Translations under genes and position numbers: made by a program
In this document: positions 1 through 64,000 of the stretch, piece by piece
Numbering within the stretch: position 1 is the first letter of the stretch
How the letters are laid out: the number at the start of each line of letters is the position of its first letter
Notes under the pieces: model-generated
The model's input: the letters and a program-made list of their open reading frames with translations, nothing else
Databases searched by the model: none
Told to the model about the DNA's origin: nothing
Assembly: GCA_036898135.1 (NCBI GenBank)
Contig: CM072519.1
Span: forward strand, 70,131,250 to 70,195,249
DNA: 64,000 nt
Direction: 5' to 3'
From: Oncomelania hupensis
Taxonomy: Eukaryota; Mollusca; Gastropoda; Littorinimorpha; Pomatiopsidae

Positions 1-2213
1 TCGCCGATTAAGTCTAAGGCCACCCTCTTGAAAGGTCGGTCGATCAGAGGCATCCTCTGCATAGGCACTTTCGGGACCCTTCCTCGAGGTATGGTTTTCT
101 GGCAAATGTCACACGATCGGCAGAAACGGCTGACGTCCGCATGAAGTCCTGGCCAGTAGAACACCGCCTGGATTCTGTCTGACGTCTTCTTGATACCTAG
201 GTGACCTCCCATAATTGAGTCATGCGCTACTTCCATCACCTGGCGCCTTAAGGGTAATGGTACCAGTACTTGACGTAGTGGTTTACCTCCGTTGACCCTC
301 GGGTGCTGGAAGATTCTGTACAGGATCTTGGCCTTCACCTCAAAATAGACCGTGCCACTGCCCTTGGTCACGTGGTCTTGGCGGTTCCTATACTTGTTTA
401 AAGTGCTATCAGCTTCCTGGAGCTGGATCAGCTTATCTCTGTCCACGATGGCAGCTTTTGAGTTGTCGGCGACCTTCAGTGGCGTAGACGTCTTGTCTCT
501 CTTGGCCTGGGCCCTGGTGGTGACAGCACCGACGATCTCTGGTCGGCAGGGCTGAGCCGGAGTAACCACATTGTCCCGTAGCAGCTCTGTAAGGTCTCCA
601 TCGGGAAATGGCAATGGATCCTCCTCCACAACTTCGACGTGTTGAGTTGAGGCAGGACTCCACTCTGGATCGGGGTCGTCGGGTCGTCTCGCGCCGTCGA
701 TATTCCCGATCATCAAATCATACAGCGGCTTCTTCAGGCAAACCGCTTCGACTTCGCCTATGTAGAAAGGGGTGTTGACATGAATCTTCGCAACTGGCGC
801 TCTCACACATTTGCTGTCGGCCATAAGTGTCCATTTTGAATCGCCAGTGAACTGTTCTTTAGCGATTAGGTCTTCTCTGACGATGACCCCACTGCAGCCA
901 GAGTCTCTTAAAACAGTCACTTCATGATTTCCGACGCGTCCCTTGGAAACAGGCATGTTCTGTACGGTCACAGCTGCGCTGGCGACGACGGGGATGGATT
1001 TCCCGTTGGCAAGGAGGAGTTGGCCATCAGTCATGCACTCTTGCACGTCCGCAGGGGTAGCTGTGCGCTCGGTCTCACTCGGAAGAATGACGCTCCCGCC
1101 GCACACTTGATGGTCAGATCTACTGGTTTGCCGTTGATTGGAGAACCGCCTCTGCCGGTTGCCCGCCGCTGCGTTGTCCGCACTACTCCGCTGTCCGCTA
1201 CTTTTGTTTTGAGGACAATTAGCCGCCCTGTGGTCTGTAGCGTTGCAGGTGAAACAGCCTCTTGAATGCCCTTCCCTGGGAGGAGGCGTGGAGTCCGTGT
1301 GTCTCTGGCTCGTCTGACTTCCCTGGATCTGGTTCACATGGTTTCCAGTCTTCTGAAAATGTTTCTTCGCGCTGGGTGGCCCCAGGGTTTTCCCATGAGC
1401 GATGAGATATCTTTCAGCAGCCTCAGTCACATCTTTAAGCGTCTGCAGCTTTTGTTCTTCTAAGTGGGTCGCTAGGTCCTTGTGACAGGCATTGAGAAAT
1501 TGTTCCTTCACGATCAGGTCATGGAGACTGTCGTAAGACTTCGTTTCGCCTGATAACTCCACCCACTTGTGTAGATATGACGACAGGCGCTCCACAAACT
1601 GCTTTGGCGTCTCGTCTGACTTAGGCCGGCATTCACGGAAGCGTTTACGGTAGCCCTTCTCTGTAAAGTTGTAGCACTGCAACAGGGCCTCTTTCAAGAC
1701 GTCGTAGTTTTTGGCGTCATCGTTCGACAGTCTGGTGTAAACTTCGAGAGCTTGCCCCGTCAGAAGTGCACTCAGTCGAATCGCCCAGTCTCGAGGTTGC
1801 CAATTGGAGCTTTCGGCGAACCTTTCGAATCTCGCCAGATAGCTGTCGATCTGGTCCTTCCCGTCGACGAAAGCTGGCAATTTTGGAGCCGTATGGTCGT
1901 TGGTGACTTGTGGCGCATGTTGATTGTTCTGGATACGCGCCAACTCTAGCTGGTACTGACGCTCAGCCTCTCTTTCCTCTCTGTCTTCTCGGCGACGTTG
2001 TTCTTCTATTTCTAGACGCTTCTGTTCTAATTCTCTTTCTTCACGGCGACGCTGCTCTTCTACTTCTAGACGCTTCTGTTCTAGTTCTATTTCTTTTTCT
2101 AGACGCTTCTCTTCCAATTCTCTTTCTCGTATTCTCTCCTGAGACTTGACGTACTCCGTCAGCTGCTTGCCTTTTAGATTCAGTTCAACCCCTTTCTGCC
2201 AGAAGTCAGCCAT
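1..2213 (-). CDS. Gag-protease-integrase polyprotein of element A (partial, runs off left edge)
   Basis: I read every codon from the ATG at 2213 to the window edge: 737 codons without a stop. Residues about 1-100 are a charged, heptad-like Glu/Arg/Lys coiled coil. A capsid-like region at about 115-250 carries the FRECRPKSDETP and YLHKWVELSG motifs and resembles the SCAN fold. A CCHC knuckle (CFTCNATDHRAANC) lies near residue 319. A retropepsin motif, LRDSGCSGVIV, lies near 437 with DSG in place of DTG. The integrase HHCC zinc site spans about 665-705 (H...H, then CRSCDIC), followed by FYWPGLHADV upstream of the cysteines and ALDLIG at the very edge, which is the start of the catalytic core. 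Gag and Pol share one frame. The start was chosen because the frame opens there and upstream sequence is leader. Function: particle assembly, polyprotein cleavage and cDNA integration. Confidence 0.9.
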   Translation of the reverse strand, partial: MADFWQKGVELNLKGKQLTEYVKSQERIRERELEEKRLEKEIELEQKRLEVEEQRRREERELEQKRLEIEEQRRREDREEREAERQYQLELARIQNNQHAPQVTNDHTAPKLPAFVDGKDQIDSYLARFERFAESSNWQPRDWAIRLSALLTGQALEVYTRLSNDDAKNYDVLKEALLQCYNFTEKGYRKRFRECRPKSDETPKQFVERLSSYLHKWVELSGETKSYDSLHDLIVKEQFLNACHKDLATHLEEQKLQTLKDVTEAAERYLIAHGKTLGPPSAKKHFQKTGNHVNQIQGSQTSQRHTDSTPPPREGHSRGCFTCNATDHRAANCPQNKSSGQRSSADNAAAGNRQRRFSNQRQTSRSDHQVCGGSVILPSETERTATPADVQECMTDGQLLLANGKSIPVVASAAVTVQNMPVSKGRVGNHEVTVLRDSGCSGVIVREDLIAKEQFTGDSKWTLMADSKCVRAPVAKIHVNTPFYIGEVEAVCLKKPLYDLMIGNIDGARRPDDPDPEWSPASTQHVEVVEEDPLPFPDGDLTELLRDNVVTPAQPCRPEIVGAVTTRAQAKRDKTSTPLKVADNSKAAIVDRDKLIQLQEADSTLNKYRNRQDHVTKGSGTVYFEVKAKILYRIFQHPRVNGGKPLRQVLVPLPLRRQVMEVAHDSIMGGHLGIKKTSDRIQAVFYWPGLHADVSRFCRSCDICQKTIPRGRVPKVPMQRMPLIDRPFKRVALDLIG

Positions 2214-2771
2214 CTTGATGCTTCTGGAAAGTTCTTTTCAAGAAAGTTCTTTTCTGGAAAGTTCTTTTTCTAGAAAGTTCTTGACTGTAGAGTTCTTTTT
2301 TTCTGGAAAGTTCTTCTTCTAGAAAGTTCTTGACTGTGCTGTACCTTTCTAGACTGTTCTAGAACAGCACGCTTTCTGCAGTAGCGCTGATGCTTGCCAC
2401 TAGTCGCCTTCGCTGACGCAGGCCCCGCTGTCCTCGTCGTATGCGACGCTGCACCACGCTGGTGTTGATGTGCACGCTCCTGTGCTGAAGTAGACGCGAC
2501 GTCCGCTCGCCGCTCTCTGTAACACTGGCGATGTAGCTCCGAGACTGTCCCTCGACGTAGTCCTGCGGCAGCCACGTAGTCCCGCTCTGTTGTTCGCTCA
2601 CGAAGCAACTCTTCGGCGACTACACGCCCTTGCAGTCAACCCGAACCTATCGGTGATGTAGTCCCAGTATGTTGGCCCCTCTCGACGCAACTTGTTGGCG
2701 GCTACCCTCGATGACTGCCTCTCGTAACGTTGACTCGCTTGTTGTAGCAGTTGAACCCTTGGCTATGGCGT
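2214..2771 (-). other. 5' leader of element A
   Basis: This non-coding stretch lies between the LTR/primer site and the Gag start. At about 2221-2360 it has at least six imperfect copies of a short motif around TTTCTAGAAAGTTCTT (+ strand), some palindromic through TCTAGA. Short open frames here overlap in conflicting phases and have no recognisable motif. Confidence 0.6.
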
Positions 2772-2773
2772 GA

Positions 2774-2791
2774 ATCCCGGCTTGGCCCCCA
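2774..2791 (-). promoter_or_regulatory. Putative tRNA primer-binding site of element A
   Basis: Three bases after the LTR end the minus strand reads TGGGGGCCAAGCCGGGAT. It starts with TGG, the complement of a tRNA 3' CCA end, and has the shape of proline-tRNA primer sites. The cognate tRNA has not been identified. Confidence 0.55.
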
Positions 2792-2794
2792 AAA

Positions 2795-3436
2795 TGTTAC
2801 ACTCCGTTGATGTTGGTGTTTTCTATCAGTATCTGATTCAGCCCCGATGCTTGAATTCCTGATAGTTGTGTAACTCAGATTCGTTTATTCACACAGCCTG
2901 CTCAAGCAGCATACAAGTCACAAAGTCGACGTATGAAGTTTTCCACTTTTATTCAGCACACATCAACAACTGCATACAATTCTCAACTCAACTCAACAAC
3001 TTTCACAGCAACTCTCCAGCTTCACTATCAACAACTTTACTCTCCCAACAGCAACTCGGCACACGATTAAATAACCTCTCTCTCTTTTCTCGAAAAATTT
3101 CGAACCCAGTAGACTAAAATGACGCACTACAGCCAATCAGAATTAAACATCGTCATCACTGACTTACGTCATTCATCTCTCCACACATACCCCGAACCTT
3201 CTCTTACTTCGACAATCGTCCCGAACCTTCGATCGATGGTAAACAAGGAGTTCCAGAGTATTCTCTAACAATATCGACCAACGAAAATTATCAACGTTAT
3301 ACAAAGCCTCTCCTAACAACAATGCAAACTCAAATCAAAGGTAAATAAACTCCATTATTGAATACTTTGCAAAACGAAACGATTAGATCTATCGTGCGCG
3401 CTTCCGACATACTTTCGTTCGCGTTTCAACGTAACA
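2795..3436 (-). repeat. 5' LTR of element A (642 bp)
   Basis: The repeat begins TGTTAC and ends GTAACA (TG...CA with a 6-bp inverted terminus), directly beside a primer-binding-like site. Its last ~330 bp recur, diverged, at 33205-33532 (same orientation) and 57649-57950 (opposite), both ending at or near the same GTAAC terminus. The expected target duplication on this side would be about AACTC (3437-3441), to be matched outside the window. Confidence 0.8.
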
Positions 3437-3795
3437 AACTCCAAGCTCCAACATCGTCTGAATTTCTCGTTCCACAACCTGACGTGAAGCAAACGGCAGA
3501 TCGTAAGCCCTACGACGAACTGGAACATCCGATGTCAAATGTACATCCAAAAACAAACCCCTTCAAAGGAACCCGGTTTTGCTGTCAGAATATCAGCATA
3601 ATCAGAAAAAACAGAAAAAAGATCCTGACGATCTGACGCAGGCAACAAATCATCAAAAACAACTGACGAAATGTCCTCATCAGTCATAGATGATGCCAAA
3701 GGCAACGTTGGCAGCAAAACATCATCATCCTCATCATCCTGTACAACACCCACAGACGCCAAAATCTGTCTTGTTGTTTCTTTACGTATCACCAT
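3437..3795 (-). pseudogene. Element B: integrase/RT linker and N-terminal RT fragment
   Basis: Downstream of a TGA at 3796-3798 the same frame continues as an acidic linker ending in LFSVFSDYADILTAKPG, the usual stretch before reverse transcriptase. After a further frame change the RT N-terminus reads PVRRRAYDLPFASRQVVE and then MLELGV, where the LTR of A begins at 3436. RT fingers, palm and active site are absent here. They may lie beyond element A, to the left of the window. Confidence 0.75.
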
Positions 3796-4797
3796 TCACT
3801 TCACAACTGCCGAACCCACTGAACAACAACCAACGTGAGGAAAAAACCTTTCCTTGGCAACCTCAAACAACTTGTCTGAAACCAAATCATCACACTCTAC
3901 CATCTCACCTTCATAAACAACTGTGTCAACACAAACCTCCACTTCAGCAACACGTTGGACAACCACCAACGGTACCTTCGAAACATCTCCTTTCGACCTC
4001 GACTTCTGGCACACATCACAAGAACGAACGTACCTTGAAGTATCCGCTGACACTCCAGGCCAAAAAAACTTTGAAAGTACTCGCGTCAAAGTACGACGAG
4101 TACCACAATGAGCAGCAAGCAACTGATCATGTGAAGTAGCCAAAACAGCAGCACGCAACTTCTCTGGAACAACAATCTGCTGTAGAATTTGACCTGGCTT
4201 TTCATACGAACGATACAAAACACCTGCATCCACAAAGAAAAAATAATTAGCAGAACCAACAGCTTTCCTTTCTCCAGACTGAGCAAACGCAAAACATGAA
4301 GCAAGACTGGAATCTGATTTCTGAAAATCAATCAACTCCCGACGAGAAACGCCAAAATCCTGAGAAACATCAACTAAAGGAGTATGAAGAAAATCTTTCT
4401 TCGCAGTGCGAGCTCGAGTAGTGACAGCCGCCACACTCAACTCAACTGAAACCTGAGCACCAACAACAGAATCTGTCAACCCAGCAATGTTCCCAATGAT
4501 CAAATCAGCAACTGGGTCAGGAAGCACAGCACAAACCAACTGACCTGAAAAATATGGCGTGGACACTGCAAGTTTGGCAAGCGGATAGACAGTAATCTCA
4601 CCTCCAAAAGTCTTACAACGAACTTGTCCTTCGATGTACTCGAGAGATGACACCAATCGCTGACGCACACCACAAATAGTAGCACCTGTGTCACGAAGTA
4701 CAGAACATGGTGTACCCTTCACTGTACCCAACTCCAAATGTAGATGACCAACAGCTGGACTAGCAACAGAACAGACAACTTCAGGATCAACAGGCAA
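3796..4797 (-). pseudogene. Element B protease and integrase zinc domain (integrase core deleted)
   Basis: The 333-residue reading has a retropepsin motif CSVLRDTGATICGV near residues 32-45 with DTG intact. An integrase HHCC domain lies near 218-262: HDQLLAAH, FFWPGVSADTSRYV, CDVCQKS. After KVPL the sequence passes into an unrelated-looking acidic stretch instead of the D-D-35-E core, so integrase cannot be catalytic. The C-terminal GPY/F module is also not visible. The frame ends in TGA. It overlaps the end of the Gag frame by 79 nt in another phase. Confidence 0.78.
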
Positions 4798-5996
4798 CGC
4801 AGCAGAAACAACCTGAGTCTTTTGTGTATCTGTTTTGAGTGTAGAAGATGCAAACGGACAGTTGTTTTTTTAACATGTCCCCCCAACCCACAAATATAGC
4901 ATGGATTTGTCGGATTGTTTCTAAGCGGACATTTGAATGAAGAATGGCCACTGCCTTTGCAAAGCTGACATTTCCCAAAATTCATGGACGAGCCACGTCC
5001 GAATCCACCACGATTTTGACCTTGATGAGAATCTGGAACAGTGGATGGCGCACTTCGATTAAAGTTCCAGCGGCCACGGTAACCAACCTGACGTCGATAA
5101 CCACCGTATCCACCGCGAAAATCCGAACGACCCGAAGTCGCATTACCTTCAGCAATGGTATTGAACTGACCAACCGATGCGAACGCAGAAGTACTGGCCT
5201 TGCGAGCCAAATTCTTACCCGGACGAGCAAGACGGTAACTTTCGGCACAATTCACCATGTCCTCGAGGCTGACCAATCCTCTTTCGCGAATGAAAGTAGC
5301 AAGATCTGCAGACACACTCTGTAGAAATTGTTCGCCCAGTACCAAATCAACTATGCCATCTAGAGTACGTTTGACACCCGAAAGTGCAACCCATCGATCA
5401 AACAATCGATTGAGCTCAATGCCAAAAGTTTGAAACGGTTCATTTGCGTCTGGTTTGGTGGCACGAAATTTCTCTCTGAAACCTTCAGCAGTACATTGGA
5501 ATTTTTTTAACAAATTATCTTTCAAAATGTCATAATCACAATGTCCATTTGCAGCTAAACTGTGATACAAACTCAAAGCATTCCCTTCAAGTAAGGCAGA
5601 CAAATAAACAACCCATTGACCCTTTTCCCAGCCAAGTGCAGTAGCATTTGTTTCAAAACGAAACAAGTATGAGTCAATATCATCAGTCTTCTCTCTAAAC
5701 ATGGGAAGTTTAGGAAAAATGGGTGTAGCTTTGAACTGATGCTTCGCATAAGTCTGATCATGATCCTGATCTTGACCAGCAACATGACCACCCTGATTAG
5801 CCTGTAGTTCTAACTGCTTTGTTTTTTCCCTCTCAAGTTCAATGTCCATCCTTTTGTATTCCATTTCTTTTTGTGTATCTAGCTTCTTGGATTCCAATTC
5901 TTTTTGTGTATCTAGCTTCTTGGATTCTAGTTTTCTAGCTTCCAGCTCCATTTCTTTTTGTGTTTCTAATTTCTTGGATTCCATTTCTTTGTCCAT
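4719..5996 (-). CDS. Gag of element B (N-terminus in the gap)
   Basis: This 425-residue reading begins at the edge of the assembly gap, so the first Met is probably internal. Residues 1-70 are a repetitive coiled coil built on KKLDTQKE-like units. Residues about 90-270 are the capsid, with FPKLPMFREKTDDIDSYLFR, FREKFRATKPDANEPFQTF and a SCAN-like helical region. A Gly/Arg-rich basic linker follows. Knuckle 1, CQLCKGSGHSSFKC, is intact (CX2CX4HX4C). Knuckle 2 begins CYICGLGGHVKK and is broken by the frame change. The last ~40 residues are out-of-frame read-through. Confidence 0.8.
   Translation of the reverse strand: MDKEMESKKLETQKEMELEARKLESKKLDTQKELESKKLDTQKEMEYKRMDIELEREKTKQLELQANQGGHVAGQDQDHDQTYAKHQFKATPIFPKLPMFREKTDDIDSYLFRFETNATALGWEKGQWVVYLSALLEGNALSLYHSLAANGHCDYDILKDNLLKKFQCTAEGFREKFRATKPDANEPFQTFGIELNRLFDRWVALSGVKRTLDGIVDLVLGEQFLQSVSADLATFIRERGLVSLEDMVNCAESYRLARPGKNLARKASTSAFASVGQFNTIAEGNATSGRSDFRGGYGGYRRQVGYRGRWNFNRSAPSTVPDSHQGQNRGGFGRGSSMNFGKCQLCKGSGHSSFKCPLRNNPTNPCYICGLGGHVKKTTVRLHLLHSKQIHKRLRLFLLRCLLILKLSVLLLVQLLVIYIWSWVQ
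4865..4871 (-). other. A7 run at the Gag/Pol frame change of element B
   Basis: A run of seven A (minus strand) falls inside the second CCHC knuckle of Gag. Up to the run the Gag frame encodes CYICGLGGHVKK. After it the Pol frame continues as CPFASS. This may be a length mutation in the A run of a decayed copy or a -1 slippage site. Elements A and C use one frame for Gag and Pol, which favours mutation. Confidence 0.5.
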
Positions 5997-6000
5997 TTGT

Positions 6001-6500
6001 NNNNNNNNNNNNNNNNNNNNNNNNNNNNNNNNNNNNNNNNNNNNNNNNNNNNNNNNNNNNNNNNNNNNNNNNNNNNNNNNNNNNNNNNNNNNNNNNNNNN
6101 NNNNNNNNNNNNNNNNNNNNNNNNNNNNNNNNNNNNNNNNNNNNNNNNNNNNNNNNNNNNNNNNNNNNNNNNNNNNNNNNNNNNNNNNNNNNNNNNNNNN
6201 NNNNNNNNNNNNNNNNNNNNNNNNNNNNNNNNNNNNNNNNNNNNNNNNNNNNNNNNNNNNNNNNNNNNNNNNNNNNNNNNNNNNNNNNNNNNNNNNNNNN
6301 NNNNNNNNNNNNNNNNNNNNNNNNNNNNNNNNNNNNNNNNNNNNNNNNNNNNNNNNNNNNNNNNNNNNNNNNNNNNNNNNNNNNNNNNNNNNNNNNNNNN
6401 NNNNNNNNNNNNNNNNNNNNNNNNNNNNNNNNNNNNNNNNNNNNNNNNNNNNNNNNNNNNNNNNNNNNNNNNNNNNNNNNNNNNNNNNNNNNNNNNNNNN
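6001..6500. other. Assembly gap (500 N)
   Basis: A run of exactly 500 N, probably a gap of arbitrary size. Element B should continue into it; its leader and 5' LTR are not visible on the other side. Confidence 0.99.
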
Positions 6501-7114
6501 AATTACTTCTAAGAATTTTTCATCATTTGTATTTGTACTTTATCAAGGGTCAAGGTCATGGCGCTTCACATTTTTCTAAAAATAGTGTGCGCTGTATCTA
6601 AACATTGGATCAGCCATTTGGGATAATTTGTGGTTTGCAGATAGTTACGATGGTGTTCTATTGTTGCAACACCATCAACACTTTTGAAAATTTGTATTTT
6701 GCCAATTTAGGACTGTTTGTCAATGTCTTTAAACTACACTTGAATGACTTGCTATCTTGTTATTCATATGTTCCTCTTCTCTTCCTCTTAACATCCTCCT
6801 CCTCCTCCTCTTTCACCACTCCTCCACCTTATTTTTCTCCTCCTCCACCCTCCCTCCCTCCATCTTCTAAGTCTTATTATCCTCACATCGCTAGCAGGTG
6901 GGGGGAGGGGGTGGGGCGGGATGGGCGCAAGGAGATTCTATTTGCTGCTGGCGTTTGGTAAACAGCCTTTGTCAACCGGGTCATGGTCACGTGACGCGAG
7001 ATGCCCGGATCAGACGTCGTTAATGATACCAACGAGCAATTAGTGACTTGGGTCGGTTGTGCCCGCCGTCCATATTCTTCCAGTTGTCTTGGAAACCTCT
7101 CTCCTCGTTTTCTC

Positions 7115-7116
<2 letters not shown>
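6501..7116. other. Sequence with no recognisable gene
   Basis: AT-rich, then pyrimidine-rich sequence with a short (TCC)n stretch near 6797-6815. Nothing matches element B or another repeat in the window. Confidence 0.5.

Positions 7117-7187
<71 letters not shown>
7117..7187. repeat. (AAT)n microsatellite
   Basis: About 23 uninterrupted AAT units directly upstream of retroposon-like sequence. Confidence 0.97.
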
Positions 7188-7224
7188 TAAAAATAACACA
7201 GGGTGCCATCATGCGTCTTTTTTT

Positions 7225-7487
7225 CAATGGAACTCAAAGCGCGGCGGTATGAATAGATCTCTATTACAGAAGTCGGAATACAAATCAACTTCTGTTTTTG
7301 AAATTTTAGATTGACTGCATCCTATACTATTATTGAAGGGAGGGAGGAAACCGGAGTACCCAGAAAAAACCCTCGGTGTCCAGAAAAGTCAGGTGAAGTT
7401 CGTTCCACGCGGGGTTGGAACCCACGACCTTCTGCATATGAAAACAAGTCACTACCCACTGTGCTCCTAGGCCACTGTCATCCTCCT
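7225..7487 (-). mobile_element. tRNA-derived SINE, family S1
   Basis: On the minus strand the head (about 7487-7410) has an A-box-like region around TAGGAGCACAGTGG and a B box GGTTCCAACCC, the internal promoter of a tRNA-derived SINE. The body includes ACTCCGGTTTCCTCCCTCCC. The same body occurs at 23820-24043 with a better tRNA head, and truncated at 15405-15555 and 38220-38403. The head has drifted from the consensus. Confidence 0.7.
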
Positions 7488-7728
7488 CTCCTTTGACAAC
7501 ACTCTCCCTTTGTCCTTTCCTCTCTCTCATTGTATCTCAACCCTCTGTTCCTACAAACACACCACTCTCTCTCCCTCTCCCTCTCTCCCCACCGCCCTTT
7601 CCCTCTGTACATCTTGTGTTCAGTCAGAAACCTCTTTTCATGTAAAATAAGTCATCTCGTTTTGGACCTTGCTCAACTTGTCAACATCTCTATCTCCACT
7701 CAATGCTCTTTTTTTATTGACTTACTCA
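7488..7728. other. Pyrimidine-rich spacer
   Basis: CT-rich, low-complexity sequence (7495-7600) then AT-rich sequence ending in the CTCA target duplication of the MITE at 7725-7728. No gene seen. Confidence 0.5.
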
Positions 7729-7919
7729 CACACCAGCTCAATGCCTATGTGAGCAGCACTGTTTAGTGCCTCCACATTTTGCTGGCTGCGGGCTATTTAT
7801 AGCTTGCATGCACCCTCCCTTCCAGTGAAAGGAAAGGAAAGGAAGCATCGGCAAAGCTATTTATAGCTAGCCTGGCTGACCTAACCTCAAAACTAAAAAG
7901 CTTTGATTGAGTCGGTGTG
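7729..7919. mobile_element. MITE, copy 1 (191 bp, CTCA duplication)
   Basis: The element starts CACACCAGCTCAATGC and ends with the imperfect inverse GCTTTGATTGAGTCGGTGTG. It is flanked by CTCA at 7725-7728 and 7920-7923. Inside are inverted GCTATTTATAGC motifs and GGAAAGGAAAGGAA. A second copy lies at 11595-11793. It has no coding capacity. CAC termini and 4-bp duplications resemble Chapaev-type transposons, but the superfamily is uncertain. Confidence 0.8.
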
Positions 7920-7923
7920 CTCA

Positions 7924-8140
7924 AGTCACGTCTGTCCCAAAATATCACAGACAATACAAATACACCATTAAACTATGAACATAAGATTTAAGTATGAATG
8001 TCCCATTATATTTATTAACGTCCTGAGCAATGATTTAGTAGTGCAATTTATTATTCAACGTAGAGAAGCCAACCTAATGCCTAACTAAGGGCAAACTGTT
8101 AATTATTTAATCTCAGCAAAATGTTTAGGTAAATAATGAG
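7924..8140. other. AT-rich spacer
   Basis: Nothing recognised. Confidence 0.4.
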
Positions 8141-8400
8141 GTTACATTACCTTACATTACATCATTATTGCTTTAGGTCCAGCGGACTCTTCCGAGCCAA
8201 ATCAGGACCGGACAACCCCTGATCCGCATAAAAGATCTGCTGAAACAACCCTAGTGGTAAACTGAAACCTCTCCACCAGCCAGTCACTTTACAATAAAGA
8301 CATCACACGCAGGGGACGCTGAGGCTGTACTCTAATTTATTGAACCCCCGTTTACAAAAACAAAATAGAATACAAACATCATTATATATTATCAACAAAA
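8141..8400 (-). mobile_element. Retroposon R1 copy
   Basis: Minus strand. The 3' end GGACCTAAAGCAATAATGATG is followed by an ATGTAA-like tail at 8141-8163. Inside are CTTTATTGTAAAGTGACTGG, the CTAGGGTTGTTTCAGCAGAT segment, and AAACGGGGGTTCAATAAAT-like sequence. It matches the copies at 11345, 20525, 32293 and 56330. Confidence 0.82.
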
Positions 8401-8625
8401 CTGTATAAAATAACTGTTTGGCAATGAAGTCCTGCAGACGCTTTTAACGTAATACAGGTATAAAATAACTGTTTGGCTTATGAACTCCTAAAGAAACCAC
8501 ATGTGTAAAATAACTGTTTGGCAATGAAGTCCTGAAGAAGCTTTTAACGTAATACATATATAAAATAACAGTTTGGCTTATGAACTCCTGAAAAAACTGT
8601 TAACGTAATACATTTATACAGAACT
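8400..8625. repeat. Tandem repeat of ~60 bp (about 4 units)
   Basis: Units share TAAAATAACTGTTTGGC and TTTTAACGTAATACA. Two unit types (GCAATGAAGTCCTG and GCTTATGAACTCCT) alternate, so the higher-order unit is about 120 bp. It directly abuts the R1 copy. Confidence 0.8.
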
Positions 8626-8982
8626 TTGTTTAATCTGCTGTTGTATCTCCTTTGGCTTTTTGTTGGGCCTGGTCTTCTGGATTGTGTAGAACTTGTGTTG
8701 TTGGTACTAGTTCCCTTTGGGATTTCGTCCGTGCGTGGACAACCAAACTATTGAAGAGTGGGTGGATGCGCGTCACTGTGCACTAGGACATGTATAGCAG
8801 GAGGAATTTACGCTAGCTGTATATATCATTCTCGGGGATTTGTACAGAGATTCATCTTCATTTAGAGGATAAATCTGTTGCAGCAGGTTTGTGGGGGAGG
8901 ACTGGAGGTAGCTGTATGGTGTAGTGTAGTGTTGTGTGTGTGAATGAGTAAGAGAGAGACAGAGTGGGAGTGACAGAGAGAC

Positions 8983-9142
<160 letters not shown>

Positions 9143-9209
9143 AATTGGCCCACTTCTATTGTGATTCGATTGACCTCAGTAATCACCTCCTCTTGGCGTG
9201 AAATGTGAT

Positions 9210-9868
9210 AGATTACAATGACGGTGTTGCACACACAAACTAACGTAGATTACAGTGACGTGTTGCACACACAAACAAACGTAGATTACAGTGACGTGTT
9301 GCACAAGCAAACTAACGTAGATTACAATGACGGTGTTGCACACACAAACTAACGTGGATTACAGTGACGGTGTTGCAAAAACAAACTAACGTAGATTGCA
9401 GTGACGTGTTGCACACACAAACTAACGTAGATTACAGTGACGTGTTGCACACACAAACTAACGTAGATTACAGTGACGGTGTTGCGCGCACAAACTAACG
9501 TAGATTACAGTGACGGTGTTGCACACACAACCTAACGTAGATTACAGTGACGGTATTGCACACACAAACTAACGTGGATTACAGTAACGGTGATGCACAC
9601 ACAAACTAACGTAGATTGCAGTGATGTGTTGCACACACAAACTAACGTAGATTACAGTGACGTGTTGCACACACAAACTAACGTAGATTACAATGACGTG
9701 TTGTACACACAAACTAACGTAGATTACAATGACGTGTTGTACACACAAACTAACGTAGATTACAGTGACGGTGTTGCACACACAAACTAACGTAGATTAC
9801 AATGACGGTGTTGCACACACAAACTAACGTAGATTACAATGACGTGTTGCGCGCACAAACTAACGTAA
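9210..9868. repeat. 36/37-bp minisatellite (about 18 units)
   Basis: Tandem units read GTAGATTACAGTGACG(G)TGTTGCACACACAAACTAAC. A single optional G gives 36- and 37-bp forms. Confidence 0.93.
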
Positions 9869-10812
9869 AAACCACTACGTTATGTTGACAGAGTTTCTAT
9901 CATTTTAACAAAAGGAAGAAAGACTTAGTTCCTGAAGGAACAAAAAGCACAATTAACGATTGGCTGTTTTATTCTGTTGGGTAATTATTTACTGGCCAAC
10001 GCTTCCCCACCACGCCATTACAAACACAAGTATGGTCGGTACAGAACAAACCATTCAGAGTTTGGGGAGTGTGAACGATCGGAACGTGATGATTTGCTGC
10101 AGTCACATTCCGTGCCGTATCGTTGCGCAAAAATGAATGACACGTTAAGTGTGTAGTAAAAATCCCATTTCAATTCTGTATCTACGCTAAAACTGGAGGT
10201 ATTGCGCCTGTTGGGATTTCTCTTGGGGGGGGGGGGGGGGGGTAATACATATGTGTTGTGTTGTGTGGTATTGTATTGTGTTTTGTGGTATTGTATTGTG
10301 TTGTTGTGCCCTATACTTCGCTATACATTGCTACTGCTGTTAATACGGATGCTGTATGGGATCCATAGTGCAGCAGACAATCACCGGTTAATTCTCTTTA
10401 ATATTTTGTAAGAATTTCAAGCGCCTGCTGCTAAATAGTGTAATTATGCAGCGGCGCGAGTCTTATCGGTAAAAAGAAAAAAAAACAGCGTTTCAGTTGC
10501 AATTCTGCGATGTGGACAAAGCTTCTTGGAGAAACTGGTACACGCTAACTATGCTGCCCTGTCGCACTGGAGACTTGAGTTGATTTCTCTACGATGAAGG
10601 GAGATTTCTTTTTCTGAATTAATTCAGCTTTTTGGTGTGGTAAATACTATTTATAGCCAAGAGAGCTGAAATGCAGGCGCGTGCACTACATGTGGAGCAT
10701 CCTCTGGTTTAGTGGTGCAGAATGTGTAACTTTATTTTATTTTTATTTATTTATTTTAACAACTTTTATTATCACCGAGGTGAAATTCGGGCACTTTCAT
10801 TTTTGAAAGTAC
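9869..10812. other. Sequence with no recognisable gene
   Basis: AT-rich sequence with a G run at 10228-10242, a TTGTGT-rich stretch at 10254-10305 and TTTAT repeats at 10731-10755. No coding or repeat homology seen. Confidence 0.5.
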
Positions 10813-10872
10813 ATTACATTACATGATTATTGCTTTAGGTCCAGCGGACTCTTCAGAGCCAAATCAGGACCA
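10813..10872 (-). mobile_element. R1 retroposon, 60-bp 5'-truncated copy with target duplication
   Basis: Only the last ~45 bp of R1 plus an ATGTAATGTAAT tail are present. The 12-bp direct repeat TTTTGAAAGTAC flanks it at 10801-10812 and 10873-10884. Severe 5' truncation, a tail and a target duplication indicate target-primed reverse transcription. Confidence 0.85.
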
Positions 10873-10884
10873 TTTTGAAAGTAC

Positions 10885-11165
10885 AGCAGCCCCAAGTGAA
10901 GCGCTTTACCCAAGGTATATGCTGTGTGTGTTCTTGTCACCGGCACTTACCCGTCTAGGACAGGAGCGTCAGGATCTTTAAAGTCCCTTATGATGACATG
11001 CATGCGACACAGACTGGACCTCGGTTTATACTCTCATCCGAAGGAGTAGGAAACGGGAGTAAAGTGTCTTTCCCATGAACACAACACAATGCCTCGGCTT
11101 GGGCTCGAACTCGGGACGTTCAGATCCGCAAGCCAACGCTCTTACCACTCGGCCACCGCGCCTGC
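10885..11165 (-). mobile_element. tRNA-derived SINE, family S2
   Basis: The minus-strand head reads GCGCGGTGGCCGAGTGGTAA (A box of the Ser/Leu tRNA type) and ends with B box GAGTTCGAGCCC near 11103-11114. The body has CGGATGAGAGTATAAACCGA and GACTTTAAAGATCCTGACGC. A headless homologue lies at 52270-52600. Not a functional tRNA: the anticodon arm is atypical. Confidence 0.78.
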
Positions 11166-11344
11166 CAACAGGGCCCAGGATGCCTGAAGTTGGCATTTTG
11201 AGCTCCTGGAATTCGATCATGGTAAGCGCCTTGAGCAGCCATTTGAGATGGTGATATAAGTGCACTATGTAATAACTATGGTTTTGGTTTACTTGCAACG
11301 AGTATAACGTCAACTGCGCCTGTTGGTTGTGGGACAGCTGTCTT

Positions 11345-11955
11345 TTTTCTTGAAAACTCTTCCTGGACAAGTCTCCTTGTTTGTGTATGAGGTCTGTTGG
11401 ATCAGCTTGGGAGTGTTAGACGCTTTCTGCCGGGTGGTCACTAGGGCTTCCTATGATTGTATTATTTAGCACTATAGGCATTTTATATGTATGTGTTTTG
11501 TTGATGATTTATAATGATGTTTGTATTCTATTTTGTTTTTGTAACCGGGGGTTCGAGTAGTTGGGGTAAAGCCTCAGCCGTCCCCTGTGTGGGACACACC
11601 AGCTCAAAGCCTAAGTGAGCAGCACTCTTAGGTTCCCCCACATTTTGCTGGCTGCGGGCTATTTATAGCTTGCCTACACCCTCCCTTCCAGTGAAAGGAA
11701 AGGAAAGCACTGGCGAAGCTATCGGCGAAGCTATTTATAGCTAGCCTGGCTGAACTAACCTCAAAACCTAAAAGCTTTGGTTGAGTCGGTGTGGGGATGT
11801 CTTTATTGTAAAGTGACTGGCCGGTGGAGGGCATTCAATTTTCCCACTAGGGTTGTTTCGGCAGATCTTTTATGCGGATTGGGGGTTGTCCGGTCCTGAT
11901 TTGGCTCGGAAGAGTCCGCTGGACCTAAAGCAACAATCAATCAATCAATCAATTA
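11345..11955 (+). mobile_element. R1 retroposon copy interrupted by a MITE
   Basis: Starts TTCTTGAAAACTCTTCC and ends GGACCTAAAGCAACAATC followed by an (AATC)n tail to about 11955. It matches 32460-32900 and 56330-56742 throughout, apart from the MITE at 11595-11793. Confidence 0.88.
11595..11793. mobile_element. MITE, copy 2 (199 bp, GGGA duplication)
   Basis: Same ends as copy 1 (CACACCAGCTCAAAGC ... GCTTTGGTTGAGTCGGTGTG), flanked by GGGA at 11591-11594 and 11794-11797. The R1 copy at 56540-56565 shows the unoccupied site GTGGGATGTCTTTATTG, which confirms both ends and the 4-bp duplication. Confidence 0.9.
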
Positions 11956-12044
11956 ATGTAGCCAATCGGTAATCAACTTTGAAGTGTAACATCTACTGCG
12001 CCTGTTGATTAAACTGTGGGACAGTTAATGTAGCCAATCAGTAA

Positions 12045-12265
12045 TCAACATTGAAGTTTAACGTCTACACCCACCATTGGCGATATATTGCATAAGGGAA
12101 TAACCTTCCCAGAAAAGAGAAGGCAAGGACCTAAATCAACACTGAACCACCAAAGCAATCGTACTGCTAATATGAAAATGACCACTTTTATCTGGCCCAC
12201 GGCGGGTTTGGAACCTAAGTCGTTGGTGTGCCAGGCCGAGCGCACTACCGCTTAGCTAGGGTCGA
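12045..12265 (-). mobile_element. tRNA-derived SINE, family S4
   Basis: The minus-strand head (about 12262-12195) has A-box-like TAGCTAAGCGGTAGTGCGC and B-box-like AGGTTCCAAACCC. No second copy was seen, so the 3' boundary is a guess. Confidence 0.55.
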
Positions 12266-12424
12266 TGTGGCTCTCCTTCAAGGTCGTTGTTGTGTCAGAT
12301 CGCTGACCAGCCAGAGCAAGCCGCGATAATTGGTGATAATGGTCTCCATTGACTACCGGACTGGCATGGACACCCTGGGACCAAGCTTTCGTTTCATTAG
12401 CGACTATCCTAGTTTGTGTTTCGT

Positions 12425-13055
12425 GCTTTCTTCCCTTCTCTTCTCTTGCTTGTTATATCTTCTCTTTCTTGCTTGTTATATCTTCTCTTCTCCTGCCTGT
12501 TATATCTTCTCTTTCTTGTCTGTTATATCTTGTCTTCTACTGCCTGTTATATGTTCTCTTCTCCTGCCTGTTATATCTTCTATTTCTTGCCTGTTATATC
12601 TTCTCTTCTCCTGCCTGTTATATCTTGTCTTCTCCTGCCTGTTATATCTTCTCTTCTATTGTCTGTTATATCTTCTCTTTTCTTGCCTGTTATATCTTTT
12701 CTTCGAATTTCCTGGTATATCTTCTCTTCTATTGCCTGTTATATCTTCTCTTCTCTTGCCTGTTATATCTTCTCTTCTATTGTCTGTCATATCTTCTCCT
12801 GCCTATTATATCTTCTCTTTTCTTGTCTGTTATATCTTTTCTTTCCTGGTATATCTTCTCTTCTCCTGCCTGTTATATCTTCTCTTTTCTTGCCTGTAAT
12901 ATATTTTCTTTCCTGGTATAAGCCTACCTTCTCTTCTCTTGCCTGTTATATCTTCTCTTCTATTGTCTGTTATATCTTCTCTTCTATTGTCTGTCATATC
13001 TTCTCTTCTATTGTCTGTTATATCTTCTCTTCTATTGTCTCTTCTCCTCATGCGC
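12425..13055. repeat. 24-bp pyrimidine-rich minisatellite
   Basis: Imperfect units around CCTGTTATATCTTCTCTTCT. Several frames stay open because the period is a multiple of three; they encode hydrophobic repeats and I treat them as non-coding. Confidence 0.9.
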
Positions 13056-13369
13056 ACGTCTGTTTACTCTCTCTGTGTATGTTGGGGGTGGGGGGAGGGG
13101 AAGAGCGAAAGAGAGAAAGGTGTGAAGTGGCGTACTTCAGGTGTATCAAATCTTAACACCTTAACACTTTCACAAATAAACCATAATTTAGCTTTGTTTC
13201 ACGAACGTGCAAACAACATCAATAACATCATCGATAGGTTAAACATGGACCATTATAGGAACGTTTGCGTGTAATTCTGCATTGTATCAAGCCCACTCTT
13301 AAACAATGCTGGAGTGCCGTGTTCACTTTCCTTACCAGGCTGGAGTCATTGATGAGCCGGAGACATGAG

Positions 13370-13377
13370 AGGGAAAG

Positions 13378-13416
<39 letters not shown>

Positions 13417-13617
13417 GGACAGACAGAAAAAAAGGATAAGACAGAGAGAGACAGACATACAAACAGACCAAGAGAGAGAGAAACGGACAGACAGACCATG
13501 AGAATAAGACAGAGAGTGACAGACAAACAGACCATGAGAATAAGACAGAGAGTGACCGACATGCAAACAGACCAAGAGAATAAGACAGAGAGTGACAGAC
13601 ATAGGCCTACAAACAGA

Positions 13618-13710
<93 letters not shown>
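13370..13710. repeat. (GA)n microsatellites with a diverged ACAGA repeat between
   Basis: Pure GA at 13379-13412 and 13620-13708 bracket units such as AATAAGACAGAGAGTGAC. Confidence 0.93.
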
Positions 13711-13712
<2 letters not shown>

Positions 13713-13964
13713 TGACAGATACAAGTCTTCTTATGCCTTATGTCTTAGTCTGCTGAGCTTTTGACGCAGTGTCAGGCAACGGTCCAGTAGGAGCTGATCT
13801 CGTCACTTTGAGATAAAATCCTAGAAAGGGATTTAATTCTACTACTGAAAGGATCGCGATACATCGTGTTTCATGCATATGCATTGCTGTTTACAAAGTT
13901 TATCAGCACTTTTTTTTATTAGGGAGCTACTTTTCAACCACGTAGTATTACTTGAACATTAATG

Positions 13965-13965
<1 letters not shown>

Positions 13966-14045
<80 letters not shown>
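13966..14045. repeat. (AAT)n microsatellite beside a retroposon 3' end
   Basis: The array is followed by GGGTATTTATATAGCGCTTT. Its complement (AGCGCTATATAAATACCC plus an ATT tail) is a common retroposon 3' end, and the arrangement recurs at 63647-63760. Confidence 0.9.
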
Positions 14046-14416
14046 GGGTATTTATATAGCGCTTTTTTCTAACAATATCTGTTCAAAGCACAGTTCTCAC
14101 GCATTTAAACTTAACGTTAACATCGAAAAACATACGAAAAGAAGTGAAACAAAAGCAAGACACTAATAAATTATGCAATGATATAATACAAACATGAAAA
14201 ACAAAATATTTACCTGGAAACAAAAAAAGACGAGGGAGGAAGCGGGAGGAGGAGAGCAGCTAGGGAGTGAGGGGGGCTGTGGGCGTGTGGTGTGAGGGCG
14301 GTGGTCTGAATCAGGAAAGAAGGACTGATGATGGTGATGAGCGGCGGATCAGACATTTGTAAGGAAGGACGAGATGAGTTTTCAAGTTGGACTTGTATGT
14401 ATGATAGTGATCGCCT

Positions 14417-14419
<3 letters not shown>
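14046..14419. other. Retroposon-like sequence, no gene
   Basis: The first ~60 bp after the AAT tract look like a retroposon 3' end; the rest is AT-rich, then purine-rich at 14225-14310. No coding signal. Confidence 0.45.
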
Positions 14420-14497
<78 letters not shown>

Positions 14498-14506
14498 TTA
14501 ATAATA
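14420..14506. repeat. (AAT)n microsatellite
   Basis: About 29 units with one interruption near 14496. It lies at the 3' end of the S3 SINE that follows. Confidence 0.96.
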
Positions 14507-14511
14507 AAAAA

Positions 14512-14797
14512 GGTAAAGGTAGTCCCATAGCCTTGTGGCCGTAGGGGAGCGTGATGTTGGAGATCACACTTATCTTGGGCCAGCGTAATGAGGGTGATGC
14601 CCAACTCTCTCCCTCGCTGCTTTACCTTCCCCACCCTCAAGAGAGTAGGTACTCAATCACAGTTGAGTCAACTGGGGGCGTTGTTGTTTGTCGCTTCACA
14701 CCTTAGCGGTCACCCATCCAAGTGCTAACCGCACCGGACGGTGCTTCACTTTCGACACAGTAGCGAGTGCTCCAACCACTGCACTATCCGACACCCC
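14512..14797 (-). mobile_element. SINE with tRNA-like and 5S-like parts, family S3
   Basis: On the minus strand a tRNA-like start (GATAGTGCAGTGGTTGGAGC) is followed by GTGCGGTTAGCACTTGGATG and GGTGACCGC. The latter closely matches the box C region of 5S rRNA (GGTTAGTACTTGGATGGGAG). The copy ends in an (ATT)n tail. A second copy is at 60785-61155. Confidence 0.65.
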
Positions 14798-14800
14798 GAT

Positions 14801-14802
<2 letters not shown>

Positions 14803-14878
<76 letters not shown>
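14803..14878. repeat. (AAT)n microsatellite
   Basis: About 25 AAT units, next to sequence like a LINE 3' end (AAGATAATTTATTGCCAAGT, 14888-14907). Confidence 0.96.
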
Positions 14879-14879
14879 C

Positions 14880-15404
14880 ATCAAGTTCAAGATAATTTAT
14901 TGCCAAGTGAATAATACACAAGGAATGCATTCGGTAAACGCTGCAGCACCACACAAAAGCACATATAAAACATAGAGAACATGTGAACAAGCTAACAGCA
15001 AATCACAATAAAAGGATAAGAAGCTAAAGTCATGAAACAAATGAACTGTACAAAAGGGCAAATATATATTTGCTAGTCAACACATACACACACAAACACA
15101 CGCGCGCACACACACACACATGATACACACACCAACACAAGCGCACATTGCTGACTCCTAGCCATCCAGTTTTCACTCTTCATCCATTCGGTCTCGTGTT
15201 ACTTTAACATTAGCACGCCTATGTGCAGCGAGTAGGCCTACTTGTACGAAACGAGCGACAAAGTTACTGGCTCTCGCAACACGTTATGGCGACGACATGT
15301 GGTTAGGCAATGGGCAGAGAACTGGATATATACAATAAATTTGATAAACTGTGGTTCTGAAGGAGAAGGACTACACTGTTGAATGCACTGACATTGGATA
15401 CACT
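14880..15404. other. LINE 3'-end-like sequence and spacer
   Basis: 14885-14945 resembles the LINE-tail-like sequence at 27600-27650 (TTATTTCGCCAAGTGACAAG). The rest holds an (AC)n stretch at 15085-15122 and no gene. Confidence 0.4.
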
Positions 15405-15555
15405 ATAGTTTGATACACACAACAAACACACATCTATCACTCAGATGTATGGTGTAAAGGCAGGGAGATCGCTATTTAGAAGACGGAAAAATAATTGAAC
15501 TTTCATGTTTGAAGATTTGTGATTGATTGCATCCAATGCCATTATTGAAGAGCCT
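15405..15555 (-). mobile_element. S1 SINE 3' fragment
   Basis: GGTGTAAAGGCAGGGAGATC, the CTATTTAGAAGACGG segment and TGCCATTATTGAAG match 38270-38365 and the tail of the 7225 and 23820 copies. The tRNA head is missing. Confidence 0.65.
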
Positions 15556-15997
15556 GCTGTGAAAGAAGTAGCTGGACACTGTTTACTTGGTTTTCGCAGT
15601 GCACAGACTCCTCTTCTGTGCAATTATAACTTGCAAAGCTTAAACAATTGAAAAGGTAACTATTAAAATTACATAAAACGTGTAGGGTTAATTTAACATC
15701 GGCTTTCAAATAATCTAAAAGAGTACACATTGAAATGGTTCACGTTTACTTTGAAAGATGGATAACATGGAAATGTCATTTGGACATCAAAAAATGAAGG
15801 TGTCTACAATTGCCGGCATCAAAGACAAATTTATTCCTGAAGCCATATCGTAAGAAGAACAAACACAGATGAGAGAGTGAACTTTTCCCAAAGTTTGCAA
15901 ACTGTAGCATGACTGCACCCAATCACCCACATAAATAGGGGCTAGTCGCTAGATGCAAAGTCTGATCCAAAACTAGAATGGGACTGGTGACTAGGGA
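15556..15997. other. Unassigned sequence
   Basis: AT-rich, no coding or repeat homology seen. Confidence 0.4.
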
Positions 15998-16096
15998 TGG
16001 AGAAGAAGAAGAAGAAGAAGAAGAAGAAGAAGAAGAAGAAGAAGAAGAAGAAGAAGAAGAAGAAGAAGAAGAAGAAGAAGAAGAAGAAGAAGAAGA
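15998..16096. repeat. (GAA)n microsatellite
   Basis: About 33 AGA units. Acidic, basic and Ser/Phe-rich open frames in all phases are artefacts of the repeat. Confidence 0.97.
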
Positions 16097-16260
16097 CGGA
16101 GAAGCAGAAGAAGAAGGAGGAGAAGGAGGAAGAGGAGGTGAAAGAAGAATGGGAGGTAAGGCAGAGGCAAATGGAATGAGGAGATAATAATAGGAACCAG
16201 ATAAATAAATAGATGGTCTTTGCAAAGTCTATGGTTCTAATGGAAGAAGGGGGTGGGGAG

Positions 16261-16545
16261 GCAGAAGAAGAAGAAGAAGAAGAAGAAGAAGAAGAAGAAG
16301 AAGAAGAAGAAGAAGAAGAAGAAGAAGAAGAAGAAAAAGAAAAAGAAGGAGGAGGAGGAGAAGAAGAAGAAGAAGAAGAGAAGAAGAGAAGAAGAAGAAG
16401 AAGAAGAAGAAGAAGAAGAAGAAGAAGAAGAAGAAGAAGAAGAAGAAGAAAAAGAAGGAGAAGGAGGAGGAGAAGAAGAAGAAGAAGAAGAAGAAGAAGA
16501 AGAAGAAGAAGAAGAAGAAGAAGAAGAAGAAGAAAGAGGCGGGGA
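16261..16545. repeat. (GAA)n microsatellite, imperfect
   Basis: GAA tracts interrupted by GGA and AAA variants; the long purine strand could form triplex DNA. The flank to 16650 is still purine-rich. Confidence 0.96.
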
Positions 16546-16702
16546 AAAGGAGAGCGTGGAGAAGAGAAGGAGACTGAAGAAGAAGATGACGATGAGGATG
16601 CTGAGAATGCTGATGAGGAGGAAGAGGAAGAAGAGGCTGAAAAGAGACAAAAAAAGAAGACGATAAAGCTAGATACGAAGTCTTTCGCTTTTTATTAAAA
16701 GG

Positions 16703-16770
16703 TAATATCACAAAGTTATCTTCTATAAAAGGGCATTTTTTCTAGGAAACGATTATTAGAAGATACTATC
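16703..16770. repeat. Dispersed ~60-bp repeat, single copy
   Basis: ATCACAAAGTTATCTTCTAT, the TTTTTCTAGGAAACGATTAT segment and TTAGAAGATACTATC recur as a tandem pair at 28408-28515. Identity unknown. Confidence 0.75.
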
Positions 16771-17120
16771 TATAACGTATGGATATTTTGATCGTGTGCG
16801 CCTGTTTATATTAGCTAACTGAATGCAGATTATATTTGACTCCTAGAAAGAAATAAGCGTGCGTGCAAGTTCTCTGTTTACTATCACACCCACAAACGTA
16901 CAGACTCTTTCCAATACAGGCAAACACCAACACAAAAATATACGTTCCACGTTCTCTAACTTTATACAAACAAACAACAATATTTAATAGCAAGCCTTCG
17001 CTCCAATTCTTTCATACAGAGATTCTAACACAGCTAACCCTAACACATGTCTCTCTCAACACCAGCTTCACACAAGCTTGAAGAAGTCGAACCTGAATGC
17101 TTGAAATGGATAAACGAAGC
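16771..17120. other. Left flank of the Ginger1-like element
   Basis: AT-rich sequence without a recognisable gene. A possible short coding stretch at 17070-17120 has no clear continuation at 27218. Confidence 0.35.
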
Positions 17121-17124
17121 CCGG
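17121..17124. other. Target-site duplication CCGG, left
   Basis: Paired with CCGG at 27214-27217. Because CCGG is palindromic, the sequence alone cannot exclude that it belongs to the terminal inverted repeat. Confidence 0.7.
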
Positions 17125-17290
17125 TGTAACGTGCCGAAAGCGTCCCTGGCCCAAATTAACTCCCGGGAGTAAATCTGGGACGGCCTGGTTTTACTCCCGG
17201 GAGTTATTCTGGTCCTGGACCAGATTGACCCCCAGCCTGTTCCAAAATGACTCCCGGGAGTAAAACTGGATCACAGGACCAAAACAGCCC
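17125..17290 (+). repeat. Left terminal inverted repeat
   Basis: Starts TGTAACGTGCCGAAAGCGTC. Palindromes ACTCCCGGGAGT lie at 17159-17170, 17193-17204 and about 17251-17262. CCTGGACCAGATTGACCCCC and CAGCCTGTTCCAAAAT are shared with the right end. They are candidate binding sites for the transposase. Confidence 0.88.
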
Positions 17291-20200
17291 CCCCAACTTC
17301 TCTTGTCTTTTCAATGTATTCTTAGTTCTTAATATGGGAGTTAAAAACGGACAGGCCCAACATCGCCCCCTCAGCTAATCAAAGTAAGTAGGGGAGTCAA
17401 ACGGGGACAGCACCAAAACCGACCCCTACCGATCAGGTGCATCAAATTCTGCACAAGGGAGTTAAACGGGGACAGGACCAAAAACGCCCCCTTACACATC
17501 AGATGCAATAAAACACTGCATAGGGGAGTCAAACGGGGACAGGACCAAAACCGCCCCCCTTACACATCAGATGCAGAAAACACTGCAAAGGGGAGTCAAA
17601 CGGAGACCGGACCAAAACCGCCCCCCTTACACATCAGATGCAGAACTCACTGCATAGGGGAGTGAAACGGGGACAGGACCAAAACCGCCCCCTTACACAT
17701 CAGATGCAGAAAACACTGCATAGGGGAGTGAAATGGGGACAGGACCAAAACCGCCCCCCGTTACACATCAGATGCAGAAAACATTGCATAGGGGAGTCAA
17801 ACGGGGACAGGACCAAAACCGCACCCAGCCCCTTACACATCAGATGCATAAAACACTGCGTGGGGGAGTCAAACGGGGACAGGACCAAAATCGCCCCTCT
17901 TACACATGTAGTTGTAACTACAAAAACACTGCACAGGGGAGTCAAACGGGGACAGGACTAAAACCGCCCCCCTTATACATCAGATGCAGAAAACACTGCA
18001 TAGGGGAGTCAAACGGGGACAGGACCAAAACCGCCCTCTTACACATCAGATGCAGAAAACACTGCATAGGGGAGTCAAACGGGGACAGGACCAACCCCCC
18101 CCTTACACATCAGATGCAGAAAACACTGAATAGGGGAGTCAAACGGGGACAGGACCAAAACCCCCCCCCCCCCTATACATCAGAAGAAGCAAACACTGCA
18201 CAGGGGAAGTCAAACGGGGACAGGACCAAAACCGCCCTCCTACACAATTAGTTGTAACTACAAAACACTGCACATGGGAGTCAAACGGGGACAGGACCAA
18301 AACCGCCCCCCACACATCCCTTACACATCAGATGCAGAAAACACTGCATAGGGGAGTCAAACGGGGACAGGACCAAAACCCCCCCCCCCCTTACACATCA
18401 GATGCAGAAAAACACTGCATAGGGGAGTCAAACGGGGACAGGACCAAAACCGCCCCCCTTACACATCAGATGCAGAAAACACTGAATAGGGGAGTCAAAC
18501 GGGGACAGGACCAAAACCGCCCCCCCCCCCTATTTATCTGAAGAAGCAAACACTGCACAGGGGAGTCAAACGGGGACAGGACCAAAACCGCCCCCCTATA
18601 CAATCAGATGCAAAAACACTGCACAGGAGAGTCAAACGGGGACAGGACCAAAACCGCCTTCCTTACACATCAGATGCAGAAAACACTGCATAGGGAGTCA
18701 ACGGGGACAGGACCAAAACCGCCCCCCTTACACATCAGATGCAGAAAACACTGCATAGGGGAGTCAAACGGGGACCGGACCAAAACCGCCCCCCTTACAC
18801 ATCAGATGCAGAAAACACTGCATAGGGGAGTTAAATGGGGACAGGACCAAAACCGCCCCCCTTACACATCAGATGCAGAAAACACTGCATAGGGGAGTCA
18901 AACGGGGACCGGACCAAAACCGCCCCCCTTACACATCAGATGCAGAAAACACTGCATAGGGGAGTTAAATGGGGACAGGACCAAAACCGCCCCCCTTACA
19001 CATCAGATGCAGAAAACACTGCATAGGGGAGTTAAATGGGGACAGGACCAAAACCGCCCCCCTTACACATCAGATGCAGAAAACACTGCATAGGGGAGTA
19101 AAACGGGGACCGGACCAAAACCGCCCCCCTTACACATCAGATGCAGAAAACACTGCATAGGGGAGTTAAATGGGGACAGGACCAAAACCGCCCCCCTTAC
19201 ACATCAGATGCAGAAAACACTGCATAGGGGAGTCAAACGGGGACCGGACCAAAACCGCCCCCCTTACACATCAGATGCAGAAAACACTGCATAGGGGAGT
19301 TAAATGGGGACAGGACCAAAACCGCCCCCCTTACACATCAGATGCAGAAAACACTGCATAGGGGAGTAAAACGGGGACAGGACCAAAACCGCCCCCCTTA
19401 CACATCAGATGCAGAAAACACTGCATAGGGGAGTCAAACGGGGACCGGACCAAAAACCGCCCCCCTTACACATCAGATGCAGAAAACACTGCATAGGGGA
19501 GTTAAATGGGGACAGGACCAAAACCGCCCCCCTTACACATCAGATGCAGAAAACACTGCATAGGGGAGTCAAACGGGGACAGGACCAAAACCGCCCCCCG
19601 CACTCCATTACACATCAGATGCAGAAAACACTGCATAGAGGAGTCAAACGGGGACAGGACCAACACCGACCCCTACCGATCAGGTGCATAAAACACTGCA
19701 TAAGGGAGGTAAACATGGACAGGACCAAAAACGCCCCCCTTACACATCAGATGCATAAAACACTGCATAGGGGAGTCAAACGGGGACAGGACCAAAACCG
19801 CCCCACCCCCCTCTTAAACATCAGATGCAGAAAACACTGCATAGGGGAGTCAAACGGGTACAGGACCAAAACCGCCCCACCCCCCTCTTAAACATCAGAT
19901 GCAGAAAACACTGCATAGGGAGTCAAACGGGTACAGGACCAAAACCGCCCCCCCCCCCCCCACTCCCTTACACATCAGATGCAGAAAACACTGAATAGGG
20001 GAGTCAAACGTGGACAGGACCAAAACCATCCCCCCTACCCCCCCCCCCCACCGGTATTCATCCGAAGAAGCAGACACTTCACAGGGGAGTCAAACGGTGA
20101 CACAATTAGTTGTAACTACAAACACTGCATAGGGGAGTCAAACGGGGACAGGACCAAAACCGCCCCCCTTACACATCAGATGCAGAAAACACCGCATAGT

Positions 20201-20505
20201 CAAACGGGGACAAGACCAAAACCGACCCCTACCCATCAGATGCAGAAAACACTCCACAAAGGAGTCAAACGAGGACAAAACAAAAACCGCCGCCCCCCCC
20301 CCTCCCCCTACCCATCCGATACATAAAACAGTGCACAGGGGAGTCAAACAGGGACAGGACAAAAACCGCTTCCGTAACAAAATGAATACAAAGTCTAGGC
20401 CCTGAGTTAAACGGGGGACAGGAAAAAAAAACGTCCTCCTACTTCTTCAGAATGGAACAATGACTGAACAGGAGAGTTTAAATTGGCACAAGGCTGAAAT
20501 CGTCC
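17291..20505 (+). repeat. 67-bp satellite array, left arm
   Basis: The unit runs through CACATCAGATGCAGAAAACA, CTGCATAGGGGAGTCAAACG and GGGACAGGACCAAAACCGCC plus a C run. Outer units are diverged and the middle (18660-19600) is nearly uniform. There, units with GAGTCAAACGGGGACCGG and GAGTTAAATGGGGACAGG largely alternate, giving a 134-bp dimer. Some units replace the ATCAGATGCAG part with TTAGTTGTAACTAC (17905, 18247, 20106). Basic Arg/Lys-rich frames within it are artefacts. Confidence 0.95.
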
Positions 20506-20524
20506 CCCTCACCTAACACACATA

Positions 20525-20690
20525 CAAGTCTTTATTGTAAAGTGACTGGCTGGTGGAGAGCTTTCAGTTTTTACCACTAGGGTTGTTTCAGCAGATCTTT
20601 TATGCGGATCAGGGGTTGTCCGGTCCTGATTTGGCTCGGAAGAGTCCGCTGGACCTAAAGCAATAATCATGTAATGTAACACATTTCACA
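20525..20690 (+). mobile_element. R1 retroposon copy, 5' truncated
   Basis: TCTTTATTGTAAAGTGACTGG to GGACCTAAAGCAATAATCATG, with an ATGTAATGTAA tail. A possible duplication is TAACACA-like sequence at both edges. It lies between the left satellite arm and the gene, so it entered after the element was assembled. Confidence 0.85.
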
Positions 20691-21015
20691 TGAGAGTAAA
20701 TCGACCCTTGCACACAGGATGTAATGGAAATATTTGTATTAGCTTTGCACTACATTTGTAAGTCCACTTTGAATATTACTGATGCTGTTGTACGGGTACC
20801 CTGTTGTACGCAAGGTCATGTTGATAGGAGGAATAACGAAGCTTAACGTCCTATTGCATCAGCGTTAAGGACGATCACCACGTCGCCACCCTGACAACAA
20901 CGATCATCATCATCATATCAAAGTTGAGATTGTCATGTTGATATTATGTATGCATGACTATTTAAACTGTAGGCATATTGAGTCTCTTTATGCTATAGTG
21001 TGTGTCGGTGGGTAG
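20691..21015. other. Region upstream of the OTU gene
   Basis: No reverse-complement or forward match to an integrase core could be read here. It contains a (CAT)n stretch at 20905-20918 and ends in GT-rich DNA that runs into the gene's 5' end. Confidence 0.45.
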
Positions 21016-22371
21016 GTGGAAAGAGGGTGCGTGTGGGTAGGTGTATGCGTACGAGTGTGTGTACGTGCGTATGTGGGTGTAGACAGCGACAGCAACAGCA
21101 GCGACAGCAGCGGCGACAGCGGCAGCAAAGAGCGCGACAAGAAAAAAGCAAAGAACAGTGATGTGGGTGAAGACAGCGACAGCAGCAGCAGCGGCGACAG
21201 CGGCAGCAAAGAGCGCGACAAGAAAAAAGCAAAGAACAGTGATGCAGGTGCAGACAGCGACAGCGGCAGCAAAGAGCGCGACAAGGAAAAAGATGCGGGC
21301 AGAGATATTTGCAGCATGGATAGCTTGTACGAAGAAGTCTACAGAAATATCAAAAAAGCACAAACTAAACAAAAAAAATATTACGACAAAAGATTCAGCT
21401 CAACGCACAACTTGCATCCTGGTTCAGTTGTTTTTCTGAAAAATTTCAGAAGAACGACGCGTTTAGGGGACAAGACACAACCTTTCTGGGTCGGACCTTA
21501 TGAGGTTGAAAAGGTACTAGACAAAGGCAGAGTCCAGCTGAAAAACCTGAAGACAGGGAAAATCCTGAAGCACCTGTACAACGCTTCGAACTTGAAGGTG
21601 AAAGAGCAAGCTGATAGTGAAACCAACCAGTCCAGCAAACAAGAACTTCCTACCAGAAATGGGACACAATCAAAACCAGAGACTTCGGAACCAGAGGCTA
21701 CACAAAAAAACCAGCAGTCTCCCAATGAAGGCGGAAGTGTCCATGGCTCTCGCAAAAGGAAACAGAACGTTCCATTCAAAAGAGCCAAAATGCCTAAATC
21801 GGACTCTACAGAAAAACCACAACCAAACGCACAGGGGTTTTCAGATAGGCAAATGCATTTCAGACCAGTGGATTGGTATTGGCAGGAGAACGTGGCAGAC
21901 ATTCTGTATGTAGACATAGAAAAGAAACATTACGTCCAGGACGTCCCCAACGTGTCTGTGCATGATGCCCCGAAGGACAGTATCAGAATAATTGGAGACG
22001 GAAATTGCTTCTACAGAACTCTTAGTTTTTTCATTGTCGGTTCTCAGAACAAACACCTAGTCTTGAGGAGACTGATTGCAACTCACGTAAAAGACAATGA
22101 AGAAAAGTATTTTCAAATATCCAACAAAGAAGACTATGTTCGAACAAGTCGTATGGATCAACCAGGAGTCTGGTCGACTGAAGTAGACATCTTTGCATCA
22201 GCGACCTTTCTCAACACTGACATATTCGTGTATACCTCGCAAGGTCGTGCTGCGCCATGTTGGCTCAGGTACCAGCCTCTAAACAATGTCCCACAGCTGT
22301 TCCCACGCTCGGACCGATCAATGTATATTTGCAATTTGCATGATCATTTCACGCCAGTTTTGAAAGTTTAA
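21016..22371 (+). CDS. GPY/F + OTU cysteine protease protein of the Ginger1-like element
   Basis: Reading of 451 residues. Residues 1-22 come from GT-rich DNA and are doubtful; Met101 (MDSLYEEV) is an alternative start. Residues 23-97 are Ser/Asp and Lys-rich tandem repeats (SGSKERDKKKAKNSD). Residues 114-195 match the integrase C-terminal GPY/F module: QKKYYDKRFS, GSVVFLKNF, then PFWVGPYEV with GPY at 160-162. A basic, nuclear-signal-like stretch SRKRKQ...FKRAK lies at 244-257. Residues 310-451 are an OTU domain: GDGNCFYR gives Asp328 and Cys331, and LHDHFTPV gives His444, so the catalytic residues look intact. OTU enzymes cleave ubiquitin-type links. The DDE core expected upstream of GPY/F is absent. 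The OTU half is free of stops. Confidence 0.82.
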   Translation: MERGCVWVGVCVRVCVRAYVGVDSDSNSSDSSGDSGSKERDKKKAKNSDVGEDSDSSSSGDSGSKERDKKKAKNSDAGADSDSGSKERDKEKDAGRDICSMDSLYEEVYRNIKKAQTKQKKYYDKRFSSTHNLHPGSVVFLKNFRRTTRLGDKTQPFWVGPYEVEKVLDKGRVQLKNLKTGKILKHLYNASNLKVKEQADSETNQSSKQELPTRNGTQSKPETSEPEATQKNQQSPNEGGSVHGSRKRKQNVPFKRAKMPKSDSTEKPQPNAQGFSDRQMHFRPVDWYWQENVADILYVDIEKKHYVQDVPNVSVHDAPKDSIRIIGDGNCFYRTLSFFIVGSQNKHLVLRRLIATHVKDNEEKYFQISNKEDYVRTSRMDQPGVWSTEVDIFASATFLNTDIFVYTSQGRAAPCWLRYQPLNNVPQLFPRSDRSMYICNLHDHFTPVLKV

Positions 22372-22497
22372 ATTAAAATTTGAATTTGCATTACGTTAGT
22401 CCACACTTGATCCTCATGTACATTCTTCTATTATCTCGTGTCTCTTTCTTTCTTTCTTTCTTTGCGTAATGTGTCTGTGCGCGCACGTGTGTGTAGC

Positions 22498-22535
<38 letters not shown>

Positions 22536-23340
22536 TTACTGATAATAAAATCTGAGCGATGTGGCATATACATCACAAACACGCACCCCCCCCCCCTCTC
22601 CTATCTCCTCCCAAAAAAAAGTAGAAAAGAAAATAAAGTATTGTGCAGACAGTATGTCAATTCCGCCCACGATTAGCAAAAACTAAACCAAAATAATTGA
22701 TAACAGGCGCAGAATTTCAGTAACTAAGCATCATTTTGACAACCAACATGCGATTTTTTTCAAAATCCTTGCACTTGTACACTAATATTGTGTGAAAAGA
22801 TCAAAAGAATATAAAGAGATTATGTAAAAATAAAAACAAAACAAAACATTAGGCTATGGTAACTCAAACGTTTGCTTTGCGCATGGATAAAGAAAACATA
22901 AGATAGAATAACAACACTTTCTTAAATAAGACAAATAATAATAAAACAAATTACGTATACATCCACACAATTGTCACCTCCTTCTTCCCCCCCCCCCCCC
23001 CCCCCCCACTAACAATGTTTCCTCCAAATCACAAATATTCAGGGTTGGGACAGCTAGTTTTAATGAACATTTTAGCCGCTACATTTCCGCTACTATTTTA
23101 TGAAAAGTAGTCGCTACCTTTTCGCTACTTTTTTCTAAGGTGCATAGAAGGCAATAAAGCACACAAACACAGAGTTTAAAATAAAAAGAAAGAATACATT
23201 TTTATTCATAATACTTTTCACTTTCTAATGAAAATCGCGAATATTGAATGTAGTAATTTTCTGCAAAAAGTAGTTTTTTACGCTTTTTAAAAAATATAAA
23301 TTATTATGAATTTAAATTTAATTTATTTGATTTTTTTTTC
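22372..23340. other. Downstream region of the OTU gene
   Basis: AT-rich. AATAAA-type signals occur at about 22541 and 22633. Also present are a (TG)n tract (22498-22532) and C runs at 22587-22596 and 22987-23007. No second gene is readable, so I see no DDE core on this side either. Confidence 0.5.
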
Positions 23341-23342
23341 CA

Positions 23343-23475
23343 GTGAGTACGTCACTGATCACCTTATTTTACCTCATTGAACAGAGAGATGCGCCGCCCG
23401 CAAATGTGTTATTGTTAGCCGCACTCGACACGTTGCTTGCGGCACGCACAGTTACCCTTACCGCGCTTTCCGCAT
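23343..23475 (+). repeat. Dispersed repeat shared with 55520-55650
   Basis: GTCACTGATCACCTTATTTT and GCGCCGCCCGCAAATGT resemble the segment upstream of the PIP-box reading frame at 55520-55650. It may be a diverged fragment of the same mobile element. Confidence 0.5.
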
Positions 23476-23819
23476 CGCTGAATGGTCACGGGTCGACATT
23501 TCTGTGTCACAATTTGTGTGTATCCGATTTAAGGGGGAGGGGGTGGGGGGTGGATAGCAAGAACATATAATTTAGTACTTAACAAATACTGCGCTGCACA
23601 ATTTAATTTTGTTCTGATGATAATAATGCAGGATATTGATACGCGCAATTTCTCAAATTAATACTGACTCAAAGCGCAGCGCCCGTACACCAACACACGC
23701 TCAGAATACATCACAAACAATGAACACAGAAACAGAACAGACAAGCACGTAGCGCCCGTACACCAACACACGCAATGAACACAGAAACAGAACAGACAAG
23801 CACGTGGTGGCAGATCACT

Positions 23820-24043
23820 ATTAAATTTTTTATGGAAAGGAAAATTGATTTGTATTTTAAACTTTTGTTGGCTGCATCTATTTTGATGGGAGGGAGAAAA
23901 ACCGGAGTACCCGGAGAAACCCTCGGTGGCCAGAAAAAGTCTCGTACCTGAGTCACAAAGTTTTCGCTCCTTGCAGGGATCGAACCCGCGACCTTCGGCA
24001 TAGGAAAGCAGCGGTCTAACCGACTGCGCTACTGAGCCACCCC
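23820..24043 (-). mobile_element. tRNA-derived SINE, family S1, best copy
   Basis: The minus-strand head is GGTGGCTCAGTAGCGCAGTC (A box) with B box GGGTTCGATCCC about 45 bp on. The body has CCGAGGGTTTCTCCGGGTAC and TCCGGTTTTTCTCCCTCCC. It sits inside the Ginger1-like element. Confidence 0.85.
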
Positions 24044-24229
24044 AATGATGTCATATCGTTACTGATAAGCCATGTTATTATGTCTAAAAGTTAATCAACC
24101 TCTGGTAAAACAGAGAACAAAGTTAATATTGTACTAAACTGTATTGCAACTAACAAATCACAAACAATACATTGTTTTATTCGTTTATTTTAAACACGAA
24201 ATATAGAACTTCCCTGTGCAGTGTTTGCT

Positions 24230-26760
24230 GCATTTGATGAGTAGGGAGAGGGGGGGGGGCGGTTTTGGTCCTGTCCCCCGTTTGACTCCCATGTACAGTG
24301 TTTTGTAGTTACATCTAATGGTGTAGAGGGGGGAGGAAGCGGCTTTGGTCCTGTCCACGTTTGACTCCCTGTGCAGTGTTTGCTTCTTGTGATAGGGAGG
24401 GGGGCGGTTTTGGTCCTGTCCCCGTTTGACTCCCCTGTGCAGTGTTTGCTGCATGTGATGGGTAAGGGTGGGGGGCGGTTTTGGTCCTATCCCCGTTTTA
24501 CTCCCCCCGTGCAGTGTTTGCTGCATGTGGTGGGTAGGGGGGGGGGCGGTTTTGGTCCTGTCCCCGTTTGACTCCCCTGTGCAGTGTTTTCTCTATCTGA
24601 TGGGTGGGGGTGGGGGGGGCGGTTTTGGTCCTGTCCCCGTTGACTCCCCTCTGCAGTGTTTTCTGAATCTGATGGGTTAGGGGGGGGGGGGGGGCGGTCT
24701 TGATCCTGTCCCCGTTTGACTCCCCTGTTCAGTGTTTGCTGCATGTGGTGGGTAGGGGAGGGGGGCGGTTTTGATCCTGTCCCCGTTTAACTCCCCTGTG
24801 CAGTGTTTTGTAGTTACAACTAATTGTGTAGGAGGAGCGGTTTTGGTACTGTCCCCGTTTGGCTCTCCTGTACCGTGTTTTCTGCATCTGATGGGTGGGG
24901 GGGGGGGGGGGCGGTTTCGGTCCTGTCCCCGTTTGACTCCCCTATGCAGTATTTGCTGCATCTGATGGGTTGCGGAGGGGGGGGGGACGGTTTTGAACCC
25001 GTCCCCGTTTGACTCCCCGGTTCAGTGTTTGCTGCATGTGACGGGAAAGGGGGCGGTTTTGGTCCTGTCCCCGTTTAACTCCCCTGTAGAGTGTTTTCTG
25101 CATCTGATGGGTAGGGGGGGGGGCGGTTTTGGTCCTGTCCCCGTTTGACTCCCCTATGCAGTATTTGCTGCATCTGATGGGTTGGGGGGGGGGTGAGACG
25201 GGTTTGATCCCGTGCCCGTTTGACTCCCGGTTCAGTGTTTGCTGCATGCGATGGGTAGGGGGGCGGTTTTGGTCCTGTCCCCGTTTGACTCTCCTTTGCA
25301 GTGCTTTTTGCATCTGATGGATAGGGGGGCGGTTTTGGTCATGTCCCCGTTTAACTCCCCTATGCAGTATTTGCTGCATCTGATGGGTAAGGGGGGGGGA
25401 CGGTTTTGATCCCGTCCCCGTTTGACTCCCCGTTCAGTGTTTGCTGCATGTGATGGGTAGTGGGGCGGTTTTGGGCCTGTCCCTGTTTGACTCTCCTGTG
25501 CAGTGTTTTTTGCATCTGATGGATAGGGGGGCGGTTTTGGTCCTGACCCCGTTTAACTCCCCTGTGCAGTGTTTTCTGGATCTGATGGGTAGGGGGGGGG
25601 AGGGTGCGGTTTTGGTCCTGTCCCCGTTTAACTCTCCTGTGCAGTGTTTTTTGCATCTGATAGATAGGGGGGCGGTTTTGGTCCTGTCCCCGTTTAACTC
25701 CCCTGTGCAGTGTTTTCTGCATCTGATGGGTAGGGGGGGGGGGCGGTTTTTTTGTCCCGTCCCCGTTTGACTCCCTGGTTCAGTGTTTGCCGCATGTGAT
25801 GGGTAGGGGGGGGGGTTAGTACTGTCCCCGTTTAACTCCCCGGTTCAATGTTTGCTGCATGTGATGGGTAGGGGGGCGGTTTTGGTCCTGTCCCCGTTTA
25901 ACTCTCCTGTGCAGTGTTTTTTTGCATCTGATAGATAGGGGGGCGGTTTTGGTCCTGTCCCCGTTTAACTCCCCTGTGCAGTGTTTTCTGCATCTGATGG
26001 GTAGGGGGGGGGGGGGGCGGTTTTTTTGTCCCGTCCCCGTTTGACTCCCTGGTTCAGTGTTTGCCGCATGTGATGGGTAGGGGGGGGGGGTTAGTACTGT
26101 CCCCGTTTAACTCCCCGGTTCAGTGTTTGCTGCATGTGATGGGTAGGGGGCGGTTTTGGTCCTGTCCCCGTTTGACTCTCCTGTGCAGTGTTTTTTGCAT
26201 CTGATTGATAGGGGGGCGGTTTTGGTCCTGTCCCCGTTTAACTCCCCTATGCAGTATTTGCTGCATCTGATGGGTAAGGGGGAGGGGCGGTTTTGATCCC
26301 ATCCCCGTTTGACTCTCCTCTGCAGTATTTACTGCATCTGATGGGTTGTGGGGGGAGGGGGGGTCGGTTTTGATCCCGTCCCCGTTTGACTCCCCAGTTA
26401 AGTGTTTGCTGCATGTGATGGGTAGGGGGGGGGCAGTTTTGATCCTGTCCCCGTTTGACTCTCCTGTGCAGTGTTTTTTGCATCTGATGGATAGGGGGGG
26501 CGGTTTTAGCCCTGTCCCGTTTGACTCCCTTGTGCAGTGTTTTCTGCATCTGATTGGTAGGGGGGGGGGGGGTATTGGTCCTGTCCCCGTTTGACTCTCC
26601 TGTGCAGTGTTTTTTGCATCTAATGGATAGGGGGGCGGTTTTGGTCACGTCCCCATTTGACTCCCCTTTCATTGTATTTTACATGCATTTTGTTAGGGGG
26701 CCTGTTTTGGTCTTGTCCCCGTTTTACTCCCATGATTTTTTCTGATGAGATTACTGACGC
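24230..26760 (-). repeat. 67-bp satellite array, right arm (inverted)
   Basis: The same unit as the left arm in reverse: GGCGGTTTTGGTCCTGTCCC, CGTTTGACTCCCCTGTGCAG and TGTTTTCTGCATCTGATGGG. Units here are more diverged. Long G runs (up to ~14) vary in length. The TAGTTGTAACTAC-type variant also occurs here (about 24305 and 24810). One ~230-bp block at 25700-25870 is repeated at 25950-26120. Confidence 0.95.
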
Positions 26761-27049
26761 AGTCTTCAATTGCTCCTTTTAATAGGCTAGAGGGGGCCAG
26801 TCTGGGCCTGACCCAATCTGACTCTCATCGGTTCTAGATTAGCCCCCCAGGGGTCATTTTGGCACATCTAAATTTGTCCCAGAATGACTCCCGGGAGTGT
26901 ATCTGGGCCAGTCCCAGATTTACTCTCTGTTGCATGGGGGGCTGTTTTAGGACAGACCCACTTTAACTCCCGGGAGTCATTCTGGTACTGAAAAATGTGC
27001 GCCAAACTAACTCCCGGGAGGCTGATCTGGAACACAGTAGAGTGCATAA
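26761..27049. repeat. Diverged satellite and palindrome zone, right
   Basis: ACTCCCGGGAGT-type palindromes occur at about 26886, 26968 and 27010, with spacers unlike the left end. Also GGTTCTAGATTAGCCCCC near 26831. Confidence 0.75.
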
Positions 27050-27213
27050 CATCAATTGTTCCTATGTAATCTTCATTCACCAGAGAGTGATTTTGGAACA
27101 GGCTGGGGGTCAATCTGGTCCAGGACCAGAATAACTCCCGGGAGTAAATCTGGGACGGCCTGGTTTTACTCCCGGGAGTTAATTTGGGCCAGGGACGCTT
27201 TCGGCACGTTACA
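27050..27213 (-). repeat. Right terminal inverted repeat
   Basis: The minus strand begins TGTAACGTGCCGAAAGCGTC at 27213. Palindromes lie at 27134-27145 and 27168-27179. The 22 bp between them (27146-27167) read in the opposite sense to what an inverted repeat of the left end predicts. Confidence 0.88.
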
Positions 27214-27217
27214 CCGG
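27214..27217. other. Target-site duplication CCGG, right
   Basis: Matches 17121-17124. Confidence 0.7.
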
Positions 27218-27580
27218 CAATCGCTTCCGAGGCCAATACAAATAAGCAAAACAACAGTACCTTGTTAGATGCGAGAGGCAGTGTTTCACACAAGATGGCA
27301 ACAAGATGCCAGAGACGTTGCGGACAGAGATGTGTGCAAATGCTGTCGTCAACAGGTGGAGGAGCGCTTTTTAGCCCCAGTCCACCCGACCTTGAAATCG
27401 TAGTCTTTGGTCAGCAAAGGAATATGGCTGACCCGATCCGATGCCTCACGGATCGCTTTATCCCCGTTGTACGAGTCACTGCCGTGTCAAGCCGTATGGA
27501 GCCACGCCCGCTCCCAGGTAGGCAGCTGTAACCTTTACAGCACACAATTACCTCTTTCAGAGAGAAAGTCCACAAACCAA
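27218..27580. other. Right flank of the Ginger1-like element
   Basis: Higher GC than its surroundings, with an open + strand frame of ~115 codons (27184-27531) that starts inside the transposon end. I recognise no domain. It could be a host exon or 5' region, but no splice partner is visible. Confidence 0.3.
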
Positions 27581-27895
27581 TTAACAGATAACAGATAACA
27601 GATAACAGAACTTTATTTCGCCAAGTGACAAGCACGAGGAATACACTTTGATGTTGGCACACATATTTATACAAAACACAATAACAAAGCCAACCACATC
27701 TACGCGCAACCATCCACTTGCTGACACACTCATACAAGACTAGGAATAATACTGACTGGAAATTAGTAGAAACAGAATGATCAAATCAAATAGACACACA
27801 CATCCACACACATCTCTCGCTCTCTCAATTCTCTTCTCTTATCTTACACAAGCACTCTACATACATCTATAAATTCTCTCTCTATCACTTCCTCT
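27581..27895 (-). mobile_element. LINE 3'-end-like fragment with ACAGATA tail
   Basis: Four units of AACAGAT(A) at 27580-27608, then AACTTTATTTCGCCAAGTGAC. On the minus strand this is an AATAAAGTT end followed by a short tandem tail, the form seen at 58060 and 14885. The family is not identified. Confidence 0.45.
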
Positions 27896-27962
27896 TCTCA
27901 CTCTCTCTCTCTCTCTCTCTTCCTCTCTTTCTTTCTGTCTTTCTTTCACTCACTTCTCCCCC

Positions 27963-28042
<80 letters not shown>
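27896..28042. repeat. (CT)n microsatellite
   Basis: Imperfect CT at 27896-27955 and pure CT at 27968-28035. Confidence 0.96.
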
Positions 28043-28043
<1 letters not shown>

Positions 28044-28407
28044 ATGCATAAGTCACTGAGATAGTCCGGGATCATCGGGTGCCAGACAAGGAGTTGAGGT
28101 TTGTCACTGCTTGTGGAAAAAAACTGTTCTTGAAGCGGCAGGTACGGTACCGTGATAGGTTTCAATGCTTTCTACCTCTTTAGTTTTCACAGTTAACTTT
28201 TTCCGTTTCTTTCTTTTTTTTTAATCTTTTTTCCTTTTCCCTGGCCTACCACATATGTGACCGCACAGCCTGACACACACAATTCGACTGAGTAACATTG
28301 CCCCTATTTCGAACTATTCCTTCTCTCATTGGCTCAAGAATTTTAGCCAATCAAAAATACCATACAATATTCAATTTTTTTAAAAACCGGAAAAATCCCG
28401 TTCTCTG
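28043..28407. other. Unassigned sequence
   Basis: No gene seen; a poly-pyrimidine stretch at 28195-28245. Confidence 0.4.
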
Positions 28408-28518
28408 CACTATCACAAAGTTATCTTCTATAAAAAGGGAATTTTTCTAGGAAACGATTATTAGAAGATACTATCACAAAGTTATTTTCTATGATAGGGA
28501 ATTTTTCTAAGAAACAAC
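28408..28518. repeat. Dispersed ~60-bp repeat, tandem pair
   Basis: Two copies of the unit at 16703-16770 (ATCACAAAGTTATCTTCTAT, TTTTTCTAGGAAACGATTAT), here in direct tandem. Confidence 0.8.
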
Positions 28519-29285
28519 AAAAATTCCAAGAATAATTATCTCCTCGTTGTATTTTAATTTGGTCAGACTACCTTCACCATAAACCTGTTTGCTTCCACTT
28601 AATGTTAGTAGATCATGCGAGTGCGTCGTGCACGAGCGTGTTTGTCTATGTGCATGTATTTGTGCGTGTGCATGTATGTATGTGGTTGGGGGTATGGGGG
28701 TGGGAGGTAGGTGAGTGGTTGTGTGAGCCCGAGAGTGCAGGTGAACACTGTGAGCAGACTTTGGCTTTGCATTGTGCTTTCCAAAATAAACTGGTGATAC
28801 CATTATGATGATCTTTTTATAGCAGTAGTACTATCGGGTATGAAACATGGTTTGGCAAACAAAAAAACAAAAAAGGGATGCATATAACGTGGAACTGGAG
28901 ATTTACATTACATGCCATTATATAGTTGATGTAGTTTGAAAGTTTTGTTATGGTTTTTGTTTAAAGAAACGCGTGTGTAGATACCCAACTTTGAAGCCTT
29001 CTTTATGGGGGCGTCATATTGGTGGTCTAGATGCAATAGTATCCATACGCAATAGCTGTTAGTTGAGTTTTGTGAAGACAAAAAGACCTAGTTTTCAGAG
29101 TTGGTTGATGGACTTTGAGTCTTTAAAAGCTGTGTACTCTCTCAATTTTATGCCGGGTAATCTACTATATGCGCGAGTTACGAGTTATACTTTGGAAGTG
29201 CTTCCTTTAAATAGCATTTACTTCCTTAACACCAATATCGTACTTTAATGCTGTCGTACTTTAATACTTTTATGCTGTCAGTATT
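28519..29285. other. Sequence with no recognisable gene
   Basis: Short unrelated frames only; TG/TA-rich at 28640-28700. No repeat homology within the window. Confidence 0.45.
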
Positions 29286-30350
29286 TCATGTGTTGCTGGG
29301 TTCTGATATGGGATCAGCGGCATGCTAGTGCTGTGCTGGGTTGTGATATGGGATCAGCGGCATGCTATAGTGCTGGGTTGTGATATGGGATCAGCGGCAT
29401 GCTAGTACTGTGCTGGGTTGTGATATGGGATCAGCGGCATGCTATAGTGCTGTGCTGGGTTGTGATATGGGATCAGCGGCATGCTATAGTGCTGTGCTGG
29501 GTTGTGGTATGGGATCAGCGGCATGCTATAGTGCTGTGCTGGGTTGTGATATGGGATCAGCGGCATGCTATAGTGCTGTGCTGGGTTGTGACATGGGATC
29601 AGCGGCATGCTATAGTGCTGTGCTGGGTTGTGATATGGGATCAGCGGCATGCTATAGTGCTGTGCTGGGTTGTGGTATGGGATCAGCGGCATGCTAGTGC
29701 TGTGCTGGGTTGTGGTATGGGATCAGCGGCATGCTAGTGCTGTGCTGGGTTGTGGTATGGGATCAGCGGCATGCTAGTACTGTGCTGGGTTGTGATATGG
29801 GATCAGCGGCATGCTATAGTGCTGTGCTGGGTTGTGGTATGGGATCAGCGGCATGCTAGTACTGTGCTGGGTTGTGATATGGGATCAGCGGCATGCTAGT
29901 GCTGTGCTGCGTTGTGATATGGGATCAGCGGCATGCTATAGTGCTGGGTTGTGATATGGGATCAGCGGCATGCTATAGTGCTGTGCTGGGTTGTGATATG
30001 GGATCAGCGGCATGCTAGTGCTGTGCTGGGTTGTAATATGGGATCAGCGGCATGCTATAGTGCTGTGCTGGGTTGTGATATGGGATCAGCGGCATGCTAG
30101 TGCTGTGCTGGGTTGTGGTATGGGATCAGCGGCATGCTAGTGCTGTGCTGGGTTGTGGTATGGGATCAGCGGCATGCTAGTGCTGTGCTGGGTTGTGGTA
30201 TGGGATCAGCGGCATGCTATAGTGCTGGGTTGTGATATGGGATCAGCGGCATGCTATAGTGCTGTGCTGGGTTGTGATATGGGATCAGCGGCATGCTATA
30301 GTGCTGTGCTGGGTAATGTTATGGGATCAGCGGCATGCTAGTGCTGTCAG
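29286..30350. repeat. 42-bp minisatellite with 40- and 36-bp variants (about 26 units)
   Basis: Units contain GATATGGGATCAGCGGCATG and CTATAGTGCTGTGCTGGGTT. Loss of the AT in CTATAG gives 40 bp; loss of the TGTGC part gives a shorter form. Open frames in several phases are artefacts. Confidence 0.95.
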
Positions 30351-30613
30351 TATCAATCTACCATGTCTATGTCCAATTACCATTCGACTTCTTATTGCCA
30401 TTAAATGTAAAACTGTCTTTAAGATGTCTGTGCTTATGTAAAATATTTTATAAGTTAATGACGTTGTTGTATGGACTGGTGTTAACGTAATGGCTTTCAA
30501 TAAAATCAAAATTGCAATTCAATCTTAGCTGTGTACTTGCTGCGCGCTTTTGTCATTGCGGTTATGTATGTAATGTTTAATTTTATGTCAGCATGGAGAA
30601 GAGCTACAACTAC

Positions 30614-30820
30614 AGAGTTGTATGTAGGACATAGCTGTAGTAAAGAGAGGTTCGTAACTGTATTAGAGAGAGGTTCGTAGCTGTAGTAAAAAGAGGTTCG
30701 TAACTGTATTAGAGAGAGGTTCGTAGCTGTAGTAGAGAGAGGTTCGTAGCTGTATTAGAGAGAGGTTCGTAGCTGTAATAGAGAGAGGTTCGTAGCTGTA
30801 GTAGAGACAGGTTCGTGGCA
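30614..30820. repeat. 23-bp minisatellite (about 8 units)
   Basis: Units of TAGAGAGAGGTTCGTAGCTG with A/G and A/T variants, two of them linked: GTAGTA or GTATTA before the purine run, and GTAGCT or GTAACT after it. Confidence 0.92.
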
Positions 30821-30959
30821 GGCAAATTAATGAATTCGTCTTCCTTCTCCGCAAAGCCCAACTGGTCCTGTGAGGATTGCCATTGTTCGTTTGTCAGCGC
30901 CCTGACTTGACAGCCCGCTCACACTGAGGGTAGAGGGTTCCAGACGCTGGGGGGACAAC

Positions 30960-31380
30960 AGCAGATCTACCATGACCTTTTATGCCAAGGTCTTTCTCTC
31001 TGTGTCTTTCTCTCTGTCTGTTTATGTCTCTCTCACTGTCTGTTTTCCTTCAGTTTCCAATGTGCAGCCTTTCATGCCAGCCTGGACTGATTGCTGTCAT
31101 TCTGTCTTGGACTTTGTAGCGCCACCACTGAACCATGTTACCTACCACAGCGCTGTGTAGTTCTAGACTCCCTCATCATGCCAGCCTTTCTCCCTGGGTC
31201 TGTTTGGCTATCTCGCTACCTGCTTCTCTGTGTCTGTTTCTCCTTCTCTGTCTGCCTAGTCTGCCCCTCTCTCCCTGTGTCTCATTCTTCTCTGTCTCTC
31301 CCTCTTTGTCCCTTTCTCTGTGTCTGTCTGTCTGTCTGCCTGTCTATCTGTCTGTCTCTCTCTGTCTCTCTCTCCCCGCT
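30960..31380. other. CT-rich, TCTG-repeat region
   Basis: Low complexity with short TCTG/CTCT runs; no gene. A short repeated GACT...CATGCCAGCC segment occurs at 31071-31085 and 31178-31190. Confidence 0.5.
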
Positions 31381-32079
31381 CCGACGTCGTCTTGTTTTTG
31401 CAAAAGTCATTGTAGCTAGTTATGTTTATAAAATAAAAGAAATACAAAGGTCATACACAAATGGGGATAACCTACGTAGGCAATGATCGTATCTCTTGAT
31501 GAATAACTACAATAAACTCAGCCGCCACGCTAACACCCATCCCCGAAATAAAACACCAATAATTAAATAAATCAATAAAACGTGTAGAGTTAGTTACAGG
31601 TCAGAGAATTATGTTGGGCATTTTAAAAGGAGAAACTTCAAATGCTTTATATCTTCTCCTTCTTCCTTCTCTCCCTCCTTCTCTTCTTCTCTTTCTTCTC
31701 CACTTGTCCAACTTCTTCTCCTCCTTCTTCTTCTCTCCTCCTCCTCCTGTGTGAAACGTAGTTAGTGCTCCTTTGAGGTGGGCTACAAGTTCAAAAAGAT
31801 TTTGGCCTTTGTGCATGGTAGACGTGCTACCCAAAACTTTAAAACCTTGGAAAGAACTTGACATAACCTCAAACCATGTCCTATGCCTGTTCTGAAAAGG
31901 TCGAACCCGCAACCCCACAGCAGGCGGCTTTTGTTTGTTTACTGCCACATAACGCCAAAACAAATACAAACAATTCGTCTGCCTTTGTTGGTTTTTTCAA
32001 AGATTTAACTAAACCCTACTCAGACGGTCTTTGTTGCTGCAATATATTCTTTCCTTCTTTGATCTAAGATTTGATTAGT
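31381..32079. other. Sequence with no recognisable gene
   Basis: CT-rich at 31650-31745. 32011-32050 (CAGACGGTCTTTGTTGCTGC) recurs imperfectly at 33930-33955. Confidence 0.45.
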
Positions 32080-33110
32080 TAGTTAGTTAGTTAGTCATTG
32101 TTTATAGGGTCCAGCGGACTGCAAAAAGAGCCGAATCAGGACCACAACTTGGTTGGGAAAGGGCTTATCCCTGATCCGTACAAAAGATCTGCTGAAAGAA
32201 CCCTAATAGTAACACTGAGGCAATAATGGTAACGCTGAAGCACTAATGGTAACACTGAAGCACTAATGGTAACACTGAAGGCACTCCACCAGACCCCTTT
32301 CTCTCCCCCTCCCGTGGGGGTGCCGGGGGTTTCTGTATAAATAGTATTCCCACTTTCTGAAAATTTAGTGCTTTAAATTCCCACTGTCGCTGTCTTTCTC
32401 ATTTGGTCTTTCTCATTCCTGCTCTGTTCTATCAATCTGCTATACTATCTTCTTCCTTGTCACCTACCATTTTTCTTGAAAACTCTTCCGGGACAAAAAT
32501 TCTCAATCTGTTGGGTCAGCTTGGGAATATTGGACGCTTTCTGCCAAATAGTCACTAAGGTTTCCTATAATATTATTCTTTAGCAATGCAGACATTTAGA
32601 TAATATGTATGTGCTTTGTTAATATTTTATAATGATGTTTGTATTCTATTTTGTTTTTGTAAACGGAGGTTTGATCAATTAGAGTATAGCCTCAGCATCC
32701 CCTGCGTGGCATGCCTTTATTGTAAAGTGACCCGATGGTGGATTGCCTTCAGTGTTACCACTAGGGTTGTTTCAGCAGACCATTTATATGGATCGGGAGT
32801 GAGTCCTCTTTCAACCAAGTTGTTGTCCTGATTTTGTAGTCCTGATTCGGCTATTTGCAGTACGCTGGACCCTGTAAGCAATGAATAACTAATTAACTAA
32901 CTCCACCAGCAGGTCACTTTGTTATAAAGGCATCGCATGACGGGACGCTCTAATTTATCGAACCCCCGTTTACAAAAACAAAATAAAAAATATTAACAAA
33001 ATACATACATATAAAATGCCTACATTGCTAAATAATAATACATATACCATAGAAAACCCTAGTGACCATTTGGCAGAAAGCGTCCAATATGCCCAAGTTT
33101 GATTTTAGTG
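32080..33110 (-). mobile_element. R1 copy (minus) interrupted by an R1 copy (plus)
   Basis: Outer copy: TTAG-repeat tail at 32080-32100, then GGGTCCAGCGGACTGC to CACTCCACCAG at 32292. It resumes at 32910 with CAGGTCACTTTGTTATAAAG and continues to about 33100. The uninterrupted junction is seen in the 8141-8400 copy (CTCCACCAGCCAGTCACTTT). A ~24-bp unit, CACTAATGGTAACACTGAAG, is locally triplicated at 32220-32280. Confidence 0.88.
32293..32899 (+). mobile_element. Complete-looking R1 retroposon (607 bp) nested in another
   Basis: Bounded by the 10-bp direct repeat ACTCCACCAG at 32283-32292 and 32900-32909. It starts with CCCCTTTCTCTCCCCCTCCC and GGGGGTGCCGGGGGTTTCTG, continues through TTGAAAACTCTTCCGGGACA and CTTTATTGTAAAGTGACCCG, and ends GCAATGAATAACTAATTAAC. 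No protein frame and no clear Pol III boxes, so it may be a non-autonomous derivative of a LINE. Confidence 0.9.
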
Positions 33111-33204
33111 TTGATGCCATTTGTGTTGTTGGTCACCATCAATGGCATCAACCTCCTTCTGCCTCCTTGCAATGTGCCTTGCAGGATGGTCTTTGCAAGT
33201 CTCT
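33105..33204 (-). pseudogene. Scrambled fragments of the RTE-like LINE
   Basis: The minus strand carries LAKTILQGTLQGGRRR directly followed by VTNNTNGINTKIKL. In the intact order (36890-39075) the second lies upstream of the first by more than 150 residues, so the pieces are out of order. Confidence 0.7.
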
Positions 33205-33532
33205 CTGCAATTTGAGAAAAATTTCGAACATTTCGGCATGACGCAATAGCACCCAACCAAAATAAAACTCGTCACCGGAACTATGCACTGTCTTACGTCA
33301 TAATGTTAGGAGAATCGCTTAGCTATTACCAGCTCTATCTGGATGCTTCGGTCGACAATAAACATGTAATTCCAGAAAATTCTCAACAATATCGACCGAC
33401 GAAAATTATCAACATTATACAAAGATTCCTCTAACAACAACGTAAAATCAAATCAAAGGTAAATACACTCTGTTATTGCATGCTTTGTAAAACAAAACGA
33501 TCGGATCTATCGTGCGCGTCGCAATCGTAACA
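33205..33532 (-). repeat. LTR fragment related to element A
   Basis: Starts AGAAAAATTTCGAAC and ends AATCGTAACA. It shares ACGAAAATTATCAACATTAT and AATCAAAGGTAAATACACTC with 2795-3436. Only the last ~330 bp are recognisable. Confidence 0.78.
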
Positions 33533-34290
33533 GTGGCCCTGACATTAAACTGGTTTCGCGCACTGTCCATCTTACCGCTGCAATTATTCTGTTGTTTGCT
33601 TCAAAGCATGGGGGATAGGATTATGGACACGATTAGAACTGGATGGATTACGAATACGAAGTCAATAACTTTTTCACCACATAGAGAAATTACAGTGTTG
33701 GGTTTGATAAGGTTCTTCCTCCCCACCCCACCCCCCCACCCTCCGTCTACCCCTCCTTCCATTTTCTCTCCCACCTTACAGTGTTAGATTTGTTAGGTTC
33801 TTGCCATCTCCCCCTTCCCCTTTTCTCCGCTTCCACCTTCCCCCAACTGCCATGGTCCTCAGTGGCGGTGCCGTGGGACTGTTGTGTTTTGGTTGAGAAC
33901 ACAGTTGTAATGGGCCATGGAAATCCATCAGACGGTCTTCGTTGTTGCAACATAAAAGTCTTTTTTTATTTTTTGGATGAGCTATTTTTTGTGTGTTTTA
34001 GGGTCATTGAAGTTTTATTGATGTTGATGTTTATGCCGTGTGTAAGGAGTTTCTTTCTTCTATTTTCAGTATTTCTTTGTTTTGTTGACAATGGCTCTTT
34101 GTTCTATTACAGGGATGTAAATGTTTCTTTGTTCTATTACAGGGATGTAAATGTTTCGTGACCAAAGCTCTTCGTTTGAATAGACGTCGTTTTTAAAACG
34201 CTTGAGAGAACTTTTAACACAAAGTTTTAGTGCTTGTTGCGGTATTTCATTGTCCTCTAGCAGTAAATGTATTCTCTGTCTTTCTGCTTC
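33533..34290. other. Unassigned sequence with a small tandem duplication
   Basis: No gene recognised. GTTCTATTACAGGGATGTAA is present twice in tandem (34100-34160, 31-bp period). C-rich at 33720-33775. Confidence 0.5.
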
Positions 34291-34344
<54 letters not shown>

Positions 34345-34345
34345 C
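34291..34345. repeat. (CT)n microsatellite
   Basis: About 24 CT units. A (CAT)n stretch follows at 34425-34470 and (AAC)n at 34470-34483. Confidence 0.95.
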
Positions 34346-34904
34346 TCTCTCTCTCTCCTCATCCTCCTTTCTTTCTTCTTCTTCATTCTGCTTCTTCCTT
34401 TTCCTCCTCTTCTTTTTCATTATCGTCATCATCATTATCATCATCATCATAATCATCACCATCATCATCAACAACAACAACAACTTCTCCCCGTCTTTTT
34501 GCTTTCCTTGTCATTCACATTTTTAAAAAGAGAATTCCATACTATATGCTCTCTCTCTCTTCCTCTCGCTTTCTCTCTCCCCTCCACCCTTCGCAATTGC
34601 CAACCCCTACCACTCATGCTATTTCCCCGACCCCCACTCATCCCCCCCTCCCTCTCACTCAATCCTTTCATCTTGTGCTATAATGCTGACCACGTTGTCA
34701 AACTAAAAGAAGCTCCCACTGTTTTGGGAAGGGGGTGGTAGCTAGCTAGCTGCTTTTGGAAAGGAATCGGAATTCAATAACTAGGTGCAACAGCTTTGCC
34801 GTCTACAACGGCTTGACCACACGAGGCAAGAAGAAAGCATTATGAAAACATAAACATCAACAGGCCAAAGTCGATGCATTTCTAAACCAGTTCAAAGTTT
34901 GAAA

Positions 34905-35185
34905 TCAAACACGCTACTTTCTAAAACCAGGCTACATAAATCCAAGTTACCAGCCAACACGACAGCGTTAGAAATCATATACACTCTTTCAGGTTCTAAA
35001 ACCAGACTACATGAACCAACGTTACCAGACAACACGACAGCGTTAGAAATCATATACACTCATTCAGGTTCTAAAACCAGACTACCTAAGCCAAAGTTAC
35101 CCCCTATAACAACATGAAAAATCAAACTCCTTTATTCAACTAGACTACTTCGTCCTACATAAATCAAAGTTACCAACTGGCACTG
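34905..35185. repeat. 75-bp tandem repeat (about 3.5 units)
   Basis: Units share TTCTAAAACCAGACTACATG, CCAGACAACACGACAGCGTT and AGAAATCATATACACTC. Confidence 0.9.
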
Positions 35186-35204
35186 CATCATTAGTTAGTT
35201 ATTT

Positions 35205-35300
35205 TATCGTTCTTATCTAGAGCTTTTCCAGCTCAAGAGCTGCTCAAGGCGCTGGCCGATACAGGATCTACACTTCAGTACACTGCCGGTACATATTGCA
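35205..35300 (-). mobile_element. S2 SINE 3' fragment
   Basis: The minus strand reads GATCCTGTATCGGCCAGCGC, then CTTGAGCAGCTCTTG, ending near AGATAAGAACGATAAAATA. It matches 52525-52600. Confidence 0.7.
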
Positions 35301-35354
35301 ATGTTATTGCCTAAGTACACTGCCGGTACATGCAGCTCTGTGGGCATCAGCTCT

Positions 35355-36884
35355 TGTCACGTGGGGTTTATGGGCTCTGCACAATGGAATTATGGACCCT
35401 CACGTTTATTCGGTGGGAACTGCTAGTAAGTCACCCTATGAATTACGTTAATAAATTTATTTGTTTAGCTCGTTCTGTGTTGAGGTTGGGGTACAGAAAT
35501 AGATAGAAAAATGGTAAAAGAATACTGTCACACTAGCTTTCACACGGCTATGAATCATATGTAGTCCAGCCACTTGATAACAGTTAAAATCACACATTTA
35601 TTTCTTCTACTCTATACAAGATTCTCTAAGTACTAATCTAACTTAAAAAGTCTCTTTCAATGCTAATAGTTCGATCGCTGATAGTCTAGGCAGCTGTTAT
35701 ATCTTCCTCGGGCACTTGCTATAATATTTCATGTAGATTTGGACTACTGTGGTCCGTTTTACAGTTTCTGAAGAGTTGGACTACTGTGGTCCTGTTATGA
35801 TCAGTTTAAGTGCACCTTCGTGTTATGCACTTAACTCATGAGTGGGGGTTCGAAGTCCTTCTGTGAGGTAGCTTCTGGTCCACCTGTGTCGTTGTGTAGT
35901 TGGGTTCCCTTGCCACGCTGTGGGGTCTGACAGGGAGTTTTCCGGGTAGCTCTTTCCGTCTTGTGCGGTAGAGGATACTCCGCCAACTAGTCGTTTCTGT
36001 GGAGTGGTGCGCACAGGATAGCTCGGGATAGCTCGGGATAGCTCGCCTGCTCGTCTGTAATATAAGAGACGAAATTCTGCACAACCCTGAATAATCGGTT
36101 TGTGCAGAGCGTCTCACTGAAAGCCAAAGTAGCCCTCAGTGATAGCTCCACATCTCTATACATAAGCGACGAACTTCTGCTACTTCCGGGTTCCACTGGA
36201 ATCTCAACTCTAAATTCCTATACATACATAAATATCAATCGTGGCTAACTATACACATACAGAATTAATAATATTATAAACATTCAGTGGTACAGCCACT
36301 GGTCTGCAAACATACATATAAGTTAAACAACAGTGGTTCCGTACGGTATACAACATGGCGGCGCAACCGGTCGTGTTTCGCCTCGTGCTCGGCTCTTCCA
36401 CGTGGTACGGCAAATTCGGATTAATAATTCACATTTATGCATAGCAAATTCCACAAACATAATTTCCACAATAATATAAATATATCACGATGAAACAGAA
36501 GGGTGTTCATTTACCTGTTTGACAAGTTCAGGCCCGTAGTGACTTGATAGAATTCTGAGATTCTAAAGTCCTGCTTCCTGGTCTATGAGTGAAGATAGTT
36601 CTCTGCTAGCTAAGTAGATGTTACTTCTCCCTCGTCTCACACACGACTGATTCAAACTGTGTTAGGCTCTGACACAGTCAAAACTGCTCTACCCACTTAG
36701 CCTGCTGGTCATTGGTTAAAATATTTACGACTCTCGCACACAGTGCTGATTCACTACGCGGCGTGGGTCGGGCTCGCGGTGTGTACTTTTATTGCTGCTG
36801 TGTTATATACTGACTCTACTATTACAAAAACTACACAAGGCTAAATATTTCATAGGCAGAGTTAAAGCTAGCCAGTTCGTGACA
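35355..36884 (-). repeat. Solo LTR of the element C family (1530 bp)
   Basis: Starts TGTCACGTGGGGTTTATGGG and ends AGCCAGTTCGTGACA. GCTCT flanks it at 35350-35354 and 36885-36889, so it is a complete LTR left by recombination between two LTRs. It is more diverged from the two LTRs of C than they are from each other, and has a 10-bp unit (GCTCGGGATA) in triplicate at 36017-36050. Confidence 0.93.
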
Positions 36885-36889
36885 GCTCT

Positions 36890-37250
36890 AACGTTATTGA
36901 AGTCATCAAATGCCTGTATGACAATGCTATCAGTGCAGTCCTCCACAACAGCGCCATCGGGAACTGGTTGAGAACAACAATCGGCGTGCGTCAAGGATGC
37001 CTACTCTCTCCAACACTCTTCAACATCTTCCTGGAGCGCAACATATCAGATGCCCTTGCAGATCATGAAGGTACAGTCAGCATAGGGGGTAGAGCAATCT
37101 CCAACCTCCGTTTTGCCGATGAAACTGATGGATTGGCTGGAGAAGAACAAGAAGGTGAACAGCTGGTACAGAGGCTTGACTCCACCTCCAGAGCCTGTGG
37201 AATGGAAATAAGTGCAGAGAAGACCAAAATGATGACCAACAACAACAACA
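36890..37250 (+). pseudogene. RTE-like LINE reverse transcriptase fragment (palm)
   Basis: In frame: VIKCLYDNAISAVLHNSA, TTIGVRQGCLLSPTLFNIFL, ISNLRFADETDGLAGEE and GMEISAEKTKMMTN. These are RT blocks of the RTE/BovB-like type. The active site reads FADE in place of YADD/FADD, so it is probably dead. The 5' part, including any endonuclease, is missing: a solo LTR lies immediately upstream. Confidence 0.85.
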
Positions 37251-37258
37251 ACAACAAC

Positions 37259-37322
<64 letters not shown>

Positions 37323-38065
37323 AGGATGCTCTATACGCGTCTTTCCCCAAATCAATCAGGCTCAAAGCGCGGCGCATACATGTCAAGCTCTTGGAGCTTC
37401 TGACCATAATTTTTGCCCCGAAAGACAATAATTTTTTTTATCGAAAACCATAAGAAATGCATAAAACGGTAAACACACACATACAAATAAAACAAATAAT
37501 AAAACAATAATAATAATTTTAGCAAACACATGCAAATTCGCCTGCATTTTTTAAAATAACAAACACTGTACCATACAAACAAGCAACTTAATAAGATTTA
37601 AAAAATAAAAAATAAAAAAAACTTTCATAACTGTGCTTTATCTAGTGCAGAAAATAAAAAACACCCCTCTCTCCCTCCCCCCCCTCAAAAAAAAAGAAAA
37701 GAAAAAAGAACAATCCAAATTACTTAATAGAAAAAAAGAATCTAAAATACACTGAGTTGCACACAATTATGTCACTGGTGCTCTTTGTTATAGTCATCAG
37801 TGCATTAATTCCCCTTCTCCAGCATTCTGACACTGAAGCTGAATGAACGGAAACCTTTCCTCCAAGACGGAAACAGTGTATAGAAATGCTATGGGCATGC
37901 GCAAGGCCCGTACTTCCTCCGAGATCACGATCGCGAGCGAGCGTGACTCAGAATTGTTCTCAAGGCTGTATTTCGGATTAAAATAAAATAAAAATTTCGG
38001 ATTTAAAAAGAAAAGGGTCGGGGAAAAGAAAAAATACGTAAGATTTTCATCTTACGTCGTACGGT

Positions 38066-38117
38066 TGATTGATTGATTGATTGATTGTTGCTTTAGGTCC
38101 AGCGGACTCTTCCGAGC
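38066..38117 (-). mobile_element. R1 retroposon, 52-bp 5'-truncated copy with target duplication
   Basis: (TGAT)n tail and TTGCTTTAGGTCCAGCGGAC. CGTACGGT flanks it at 38058-38065 and 38118-38125. Confidence 0.88.
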
Positions 38118-38219
38118 CGTACGGTGAAAAAAAAAAGAAAATACGTAAGAATTACGGAAAAAAACGTAAGACTTGACATGTATGGCGGCGATCTATACCA
38201 ACATACACGCTCACCTGTC

Positions 38220-38403
38220 TCAACCACCCTCACACACACCAAATATACATCCATCACTCAAACAGGTGGTGTAAAGGCAGGGAGATCGCTATTTGAAGAT
38301 GGAAAGAAAATCGAATTTTTGTTTTTGAAATTTTTATATTGACTGCGTCCTGTGCCATTATTGAAGGGAGGGAGGAAACCGGAGTGCCAGGAGAAAACCA
38401 TCA
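38220..38403 (-). mobile_element. S1 SINE 3' fragment
   Basis: GGTGTAAAGGCAGGGAGATC through TTGAAGGGAGGGAGGAAACC match 7270-7380 and 15420-15555. No tRNA head. It abuts the resumed LINE. Confidence 0.7.
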
Positions 38404-39075
38404 ATGGTATCAACACGGACATCAAAGTCCAAGGTCAATCCCTCAACACGGTGCATAGCTTCACATATTTAGGAGCCATTGTATCAGACAATGAGTCAAG
38501 ACAGGAAGTCCTCTAGGACTGCACAAACAACTGCTGCACTGACAAGTTTGAAGCCCATTTGGAAAGACATGACCATCAGTCTACGCTCCAAGGTAGGGCT
38601 GCTGCGCTTCCTTGTCATCTCCATCTTCTTATACGTTTGCGAAACATGGACCCTCACCGCAGACCTAACATGAAGAATACAAAAAGCATGGAGATGAGGT
38701 GCTACAGAAGACTTCTGGGCATTTTCTATACCCAGCACATCACCAACGACGATGTCCGAGAGACCATCACACAAGCCATTGGACAACACGATGACATGCT
38801 CACAGTAGTGAAGAAACGGAAACGTCCATGGTATGGCCACGTCACTAGAGCATCAGGCCTTATAAGGACCATCCTGCAAGGCACGGTACAAGGAGGCAGA
38901 AGAAGAGGGAGACAGAAAAAGAGGTGGGAGGACAACATTCGAGAATGGACTGACGTGACACTGAACGAAACCCTGAGGGTTGCCGAGGATAGAGAAAGAT
39001 GGATTACGCTGGTTAAACGTCTGATCGTCTGGGGTTCCCCAACGACTTTGGAGTTACGAGTTAGGATATGATAGG
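38404..39075 (+). pseudogene. RTE-like LINE, C-terminal part
   Basis: NGINTDIKVQGQSLNTV, then with frame changes SKVGLLRFLVISIFLYVCET, MEMRCYRRLLGIFYTQHI, RPWYGHVTRASGLIRTILQG and KKRWEDNIREW. A TAG occurs near 38513. It is the continuation of 36890-37250. Confidence 0.85.
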
Positions 39076-39079
39076 ATTT

Positions 39080-39103
39080 AAAACACACTCACACACACAC
39101 ACA

Positions 39104-39142
<39 letters not shown>
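39080..39142. repeat. (AC)n microsatellite
   Basis: AC repeat with one interruption. Confidence 0.95.
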
Positions 39143-39145
<3 letters not shown>

Positions 39146-39214
39146 CGACAGCAACAGAGTTACCCTTTTAGAAAGAACTGTTTGTGTTTTCTGGGTGTAG
39201 AGGTGGGGTGACAC

Positions 39215-39405
39215 AGGTACACAAACACAGAACACAGAGATACACAAACACAGAACACAGAGGTACACAAACACAGAACACAGAGATACACAAACACAGA
39301 ACACAGAGGTACACAAACACAGAACACAGATATACACAAACACAGAACACAGAGGTACACAAACACAGAACACAGAGATACACAAACACAAAACACAGAG
39401 GTACA
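39215..39405. repeat. 23-bp minisatellite (about 8 units)
   Basis: Units TACACAAACACAGAACACAG plus AGA or AGG, which alternate along much of the array. Confidence 0.93.
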
Positions 39406-39559
39406 CCACCGTCTTCATGTACACACAGAAAACATGCTCGCACACAATAAAGAAACCCTTGCCAACAGGTACGCACTCATACCCATTTGCGCGCTGCACA
39501 CAATACACAGTAATCCAAATCATCGTTTTTTTCCACGGTGCTTGCTGTTTTCGCCTAAT

Positions 39560-39560
39560 T

Positions 39561-39636
<76 letters not shown>

Positions 39637-39762
39637 CTTCTCTTTCTCTCTCTCTCTCTCTCTAGCTCTCTCTCTCTCTCTCTCTCTAGCTCTCTCTCTC
39701 TCTCTCTCTCTCTAGCTCTAGCTCTAGCTCTCTCTCTCTGTCTCTCTCTCTCTCTCTCTCTC
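39560..39762. repeat. (CT)n microsatellite with TAGC interruptions
   Basis: CT tract with CTCTAGCT interruptions at fairly even spacing. Confidence 0.95.
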
Positions 39763-40325
39763 AGACACACCGACAGAGAGATTAAAAAAAGAGAGATTTT
39801 ATCATTTTTAGCTTTAGGCTAATTGAAGCTATCTTTGACAAAATGCTTGAAGCTGATTAAAATGGCGTCTGTTTATCACGGCAGACCGACTTCTAAAATG
39901 GGATGAGTGAAATTGTCCTCCAATCCAATACCCGATTAGCATAAAACAAAAACCGCGATAATGAAATTGTATTTGAACGAACTTGGAGAGATCATTAAAA
40001 ATTAACTCTTACCACAAGTCGGTGTAGGAAGAAATAAAAACACTTTCAGGAAAAAACAACAACCTGGGGGTGTTTTTCTCCTAATAAAATTACACCGCAG
40101 TCACGAATATAACGCTCCCATGAAGCTTCCATTTGATTTGAAGAAAGCGACCTTCCTCAAAGAACTGGCTCTGAGAAAAATAATATGAAATGTTTTAGTC
40201 TTCTACGAGATACTAGATTATCGTACCGTTCTACACGTAACTTAACTAAACGCAATGTTGTAACTTTTAATTAGAAACAACTACATCCCCTAGAATAATA
40301 TGAAATAGTTTCCATGAACCTACAC
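39763..40325. other. Sequence with no recognisable gene
   Basis: AT-rich, no coding or repeat homology seen. Confidence 0.45.
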
Positions 40326-40842
40326 AATGAATCTACACAATGGATTTCACAATGGATCACACAATGGATTTCACAATGGATTTCACAATGGATCACACAA
40401 TGGATTTCACAATGGATTTCACAATGGATTTCACAATGGATTTCACAATGGATCTCACAATGGATCACACAATGGATTTCACAATGGATTTCACAATGGA
40501 TTTCACAATGGATCACACAATGGATTTCACAATGGATCACACAATGGATTTCACAATGGATCTCACAATGGATTTCACAATGGATTTCACAATGGATCAC
40601 ACAATGGATCACACAATGGATTTCACAATGGATTTCACAATGGATCACACAATGGATTTCACAATGGATTTCACAATGGATCACACAATGGATCACACAA
40701 TGGATTTCACAATGGATCACACAATGGATTTCACAATGGATTTCACAATGGATCACACAATGGATTTCACAATGGATCACACAATGGATTTCACAATGGA
40801 TTTCACAATGGATCACACAATGGATCACACAATGGATCACTG
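40326..40842. repeat. 12-bp minisatellite with two main unit types (about 43 units)
   Basis: Units are ATGGATTTCACA or ATGGATCACACA, with ATGGATCTCACA twice. All frames stay open on both strands because the period is 12. There is no evidence of translation. Confidence 0.97.
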
Positions 40843-41695
40843 ATGACGGCATGCACCATCGTGGTTGTTTTGAACCCCGTTCCATCGAAATGGTAGGATT
40901 CGCTAGTAGGCTGTGATGCATGCTTCTGTTTCACAAATGAATCACTAAATCAACTGACTCCAGTCTCGTGCAAGTTCACAATACTGACGCAATTGTCCCT
41001 ATTGAACTGAAACTGTTATTTTCAGCTCTTGAATTAAATATTGTAATGACAAAAGATATATAGTGTGTGCTAACGTTATCATTGTTGTGTGAGCACCAGT
41101 GAGACTGTGCAATGTAGAGCAAAATACCATTGCTGAGAAATAATAAAAAAAACGTTTCAATTATTACAACAGCAAAATCCCGCTTCAGTGTCAATGGAGA
41201 TGTTATTTTGGCCTCGGCAGTTGGAAGTCTTGGAGAACAAGGATACGGAAAGACTCGTTTAAAAGCTGAAGGAGATACAACACAGCAGACTAAAAGGTTT
41301 TATATTTTATGTATTTGGCTTTAAAACGAATCGTCATGCAAGCCAACCGAGCTATCAAACCCAACTTCACCAACATTGCATACAGCACTAAAAACAAGTC
41401 ATTTTATTTATGTGGATACAGCGTCCACCATTTTATTGTGCGGACCATTTAGGCTGTACATTTATATGCATTGTAGAAAAGAGCACAGTTGCTGACTAGT
41501 AAACAAGATAACAATTATTTTTACCGTTTATGGAGATGTTATTTTGGGCTGGGGAATTGCAGATTGCGACGACAAAGATACTACGGGGAGCAATTTGTCC
41601 CTTGGGAAATGCTGCTGCTATTTTCTGTTGCGGTTTTCCCCTATCCGGTTAAATAATTCACGAGCGCTAATCACTTTTTTTTTCATTGGAAAATT
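40843..41695. other. Sequence with a diverged ~60-bp duplication
   Basis: ATGGAGATGTTATTTTGG is present at 41195-41212 and 41529-41546 with similar following sequence. Otherwise nothing recognised. Confidence 0.45.
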
Positions 41696-41739
41696 AACGG
41701 TGGTGATGACGACGACGATGATGATGATGATGATGATGA

Positions 41740-41796
<57 letters not shown>

Positions 41797-41846
41797 TAGA
41801 TCGTGGCAATAATGTTGGTGTTGGCGATGATGATGTTGGTGTTGGC

Positions 41847-41903
<57 letters not shown>

Positions 41904-41944
41904 CGTGGCAATAATGTTGGCGATGATGATAATGACGATCATGG

Positions 41945-42039
<95 letters not shown>

Positions 42040-42045
42040 GTGGTG
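41696..42045. repeat. (GAT)n microsatellite
   Basis: GAT tracts interrupted by two related blocks (GATCGTGGCAATAATGTTGG at about 41799 and 41901), so the array was partly duplicated as a larger unit. Confidence 0.96.
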
Positions 42046-42189
42046 AGGAGGAGGAGGACGAAGCTGAAGTAGCTAATGAGTTAAAGAGATGAAAGCAGCC
42101 GCAGGCACTGTCATGGGAGTTTTACTGGCTACTGGCAAACTTGTCTTTATTTAGGAAATTGCTGTTATAGAATGAATCTCCGAGGACAT

Positions 42190-42300
42190 TTCAGTGTAAT
42201 AAGATGTTACCTTCAACCTGTAGACCAGGACATTTAGAGTAATGGGATGTTACCTTCAACCTGTAGACCACGACATTTAGAGTAATGGGATGTTACCTTT
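42190..42300. repeat. 43-bp minisatellite, left remnant
   Basis: Two to three units of CAACCTGTAGACCAGGACAT, TTAGAGTAATGGGATGTTAC. Continues as a single part-unit at 42666-42680 and in full at 50783-51590. Confidence 0.9.
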
Positions 42301-42417
42301 GTGGCGGAATGGGAAGCGACTGTTCACGCCTTGGGAGATAATGTCTACCTTCCATGCGTTGGTTAGTTTAGCCTTGGGTGGCGTCTGTGTTCAGAATCCT
42401 TTGGTGTGGCCATTGGG

Positions 42418-42625
42418 TTATGCAGGACAAGGCGACACGACATATGCAGGACAAGGCGACACAACATATGCAGGACAAGTCGACACAACATATGCAGGAC
42501 AAGGCGACACAACATATGCAGGTCAAGGCGACACAACATATGCAGGACAAGGCGACACGACATATGCAGGACAAGGCGACACGACATATGCAGGACAAGG
42601 CGACACGACATATGCAGGACAGGCG
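42418..42625. repeat. 24-bp minisatellite (about 9 units)
   Basis: Units TATGCAGGACAAGGCGACAC plus AACA or GACA. In one frame it reads YAGQGDTT repeatedly, but no gene context supports coding. Confidence 0.93.
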
Positions 42626-42680
42626 GCACGAGATGTGTTCTTCCCGCCTGATCATTTCGCCACACCTTCAACCTGTAGAC

Positions 42681-44194
42681 TGTCACGTGGGGTTTATGGG
42701 CTCTGCACAATGGAATTATGGACCCTCACGTTTATTCGGTGGGAACTGCTAGTACGTCACCCTATGAATTACTTTAATAAATTTATTTGTTTAGCTCGTT
42801 CTGTGTTAAGGTTGGGGTACAGAGATAGATAGAAAAATGGTAAAAGATTACTGTCACACTAGCTTTCACACGGCTATGAATCATATGTAGTCCAGCCACT
42901 TGATAACAGTTAAAATCACACATTTATTTCTTCTACTCTATACAAGATTCTCTAACTTAAAATGTCTCAGTTACTGCTAATAGTTCGATCGCTGATAGTC
43001 TAGGCAGCTGTTATTTCTTCCTCTGGCACTTGCTATTATATTTCATGTAGATTTGGACTACTGTGGTCCGTTTTACAGTTTCTGAAGAGTTGGACTACTG
43101 TGGTCCTGTTTCGATCAGTTTAAGTGCACCTTCGGAGATTACACTTAACTGCTAGATGGTGCGTGCGAAGTCCTTCTGTGAGGTAGCTTCTGGTCCACCT
43201 GTGTCGTTGTGTAGTTGGGTTCCCTTGCCACGCTGTGGGGTCTGACAGGGTGTTTTTCCGGGTAGCTCTTTCCGACTTGTGCGGTAGAGGCTCCTCAACC
43301 AACTCGTCGTTTCTGTGGAGTGGGGTTCACAGGATAGCTCGCCTGCTCGTCTGTAATATAAGAGACGAAATTCTGCACAACCCTGAATAATCGATTTGTG
43401 CAGAGCGTCTCACTGAAAGCCAAAGTAGCCCTCAGTGATAGCTCCACATCTCTATACATAAGCGACGAACATTCTGCTACTTCCGGGGTCCACTGGAATC
43501 TCAACTCTAACTTCCTATACATATATAAATATCAATCGTGTCTAACTATACACATACAGAATTAATAATATTATAAACCTTCAGTGGTACAGCCACTGGT
43601 CTGCAAACATACATATAAGTTAAACAACAGTGGTTCCGTACGGTATACAACATGGCGGCGCAACCGGTCGTGTTTCGCCACGTGTTCGGCTTTTCCACAT
43701 GGTCACGCAAATTCGGATTAACAATTCACATTTATGCATAGCAAATTCTTCAAACATAATTTCAACAATAATATAAATATATCACGATGAAACAGAAGGG
43801 TGTTCATTTACCTGTTTGACAAGTTCAGGCCCGTGATGACTTGATAGATTTCTGAGATTCTAAAGTCCTGCTTCCTGGTCTATGAGTGAAGAGATTTCTC
43901 TAGCTATCTATGTAGATGTTCACTCTTCCTCGTCTCACACACGACTGATTCAAACTGTGTGTAGGTTCTGCCACAGTCAGAACTGCTCTACCCGCTTTGC
44001 CTGCTCTCATTGGTTAAATGGTCCGATTCAAGGCTCAAGTGCTGACTCACTGCGCTGTGTGTGGCTCGCTCGCTGTGTGTGGCCTGCTGTGTAATTTAAT
44101 TGCTGCTGTGTAATACACTCCTCTCTCTAATGGTACAATTACTACACAAGGCTGACTAGTAATAGGCAGAGTTAAAACTAGCCAGTTCGTGACA
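42681..44194 (-). repeat. 3' LTR of element C (1514 bp)
   Basis: Lacks 12 bp near 42957 (between two TCTAA repeats) that are present in the other LTR and in the solo LTR, so the loss happened after insertion. Confidence 0.96.
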
Positions 44195-44203
44195 GGCTCC
44201 CTC
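44195..44203 (-). promoter_or_regulatory. Polypurine tract of element C
   Basis: The minus strand reads GAGGGAGCC directly before the 3' LTR, the expected place for plus-strand priming. Confidence 0.6.
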
Positions 44204-44361
44204 AACTGAAAAAAGGCGATGACTACTGGATTCGACCTTTTTCTACTACAGAGCCTAGTTAAACACTGCACTATCCTAGGGTCCTATTTACAAACTAAGT
44301 AAGTTGTTCTACCTGAGCTGCAATGCTGTGCCAGGTAGCTATGGACACTAGTGACAGGGTT

Positions 44362-47300
44362 TTACTGGACCGGGACGAATTCTGGTGCTGTGGCCCTTAG
44401 TTGTGTTGGGTGGGCGACAGCTGATGTGTCCTCCACGAGATGGCGACTGAGGTAGTCGGCTCCGTGGTTTTCCTTGCCGGGGATGTACTCGATTTGGAAT
44501 GAGTATGCCTGAAGGGTGAGGGCCCATCTCATGAGGCGAGAGTTCAAAGATTTGGAGGCTGCCAGGAACGATAGTGGTTGGTGGTCCACCTGAACTGTGA
44601 AGTGGGTCCCATACAGGTAGAGTTGGAATTTCTGTATGGCCCAGACTAGTCCAAGGCATTCTTTCTCCGACGTGGCGTAGTGGGTCTCGGCGGGTCTCAA
44701 TTTTCTGCTGGCGTAGGCGACAGGGAATAGCGTCTCTGCATTCTTGGGGTCGCGCTGTAGCAGTACTGCTCCGAGGCCTAAGTCGCTTGCGTCGGTGCGA
44801 AGAACGAATGGCTGAGTCAAATCGGGTAGGTGGAGTACTGGCGCCGATGTCATTCTGTCCTTGAGTGTTTGGAATGCTGTCTCGCAGTCCGCTGTCCAAA
44901 CTACTTTGTCCGGGGCGATTTTCCGGGTTCCATTTGTCAGTGGTACGGCGATGCTGTTGTAGTTGGGGATGAACTTCTGGTAGAAGCCGCAGAGTCCTAG
45001 AAACGACTGCACCTCCTTCTTGGTCTTGGGCCTAGGAGCGTCGAGTAGGCGTTTCACGGTCTTTTCTACCGATCGCAGGCTTCCTTGACTTATGATGTGT
45101 CCCAGAAATTCTAGCTCGGTGAATCCAATCTGACATTTGGTGGGTCTTGCCGTCAACCCCGTGTCTCTGAGGCGGGCGAGTAGTTGTTGTAGGAGCGTGA
45201 CATGTTCCTCCCACGTAGGTGTTGCGATGAGGATGTCGTCCATAAACGAATGTAGGTGCTCGCTGCTCAGGGGTGCCAGGAGTTTTCGCATCATGGCGCT
45301 GAAGATGCTGGGTGCGTTGTGGAGTCCGAATGGAAGCACGTTGAATTCGAAGTGTCCTTCCATAGTGCTGAAAGCTAGGTACTTTCGGACTTGCGGTTGC
45401 ACTGGTATCTGGTAGTATCCTTTGCTGAGGTCGATGCGTGAGAAGTACTTTGCTCGCTGTAGCTTGGCAAATAGGTCTGTCTGGTCCGGGAGTGGCTCTG
45501 GCTGGAACTGCGTTACCGCATTCAGGAGTCTGAAGTCGATGCACAGTCGATGCTCTCCGTTGGGTTTTCGCAACAATACCGTGCCTGCGCTGTAGGGTGA
45601 GGTAGACTCTGAGATGATTCCGGCTGCCAGTAAGGTGTCTATCTCTTCCTTGATGGCTCGCTGCTGAGACAGTGGCATCGGGTAGAGCTTCTGGCGGACG
45701 GGTGTTGGGTCGGTCACCGTTAAGGTTACTTCGACGAGGTCTGTCCTCCCTGGTCGGTCTGTGAGCACAGTCTGATGTTGTCGAATGACCTGTAGTACTT
45801 GCTGTCGCTGGTTAGCGGCTAGGTCTCCGTTGAGTATCACGTCTTTGTAGGTTTCTTTGGAGTGCAGGGGATACTCTACTGCATTGGTCTCCATGCTTTC
45901 TCCTTCTTCCGCGATGGCGATGGCTAGCAAGTTGTGAGTGCTGGGGGTCGCTGGTCGGTCCGTATATTTCTTGAGGAGATTGATGTGGTGGTATCGGGCT
46001 CTCCCGTTCACCTCTACTTGGTAGACTGTCTTGGATTTCTTGGCAGTCACCCGGTACGGTCCTCTCCAAGCGATGTCCAGCTTGTTGGTTCCACTTGGAA
46101 GTAAGAGTAGCACTTGATCGCCGACTTGCAGTTCTCTGTCCTTCGCGTGGCGGTTGTAGTACTTCGCCTGACGGGCTCTTGCCTTCTTCAGTGCTTCACC
46201 AGCTTTCTTCCACGTTGCTTTGAGGGTTTCCTGCAGGTCTGCGACGTACTTGGTGGCACCTCTTGGTGTGTCGTCTATCTTGGCCTCCGTCCAACTTCTG
46301 CGTAGGGCTTCTAGCGGTCCTGCTAGAGGTCTGCCGAATAGCAATGTTGACGGGGTGTAGCCTGTGGCTGCATGGGGCGTTTCTCTATACGCGAACAGTG
46401 CCGCATTCACGTAGGTGTCCCACGCTTCTGGATTGTCGTCGGCGACTTTCCTGAGTATGGTGAGAAGGGTTCCATTCAGTCTTTCTACTTGTCCGTTGCT
46501 GGCGGGGTGGTATGGTGGTGTGCGAATGTGATGAACTTGTATCAACTCGAACACGTCTTGCATCAGGCGGCCGGTGAACTGAGATCCGTTGTCCGTTCTA
46601 ATGCTGTCCGGGAATCCGACTCTGGTAAAGATGGCGATGAGTGCATCTGCGATCTTCTTGGTGTCTATCGCTGGCAACGGGACTGCTTCGCACCACATCG
46701 TACATGCGTCGACGAGTGTGAGTAGAAATCTGTTCCGCTTCTTGGTCATGGGCAGTGGTCCTACTATGTCTACTGAGACTTGCTGGAATGGCACGCCGAC
46801 TACTACTGATGGTCCTAAGGTAACTGGTACGGTGTGATGTCGCGGGGAATATCGTTGACATTGGTGGCAAGATTTCACGTAGCGCTTGACATCCTCCGTG
46901 ATTCCTTGCCAATAGTAGTGTGCGCTGATTCTCTGCACTGTGGCTCCAATTCCCATGTGTCCGCTGAGTGGCATGCTGTGGCCTAGTTCTAGTACTTGGG
47001 CTCGAAGGGTGGCTGGTAGTACTAGTTGGGTGTGATCTCCATCTCCTTGTCGATGTAGAACTCCCTCTTCCATGTAGAAGTCTCCCTTGTGCGGGGGTGT
47101 GTGCGCCTTGGGTAGCTTCTGGAAGCACTTCGCTATCGAGGTGTCTTCTTTCTGTGCTGTTTTGATCTCTTCGAGTCCTGGGTTCGGAGCGAACTCGGGC
47201 TGGGGTGGTTGGGTTTTATCTTGGGCCCTGGTTTGCACTGCAGCTATCTCTACAGTTTTAGGGGGCGTGCCTAAGAACACATACCTACAACCTAGCACTA

Positions 47301-48192
47301 GATCATACAGGGGTTTCTGTAACACAGCTGCTTGGATTCGTCCTGTGACGTACCTACTCTCTACTTCTATCCAAGCTATTGGGCAAGTAGTCGTCGGTTT
47401 CGTCAAGTCTGCTCCTTGTAGTTCGACTGTCTTGTCTGTCAAGTCCGCGCGCGATACAAGAGATTCGCTAACTATCGCGTCGTATGATAGACCTGTGTCA
47501 TACAGACAGTTCGCTTCTTTTCCGTTGACCTTGACCGTGTCTGTCACCGATGGGTGATCTCCGATCGTGTGTGGCTTGTTACCGCTGCTTTGAGTTAGAA
47601 CTCTGTGCGCTGGCCGGCTTTCGCGCTCTTCCCTACGTTGTGCGGCCAACTTGAAACATTCTGCGGTGGAGTGATTGTTTCTGTTGCAGAACGAACAATA
47701 CCGTCTCTGTTCTGCGGGACCTCTTTTCCCGAATTCCGTGTTGGGTCCTTTATTTTGCCCAGGTCTGGGGTTATTCGGCTTATTCGCGGTGCGCTCTTCC
47801 CGGTTAGGGCTTCGTTTCTGTGCCTCTTTCCCGTTAGGCTTTAGGTCTCGCCTGAAGCTCTTGGCTTCTCCGTGGGCGGCCACGTACCTATCTGCGACCT
47901 TGACCAGATCTTCTAGTCTTTCCGCGCCCTGCTCTACTGAGAATGTCCTCAGCTCGGGGGTCATGGTTTCCCGTAGCTGTTCCCATACTAACAGTTCTGT
48001 CAGTCCATCATACGTCTTATCCGTGGCTGACTGGCTAATCCACTTATCCAGCGTTGTGGACAACCGATCCGCGAACTGCGCATAGCTCTCTCCTTTCACT
48101 CTCCGATTGGTGCGGAATTTTTGCCGGTAGCATTCTCCTGTTAGTTCGAATCCCGTTAGGAGTGCCTCTTTTACTTTGTGATAGTCCGTCAC
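44362..48192 (-). CDS. Gag(C-part)-protease-integrase-RT-RNase H polyprotein of element C
   Basis: 1276 residues without a stop, counted from the Met at 48192; the frame begins further upstream after a frame break. Gag part: SCAN-like ECYRQKFRTNRR ... TLDKWISQSA ... VADRYVAAHG at 20-107, and knuckle CSFCNRNNHSTAEC at 166-179. Protease: YDTGLSYDAIVS, Asp232. Integrase: zinc site H405, H412, C442, C445; catalytic D475, D534 and E570, with exactly 35 residues between the last two; GPY/F at 711-713. Reverse transcriptase: LRKPNGEHRLCIDFRLLN at 874-891 and FMDD at 983-986. RNase H: D1134, E1176/E1178, D1203, ending near 1250. All catalytic residues look present. Integrase precedes RT, the Ty1/copia order, although the domains are Ty3/gypsy-like. 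Confidence 0.95.
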   Translation of the reverse strand: MTDYHKVKEALLTGFELTGECYRQKFRTNRRVKGESYAQFADRLSTTLDKWISQSATDKTYDGLTELLVWEQLRETMTPELRTFSVEQGAERLEDLVKVADRYVAAHGEAKSFRRDLKPNGKEAQKRSPNREERTANKPNNPRPGQNKGPNTEFGKRGPAEQRRYCSFCNRNNHSTAECFKLAAQRREERESRPAHRVLTQSSGNKPHTIGDHPSVTDTVKVNGKEANCLYDTGLSYDAIVSESLVSRADLTDKTVELQGADLTKPTTTCPIAWIEVESRYVTGRIQAAVLQKPLYDLVLGCRYVFLGTPPKTVEIAAVQTRAQDKTQPPQPEFAPNPGLEEIKTAQKEDTSIAKCFQKLPKAHTPPHKGDFYMEEGVLHRQGDGDHTQLVLPATLRAQVLELGHSMPLSGHMGIGATVQRISAHYYWQGITEDVKRYVKSCHQCQRYSPRHHTVPVTLGPSVVVGVPFQQVSVDIVGPLPMTKKRNRFLLTLVDACTMWCEAVPLPAIDTKKIADALIAIFTRVGFPDSIRTDNGSQFTGRLMQDVFELIQVHHIRTPPYHPASNGQVERLNGTLLTILRKVADDNPEAWDTYVNAALFAYRETPHAATGYTPSTLLFGRPLAGPLEALRRSWTEAKIDDTPRGATKYVADLQETLKATWKKAGEALKKARARQAKYYNRHAKDRELQVGDQVLLLLPSGTNKLDIAWRGPYRVTAKKSKTVYQVEVNGRARYHHINLLKKYTDRPATPSTHNLLAIAIAEEGESMETNAVEYPLHSKETYKDVILNGDLAANQRQQVLQVIRQHQTVLTDRPGRTDLVEVTLTVTDPTPVRQKLYPMPLSQQRAIKEEIDTLLAAGIISESTSPYSAGTVLLRKPNGEHRLCIDFRLLNAVTQFQPEPLPDQTDLFAKLQRAKYFSRIDLSKGYYQIPVQPQVRKYLAFSTMEGHFEFNVLPFGLHNAPSIFSAMMRKLLAPLSSEHLHSFMDDILIATPTWEEHVTLLQQLLARLRDTGLTARPTKCQIGFTELEFLGHIISQGSLRSVEKTVKRLLDAPRPKTKKEVQSFLGLCGFYQKFIPNYNSIAVPLTNGTRKIAPDKVVWTADCETAFQTLKDRMTSAPVLHLPDLTQPFVLRTDASDLGLGAVLLQRDPKNAETLFPVAYASRKLRPAETHYATSEKECLGLVWAIQKFQLYLYGTHFTVQVDHQPLSFLAASKSLNSRLMRWALTLQAYSFQIEYIPGKENHGADYLSRHLVEDTSAVAHPTQLRATAPEFVPVQ

Positions 48193-48323
48193 TCGGTCAG
48201 TCGGTAGCTTACTGTAGATGTCATAAGCCTTTCCTCTAAGCCCTTGACTAAGCTTAAAAGACCAATGAGTGGGATCTAGTTTGTACTCTGTTGCTAGACG
48301 CTCAAACCTAGTCAGATAGAGAT

Positions 48324-48890
48324 CTAGCCCTTCTTCTCTCTCTCATTGAATGTTCCCAGTGGAAATGACATTCCTTGTACAGGGTTGGATGCTACCTCTA
48401 GCTGATCTGAGTGGGGAGGGGTTGAGGAAGAACTTGAAGCTCCTGATCCCAATCTTCTTAGCTCTAACTCATGCTGTCTTTCTTTTTCCTTTTCTGCCCT
48501 CTCTTTTTCTTTTTCTGCCCGCTCATACTCCCATCTCCTAACTTCTGCATCTCTCTCTGCTGCTAATGTTGCCTTCTTCTGTTCTCTTTCTGCCTCTAGC
48601 TCTAATTTCCTCGTTTCTCTCTCTGCCTCTAATTTCTTCTGCTCTGCTTCTAGTTCTGCTTTTCTCTGTTCTGCTTCGAGTTTCTTCGCCTCTCTCTCTG
48701 CTTCTAACTTCTTTGCCTCTCTCTCTGCTTCTAACTTCTTTGCCTCTCTCTCTGCTGCTCTCTCTGCCTTAGCCTCCTGTTTCTCTACCTCTGCATTGAT
48801 ATACGCAATTAGGTCTCCCCCTGCTAAGTGTAAAGCTTCCTCTAATTCCTTGAAGCGCAATCTCAAGGCCACTGGGTCCGACATTGTCAA
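48324..48890 (-). pseudogene. Gag N-terminal part of element C (ends at a frame break)
   Basis: From Met 48890 (MTMSDPVALRLRF) 188 residues: a long coiled coil of EREAKKLEAE repeats, a Ser-rich linker, then FPLGTFNEREKKG and a stop. The matching Gag sequence (LDLYLTRFERLA) continues in the next frame. The break falls in the CT run at 48336-48344 (GA run on the coding strand) and looks like a length change of 2 nt. Otherwise the two reading frames make one continuous Gag-Pol. Confidence 0.88.
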
Positions 48891-49231
48891 AAGTGTCTAT
48901 GAACAACCTCTGAATCACGTGGAATACCAAAACACTAGCAATATTGCAATTCAATAACAACAATGCAAAGACAATCAAATTCGTAATCAATAATAGAATA
49001 AAACAAGAGTCAAATGGCATACAACAGTTATTTAAGCAAACCCTGCAAAAGAACAATGCAACATACAGACACAAAAAGAATTGAAGCAAAAAAGTTTTTA
49101 ACTAAAGAATAGTGCACCAAAACTGATCAGTGTTATACCCTTACACTATTCTAAGTTATTCTAATTTTACTGTTGTTATCTAATTTTATTGTACTTAGAT
49201 CCGGTTATACCCAATTCCTATTATCCACAGA
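48891..49231 (-). other. 5' leader of element C
   Basis: Non-coding, AT-rich. The stretch near 49131-49165 (CCCTTACACTATTCTAAGTT) resembles part of the LTR-A-related copy at 57880-57905. Confidence 0.6.
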
Positions 49232-49249
49232 TCCTAGCTAGGCTCGCCA
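49232..49249 (-). promoter_or_regulatory. Putative tRNA primer-binding site of element C
   Basis: The minus strand reads TGGCGAGCCTAGCTAGGA, seven bases after the 5' LTR. It starts with TGG as a primer site should. The seven-base gap is longer than in element A, and the tRNA is not identified. Confidence 0.45.
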
Positions 49250-49256
49250 ATTAAAG

Positions 49257-50782
49257 TGTCACGTGGGGTTTATGGGCTCTGCACAATGGAATTATGGACC
49301 CTCACGTTTATTCGGTGGGAACTGCTAGTACGTCACCCTATGAATTACTTTAATAAATTTATTTGTTTAGCTCGTTCTGTGTTAAGGTTGGGGTACAGAG
49401 ATAGATAGAAAAATGGTAAAAGATTACTGTCACACTAGCTTTCACACGGCTATGAATCATATGTAGTCCAGCCACTTGATAACAGTTAAAATCACACATT
49501 TATTTCTTCTACTCTATACAAGATTCTCTAAGTACTAATCTAACTTAAAATGTCTCAGTTACTGCTAATAGTTCGATCGCTGATAGTCTAGGCAGCTGTT
49601 ATTTCTTCCTCGGGCACTTGCTATTATATTTCATGTAGATTTGGACTACTGTGGTCCGTTTTACAGTTTCTGAAGAGTTGGACTACTGTGGTCCTGTTTC
49701 GATCAGTTTAAGTGCACCTTCGGAGATTACACTTAACTGCTAGATGGTGCGTGCGAAGTCCTTCTGTGAGGTAGCTTCTGGTCCACCTGTGTCGTTGTGT
49801 AGTTGGGTTCCCTTGCCACGCTGTGGGGTCTGACAGGGTGTTTTTCCGGGTAGCTCTTTCCGACTTGTGCGGTAGAGGCTCCTCAACCAACTCGTCGTTT
49901 CTGTGGAGTGGGGTGCACAGGATAGCTCGCCAGCTCGTCTGTAATATAAGAGACGAAATTCTGCACAACCCTGAATAATCGGTTTGTGCAGAGCGTCTCA
50001 CTGAAAGCCAAAGTAGCCCTCAGTGATAGCTCCACATCTCTATACATAAGCGACGAACATTCTGCTACTTCCGGGGTCCACTGGAATCTCAACTCTAACT
50101 TCCTATACATACATACAAATCAATCGTGTCTAACTATACACATACAGAATTAATAATATTATAAACCTTCAGTGGTACAGCCACTGGTCTGCAAACATAC
50201 ATATAAGTTAAACAACAGTGGTTCCGTACGGTATACAACATGGCGGCGCAACCGGTCGTGTTTCGCCACGTGTTCGGCTTTTCCACATGGTCACGCAAAT
50301 TCGGATTAACAATTCACATTTATGCATAGCAAATTCTTCAAACATAATTTCAACAATAATATAAATATATCACGATGAAACAGAAGGGTGTTCATTTACC
50401 TGTTTGACAAGTTCAGGCCCGTGATGACTTGATAGATTTCTGAGATTCTAAAGTCCTGCTTCCTGGTCTATAAGTGAAGAGATTTCTCTAGCTATCTATG
50501 TAGATGTTCACTCTTCCTCGTCTCACACACGACTGATTCAAACTGTGTGTAGGTTCTGCCACAGTCAGAACTGCTCTACCCGCTTTGCCTGCTCTCATTG
50601 GTTAAACGGTCCGATTCAAGGCTCAAGTGCTGACTCACTGCGCTGTGTGTGGCTCGCTCGCTGTGTGTGGCCTGCTGTGTAATTTAATTGCTGCTGTGTA
50701 ATACACTCCTCTCTCTAATGGTACAATTACTACACAAGGCTGACTAGTAATAGGCAGAGTTAAAACTAGCCAGTTCGTGACA
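49257..50782 (-). repeat. 5' LTR of element C (1526 bp)
   Basis: TGTCACGTGG ... AGTTCGTGACA. Very similar to 42681-44194. Short frames that recur in all three LTR copies are not genes. Confidence 0.96.
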
Positions 50783-51590
50783 TAGACCAGGACATTTAGT
50801 GTAATGGAATGTTACTTGCAACCTGTAGAGCAGGACATTTAGAGTAATGGGATGTTACCTGCAACCTGTAGACCAGGACATTTAGTGTAATGGGATGTTA
50901 CCTGCAACCTGTAGACCAGGACATTTAGTGTAATGGGATGTTACCTGCAACATGTAGACCAGGACATTTAGTGTAATTGGATGTTACCCTGCAACCTGTA
51001 GACCAGGACATTTAGTGTAATGGAATGTTACTTGCAACATGTAGACCAGGACATCCTAGTGTAATGATATTACCTGCAACCTGTAGACCAGGACATTTAG
51101 TGTAATGGAATGTTACCTGCAACCTGTAGACCAGGACATTTAGTGTAATTGGATGTTACCTGCAACCTGTAGACCAGGACATTTAGTGTAATGGAATGTT
51201 ACCTGCAACCTGTAGACCAGGACATTTAGTGTAATGGAATGTTACTTGCAACCCGTAGACCAGGACATCCTAGTGTAATGATATTACCTGCAACCTGTAG
51301 ACCAGGACATTTAGTGTAATGGAATGTTACCTGCAACCTGTAGACCAGGACATTTAGTGTAATTGGATGTTACCTGCAACCCGTAGACCAGGACATTTAG
51401 TGTAATTGGATGTTACCTGCAACCTGTAGACCAGGACATTTAGTGTAATTGGATGTTACCTGCAACCCGTAGACCAGGACATTTAGTGTAATTGGATGTT
51501 ACCTGCAACCTGTAGACCAGGACATTTAGTGTAATTGGATGTTACCTGCAACCCGTAGACCAGGACATTTAGGTTACCTGCAACCTGCTT
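50783..51590. repeat. 43-bp minisatellite, right part (about 19 units)
   Basis: Units CAACCTGTAGACCAGGACAT, TTAGTGTAATGGAATGTTAC with GGAATG/GGATGT/TTGGATG variants. Blocks of three to four units recur, for example 51000-51260 versus 51240-51400. Confidence 0.95.
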
Positions 51591-51734
51591 GGCATGCAGC
51601 GGGCGATTGAATGGCTGATTAATTTACTAATGAACGCTTCTCTCGTGATTGGTTAATTTTTGTTTAGCTTTATATGAAAATGTCAGGAACAAGCAGATGA
51701 GCATCATCATCATTGAATGAACACTCACAGATGT

Positions 51735-52115
51735 CTTTTAACTCCTGGACATGTTTTTAGCGAAACATGTGTCTAGAGAACTGTGTAATCTCATGTGCTT
51801 TATCTCCTGGACACGTTTTCAGCGAAACACATGTCTTGAGAACTGTGTAATCTCATGTGCTTTATCTCCTGGACACGTTTTCAGCGAAACACATGTCTTG
51901 AGAACTGTGTAATCTCATGTGCTTTATCTCCTGGACACGTTTTCAGCGAAACACATGTCTTGAGAACTGTGTAATCTCATGTGCTTTATCTCCTGGACAC
52001 GTTTTTAGCGAAACACGTGTCTTGAGAACTGTGTAATCGCATGTGCTTTATCTCCTTGACACGTTTTTAGCGAAACACGTGTCTAGAGAACTGTGTAATC
52101 GCATGCGCTTTATCT
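51735..52115. repeat. 62-bp tandem repeat (about 6 units)
   Basis: Units share AACTGTGTAATCTCATGTGC, TTTATCTCCTGGACACGTTT and AGCGAAACACATGTCTTGAG. Confidence 0.94.
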
Positions 52116-52269
52116 CCCCCCGTGGCGTTTGTTTTAATTCTCGTTTGGTTTTTCATGATAATGTTTGTAAAGTGTTGATGTGTTGTGAGCACACTTTGAT
52201 AAAAGCTAAAAGCAGATGGATCAGTGCCTGGGAATGCTTCACAAGCAAACAAAGGAGAAATTTATCTAG

Positions 52270-52600
52270 CGCATGATATGTAGAGATGCTCCTTGGGATG
52301 AGAGTATCAACCGAGGTCTTGTCAGTGAACGCACGCATTCCATTACATGGACTTTAAAGATCCTGATGCTCATGTCTTAGACAGGCGAGTGCCGGCTACA
52401 CAAGTACACCCAGCATGCACTAGGACACTTCTTCCCCGTACCCGGTTGCTCAAGATTGTGCTCATTTGTCTGGGCGTCAGACTATGCGCCCAAAGGTTGC
52501 AAGTGCACGCCTCGGGCGGCTGGAGATAGGTCCTGTATCGGCCAGCGCCTTGAGCAGCTGTTGAACTGGAGAAGCGCTATGTAAGAACAATAAAATAAAT
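52270..52600 (+). mobile_element. S2 SINE body and 3' end (no tRNA head)
   Basis: CTTGGGATGAGAGTATCAAC, GACTTTAAAGATCCTGATGC and TCTTAGACAGGCGAGTGCCG match the minus strand of 10885-11060. The 3' end reads GAGAAGCGCTATGTAAGAAC followed by AATAAAATAAAT. Confidence 0.78.
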
Positions 52601-52608
52601 CCGATGAC

Positions 52609-53430
52609 ATGTGTTTTATTTTGCCTAGTGTAGACATGGGTTATATCTTGCATAGTGTAGACATGGGTTATATCGTGCATAGTGTAGACATGGGTTATAT
52701 CTTGCATGACGTAGACGTGGGTTATATCTTGCATGTCGTGGACATGGGTTATATCTTGCGTGTTATGGACATGGGTTATATCTTGCATGTTGTGGACATG
52801 GGTTATATCGTGCATAGTGTAGACATGGGTTATATCTTGCGTGTTCTAGACATGGGTTATATCGTGCATGTTGTAGACATGGGTTATATCTTGTATGTTG
52901 TAGACATGGGTTATATCTTGTATGTTGTGGACATGGGTTATATCTTGTATGTTGTAGACATGGGTTATATCTTGCGTGTTGTAGACATGGGTTATATCGT
53001 GCATAGTGTAGACATGGGTTATATCTTGTATGTTGTAGACATGGGTTATATCTTGTATGTTGTGGACATGGGTTATATCTTGTATGTTGTAGACATGGGT
53101 TATATCTTGCATGTTGTGGACATGGGTTATATCGTGCATAGTGTAGACATGGGTTATATCTTGCGTGTTGTGGACATGGGTTATGTCGTGCATGTTGTAG
53201 ACATGGGTTATATCTTGCATGTTGTAGACATGGGTTATATCGTGCATAGTGTAGACATGGGTTATATCTTGCATGTTGTAGACATGGGTTATATCGTGCA
53301 TAGTGTAGACGTGGGTTATATCTTGCATGACGTAGACGTGGGTTATATCTTGCATGTCGTGGACATGGGTTATATCTTGCGTGTTGTGGACATGGGTTAT
53401 ATCTTGCATGTTGTGGACATGTGGGTAGAA
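52609..53430. repeat. 27-bp minisatellite (about 30 units)
   Basis: Units GACATGGGTTATATCTTGCA plus TGTTGTG/TGTTGTA/TAGTGTA. Frames stay open on both strands (for example MGYILHVVD repeats) because the period is a multiple of three. Confidence 0.96.
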
Positions 53431-53487
53431 GGAAATCAACGGTGGTTTTATAAAAAGCTCTTCCCAGCTCCAACAAATGCTGCTCAA

Positions 53488-53870
53488 GAGATGATCCTGT
53501 AGCCCTACTTCATTATTATTATGGCCAACGCGACCAACAGGCTCTGCTCCGTAGAATGAGGCCAAAGACCAAGCTCTTTGATGAGGCTCGGTATGAGCGA
53601 CCTTAATTATGACTTGTTCCGCCGCCATTTTTTGGACGATCCAACTTGTAACTGTAATTACCCAGCCGAGACATCAGAACACTTTCTTCTCTCCTGTCCA
53701 CTATTTATTAATGCAAGAACAACAGACAATACATACTCTGAATCTTGAATCTCAAGATGTCATAATATTACTTCATGACAACGAATGTTTGTCCGTGCAG
53801 GAGAATAGTATTATTGTGGCTGTTGTTCACGAATTTGTGCAACTGTCAGGCCGCTTTCACTAATAGTAAC
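53488..53870 (+). pseudogene. LINE ORF2 C-terminal fragment (clade uncertain)
   Basis: In frame: DLFRRHFLDDPTCNC, YPAETSEHFLLSCPLFINAR (a C-C...H-C motif common at LINE ORF2 ends), then after frame changes IILLHDNECLSVQENSII and VHEFVQLSGRF. The order and spacing fit I/CR1/jockey-type ends. RT itself is not present. Confidence 0.65.
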
Positions 53871-54665
53871 TAGTTAACTTGCCTTTTTGTCTGGCATATT
53901 AAAGATAGGTTTTTTGTTTGTTTGTTTGTTTGTTTTTTGTTTCTTCCGTGGTACCTACCTACCTTCCGCAAACTCCTTGCTGCAACTGTGTTCATAGTGA
54001 ATCTCTCGCTATTATTTTGTTGTTATTTCAATATCTTTTTCTATTTGTTTCTGTATTTATTTCTTATTATATTTGTGTATATCTTTTGTGATTCATTTGT
54101 ATGTTGTTTATGATTATGCTTTCCTGTCTGTTTATTGTTATTGTTCTTGTGTTGATGGCAATGTATTTGTATCTCAATGGTGTAACTATTCCGCCTGAAC
54201 TGACACAGATTATTGTAACTCGTCCAGGTATGTACTCACTTAAGCTTTGCCCTTTGTGTATTCCTGTTACTGTATTTGTTATGTATTTGTCAGATAAGAA
54301 ATTCACTGAATAAACCATTGTTTAAACTAACAAATGCTGCTAGTTAAAATCGGAATCTAAATCTAACCGCTCAAGACTTCAACTCTTTACACGTACAAGG
54401 CAGAAGCTCGCTGGCGGCTAGATGTCAGGCATCTCCTAAATGGTTGGCAAACATCAGTTTATCAGATTGAATGCAGTTCAGCTGTATTGTAAATCGTGTT
54501 TGTTTTTCTGCACAATACTAGAAAAACAAGTTTTTGCCGCCGACGCAGAAAAACTACAATAGATAAAGGAACTGGAGGGAAATCTCTAATTGGGACATCG
54601 AGTTACCCACTGTTTTTTATCCAATGTTTGTTTGGTTGTTTATTTGATTTCTTTAGATGGTGTGT
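53871..54665. other. LINE 3' region and unassigned sequence
   Basis: GTTT repeats at 53908-53936 and T-rich sequence. AATAAA at about 54307. No gene recognised. Confidence 0.4.
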
Positions 54666-54666
54666 G

Positions 54667-55284
<618 letters not shown>

Positions 55285-55532
55285 TATATCAAACCCCCTA
55301 TGGGGGTGCCGGGGGTTTCTGTATAAAATATATATCCCCACTTTCTGGAAATTTAGCGCTTTAAATTCCCACTGCCGCTGTCTTTCTCCAGGCTGCAAAA
55401 CTCTCCTCGGATCCGCGATTTTCCGGAGAAAATGGTTGCCGTCCCGAGAAAAAAAAATTGAAGTTCCGAGATTTTTATTTTTGGGGAGGGTAGCAATTTT
55501 TTCCCCGATCTTTGCAAATCCGGTCACTGATC

Positions 55533-55846
55533 CACCTTATTTTGGCCGCCATTATGGTAATAGAAAAGAAACGCGCCGCCCGCTAATGTTGTGTTCTTGT
55601 TACCCGCGCTCAAACCGCTGCTCAGATCAGAGTAACTTCAGCGGGCGCGTACAGTTGTTGAATGCTTTTATGACTTTTCGCGGGCCACTGAAAAACAGTA
55701 CCTTTGTCAGAATTTTGTGTCTGTATGAATCACATTCAGATTTTCTTGTTGTGGAAGACGATGTCTGTGAACAGAATACTGCCCCTGTACCTCCTAGAAG
55801 TACCAAAAGAAAACAGACATCAATTTATTCTTTTTTCAAGAAGTAG
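55533..55846 (+). CDS. C-terminal fragment of a mobile-element protein with a PCNA-interacting motif
   Basis: The open frame ends VPPRSTKRKQTSIYSFFKK and stop. QTSIYSFF fits the PIP box (Q-x-x-I/L/M-x-x-aromatic-aromatic), which lets a protein bind the PCNA clamp. Such C-terminal motifs are known in pogo/Tigger-type transposases. The frame extends to 55133 but its first half comes from GT- and T-rich DNA and has no domain, so the start is unknown. It could also be chance at the end of a short frame. Confidence 0.4.
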
Positions 55847-56142
55847 AATTGCTGACACTAACCTTGACTTCTGATTTGAAAATGTAATAAACTAATGCTT
55901 TATACTGAGTTGTAACTTCTATGAACTCGTGCTTCACAATGCTTTTGAGACTCCAGTACGCCAGTAATTTTTTTTTGCTGTTTGATATGAAGAGTGCTTT
56001 TCTGCCAGTTTTCAAGTAAGTTTTGCTTTTGTGTTTGTGAGGATATTAATAATAATATTGCCAATCTATGAATATTTTCAACAACAACAAAAATTCAAGT
56101 TTATCTCTCACGAAAAGCGTTTTTTTAGGGTTTCAAATGCTA

Positions 56143-56255
56143 TGAAGCGTACAGCTTCAGGGGGGCGTCGCCCCCCAGACTCCCCACCGGGGCTTCGCCC
56201 CTGGACCTCACCAGGGGCCTTACGGCGGCCCCTGGACCCCGGCCGGATTTCAGAG
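56143..56255 (+). repeat. GC-rich cluster of three hairpins
   Basis: GGGGGGCGTCGCCCCCC, CGGGGCTTCGCCCCTGG and CCAGGGGCCTTACGGCGGCCCCTGG-like arms stand out from AT-rich surroundings. Repeats of this type are common in animal mobile elements. Confidence 0.6.
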
Positions 56256-56742
56256 ATTTTTTCCTTGGACTGTTCAGCCTGTTTGTTCTTTCTTATTGTT
56301 CTATCTATACTATCTTTTTTTTTTAAATTGAAAACTCTTCCGGGACAAAACACCTCATTTGTGTGTGAGGTCTGTTGGATCAGCTTGGGAATATTGGACG
56401 CTTTCTGCCAGGTGGTCATTGGGGCTTCCTATGATGTTATTATTTGGCAATGTAGGCATTTTATATGTATGTGTTTTGTTGATATTTTATAATGATGTTT
56501 GTATTCTATTTTGTTTTTGTAAACGGGGCTTCGATAAGTCAGCGTTCCGTGCGTGGGATGTCTTTATTGTAAAGTGACCGGCTGGTGGGGTGCCTTCAGT
56601 GTTACCACTAGGGCTGTTTCGGCAGATCTTTTATGCGGATCAGGGGTGAGTCCTCCTTCAGCCACGTTGTGGTCTTGATTTTGTGGTAATGATTCGGCTC
56701 TTTGCAGTCCGCTGGACCCTGTAAGCAATGAATAGCTAACAC

Positions 56743-57147
56743 TAAAACAATTCCTCTTGGGAAGACAATAGTGATATTGCGTCATTATTTTGTCATAAGA
56801 CAGTGTTACCGTGTTTGTCAGTTTCACAAGATTGACGTCATCAATTATCAGTGTAATATTTTGTACCACAGTACATCTCATAAGACTGACGTGGTCATTT
56901 CTCTGTGTAATTTTTGTGTTTGTCTCAGTTAATAATTTTGTCATATATTTTTCGACATTTCAAAACGTTTAGTCCTTATTTTATTGCATAGTCCCGCAAT
57001 AATAAATATCGCCCGTACAATTTACGTGTCCGCAGTTGGTAAGTTTTTGTAGAATTGTTGCTTTTTATGGATATGGTTCAACTTTAAGCTGTTAAATTTA
57101 CTTTTATGTTTGTTTGTCCATGCCTGAGAAAGAGTGTAAAGTCTAAA
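56743..57147. other. AT-rich spacer
   Basis: CATAAGAC and TGACGTCATC-like words repeat loosely at 56795-56895. No gene. Confidence 0.4.
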
Positions 57148-57245
57148 ACAGGGGTCTGAACGGCCCGCGGGCCCTTTGAGGCCCGCTTAATGATATTTTG
57201 CGGCCCGATTACCGGCGTTTTGAGCATGACAATAGACAGAAGGTC
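57148..57245 (+). mobile_element. hAT-like transposon end (fragment)
   Basis: CAGGGGTCTGAACGGCCCGC followed by GGGCCC, GAGGCCCGC and TTGCGGCCCG resembles the start of hAT/ZBED-type elements. No matching right end or 8-bp duplication found within 1 kb. Confidence 0.4.
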
Positions 57246-57648
57246 AGTCCTGTCTTTGTGCTCAAGAACAATCAGCTTCTCGTCACAGCTTGCATGGAGG
57301 GCGTGGGGTTGAGGGGTGAGGTAGGAGGGGAAGGTAAGAGCGATCATGCAATTAACGATTGACACTGGACATCCGTTATCTGTCCAACTTGATAAAAACA
57401 TCGTTATGCAACAACCACTAAGACAGCATGGGTGGAGTGTGGGGAGAAGGGTGTGGGGATTAGAAGGGTGGAGGGGGACTGCCGTTTCGGGGTTTCCTGT
57501 CTAAAGTGATGGGAGGGAGAGCAGAAAACACTTGACAGTGCCTGTCAAACACAAGGCGGAAAAACATGGTAAACACGGTTTTGGCGTGCTTAGTTTTGGA
57601 ACACTTTTGTCAACTATTGGGGGTGAAATTGGTATGGCGTTGTCAGCG
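57246..57648. other. Unassigned sequence
   Basis: GA-rich at 57420-57520; nothing recognised. Confidence 0.4.
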
Positions 57649-57950
57649 GTTACGATTGAGACGCGCACGACAGTTCCGATGATTTTATTTTGCAAAGCAT
57701 GCAATAATAGCGTGTATTTACCTTTGATTTGATTCTGTACTGTTGCTAGAACAAGCTTTATATAATGTTGATATTTATCGATAGTGTTGTAGTATTGTTG
57801 AGAATTTTCGAAGATAGCTTGTAAACTGAGGAATGTTCTATGACGTAAGACAGTGCATAGTTCCATAACAGTAGGAGTAGTAGAATAACTTAGAATAGTG
57901 CAAGGGTATCTTGATTGGGTATTATTTCGTCATGCTGGAATGTTCTAAGC
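57649..57950 (+). repeat. LTR fragment related to element A, opposite orientation
   Basis: The + strand starts GGTTACGATTGAGACGCGCA and includes TTACCTTTGATTTGATTC and TATGACGTAAGACAGTGCAT. These are the complement of sequence at 33277-33532. It ends near TCATGCTGGAA. Confidence 0.78.
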
Positions 57951-58066
57951 TTTATGTCTTATGTTCATTAATTTTTTCCAAGTCTTATATCCAATATATT
58001 TGAATAAGCTTTCTAATAACAAAATCAATCAATCTGTTGTCGCCATAAAGCTGTACTGATTGTTTT

Positions 58067-58330
58067 ATACAATACAATACAATACAATACAATACAATAC
58101 AATATAACTTTATTGTCTGATGTTCATCACATACAGAAATTTGTCTTTGGCTCCTCGTCCGCAAGAAGCATGCAATATATCCATTGTATATACACAACTA
58201 GCAGAGACACATTCATTTCGAATGACACAGCAGCAACCTTAAATTCCAATCAAATACAGACATTCACAACCTAAATTCCACATCACTAATAACTAATAAT
58301 TTTACATTCATGCAGAAAAAGCACACGCAC
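58067..58330 (-). mobile_element. LINE 3'-end-like fragment with (AATAC)n tail
   Basis: Seven ACAAT units, then ATAACTTTATTGTCTGATG. On the minus strand this is GACAATAAAGTTAT followed by a TATTG tail, like 27600 and 14885. Confidence 0.5.
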
Positions 58331-58561
58331 ACACACCCACACACAAAATAACCTTATGACAGCACAAGTTAAGTGTTGTCTTAAACTACACATATCACGG
58401 CCTAAACATGATTATAAAGGCAGTGCTTAAAAGGTTGAGGCATGACTAGAACATTCTACATTTACCTATACATAGTCAACAATCAATTACATAATACAAT
58501 GCAGTAAAAACATGCTTAGAACATTATAATTTTTGAAATAAAAAAGAAACACAGCAAGGAC

Positions 58562-58566
<5 letters not shown>

Positions 58567-58598
<32 letters not shown>

Positions 58599-58622
58599 TT
58601 CTCTCTCCCTCTCTCTCTCTCC
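58567..58622. repeat. (CT)n microsatellite
   Basis: Imperfect CT. Confidence 0.92.
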
Positions 58623-58717
58623 TTAAAAAATCTGTTTAGCTATAGGCTTTAAATTAAGCTTTTGCACTAGCAATGTTTATGTCTTGTACTTCCAAAATCT
58701 CGAACCTGAAAGGCGTC

Positions 58718-58760
58718 TTTTTTTTTTTTTTTTTTTTTTTGGGGGGGGGGGGGGGGGGGT
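58718..58760. repeat. Poly-T followed by poly-G
   Basis: About 22 T then about 19 G. Homopolymer lengths are unreliable. Confidence 0.9.
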
Positions 58761-60219
58761 GAGCGGCATCCAAATGAAGGAAATTTTAAATAGGTGAGTA
58801 AAGAATTAAAAACAAAAATAATACTTTAATGTAAAGAAAAAAAGAAAAAACACTATTACAATTAATTAGCAATCAACCTAACAATAAAAACACACACATG
58901 GTTCATTCCATGTTATGCAGCAAAATCAAAATAGAAAGTAGGCGAAAGTCACGTGGCGATGGGATTGCTAGCACGGATAGTGCTAAAAATGGAACAGGTT
59001 GAGCGACTTCCCGGTAGGCGGAACAGCTCGATCGGTTGGCTTCGTAGGCGTCGGAACTTAACGTCGTCCCACTATTGGTAGGGTTTTTGATAACTCCGTC
59101 TCAGGGCTGAATCGACTTTGATAATATGTGTAACATTAACTAAACAACACCATTGACAACACCGTACTTATGTTTGACTATCTTGACAAGCAGCTCTTTG
59201 AGCTCGGTCGGGGAAGGGAAGAGGGAGGGGATTAGAGGGGGTGGGGTGTGTAGTAATCAGTGATTACAGAATAGTCAAAGTTTGAGATCATTTTCACCAC
59301 CCTTTTTCTCTAGATAATGTAATTGTGTAAAAGTGTAGGAATCCACAGTTTTGAGGTGAAAACTCTTTATTAAGCGTGTACACATCTGAAAACGATATTT
59401 GGGTTCTTGATAATGTCACGACCGCGGGTCTAGCGAATACTGACTCCTTCATAGTTACAGTCATTATGCCTCACTCAATACCACAGGTACACAATACTGC
59501 CGCGTAGTTAATTCACAATCACGCCTTGGACCATGTTCGTCAAGCACCTCTACTTTAATCTGTTGGGCGCCTATGCCTCTATTCTAAAGGAGATGAGCGA
59601 TTTACAGATACAGCAGGCTACCTTTTGAACAGTGGGACACGAAGTTTAGATTCAATTTGCGCAAATGTGAGACATAGACATATAAGACTATAGCAGCAAC
59701 CAGTGAACTCTTATCGTCAGTCACACATTTTAACATGTTAATGTTAACTTCAGACTCACTTTTCAATACTGCTCCACATTTGGTATATTGTTAGGGTTCA
59801 CCAGGCTGGTATTTAGGTACTATACGAGAGACCTCCATGGACGCTGCTCATTGAACATGTTCATAAATGGAAGGAACGAGACAGTTTTCTGTTATTTCCT
59901 GAGTGATTCCAGATGACGTCCATTCGAAAAGAATCGGGCTACCATTGTTTGAATTTTGGCAAGCAGAACCAGACCTGTCATCGGCCACAAGCAAAATGTT
60001 GATGGTTGCGCTGTCAAACTACACACAAAAGGATCATGTTAAGATCCTCTACCCCAAATAAAGTTTCCTTTTGTTAAAGCTGCACTGTCTCCATTTTAAA
60101 AAAATTCCGCTTGGAAAGTGTCTTTCAAACAGGATTCCATTCACCTCACTAAGGACTTGTAGCGCCTCCCCAATTTCCCAGAACAGGGTTAGTGATCGGC
60201 TGACTACACTTTGTCTGTC
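58761..60219. other. Sequence with no recognisable gene
   Basis: I read through this longest unassigned stretch and found no domain, SINE box or copy of another repeat in the window. Only short, unrelated frames. Confidence 0.45.
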
Positions 60220-60731
60220 CTATCCCATCCCATAACTCGGAGGTCGTAGGGGCACCACAGATGATCGTTTAACCAGCGTACTCCATCTTTCCCTATCCTC
60301 AGCAACCCTGATTGTTTCGCTCAGTGTCAAACCAGTCCATTCTCGAATGTTGTCCTCCCACCTCTTTTTCGGTCTCCCTCTTCTTCTACCTTCTTGCACT
60401 GTGCCTTGCAGGATGGTCTTTGCAAGACCTGATGATCTGGTGACGTGGCCATACCATCGGAGTTTCCGTTTTTTCACCACTGTGAGCAGGTCATCGTGTT
60501 GTCCAAAGGCTTGTGTGATGGTCTGTCGGACTTCGTCGTTGGTGATGTGCTGGGTATAGGAAATGCCCAGAAGTTTTCTATAGCACCTCATCTCCATGCT
60601 TTGTATTCTTCGTTGGAGATCTGCTGTGAGGGTCCATGTTTCGCAAGCATATAGGAAGATGGAGATGACAAGGGAGCGCAGCAGCCTTACCTTGGAATGT
60701 AGACTGATGGTCCTGTCTTTCCAAATTGGCT
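60220..60731 (-). pseudogene. RTE-like LINE, C-terminal part
   Basis: Minus strand in one frame: SKVRLLRSLVISIFLYACET, MEMRCYRKLLGISYTQHITN, RWYGHVTRSSGLAKTILQG, RRRGRPKKRWEDNIREWTGL, ending PPSYGMG. It matches 38580-39075 but is better preserved. It is 5' truncated at about 60731. No active site is included. Confidence 0.85.
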
Positions 60732-60784
60732 TACCCTTTGCAGATATGGTGGTAGCCGGCTTTTAAGAGTTTCAACATTTGGAT

Positions 60785-61155
60785 TGCTACAGTATAGAGA
60801 GTGTGCACCGCTATGGTAAAGGCAAGGGTGTCCCCGTTGCCTTTAAGTCGTTAGGGAGGCAAGCGTTTAGAACCTCCCTTTTCTCTAGACCAGCTTAGTG
60901 AGGGTGGTACCTATCTCCTCTACCTCTCTGCTTGACCTTCCCCTGTTCTAAACAGATCCAGCTACCCATTCACAGCTGGGTGGACGGGAGGAGTGTGGGA
61001 GGAAGGGGGAGAGGGAGAGTGTCGAGCGCTTGATCCAATCTTTTTTTTTATGTCGTTCGGTGTTGCCATCCAAGTATAGTCAGCCATCCATGTACTAACC
61101 CTTACCGACGTTGTTTAAGGTGAAACATTGCTTAGTGTGTTCCAAAACACTACAC
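60785..61155 (-). mobile_element. S3 SINE, second copy
   Basis: The minus strand has GGTTAGTACATGGATGGCTG (5S-like) and a tRNA-like start near 61160. CCTTTAAGTCG...GAACCTCCC and AGCTACCCATTCACAGCTGG correspond to the body of 14512-14797. More diverged. Confidence 0.6.
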
Positions 61156-61159
61156 TGCC

Positions 61160-62155
61160 GCGCCACCCACGGCTATTGTAAATACAATGTCGGTAAACCT
61201 TGGTTGTCCCTGTAACAAGCAGACACGTTTGTTGGCAAGCGCCATTCAGTTTGAAGAGGTCCAGGCTGATCATAAGTGCGCCGTAGCAGTGTGGATTATA
61301 TCGGTATGTAAGAACTCCTGTCGTACCACGAGTGGCAAACTTCAATAGTTTGCTTGCAGCGTGTTATACCATGCTGGAGTCTAGGCAGCTTGGCCGAGCT
61401 TCGACTGGTAGAATCGTTGGAGTGGTTCAACAAGTCCAACGCAGACGCCCTTTAGCTCTAGCGTTAACTGTTTCAGCTTTGCTCAAAACCCAATCGTGCT
61501 ATTTAAATTCTGTTGTTTTAAACGGGCAGGTCGTAATTTTCGTATGGGCGGTGATCGGTCCCATGTGCGGAATACAAATTGGGTTATTTGGTCGCTGTGA
61601 TTGTGTGTGTGTGGCGAGCGAGAGAGAGAGGGGGGGTGAGTACGGGAAAAGGTGGGGGGGGGGGGGAAGACCGAGAGAGCGTGTGTGTATGTGTGTGCGT
61701 GTGCGTGTGCGTGTGATGAATTGATCGGGAGTACGAGTGTGAGTGTAAAGTTACGGGTTAGGATGAATGCGTTGTTTTGGGTTCACGGAGAGGTGACCAG
61801 ACTACCATAGAAGAAAAAAAGAGTAGAAATAGAAATGTAAGAAAAAGAAACAAGAGAATATTAACAAGAACAAGAAATGTAAGAAGAAGAAGAAGAAGAT
61901 GATGAAGAAGAAGAAATTTTAAAAAAAACGAAGAAGAAAATTTACACATTTTTAGTTTTACGAAGGTGTGCAACAAGAAGAAACATAAACATTGTCTAGC
62001 TAACTTTGAATTAATATGTACGGGGAGTGAAAATAGCGTTGGTTGTGCTTTGGCCAGTTAATGTGGGGGCTAAAGGCGATGGCTGCACAGTGTGTTACCA
62101 CCACAGGTGGACTGTCAATTAACGCAATATGCAATTGCTGTCTAAATGAAGGAGT

Positions 62156-62159
<4 letters not shown>
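61160..62159. other. Unassigned sequence
   Basis: GA/GT-rich at 61600-61740 and (GAA)-rich at 61885-61912. No gene seen. Confidence 0.45.

Positions 62160-62225
<66 letters not shown>
62160..62225. repeat. (CT)n microsatellite
   Basis: About 32 CT units. Confidence 0.97.
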
Positions 62226-62226
<1 letters not shown>

Positions 62227-62722
62227 TTCTGTCTCTTTCTCTTGGACCAGCTGCAAACGGTGGGTGTAGTAGATTTATTGATTTATAATAAATCTGAATA
62301 GCGTGAATGAATTATGATCCAGACCAAGATCAAGATCATAGGACTAAGACGAGAGGGAGTCGATGGACCACTGTGGGCTGTTGTGGTGACTGTGAGAGCT
62401 AGTCAGAGATCAGCAATTAAATTGTTTGGCTGTAAGGATTACACTACATTTATTCCACAGACATATGGTTCAATGTACAAAACACTGATAAGCAATGTTT
62501 ACTAGGGAGTGACTTTCCTGCCACACGCTACCTATGACAGCGATGAATGGCTATGCTCACGGTGAACTCCATTGACCGGCCTTGTCCAGGACTGTCCTGT
62601 GATTCAGTAGTTGACCAGTGTCGGGTGACTGCCCTTTCCTTCCTCTCATCCGGTCAGCAGGGGTCCCTGGACAAAGGGGGAACAACCCACAAGGTACGAT
62701 CAACTGCATCATACGTGTTGAT
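62226..62722. other. Unassigned sequence
   Basis: No gene recognised. Confidence 0.4.
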
Positions 62723-62795
62723 CTTGATTTTGTGGTCCTGACTGGGCTCTTTGCAGTCCGCTGGACCCTGTAAGCAATGAATAACAAATTAATTG
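62723..62795 (+). mobile_element. R1 retroposon, 73-bp 5'-truncated copy with target duplication
   Basis: GGTCCTGACTGGGCTCTTTG through GGACCCTGTAAGCAATGAAT and an ATAACAAATTAATTG tail. ATACGTGTTGA flanks it at 62712-62722 and 62796-62806. Confidence 0.88.
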
Positions 62796-62806
62796 ATACG
62801 TGTTGA

Positions 62807-63027
62807 CTGTGCCCTTCATTCCTGGCTGCGCTTTCTGTTTTGTATTTGCCCACCAACCTGGTAAAAACTGCCAGTGATGCCACACAAATTACCTTTTTGT
62901 TTTTATTATTATTGTTTTTAGTCATTGTCAAAGATTAGGTTTCAATGACAAAATATCCTAAATCTGCCTTGTGTTTCCTTCCATTATTTATTAATCAGTT
63001 GTTTGTTGTTGTCAATGTTTATTTATT
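62807..63027. other. AT-rich spacer
   Basis: Nothing recognised. Confidence 0.4.
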
Positions 63028-63047
63028 ATAATCCCTCTTCTTCTTCT

Positions 63048-63094
<47 letters not shown>

Positions 63095-63172
63095 TTCTTC
63101 TTCTTCTTCTTCTTCTTCTTCTTCTTCTTCTTCTTCTTCTTCTTCTCCTTCTTGTTCTTCTTCTTCTTCTCC
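63028..63172. repeat. (CTT)n microsatellite
   Basis: CTT tract with rare CCT/GTT interruptions. Confidence 0.97.
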
Positions 63173-63646
63173 ACCTGTTTCTACCCCGTCCTACTCTTAC
63201 TCCGTAATCATCACCGTCTTCTTCGTGAACTTTAGGTCAATAACAAGGAAGTTGAGTGACTCACCACAGTCTTCAACCTTCATTTTCACTCCATTGATTG
63301 GCGGCGGTTGCGGATGGGCAATAGACGTCTGGTCGCTCTGCTGCTTTACTTTGTGTTATAAAGGACAAAGTGGGGAAATTCTGTTGCAGTGCAATCGGAG
63401 ATTCTTAAATTAAAGGGCAGAATTTGCCCCATAAAATCATATTAATTGAGGTAGATGTTGATGACAATATTGATTTTGTTGATGCTGCTGCTGCTGCTGC
63501 TGATGATGATGATGATGAAGGTCGTCATCGTCGTGATCGTGGCGGTGGTGGTGCTGGCGTCGATGGCGACAATGAGCTCAATTAACCTAACACGTCAGAA
63601 GACATGATAGCAAGTGGGCTGCCGTCACTGGGAGACGAAATCAGAG
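63173..63646. other. Unassigned sequence with short trinucleotide runs
   Basis: (GCT)n at 63484-63502 and (GAT)n at 63502-63518. No gene. Confidence 0.45.
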
Positions 63647-63735
<89 letters not shown>

Positions 63736-64000
63736 GGATTTTTATATAGCGGGTACTCCAGCCTATGACCAGACTCACCACGCTTTACATAATCATTACA
63801 TATAAATACATGCACTCGATAAAACATTGCTTTTGCTACAATACACCAAAAGACAGAACAGTAAGGGTACAAACTATTTACAACTATGTACACAAATTAC
63901 AAAAAAAAAAAAGACAGAAATAGACTATTTACAAGTATGTACACAAATGACAGAAAAGACAGAAATACAAAAGCAAAAACCTATTCACAGCTATTTATAT
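63647..64000 (-). mobile_element. (AAT)n tract and adjoining retroposon 3' end
   Basis: AAT repeat at 63647-63733, then CGGATTTTTATATAGCGGGT. The arrangement is the same as at 13966-14065, consistent with a retroposon whose minus-strand 3' end is CGCTATATAAA plus an ATT tail. A ~55-bp segment (GACAGAAA..ACTATTTAC) repeats at 63850-63970. It runs to the window edge. Confidence 0.5.

Follow-up and report, generated by a model that had tools for sequence, protein, structure and literature searches.

A transposon with mirror-image satellite arms in Oncomelania hupensis, very probably a deletion derivative of a Ginger1 family

Introduction

Two long arrays of one 67-bp repeat face each other in a 64,000-nucleotide stretch of Oncomelania hupensis DNA (the window, meaning the whole stretch that was analysed), lying on either side of a gene fragment and inside a pair of inverted ends, which raises the question of whether ends and arrays form one mobile element. 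Satellites beside transposons are common, and one locus by itself cannot exclude that the two are unrelated, a transposon having inserted in or beside existing satellite, or satellite having grown solely here, inside a dead element. The initial annotation took the locus for a Ginger1 derivative whose subterminal repeats had expanded into satellite, and proposed searching the assembly with the 20-bp end and the 67-bp unit and looking for copies with a fuller core and for empty CCGG sites. Ginger1 elements have TGTNR termini, 4-bp CCGG or CCGT/ACGG duplications and a transposase with an rve core, GPY/F and OTU (Bao 2010, PMC2836005), and the published ones are 2.6-7 kb long with terminal inverted repeats (TIRs) of 40-270 bp (PMC2836005). 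We consider it very probable that the window copy is a deletion derivative of a Ginger1 family with inverted satellite arms, that is, a Ginger1 foldback, with the architecture of one: tandem repeats make up its long inverted repeats, and target duplications flank them.

Results

Ends, family and insertion

The window element is 10.1 kb long, and the identical ends and flanking CCGG reported for it are borne out: the 20-bp ends lie at 17125-17144 (+) and 27194-27213 (-), with the target-site duplication CCGG at 17121-17124 on the left, of a kind found family-wide, and at 27214-27217 on the right. The left TIR (17125-17258, +) contains three CTCCCGGGAG palindromes and the right TIR (27080-27213, -) two. 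Over the first 124 bp the sole difference between the ends is one 22-bp segment (17171-17192, in the 'u' orientation on the left), which is exactly inverted between them and set between two ACTCCCGGGAGT palindromes; the TIR is about 125 bp, with the satellite arrays further inward. Degenerate units lie in the left subterminal region between TIR and array (17259-17388, +), while the right subterminal region (26752-27079, -) holds degenerate units and three further CTCCCGGGAG palindromes.

Searched with up to 2 mismatches, the 1.45-Gb genome of the window contains the 20-bp end at 216 + 193 places against 1 + 1 for a reversed control, which excludes chance, and 78 of the first 100 listed places form 39 facing pairs. 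Thirty further end pairs together with the window copy make up a sample of 31 elements picked by their ends. TGTAACG stands at both ends in 31/31, the selection having been by that end, and the arrays are inverted (+ then -) between the ends in all 30 fetched elements and in the window; no array-free copy occurs among the 31 elements read. An exact 4-bp duplication flanks 28 of the 30 fetched elements (29/31 with the window), the exceptions without a clean one being L034 and L041, and it extends to 5 bp in 0/31. The 29 duplications comprise 23 CCGG, 2 CCGT and one each of ACGG, AGCG, CGGG and CCAG, so that 26 are CCGG, CCGT or ACGG. Two of the elements, L022 and L023, have mirror-image flanks on one contig and are probably one insertion.

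An empty site lies in the same window, in its Gypsy element (47518-47713, +): the joined flanks of the element L015 match it at 196/196 positions, with a single CCGG at 47614-47617 and without the arrays. The ends and everything between them are therefore inserted together, as a single mobile unit that duplicates 4 bp of target, as the initial annotation had held. Such a history leaves virtually no probability for the view that ends and satellite are unrelated neighbours, which is refuted by the structure shared throughout the end-picked sample together with the empty site, and against which the units also speak from their own side, as the first 100 listed unit places group into 9 clusters, all of which have an end no more than 5.3 kb away. 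It is likewise very improbable that misjoining or collapsed repeats in the assembly made the identical ends and the opposed arrays. Repeats are prone to misassembly, there is an N gap in the window at 5966-6502, and the mirror-image flanks of L022 and L023 share a contig, but 28 of 30 loci (these two probably counting as one insertion) have different flanks with matching 4-bp duplications, the empty site has one CCGG, and the junction described below recurs at 63 places. With many closely related copies bearing mirror-image arrays, the element takes ready-made satellite arrays to new places.

The opposed satellite arrays

The left (5′) array (17389-20526, +) consists of about 46 units, which near 18756-19560 alternate in a two-unit higher-order repeat, and the right (3′) array (24208-26751, -) has about 38 units of the same 67-bp repeat in opposite orientation, with a multi-unit higher-order repeat. 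This arrangement, already noticed at first sight of the locus, is recovered by two methods. TRF reports the left array at 17389-19953 as a 67-bp repeat, reaching 20296 in 134-bp and 201-bp rows, and the right at 24251-26667 as an opposed ~66-bp repeat; wraparound alignment widens both, the left array then covering 17199-20526 in 49 pieces, of which the outer ones are degenerate, and the right one 24208-26751 in 38. Units are on average 82% identical to one another inside the left arm and 83% inside the right, and 80% identical when compared across arms; within the unit a GGGAGT..CCG block fits the consensus better than the last 26 bases (0.93 vs 0.86).

Between copies, arm length ranges from 15 to 85 units (nhmmer), and array lengths are very unequal even where the cores are ~99% identical. 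Unit order is kept from both ends, and the middles of the arrays differ by blocks of units. An apparent 54-unit gain in L031 was discarded, being mostly non-unit sequence.

The truncated core and its fuller relatives

Between the arrays, the 5′ part of the core (20527-21070, +) ends at the deletion point, and its segment 20550-20970 matches at least 40 genome places at 99-100%. A 451-aa frame, open from stop to stop (21016-22371, +), comprises a tandem acidic/basic linker of 81-bp repeats (21071-21312, +), a GPY/F-like region with the motif WVGPYEV (21313-21600, +; it aligns with P0001 and P0002, and its right edge was drawn by eye) and an OTU cysteine protease domain (GDGNC ... HDHF; 21994-22320, +). 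We read it as a truncated Ginger1-type transposase that lacks the DDE core. The central gene had been described as carrying both GPY/F and OTU modules: the OTU domain stands (Pfam PF02338, E=4e-9; match to the OTUD1 structure 4bop, E=1.5e-5), whereas GPY/F is weak by sequence, with 29% identity over 65 aa between 21313-21507 and the C-terminal portion of the Gypsy integrase in the window (E=0.004-0.14 depending on the database, 0.02 when this was the element and 0.14 when it was the window) and no Pfam match either in this frame or in the 717-aa frame of a fuller relative. The 3′ non-coding core (22372-24207, +) ends in a stretch near 23900-24050 that by eye is tRNA-SINE-like, where no tRNA gene was found in the window.

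The idea that the window copy conceals an integrase core was rejected, since tblastn with the window's Gypsy integrase matched the core only in Gypsy-type stretches; at E<1e-3 neither the window copy nor any of the 30 fetched elements shows an rve/DDE core. Ten copies besides the window bear the truncated ORF, with cores 96.7-99.3% identical to the window (best alignment). Nine of them could be compared over the ORF, L025 being left out as its anchor was not found, and no purifying selection is visible in these nine: 5 substitutions against the window are all replacements (5/5), and 5/9 copies have frame-breaking indels. Viral contigs contain neither a relative of the ORF nor a copy of the 20-bp end.

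The fuller core that the window copy lacks is found elsewhere in the genome. L050 has one 717-aa frame with rve (E=8e-13), a GPY/F-like region and OTU (E=6e-9); it is 100% identical to the window core over 1,408 bp, the identity starting at the deletion joint (~21071), and its rve core is in the same frame, which makes the window copy a derivative, by internal deletion, of a fuller Ginger1. Full-length copies would be about 17 kb and the deletion about 6.5 kb. On its 3′ side L050 continues for 706 bp, including about two units, at 98.6% identity to the window element, and 4/5 copies with the 717-aa frame have an exact 61-bp 5′ end at a distance of 3.4-16.5 kb outward from the 5′ core segment. 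The fuller form thus also has at least the 3′ array, read for about two units in one copy, while the spacing points to a 5′ array. Of the H2C2 zinc finger and YPYY motif that belong to Ginger1, a C-x2-C half-finger (GKCDVC) was seen by eye in a separate upstream frame (L053).

A second derivative class has no core at all. The junction at which both arrays meet directly occurs at 63 places against 0 for the control, and these copies have arms of 13-79 units, so that two classes are present, one with a ~3.7-kb core and truncated ORF, like the window copy, and one that is core-less.

Origin and role of the unit

Degenerate units lie directly inside the TIRs on both sides, with scores that 0/200 shuffles reach; the stretch 17263-17388 by itself reaches 57, where the highest-scoring shuffle gives 34 (0/200). 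The outer TIR in the array's orientation does not rise above shuffles (18 and 28 of 200 reach its score), and in the opposite orientation it does so marginally (36 vs maxima of 34 and 35, 0/200 each). Multimerisation of the outer TIR into the unit was rejected on these scores, which limit the claim of origin to the subterminal zone. Growth of the units from subterminal sequence, as first proposed, is supported for the region inside both TIRs but not for the outer TIR, and since the expansion is common to the family, it is not an event in the window copy.

The unit core has 6,651 matches in the genome. About 156 average elements would carry that many, a number below that of the ends, so the matches can be accounted for without free satellite. 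One candidate free array, at C1:31.59 Mb, was rejected when its cluster proved to have an end with one mismatch, and no long transposon-independent arrays of the kind of a classical satellite were detected in the unit counts or the first 100 of the 6,651 places. The notion of the transposon as a mobile source of satellite is thus upheld as regards carriage, while the counts show no excess outside elements. They also make it unlikely that an ancestor captured a host satellite that the element merely disperses, the units not coming from its own subterminal sequence. Helentrons do bear satellite-like arrays (PMC7492417), and the outer TIR does not resemble the unit when read in the array's orientation, but the degenerate units grade towards both TIRs.

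For the subterminal origin that we prefer, the mechanism may be sketched as follows. Short copies would be moved in trans by the transposase of fuller copies, the units would derive from the subterminal region and hold repeated putative transposase-binding sites, by analogy with Galileo, and array length may be altered through unequal exchange or else through repair and slippage. The arrays could instead have no role, being by-products of slippage and unequal exchange that are tolerated because the transposase reads the TIRs only, a reading to which we give somewhat less than an even chance. Homogenised middles with degenerate edges, as seen here, are typical of unconstrained satellites, arm length varies freely, and core-less copies are common; against this stand the lack of any array-free copy among those read, the better-kept GGGAGT..CCG block, and the precedent of Galileo, whose tandem repeats contain the binding sites of its transposase (PMC3688188). 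More tentatively still, the family may be a self-spreading satellite, in which the unit would be a transposase-binding site that has multimerised and transposition, or a step after it, would reset the length of the arrays. The core-less class, two opposed arrays between Ginger1 ends, would then be an almost pure satellite palindrome that is mobile and competes for the integrase-type transposase of full-length copies.

Discussion

The family agrees with Ginger1 in its TGTNR termini, 4-bp duplications, rve core, OTU domain (the C-terminal protease of Ginger1 being OTU or Ulp1) and introns (PMC2836005), and has a GPY/F-like region that is weak by sequence. The proposed Ginger1 derivation is sustained in that the TGTAAC ends, CCGG-type duplications and OTU fit that description (Bao 2010) and L050 supplies the rve core. 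Unlike the published elements, the window copy is 10.1 kb long and has 2.5-3.1-kb arrays after a ~125-bp TIR, and the word 'tandem' is absent from the text of Bao, Kapitonov & Jurka 2010 (PMC2836005).

Foldbacks are known as such, and mostly seem to belong to Mutator, with exceptions (PMC4079207). Foldbacks with a link to satellite DNA have a precedent in Tetris of Drosophila virilis, which resembles the present family in its long inverted repeats with tandem repeats, its non-autonomous copies and its link to a satellite (PMC4079207). The unit of Tetris is ~220 bp long and gave rise to a real satellite, no autonomous copy of Tetris was found, and it was placed in Mutator because of its 8-10-bp duplications (PMC4079207); here, in contrast, duplications measure 4 bp, the genome has a fuller relative with an integrase core, and free satellite was not detected. 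Galileo also has internally repetitive long TIRs, but belongs to the P superfamily and has a THAP-domain rather than an integrase-type transposase (PMC3688188). The initial annotation knew of no Ginger ends built this way, and no Ginger1 foldback was found in the open-access literature searched (Repbase Reports being outside that scope), although the satellite-linked kind was known. Helentrons are rolling-circle elements. Those of Crassostrea gigas named Cg_HINE similarly spread satellite-like arrays by a mobile element, with the arrays central in the Helentron (PMC7492417), whereas here there are two opposed arrays and 4-bp duplications. A link between satellite and Ginger1 is already in print for the oyster satellite CgiSat41, which is tabulated under the label DNA/Ginger1; its unit is 1,736 bp long, and neither inverted arms nor a 67-bp unit is described in the passages on it (PMC8268682).

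How satellites originate from transposons and travel with them has mostly had to be deduced from decayed copies. In the present genome the fuller, core-deleted and core-less forms occur side by side, their cores nearly identical and their separate insertions numbering in the dozens. With every copy a replicate of the same starting array, gain, loss and exchange of units become directly countable. The foldback architecture is now placed in a superfamily with an integrase-related transposase: a jumping gene akin to retroviral integrases, whose arms are thousands of bases of mirror-image satellite.

Architecture of the Element

The window sequence bears out the initial annotation of the Ginger1-like element (window 17125..27213) in its ends and their flanks, its arrays and its central gene. 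The left array of the ~67-bp unit extends to about 20526, and the right array runs from 24208 to 26751. Over their first 124 bp, the two ends differ only in one 22-bp segment (17171-17192 at the left end), which is an exact inversion between two ACTCCCGGGAGT palindromes, and 8/8 occurrences of CTCCCGGGAG in the 64-kb window fall within the element. Unit variants are common to both arms, the GTTGTAACTAC type being found in arm 1 (left) of 31/31 elements and in arm 2 (right) of 30/31. The 5′ edge of the core adjoining the left array, a 152-bp stretch at 20528-20679, is a dispersed repeat that seven other places in the window match, whole or partly, at 84-98%. Elsewhere in the window, minisatellite arrays occupy 29294-30347 (40-42 bp units), 40322-40837 (12/36 bp units), 50783-51572 (43 bp unit, also at 42183-42299) and 52606-53421 (27 bp unit), and an assembly gap (run of N, 5966-6502) lies within a Gypsy-like gag frame, appearing as X in translations.

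Genome-Wide Distribution and Insertion

The window's own genome (1,449,719,270 bases in 428 contigs, window at C9:70131250-70195249) was searched for the 20-bp end, as the initial annotation had suggested. With up to two mismatches there were 216 forward and 193 reverse matches, versus 1 + 1 for a reversed control, and the element is thus one of a family. The first 100 end places listed, all exact, comprise 39 facing pairs spaced 3.5-29.7 kb apart and 22 places with no exact partner. We read 30 of the 39 pairs, each <15 kb, a choice that under-samples long elements and those whose ends have changed. The ends do occur together elsewhere with arrays between them: in 30/30 fetched pairs, as in the window copy, units point forward in the left arm and in reverse in the right arm, except for 1-4 wrong-way unit matches per element. 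An exact 4-bp flanking duplication borders 28/30 fetched elements and the window copy (CCGG in 23, CCGT in 2, and ACGG, AGCG, CGGG and CCAG in 1 each), none reaching 5 bp. At one fetched locus, L041, the right TIR is cut short and the duplication is absent. At another, L034 (C1:137953.3 kb), a 17-bp palindromic remnant built from two end fragments (TGTAACGTGCCGTTACA) separates CCGG from the left element end and resembles a scar left when a previous copy was excised or deleted from that position. L022 and L023 (C1:74.26 and 74.96 Mb) hold one same element with reverse-complementary flanks 0.7 Mb apart, and are probably one insertion within a duplicated block; their mirror-image flanks could reflect an inverted segmental duplication or an assembly duplicate. 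Three insertions (L018, L034, L035) are located within or next to copies of a single tRNA-like repeat, and the left flanks of L018 and L034 are identical over 81 bp.

An empty CCGG site, of the kind the initial annotation had proposed seeking, was found for one copy, L015 (C1:37895089), whose joined flanks equal window 47518-47713 over 196/196 bases with a single CCGG. It is therefore the whole inverted-array element that inserted, as one unit with a 4-bp duplication. The site sits inside the window's Gypsy-type element (44362-48342, minus strand), whose open frame of 1,326 aa takes in the integrase, and a second Gypsy copy (L049) matches the joined flanks at 97%. The L049 integrase copy, 97% identical to the window's Gypsy, appears to be nested within a further member of the family (C1:7896975).

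Classes of Copy and Fuller Relatives

Three classes were found among the 30 fetched elements. Class 1 (10/30) bears the ORF as in the window copy, with cores of 3.6-4.3 kb at 96.7-99.3% identity to the window core (best alignment). In class 2 (4/30: L042, L048, L036 and L019) the core is partly deleted, and the L048 core pieces reach only 88-95% identity. Class 3 (16/30) is core-less, the arms meeting at one common junction, 44 bases of which recur at 63 places genome-wide (52 exact; control 0). Because the junction units are those at or near the inner arm edges in class 1, class 3 has the look of a single deletion that was afterwards propagated. At their 5′ ends, 14/15 class-1/2 elements (window included) carry the 22-bp segment in the 'u' orientation, the exception being L048; it is missing in that orientation from all 16 core-less elements. 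Genome-wide, the 61-bp 'u' end has 59 matches, 59/59 exact though two mismatches were allowed. Across the truncated 451-aa ORF, comparison of the window with nine further ORF-bearing copies (excluding the tenth, L025, where the anchor was not found) shows 5 substitutions, all replacements, and frame-breaking indels in 5/9.

Copies with a DDE core were also suggested as a target by the initial annotation, and an integrase core was read in one fuller relative. P0001, a related protein from another record (59% identity over 400 aa), has an integrase core end joined to the GPY/F-OTU region, and gave at least 119 matches in the genome, a lower bound from 92 scored of 5,177 candidates. Five of these matches have a 717-aa open frame, versus 451 aa in the window class. 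Long open integrase frames are present in the genome. At one of them, L050 (C5), a 1,408-bp stretch is 100% identical to the window core; upstream of it, the 717-aa frame includes an integrase core with an rve match (E=8e-13; top PDB match, integrase 3dlr, 1.6e-9). The 3′ side of L050 enters the inverted array, with 98.6% identity to the window element over 706 bp that include about two units. In L052 (C2), the 801 bp examined at the equivalent distance contained no unit or element sequence, which suggests an insert there. In 5/5 copies with a 717-aa frame, the protein match is preceded by the 5′ core segment at a distance of ~6.55 kb, compared with 0.15 kb in the window; the window copy has thus lost about 6.5 kb internally, the joint being near 21071. 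Outside the 5′ core segment, the exact 61-bp 5′ end follows after another 3.4-3.8 kb at C5, C6 and C108 and after 16.5 kb at C82, with none at C2 among the matches listed. Judging from C6 and the window's 3′ arm, full-length copies should be about 17 kb. L053 (C5:52587701-52589700) shows an intron-like stretch upstream of the integrase frame and, by eye, an opposite-strand fragment similar to the window's LINE-type frame (60220-60762). Another Ginger1-like family, more diverged (G000:C3:70903120, C7:46549492, C14:58085449), has 34% identity to P0001 and 526-aa frames, with the integrase core end matched separately.

Array Variation and Origin of the Unit

With each copy coded as a string of units, unit order is concordant inwards from both ends and divergent mid-array. 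Relative to the window copy, blocks of 1-7 units differ in the 5′ arms of 10 class-1 copies and blocks of up to 25 units in the 3′ arms of 9/10 (L031 was set aside for non-unit sequence in that arm), and class-1 arms span 40-57 (5′) and 36-85 (3′) units by nhmmer. The second arm of core-less L015 has the unit string of the class-1 5′ arm, which we read as recombination between copies. Sequencing error may account for some single-base differences in C-runs. Of 1,376 distinct units, 1,367 (length 58-80) were compared with the consensus, and agreement is 93% in the GGGAGT...CCG block versus 86% in the last 26 bases; this is compatible with a putative binding site and proves nothing.

Unit likeness extends to the stretch between the left TIR and the array (score 57 versus a shuffle maximum of 34, 0/200) and to the right subterminal zone (51 versus 46, 0/200). 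The outer TIR is not unit-like in array orientation, its score being attained in 18/200 and 28/200 shuffles; read the other way round, it reaches 36 versus maxima of 34 and 35 (0/200 each), a marginal sign of a possible inverted unit remnant. Genome-wide, the 32-base unit core has 3,437 + 3,214 matches (control 0), and elements hold a mean of 42.6 (31 elements). Since this total equals about 156 average elements, fewer than the ends found, and the first 100 unit places listed form 9 clusters, all on C1, each with an end ≤5.3 kb away (one, read directly, with one mismatch), we see carriage by the element and no escape among the listed places and genome count. Of the proposed role as a mobile source of satellite, what is seen is carriage within an inserting element.

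Comparison with Known Systems and Proposed Mechanism

Ginger1 elements are described as having TGTNR ends, rve, GPY/F and OTU or Ulp1 modules, duplications of CCGG (75%) or CCGT/ACGG (24%), overall sizes of 2.6-7 kb and 40-270-bp TIRs (Bao et al., 2010; PMC2836005). Tetris is reported as a foldback element and the origin of a satellite, its authors noting that foldbacks mostly seem to be Mutator, with exceptions (PMC4079207), and Galileo foldback repeats are reported to hold binding sites for its transposase (PMC3688188). A Ginger1-satellite link is already in print, as a published table gives the oyster satellite CgiSat41 the label Ginger1 (PMC8268682), and no Ginger foldback was found in a limited open-access literature search. 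From these comparisons, we therefore file the group as a Ginger1 family with foldback architecture.

Deletion derivatives exist in this family, and blocks of units change between near-identical copies. Fuller copies would mobilise the derivatives in trans, with the arrays serving as repeated putative transposase-binding sites, and array length may change through unequal exchange or repair.
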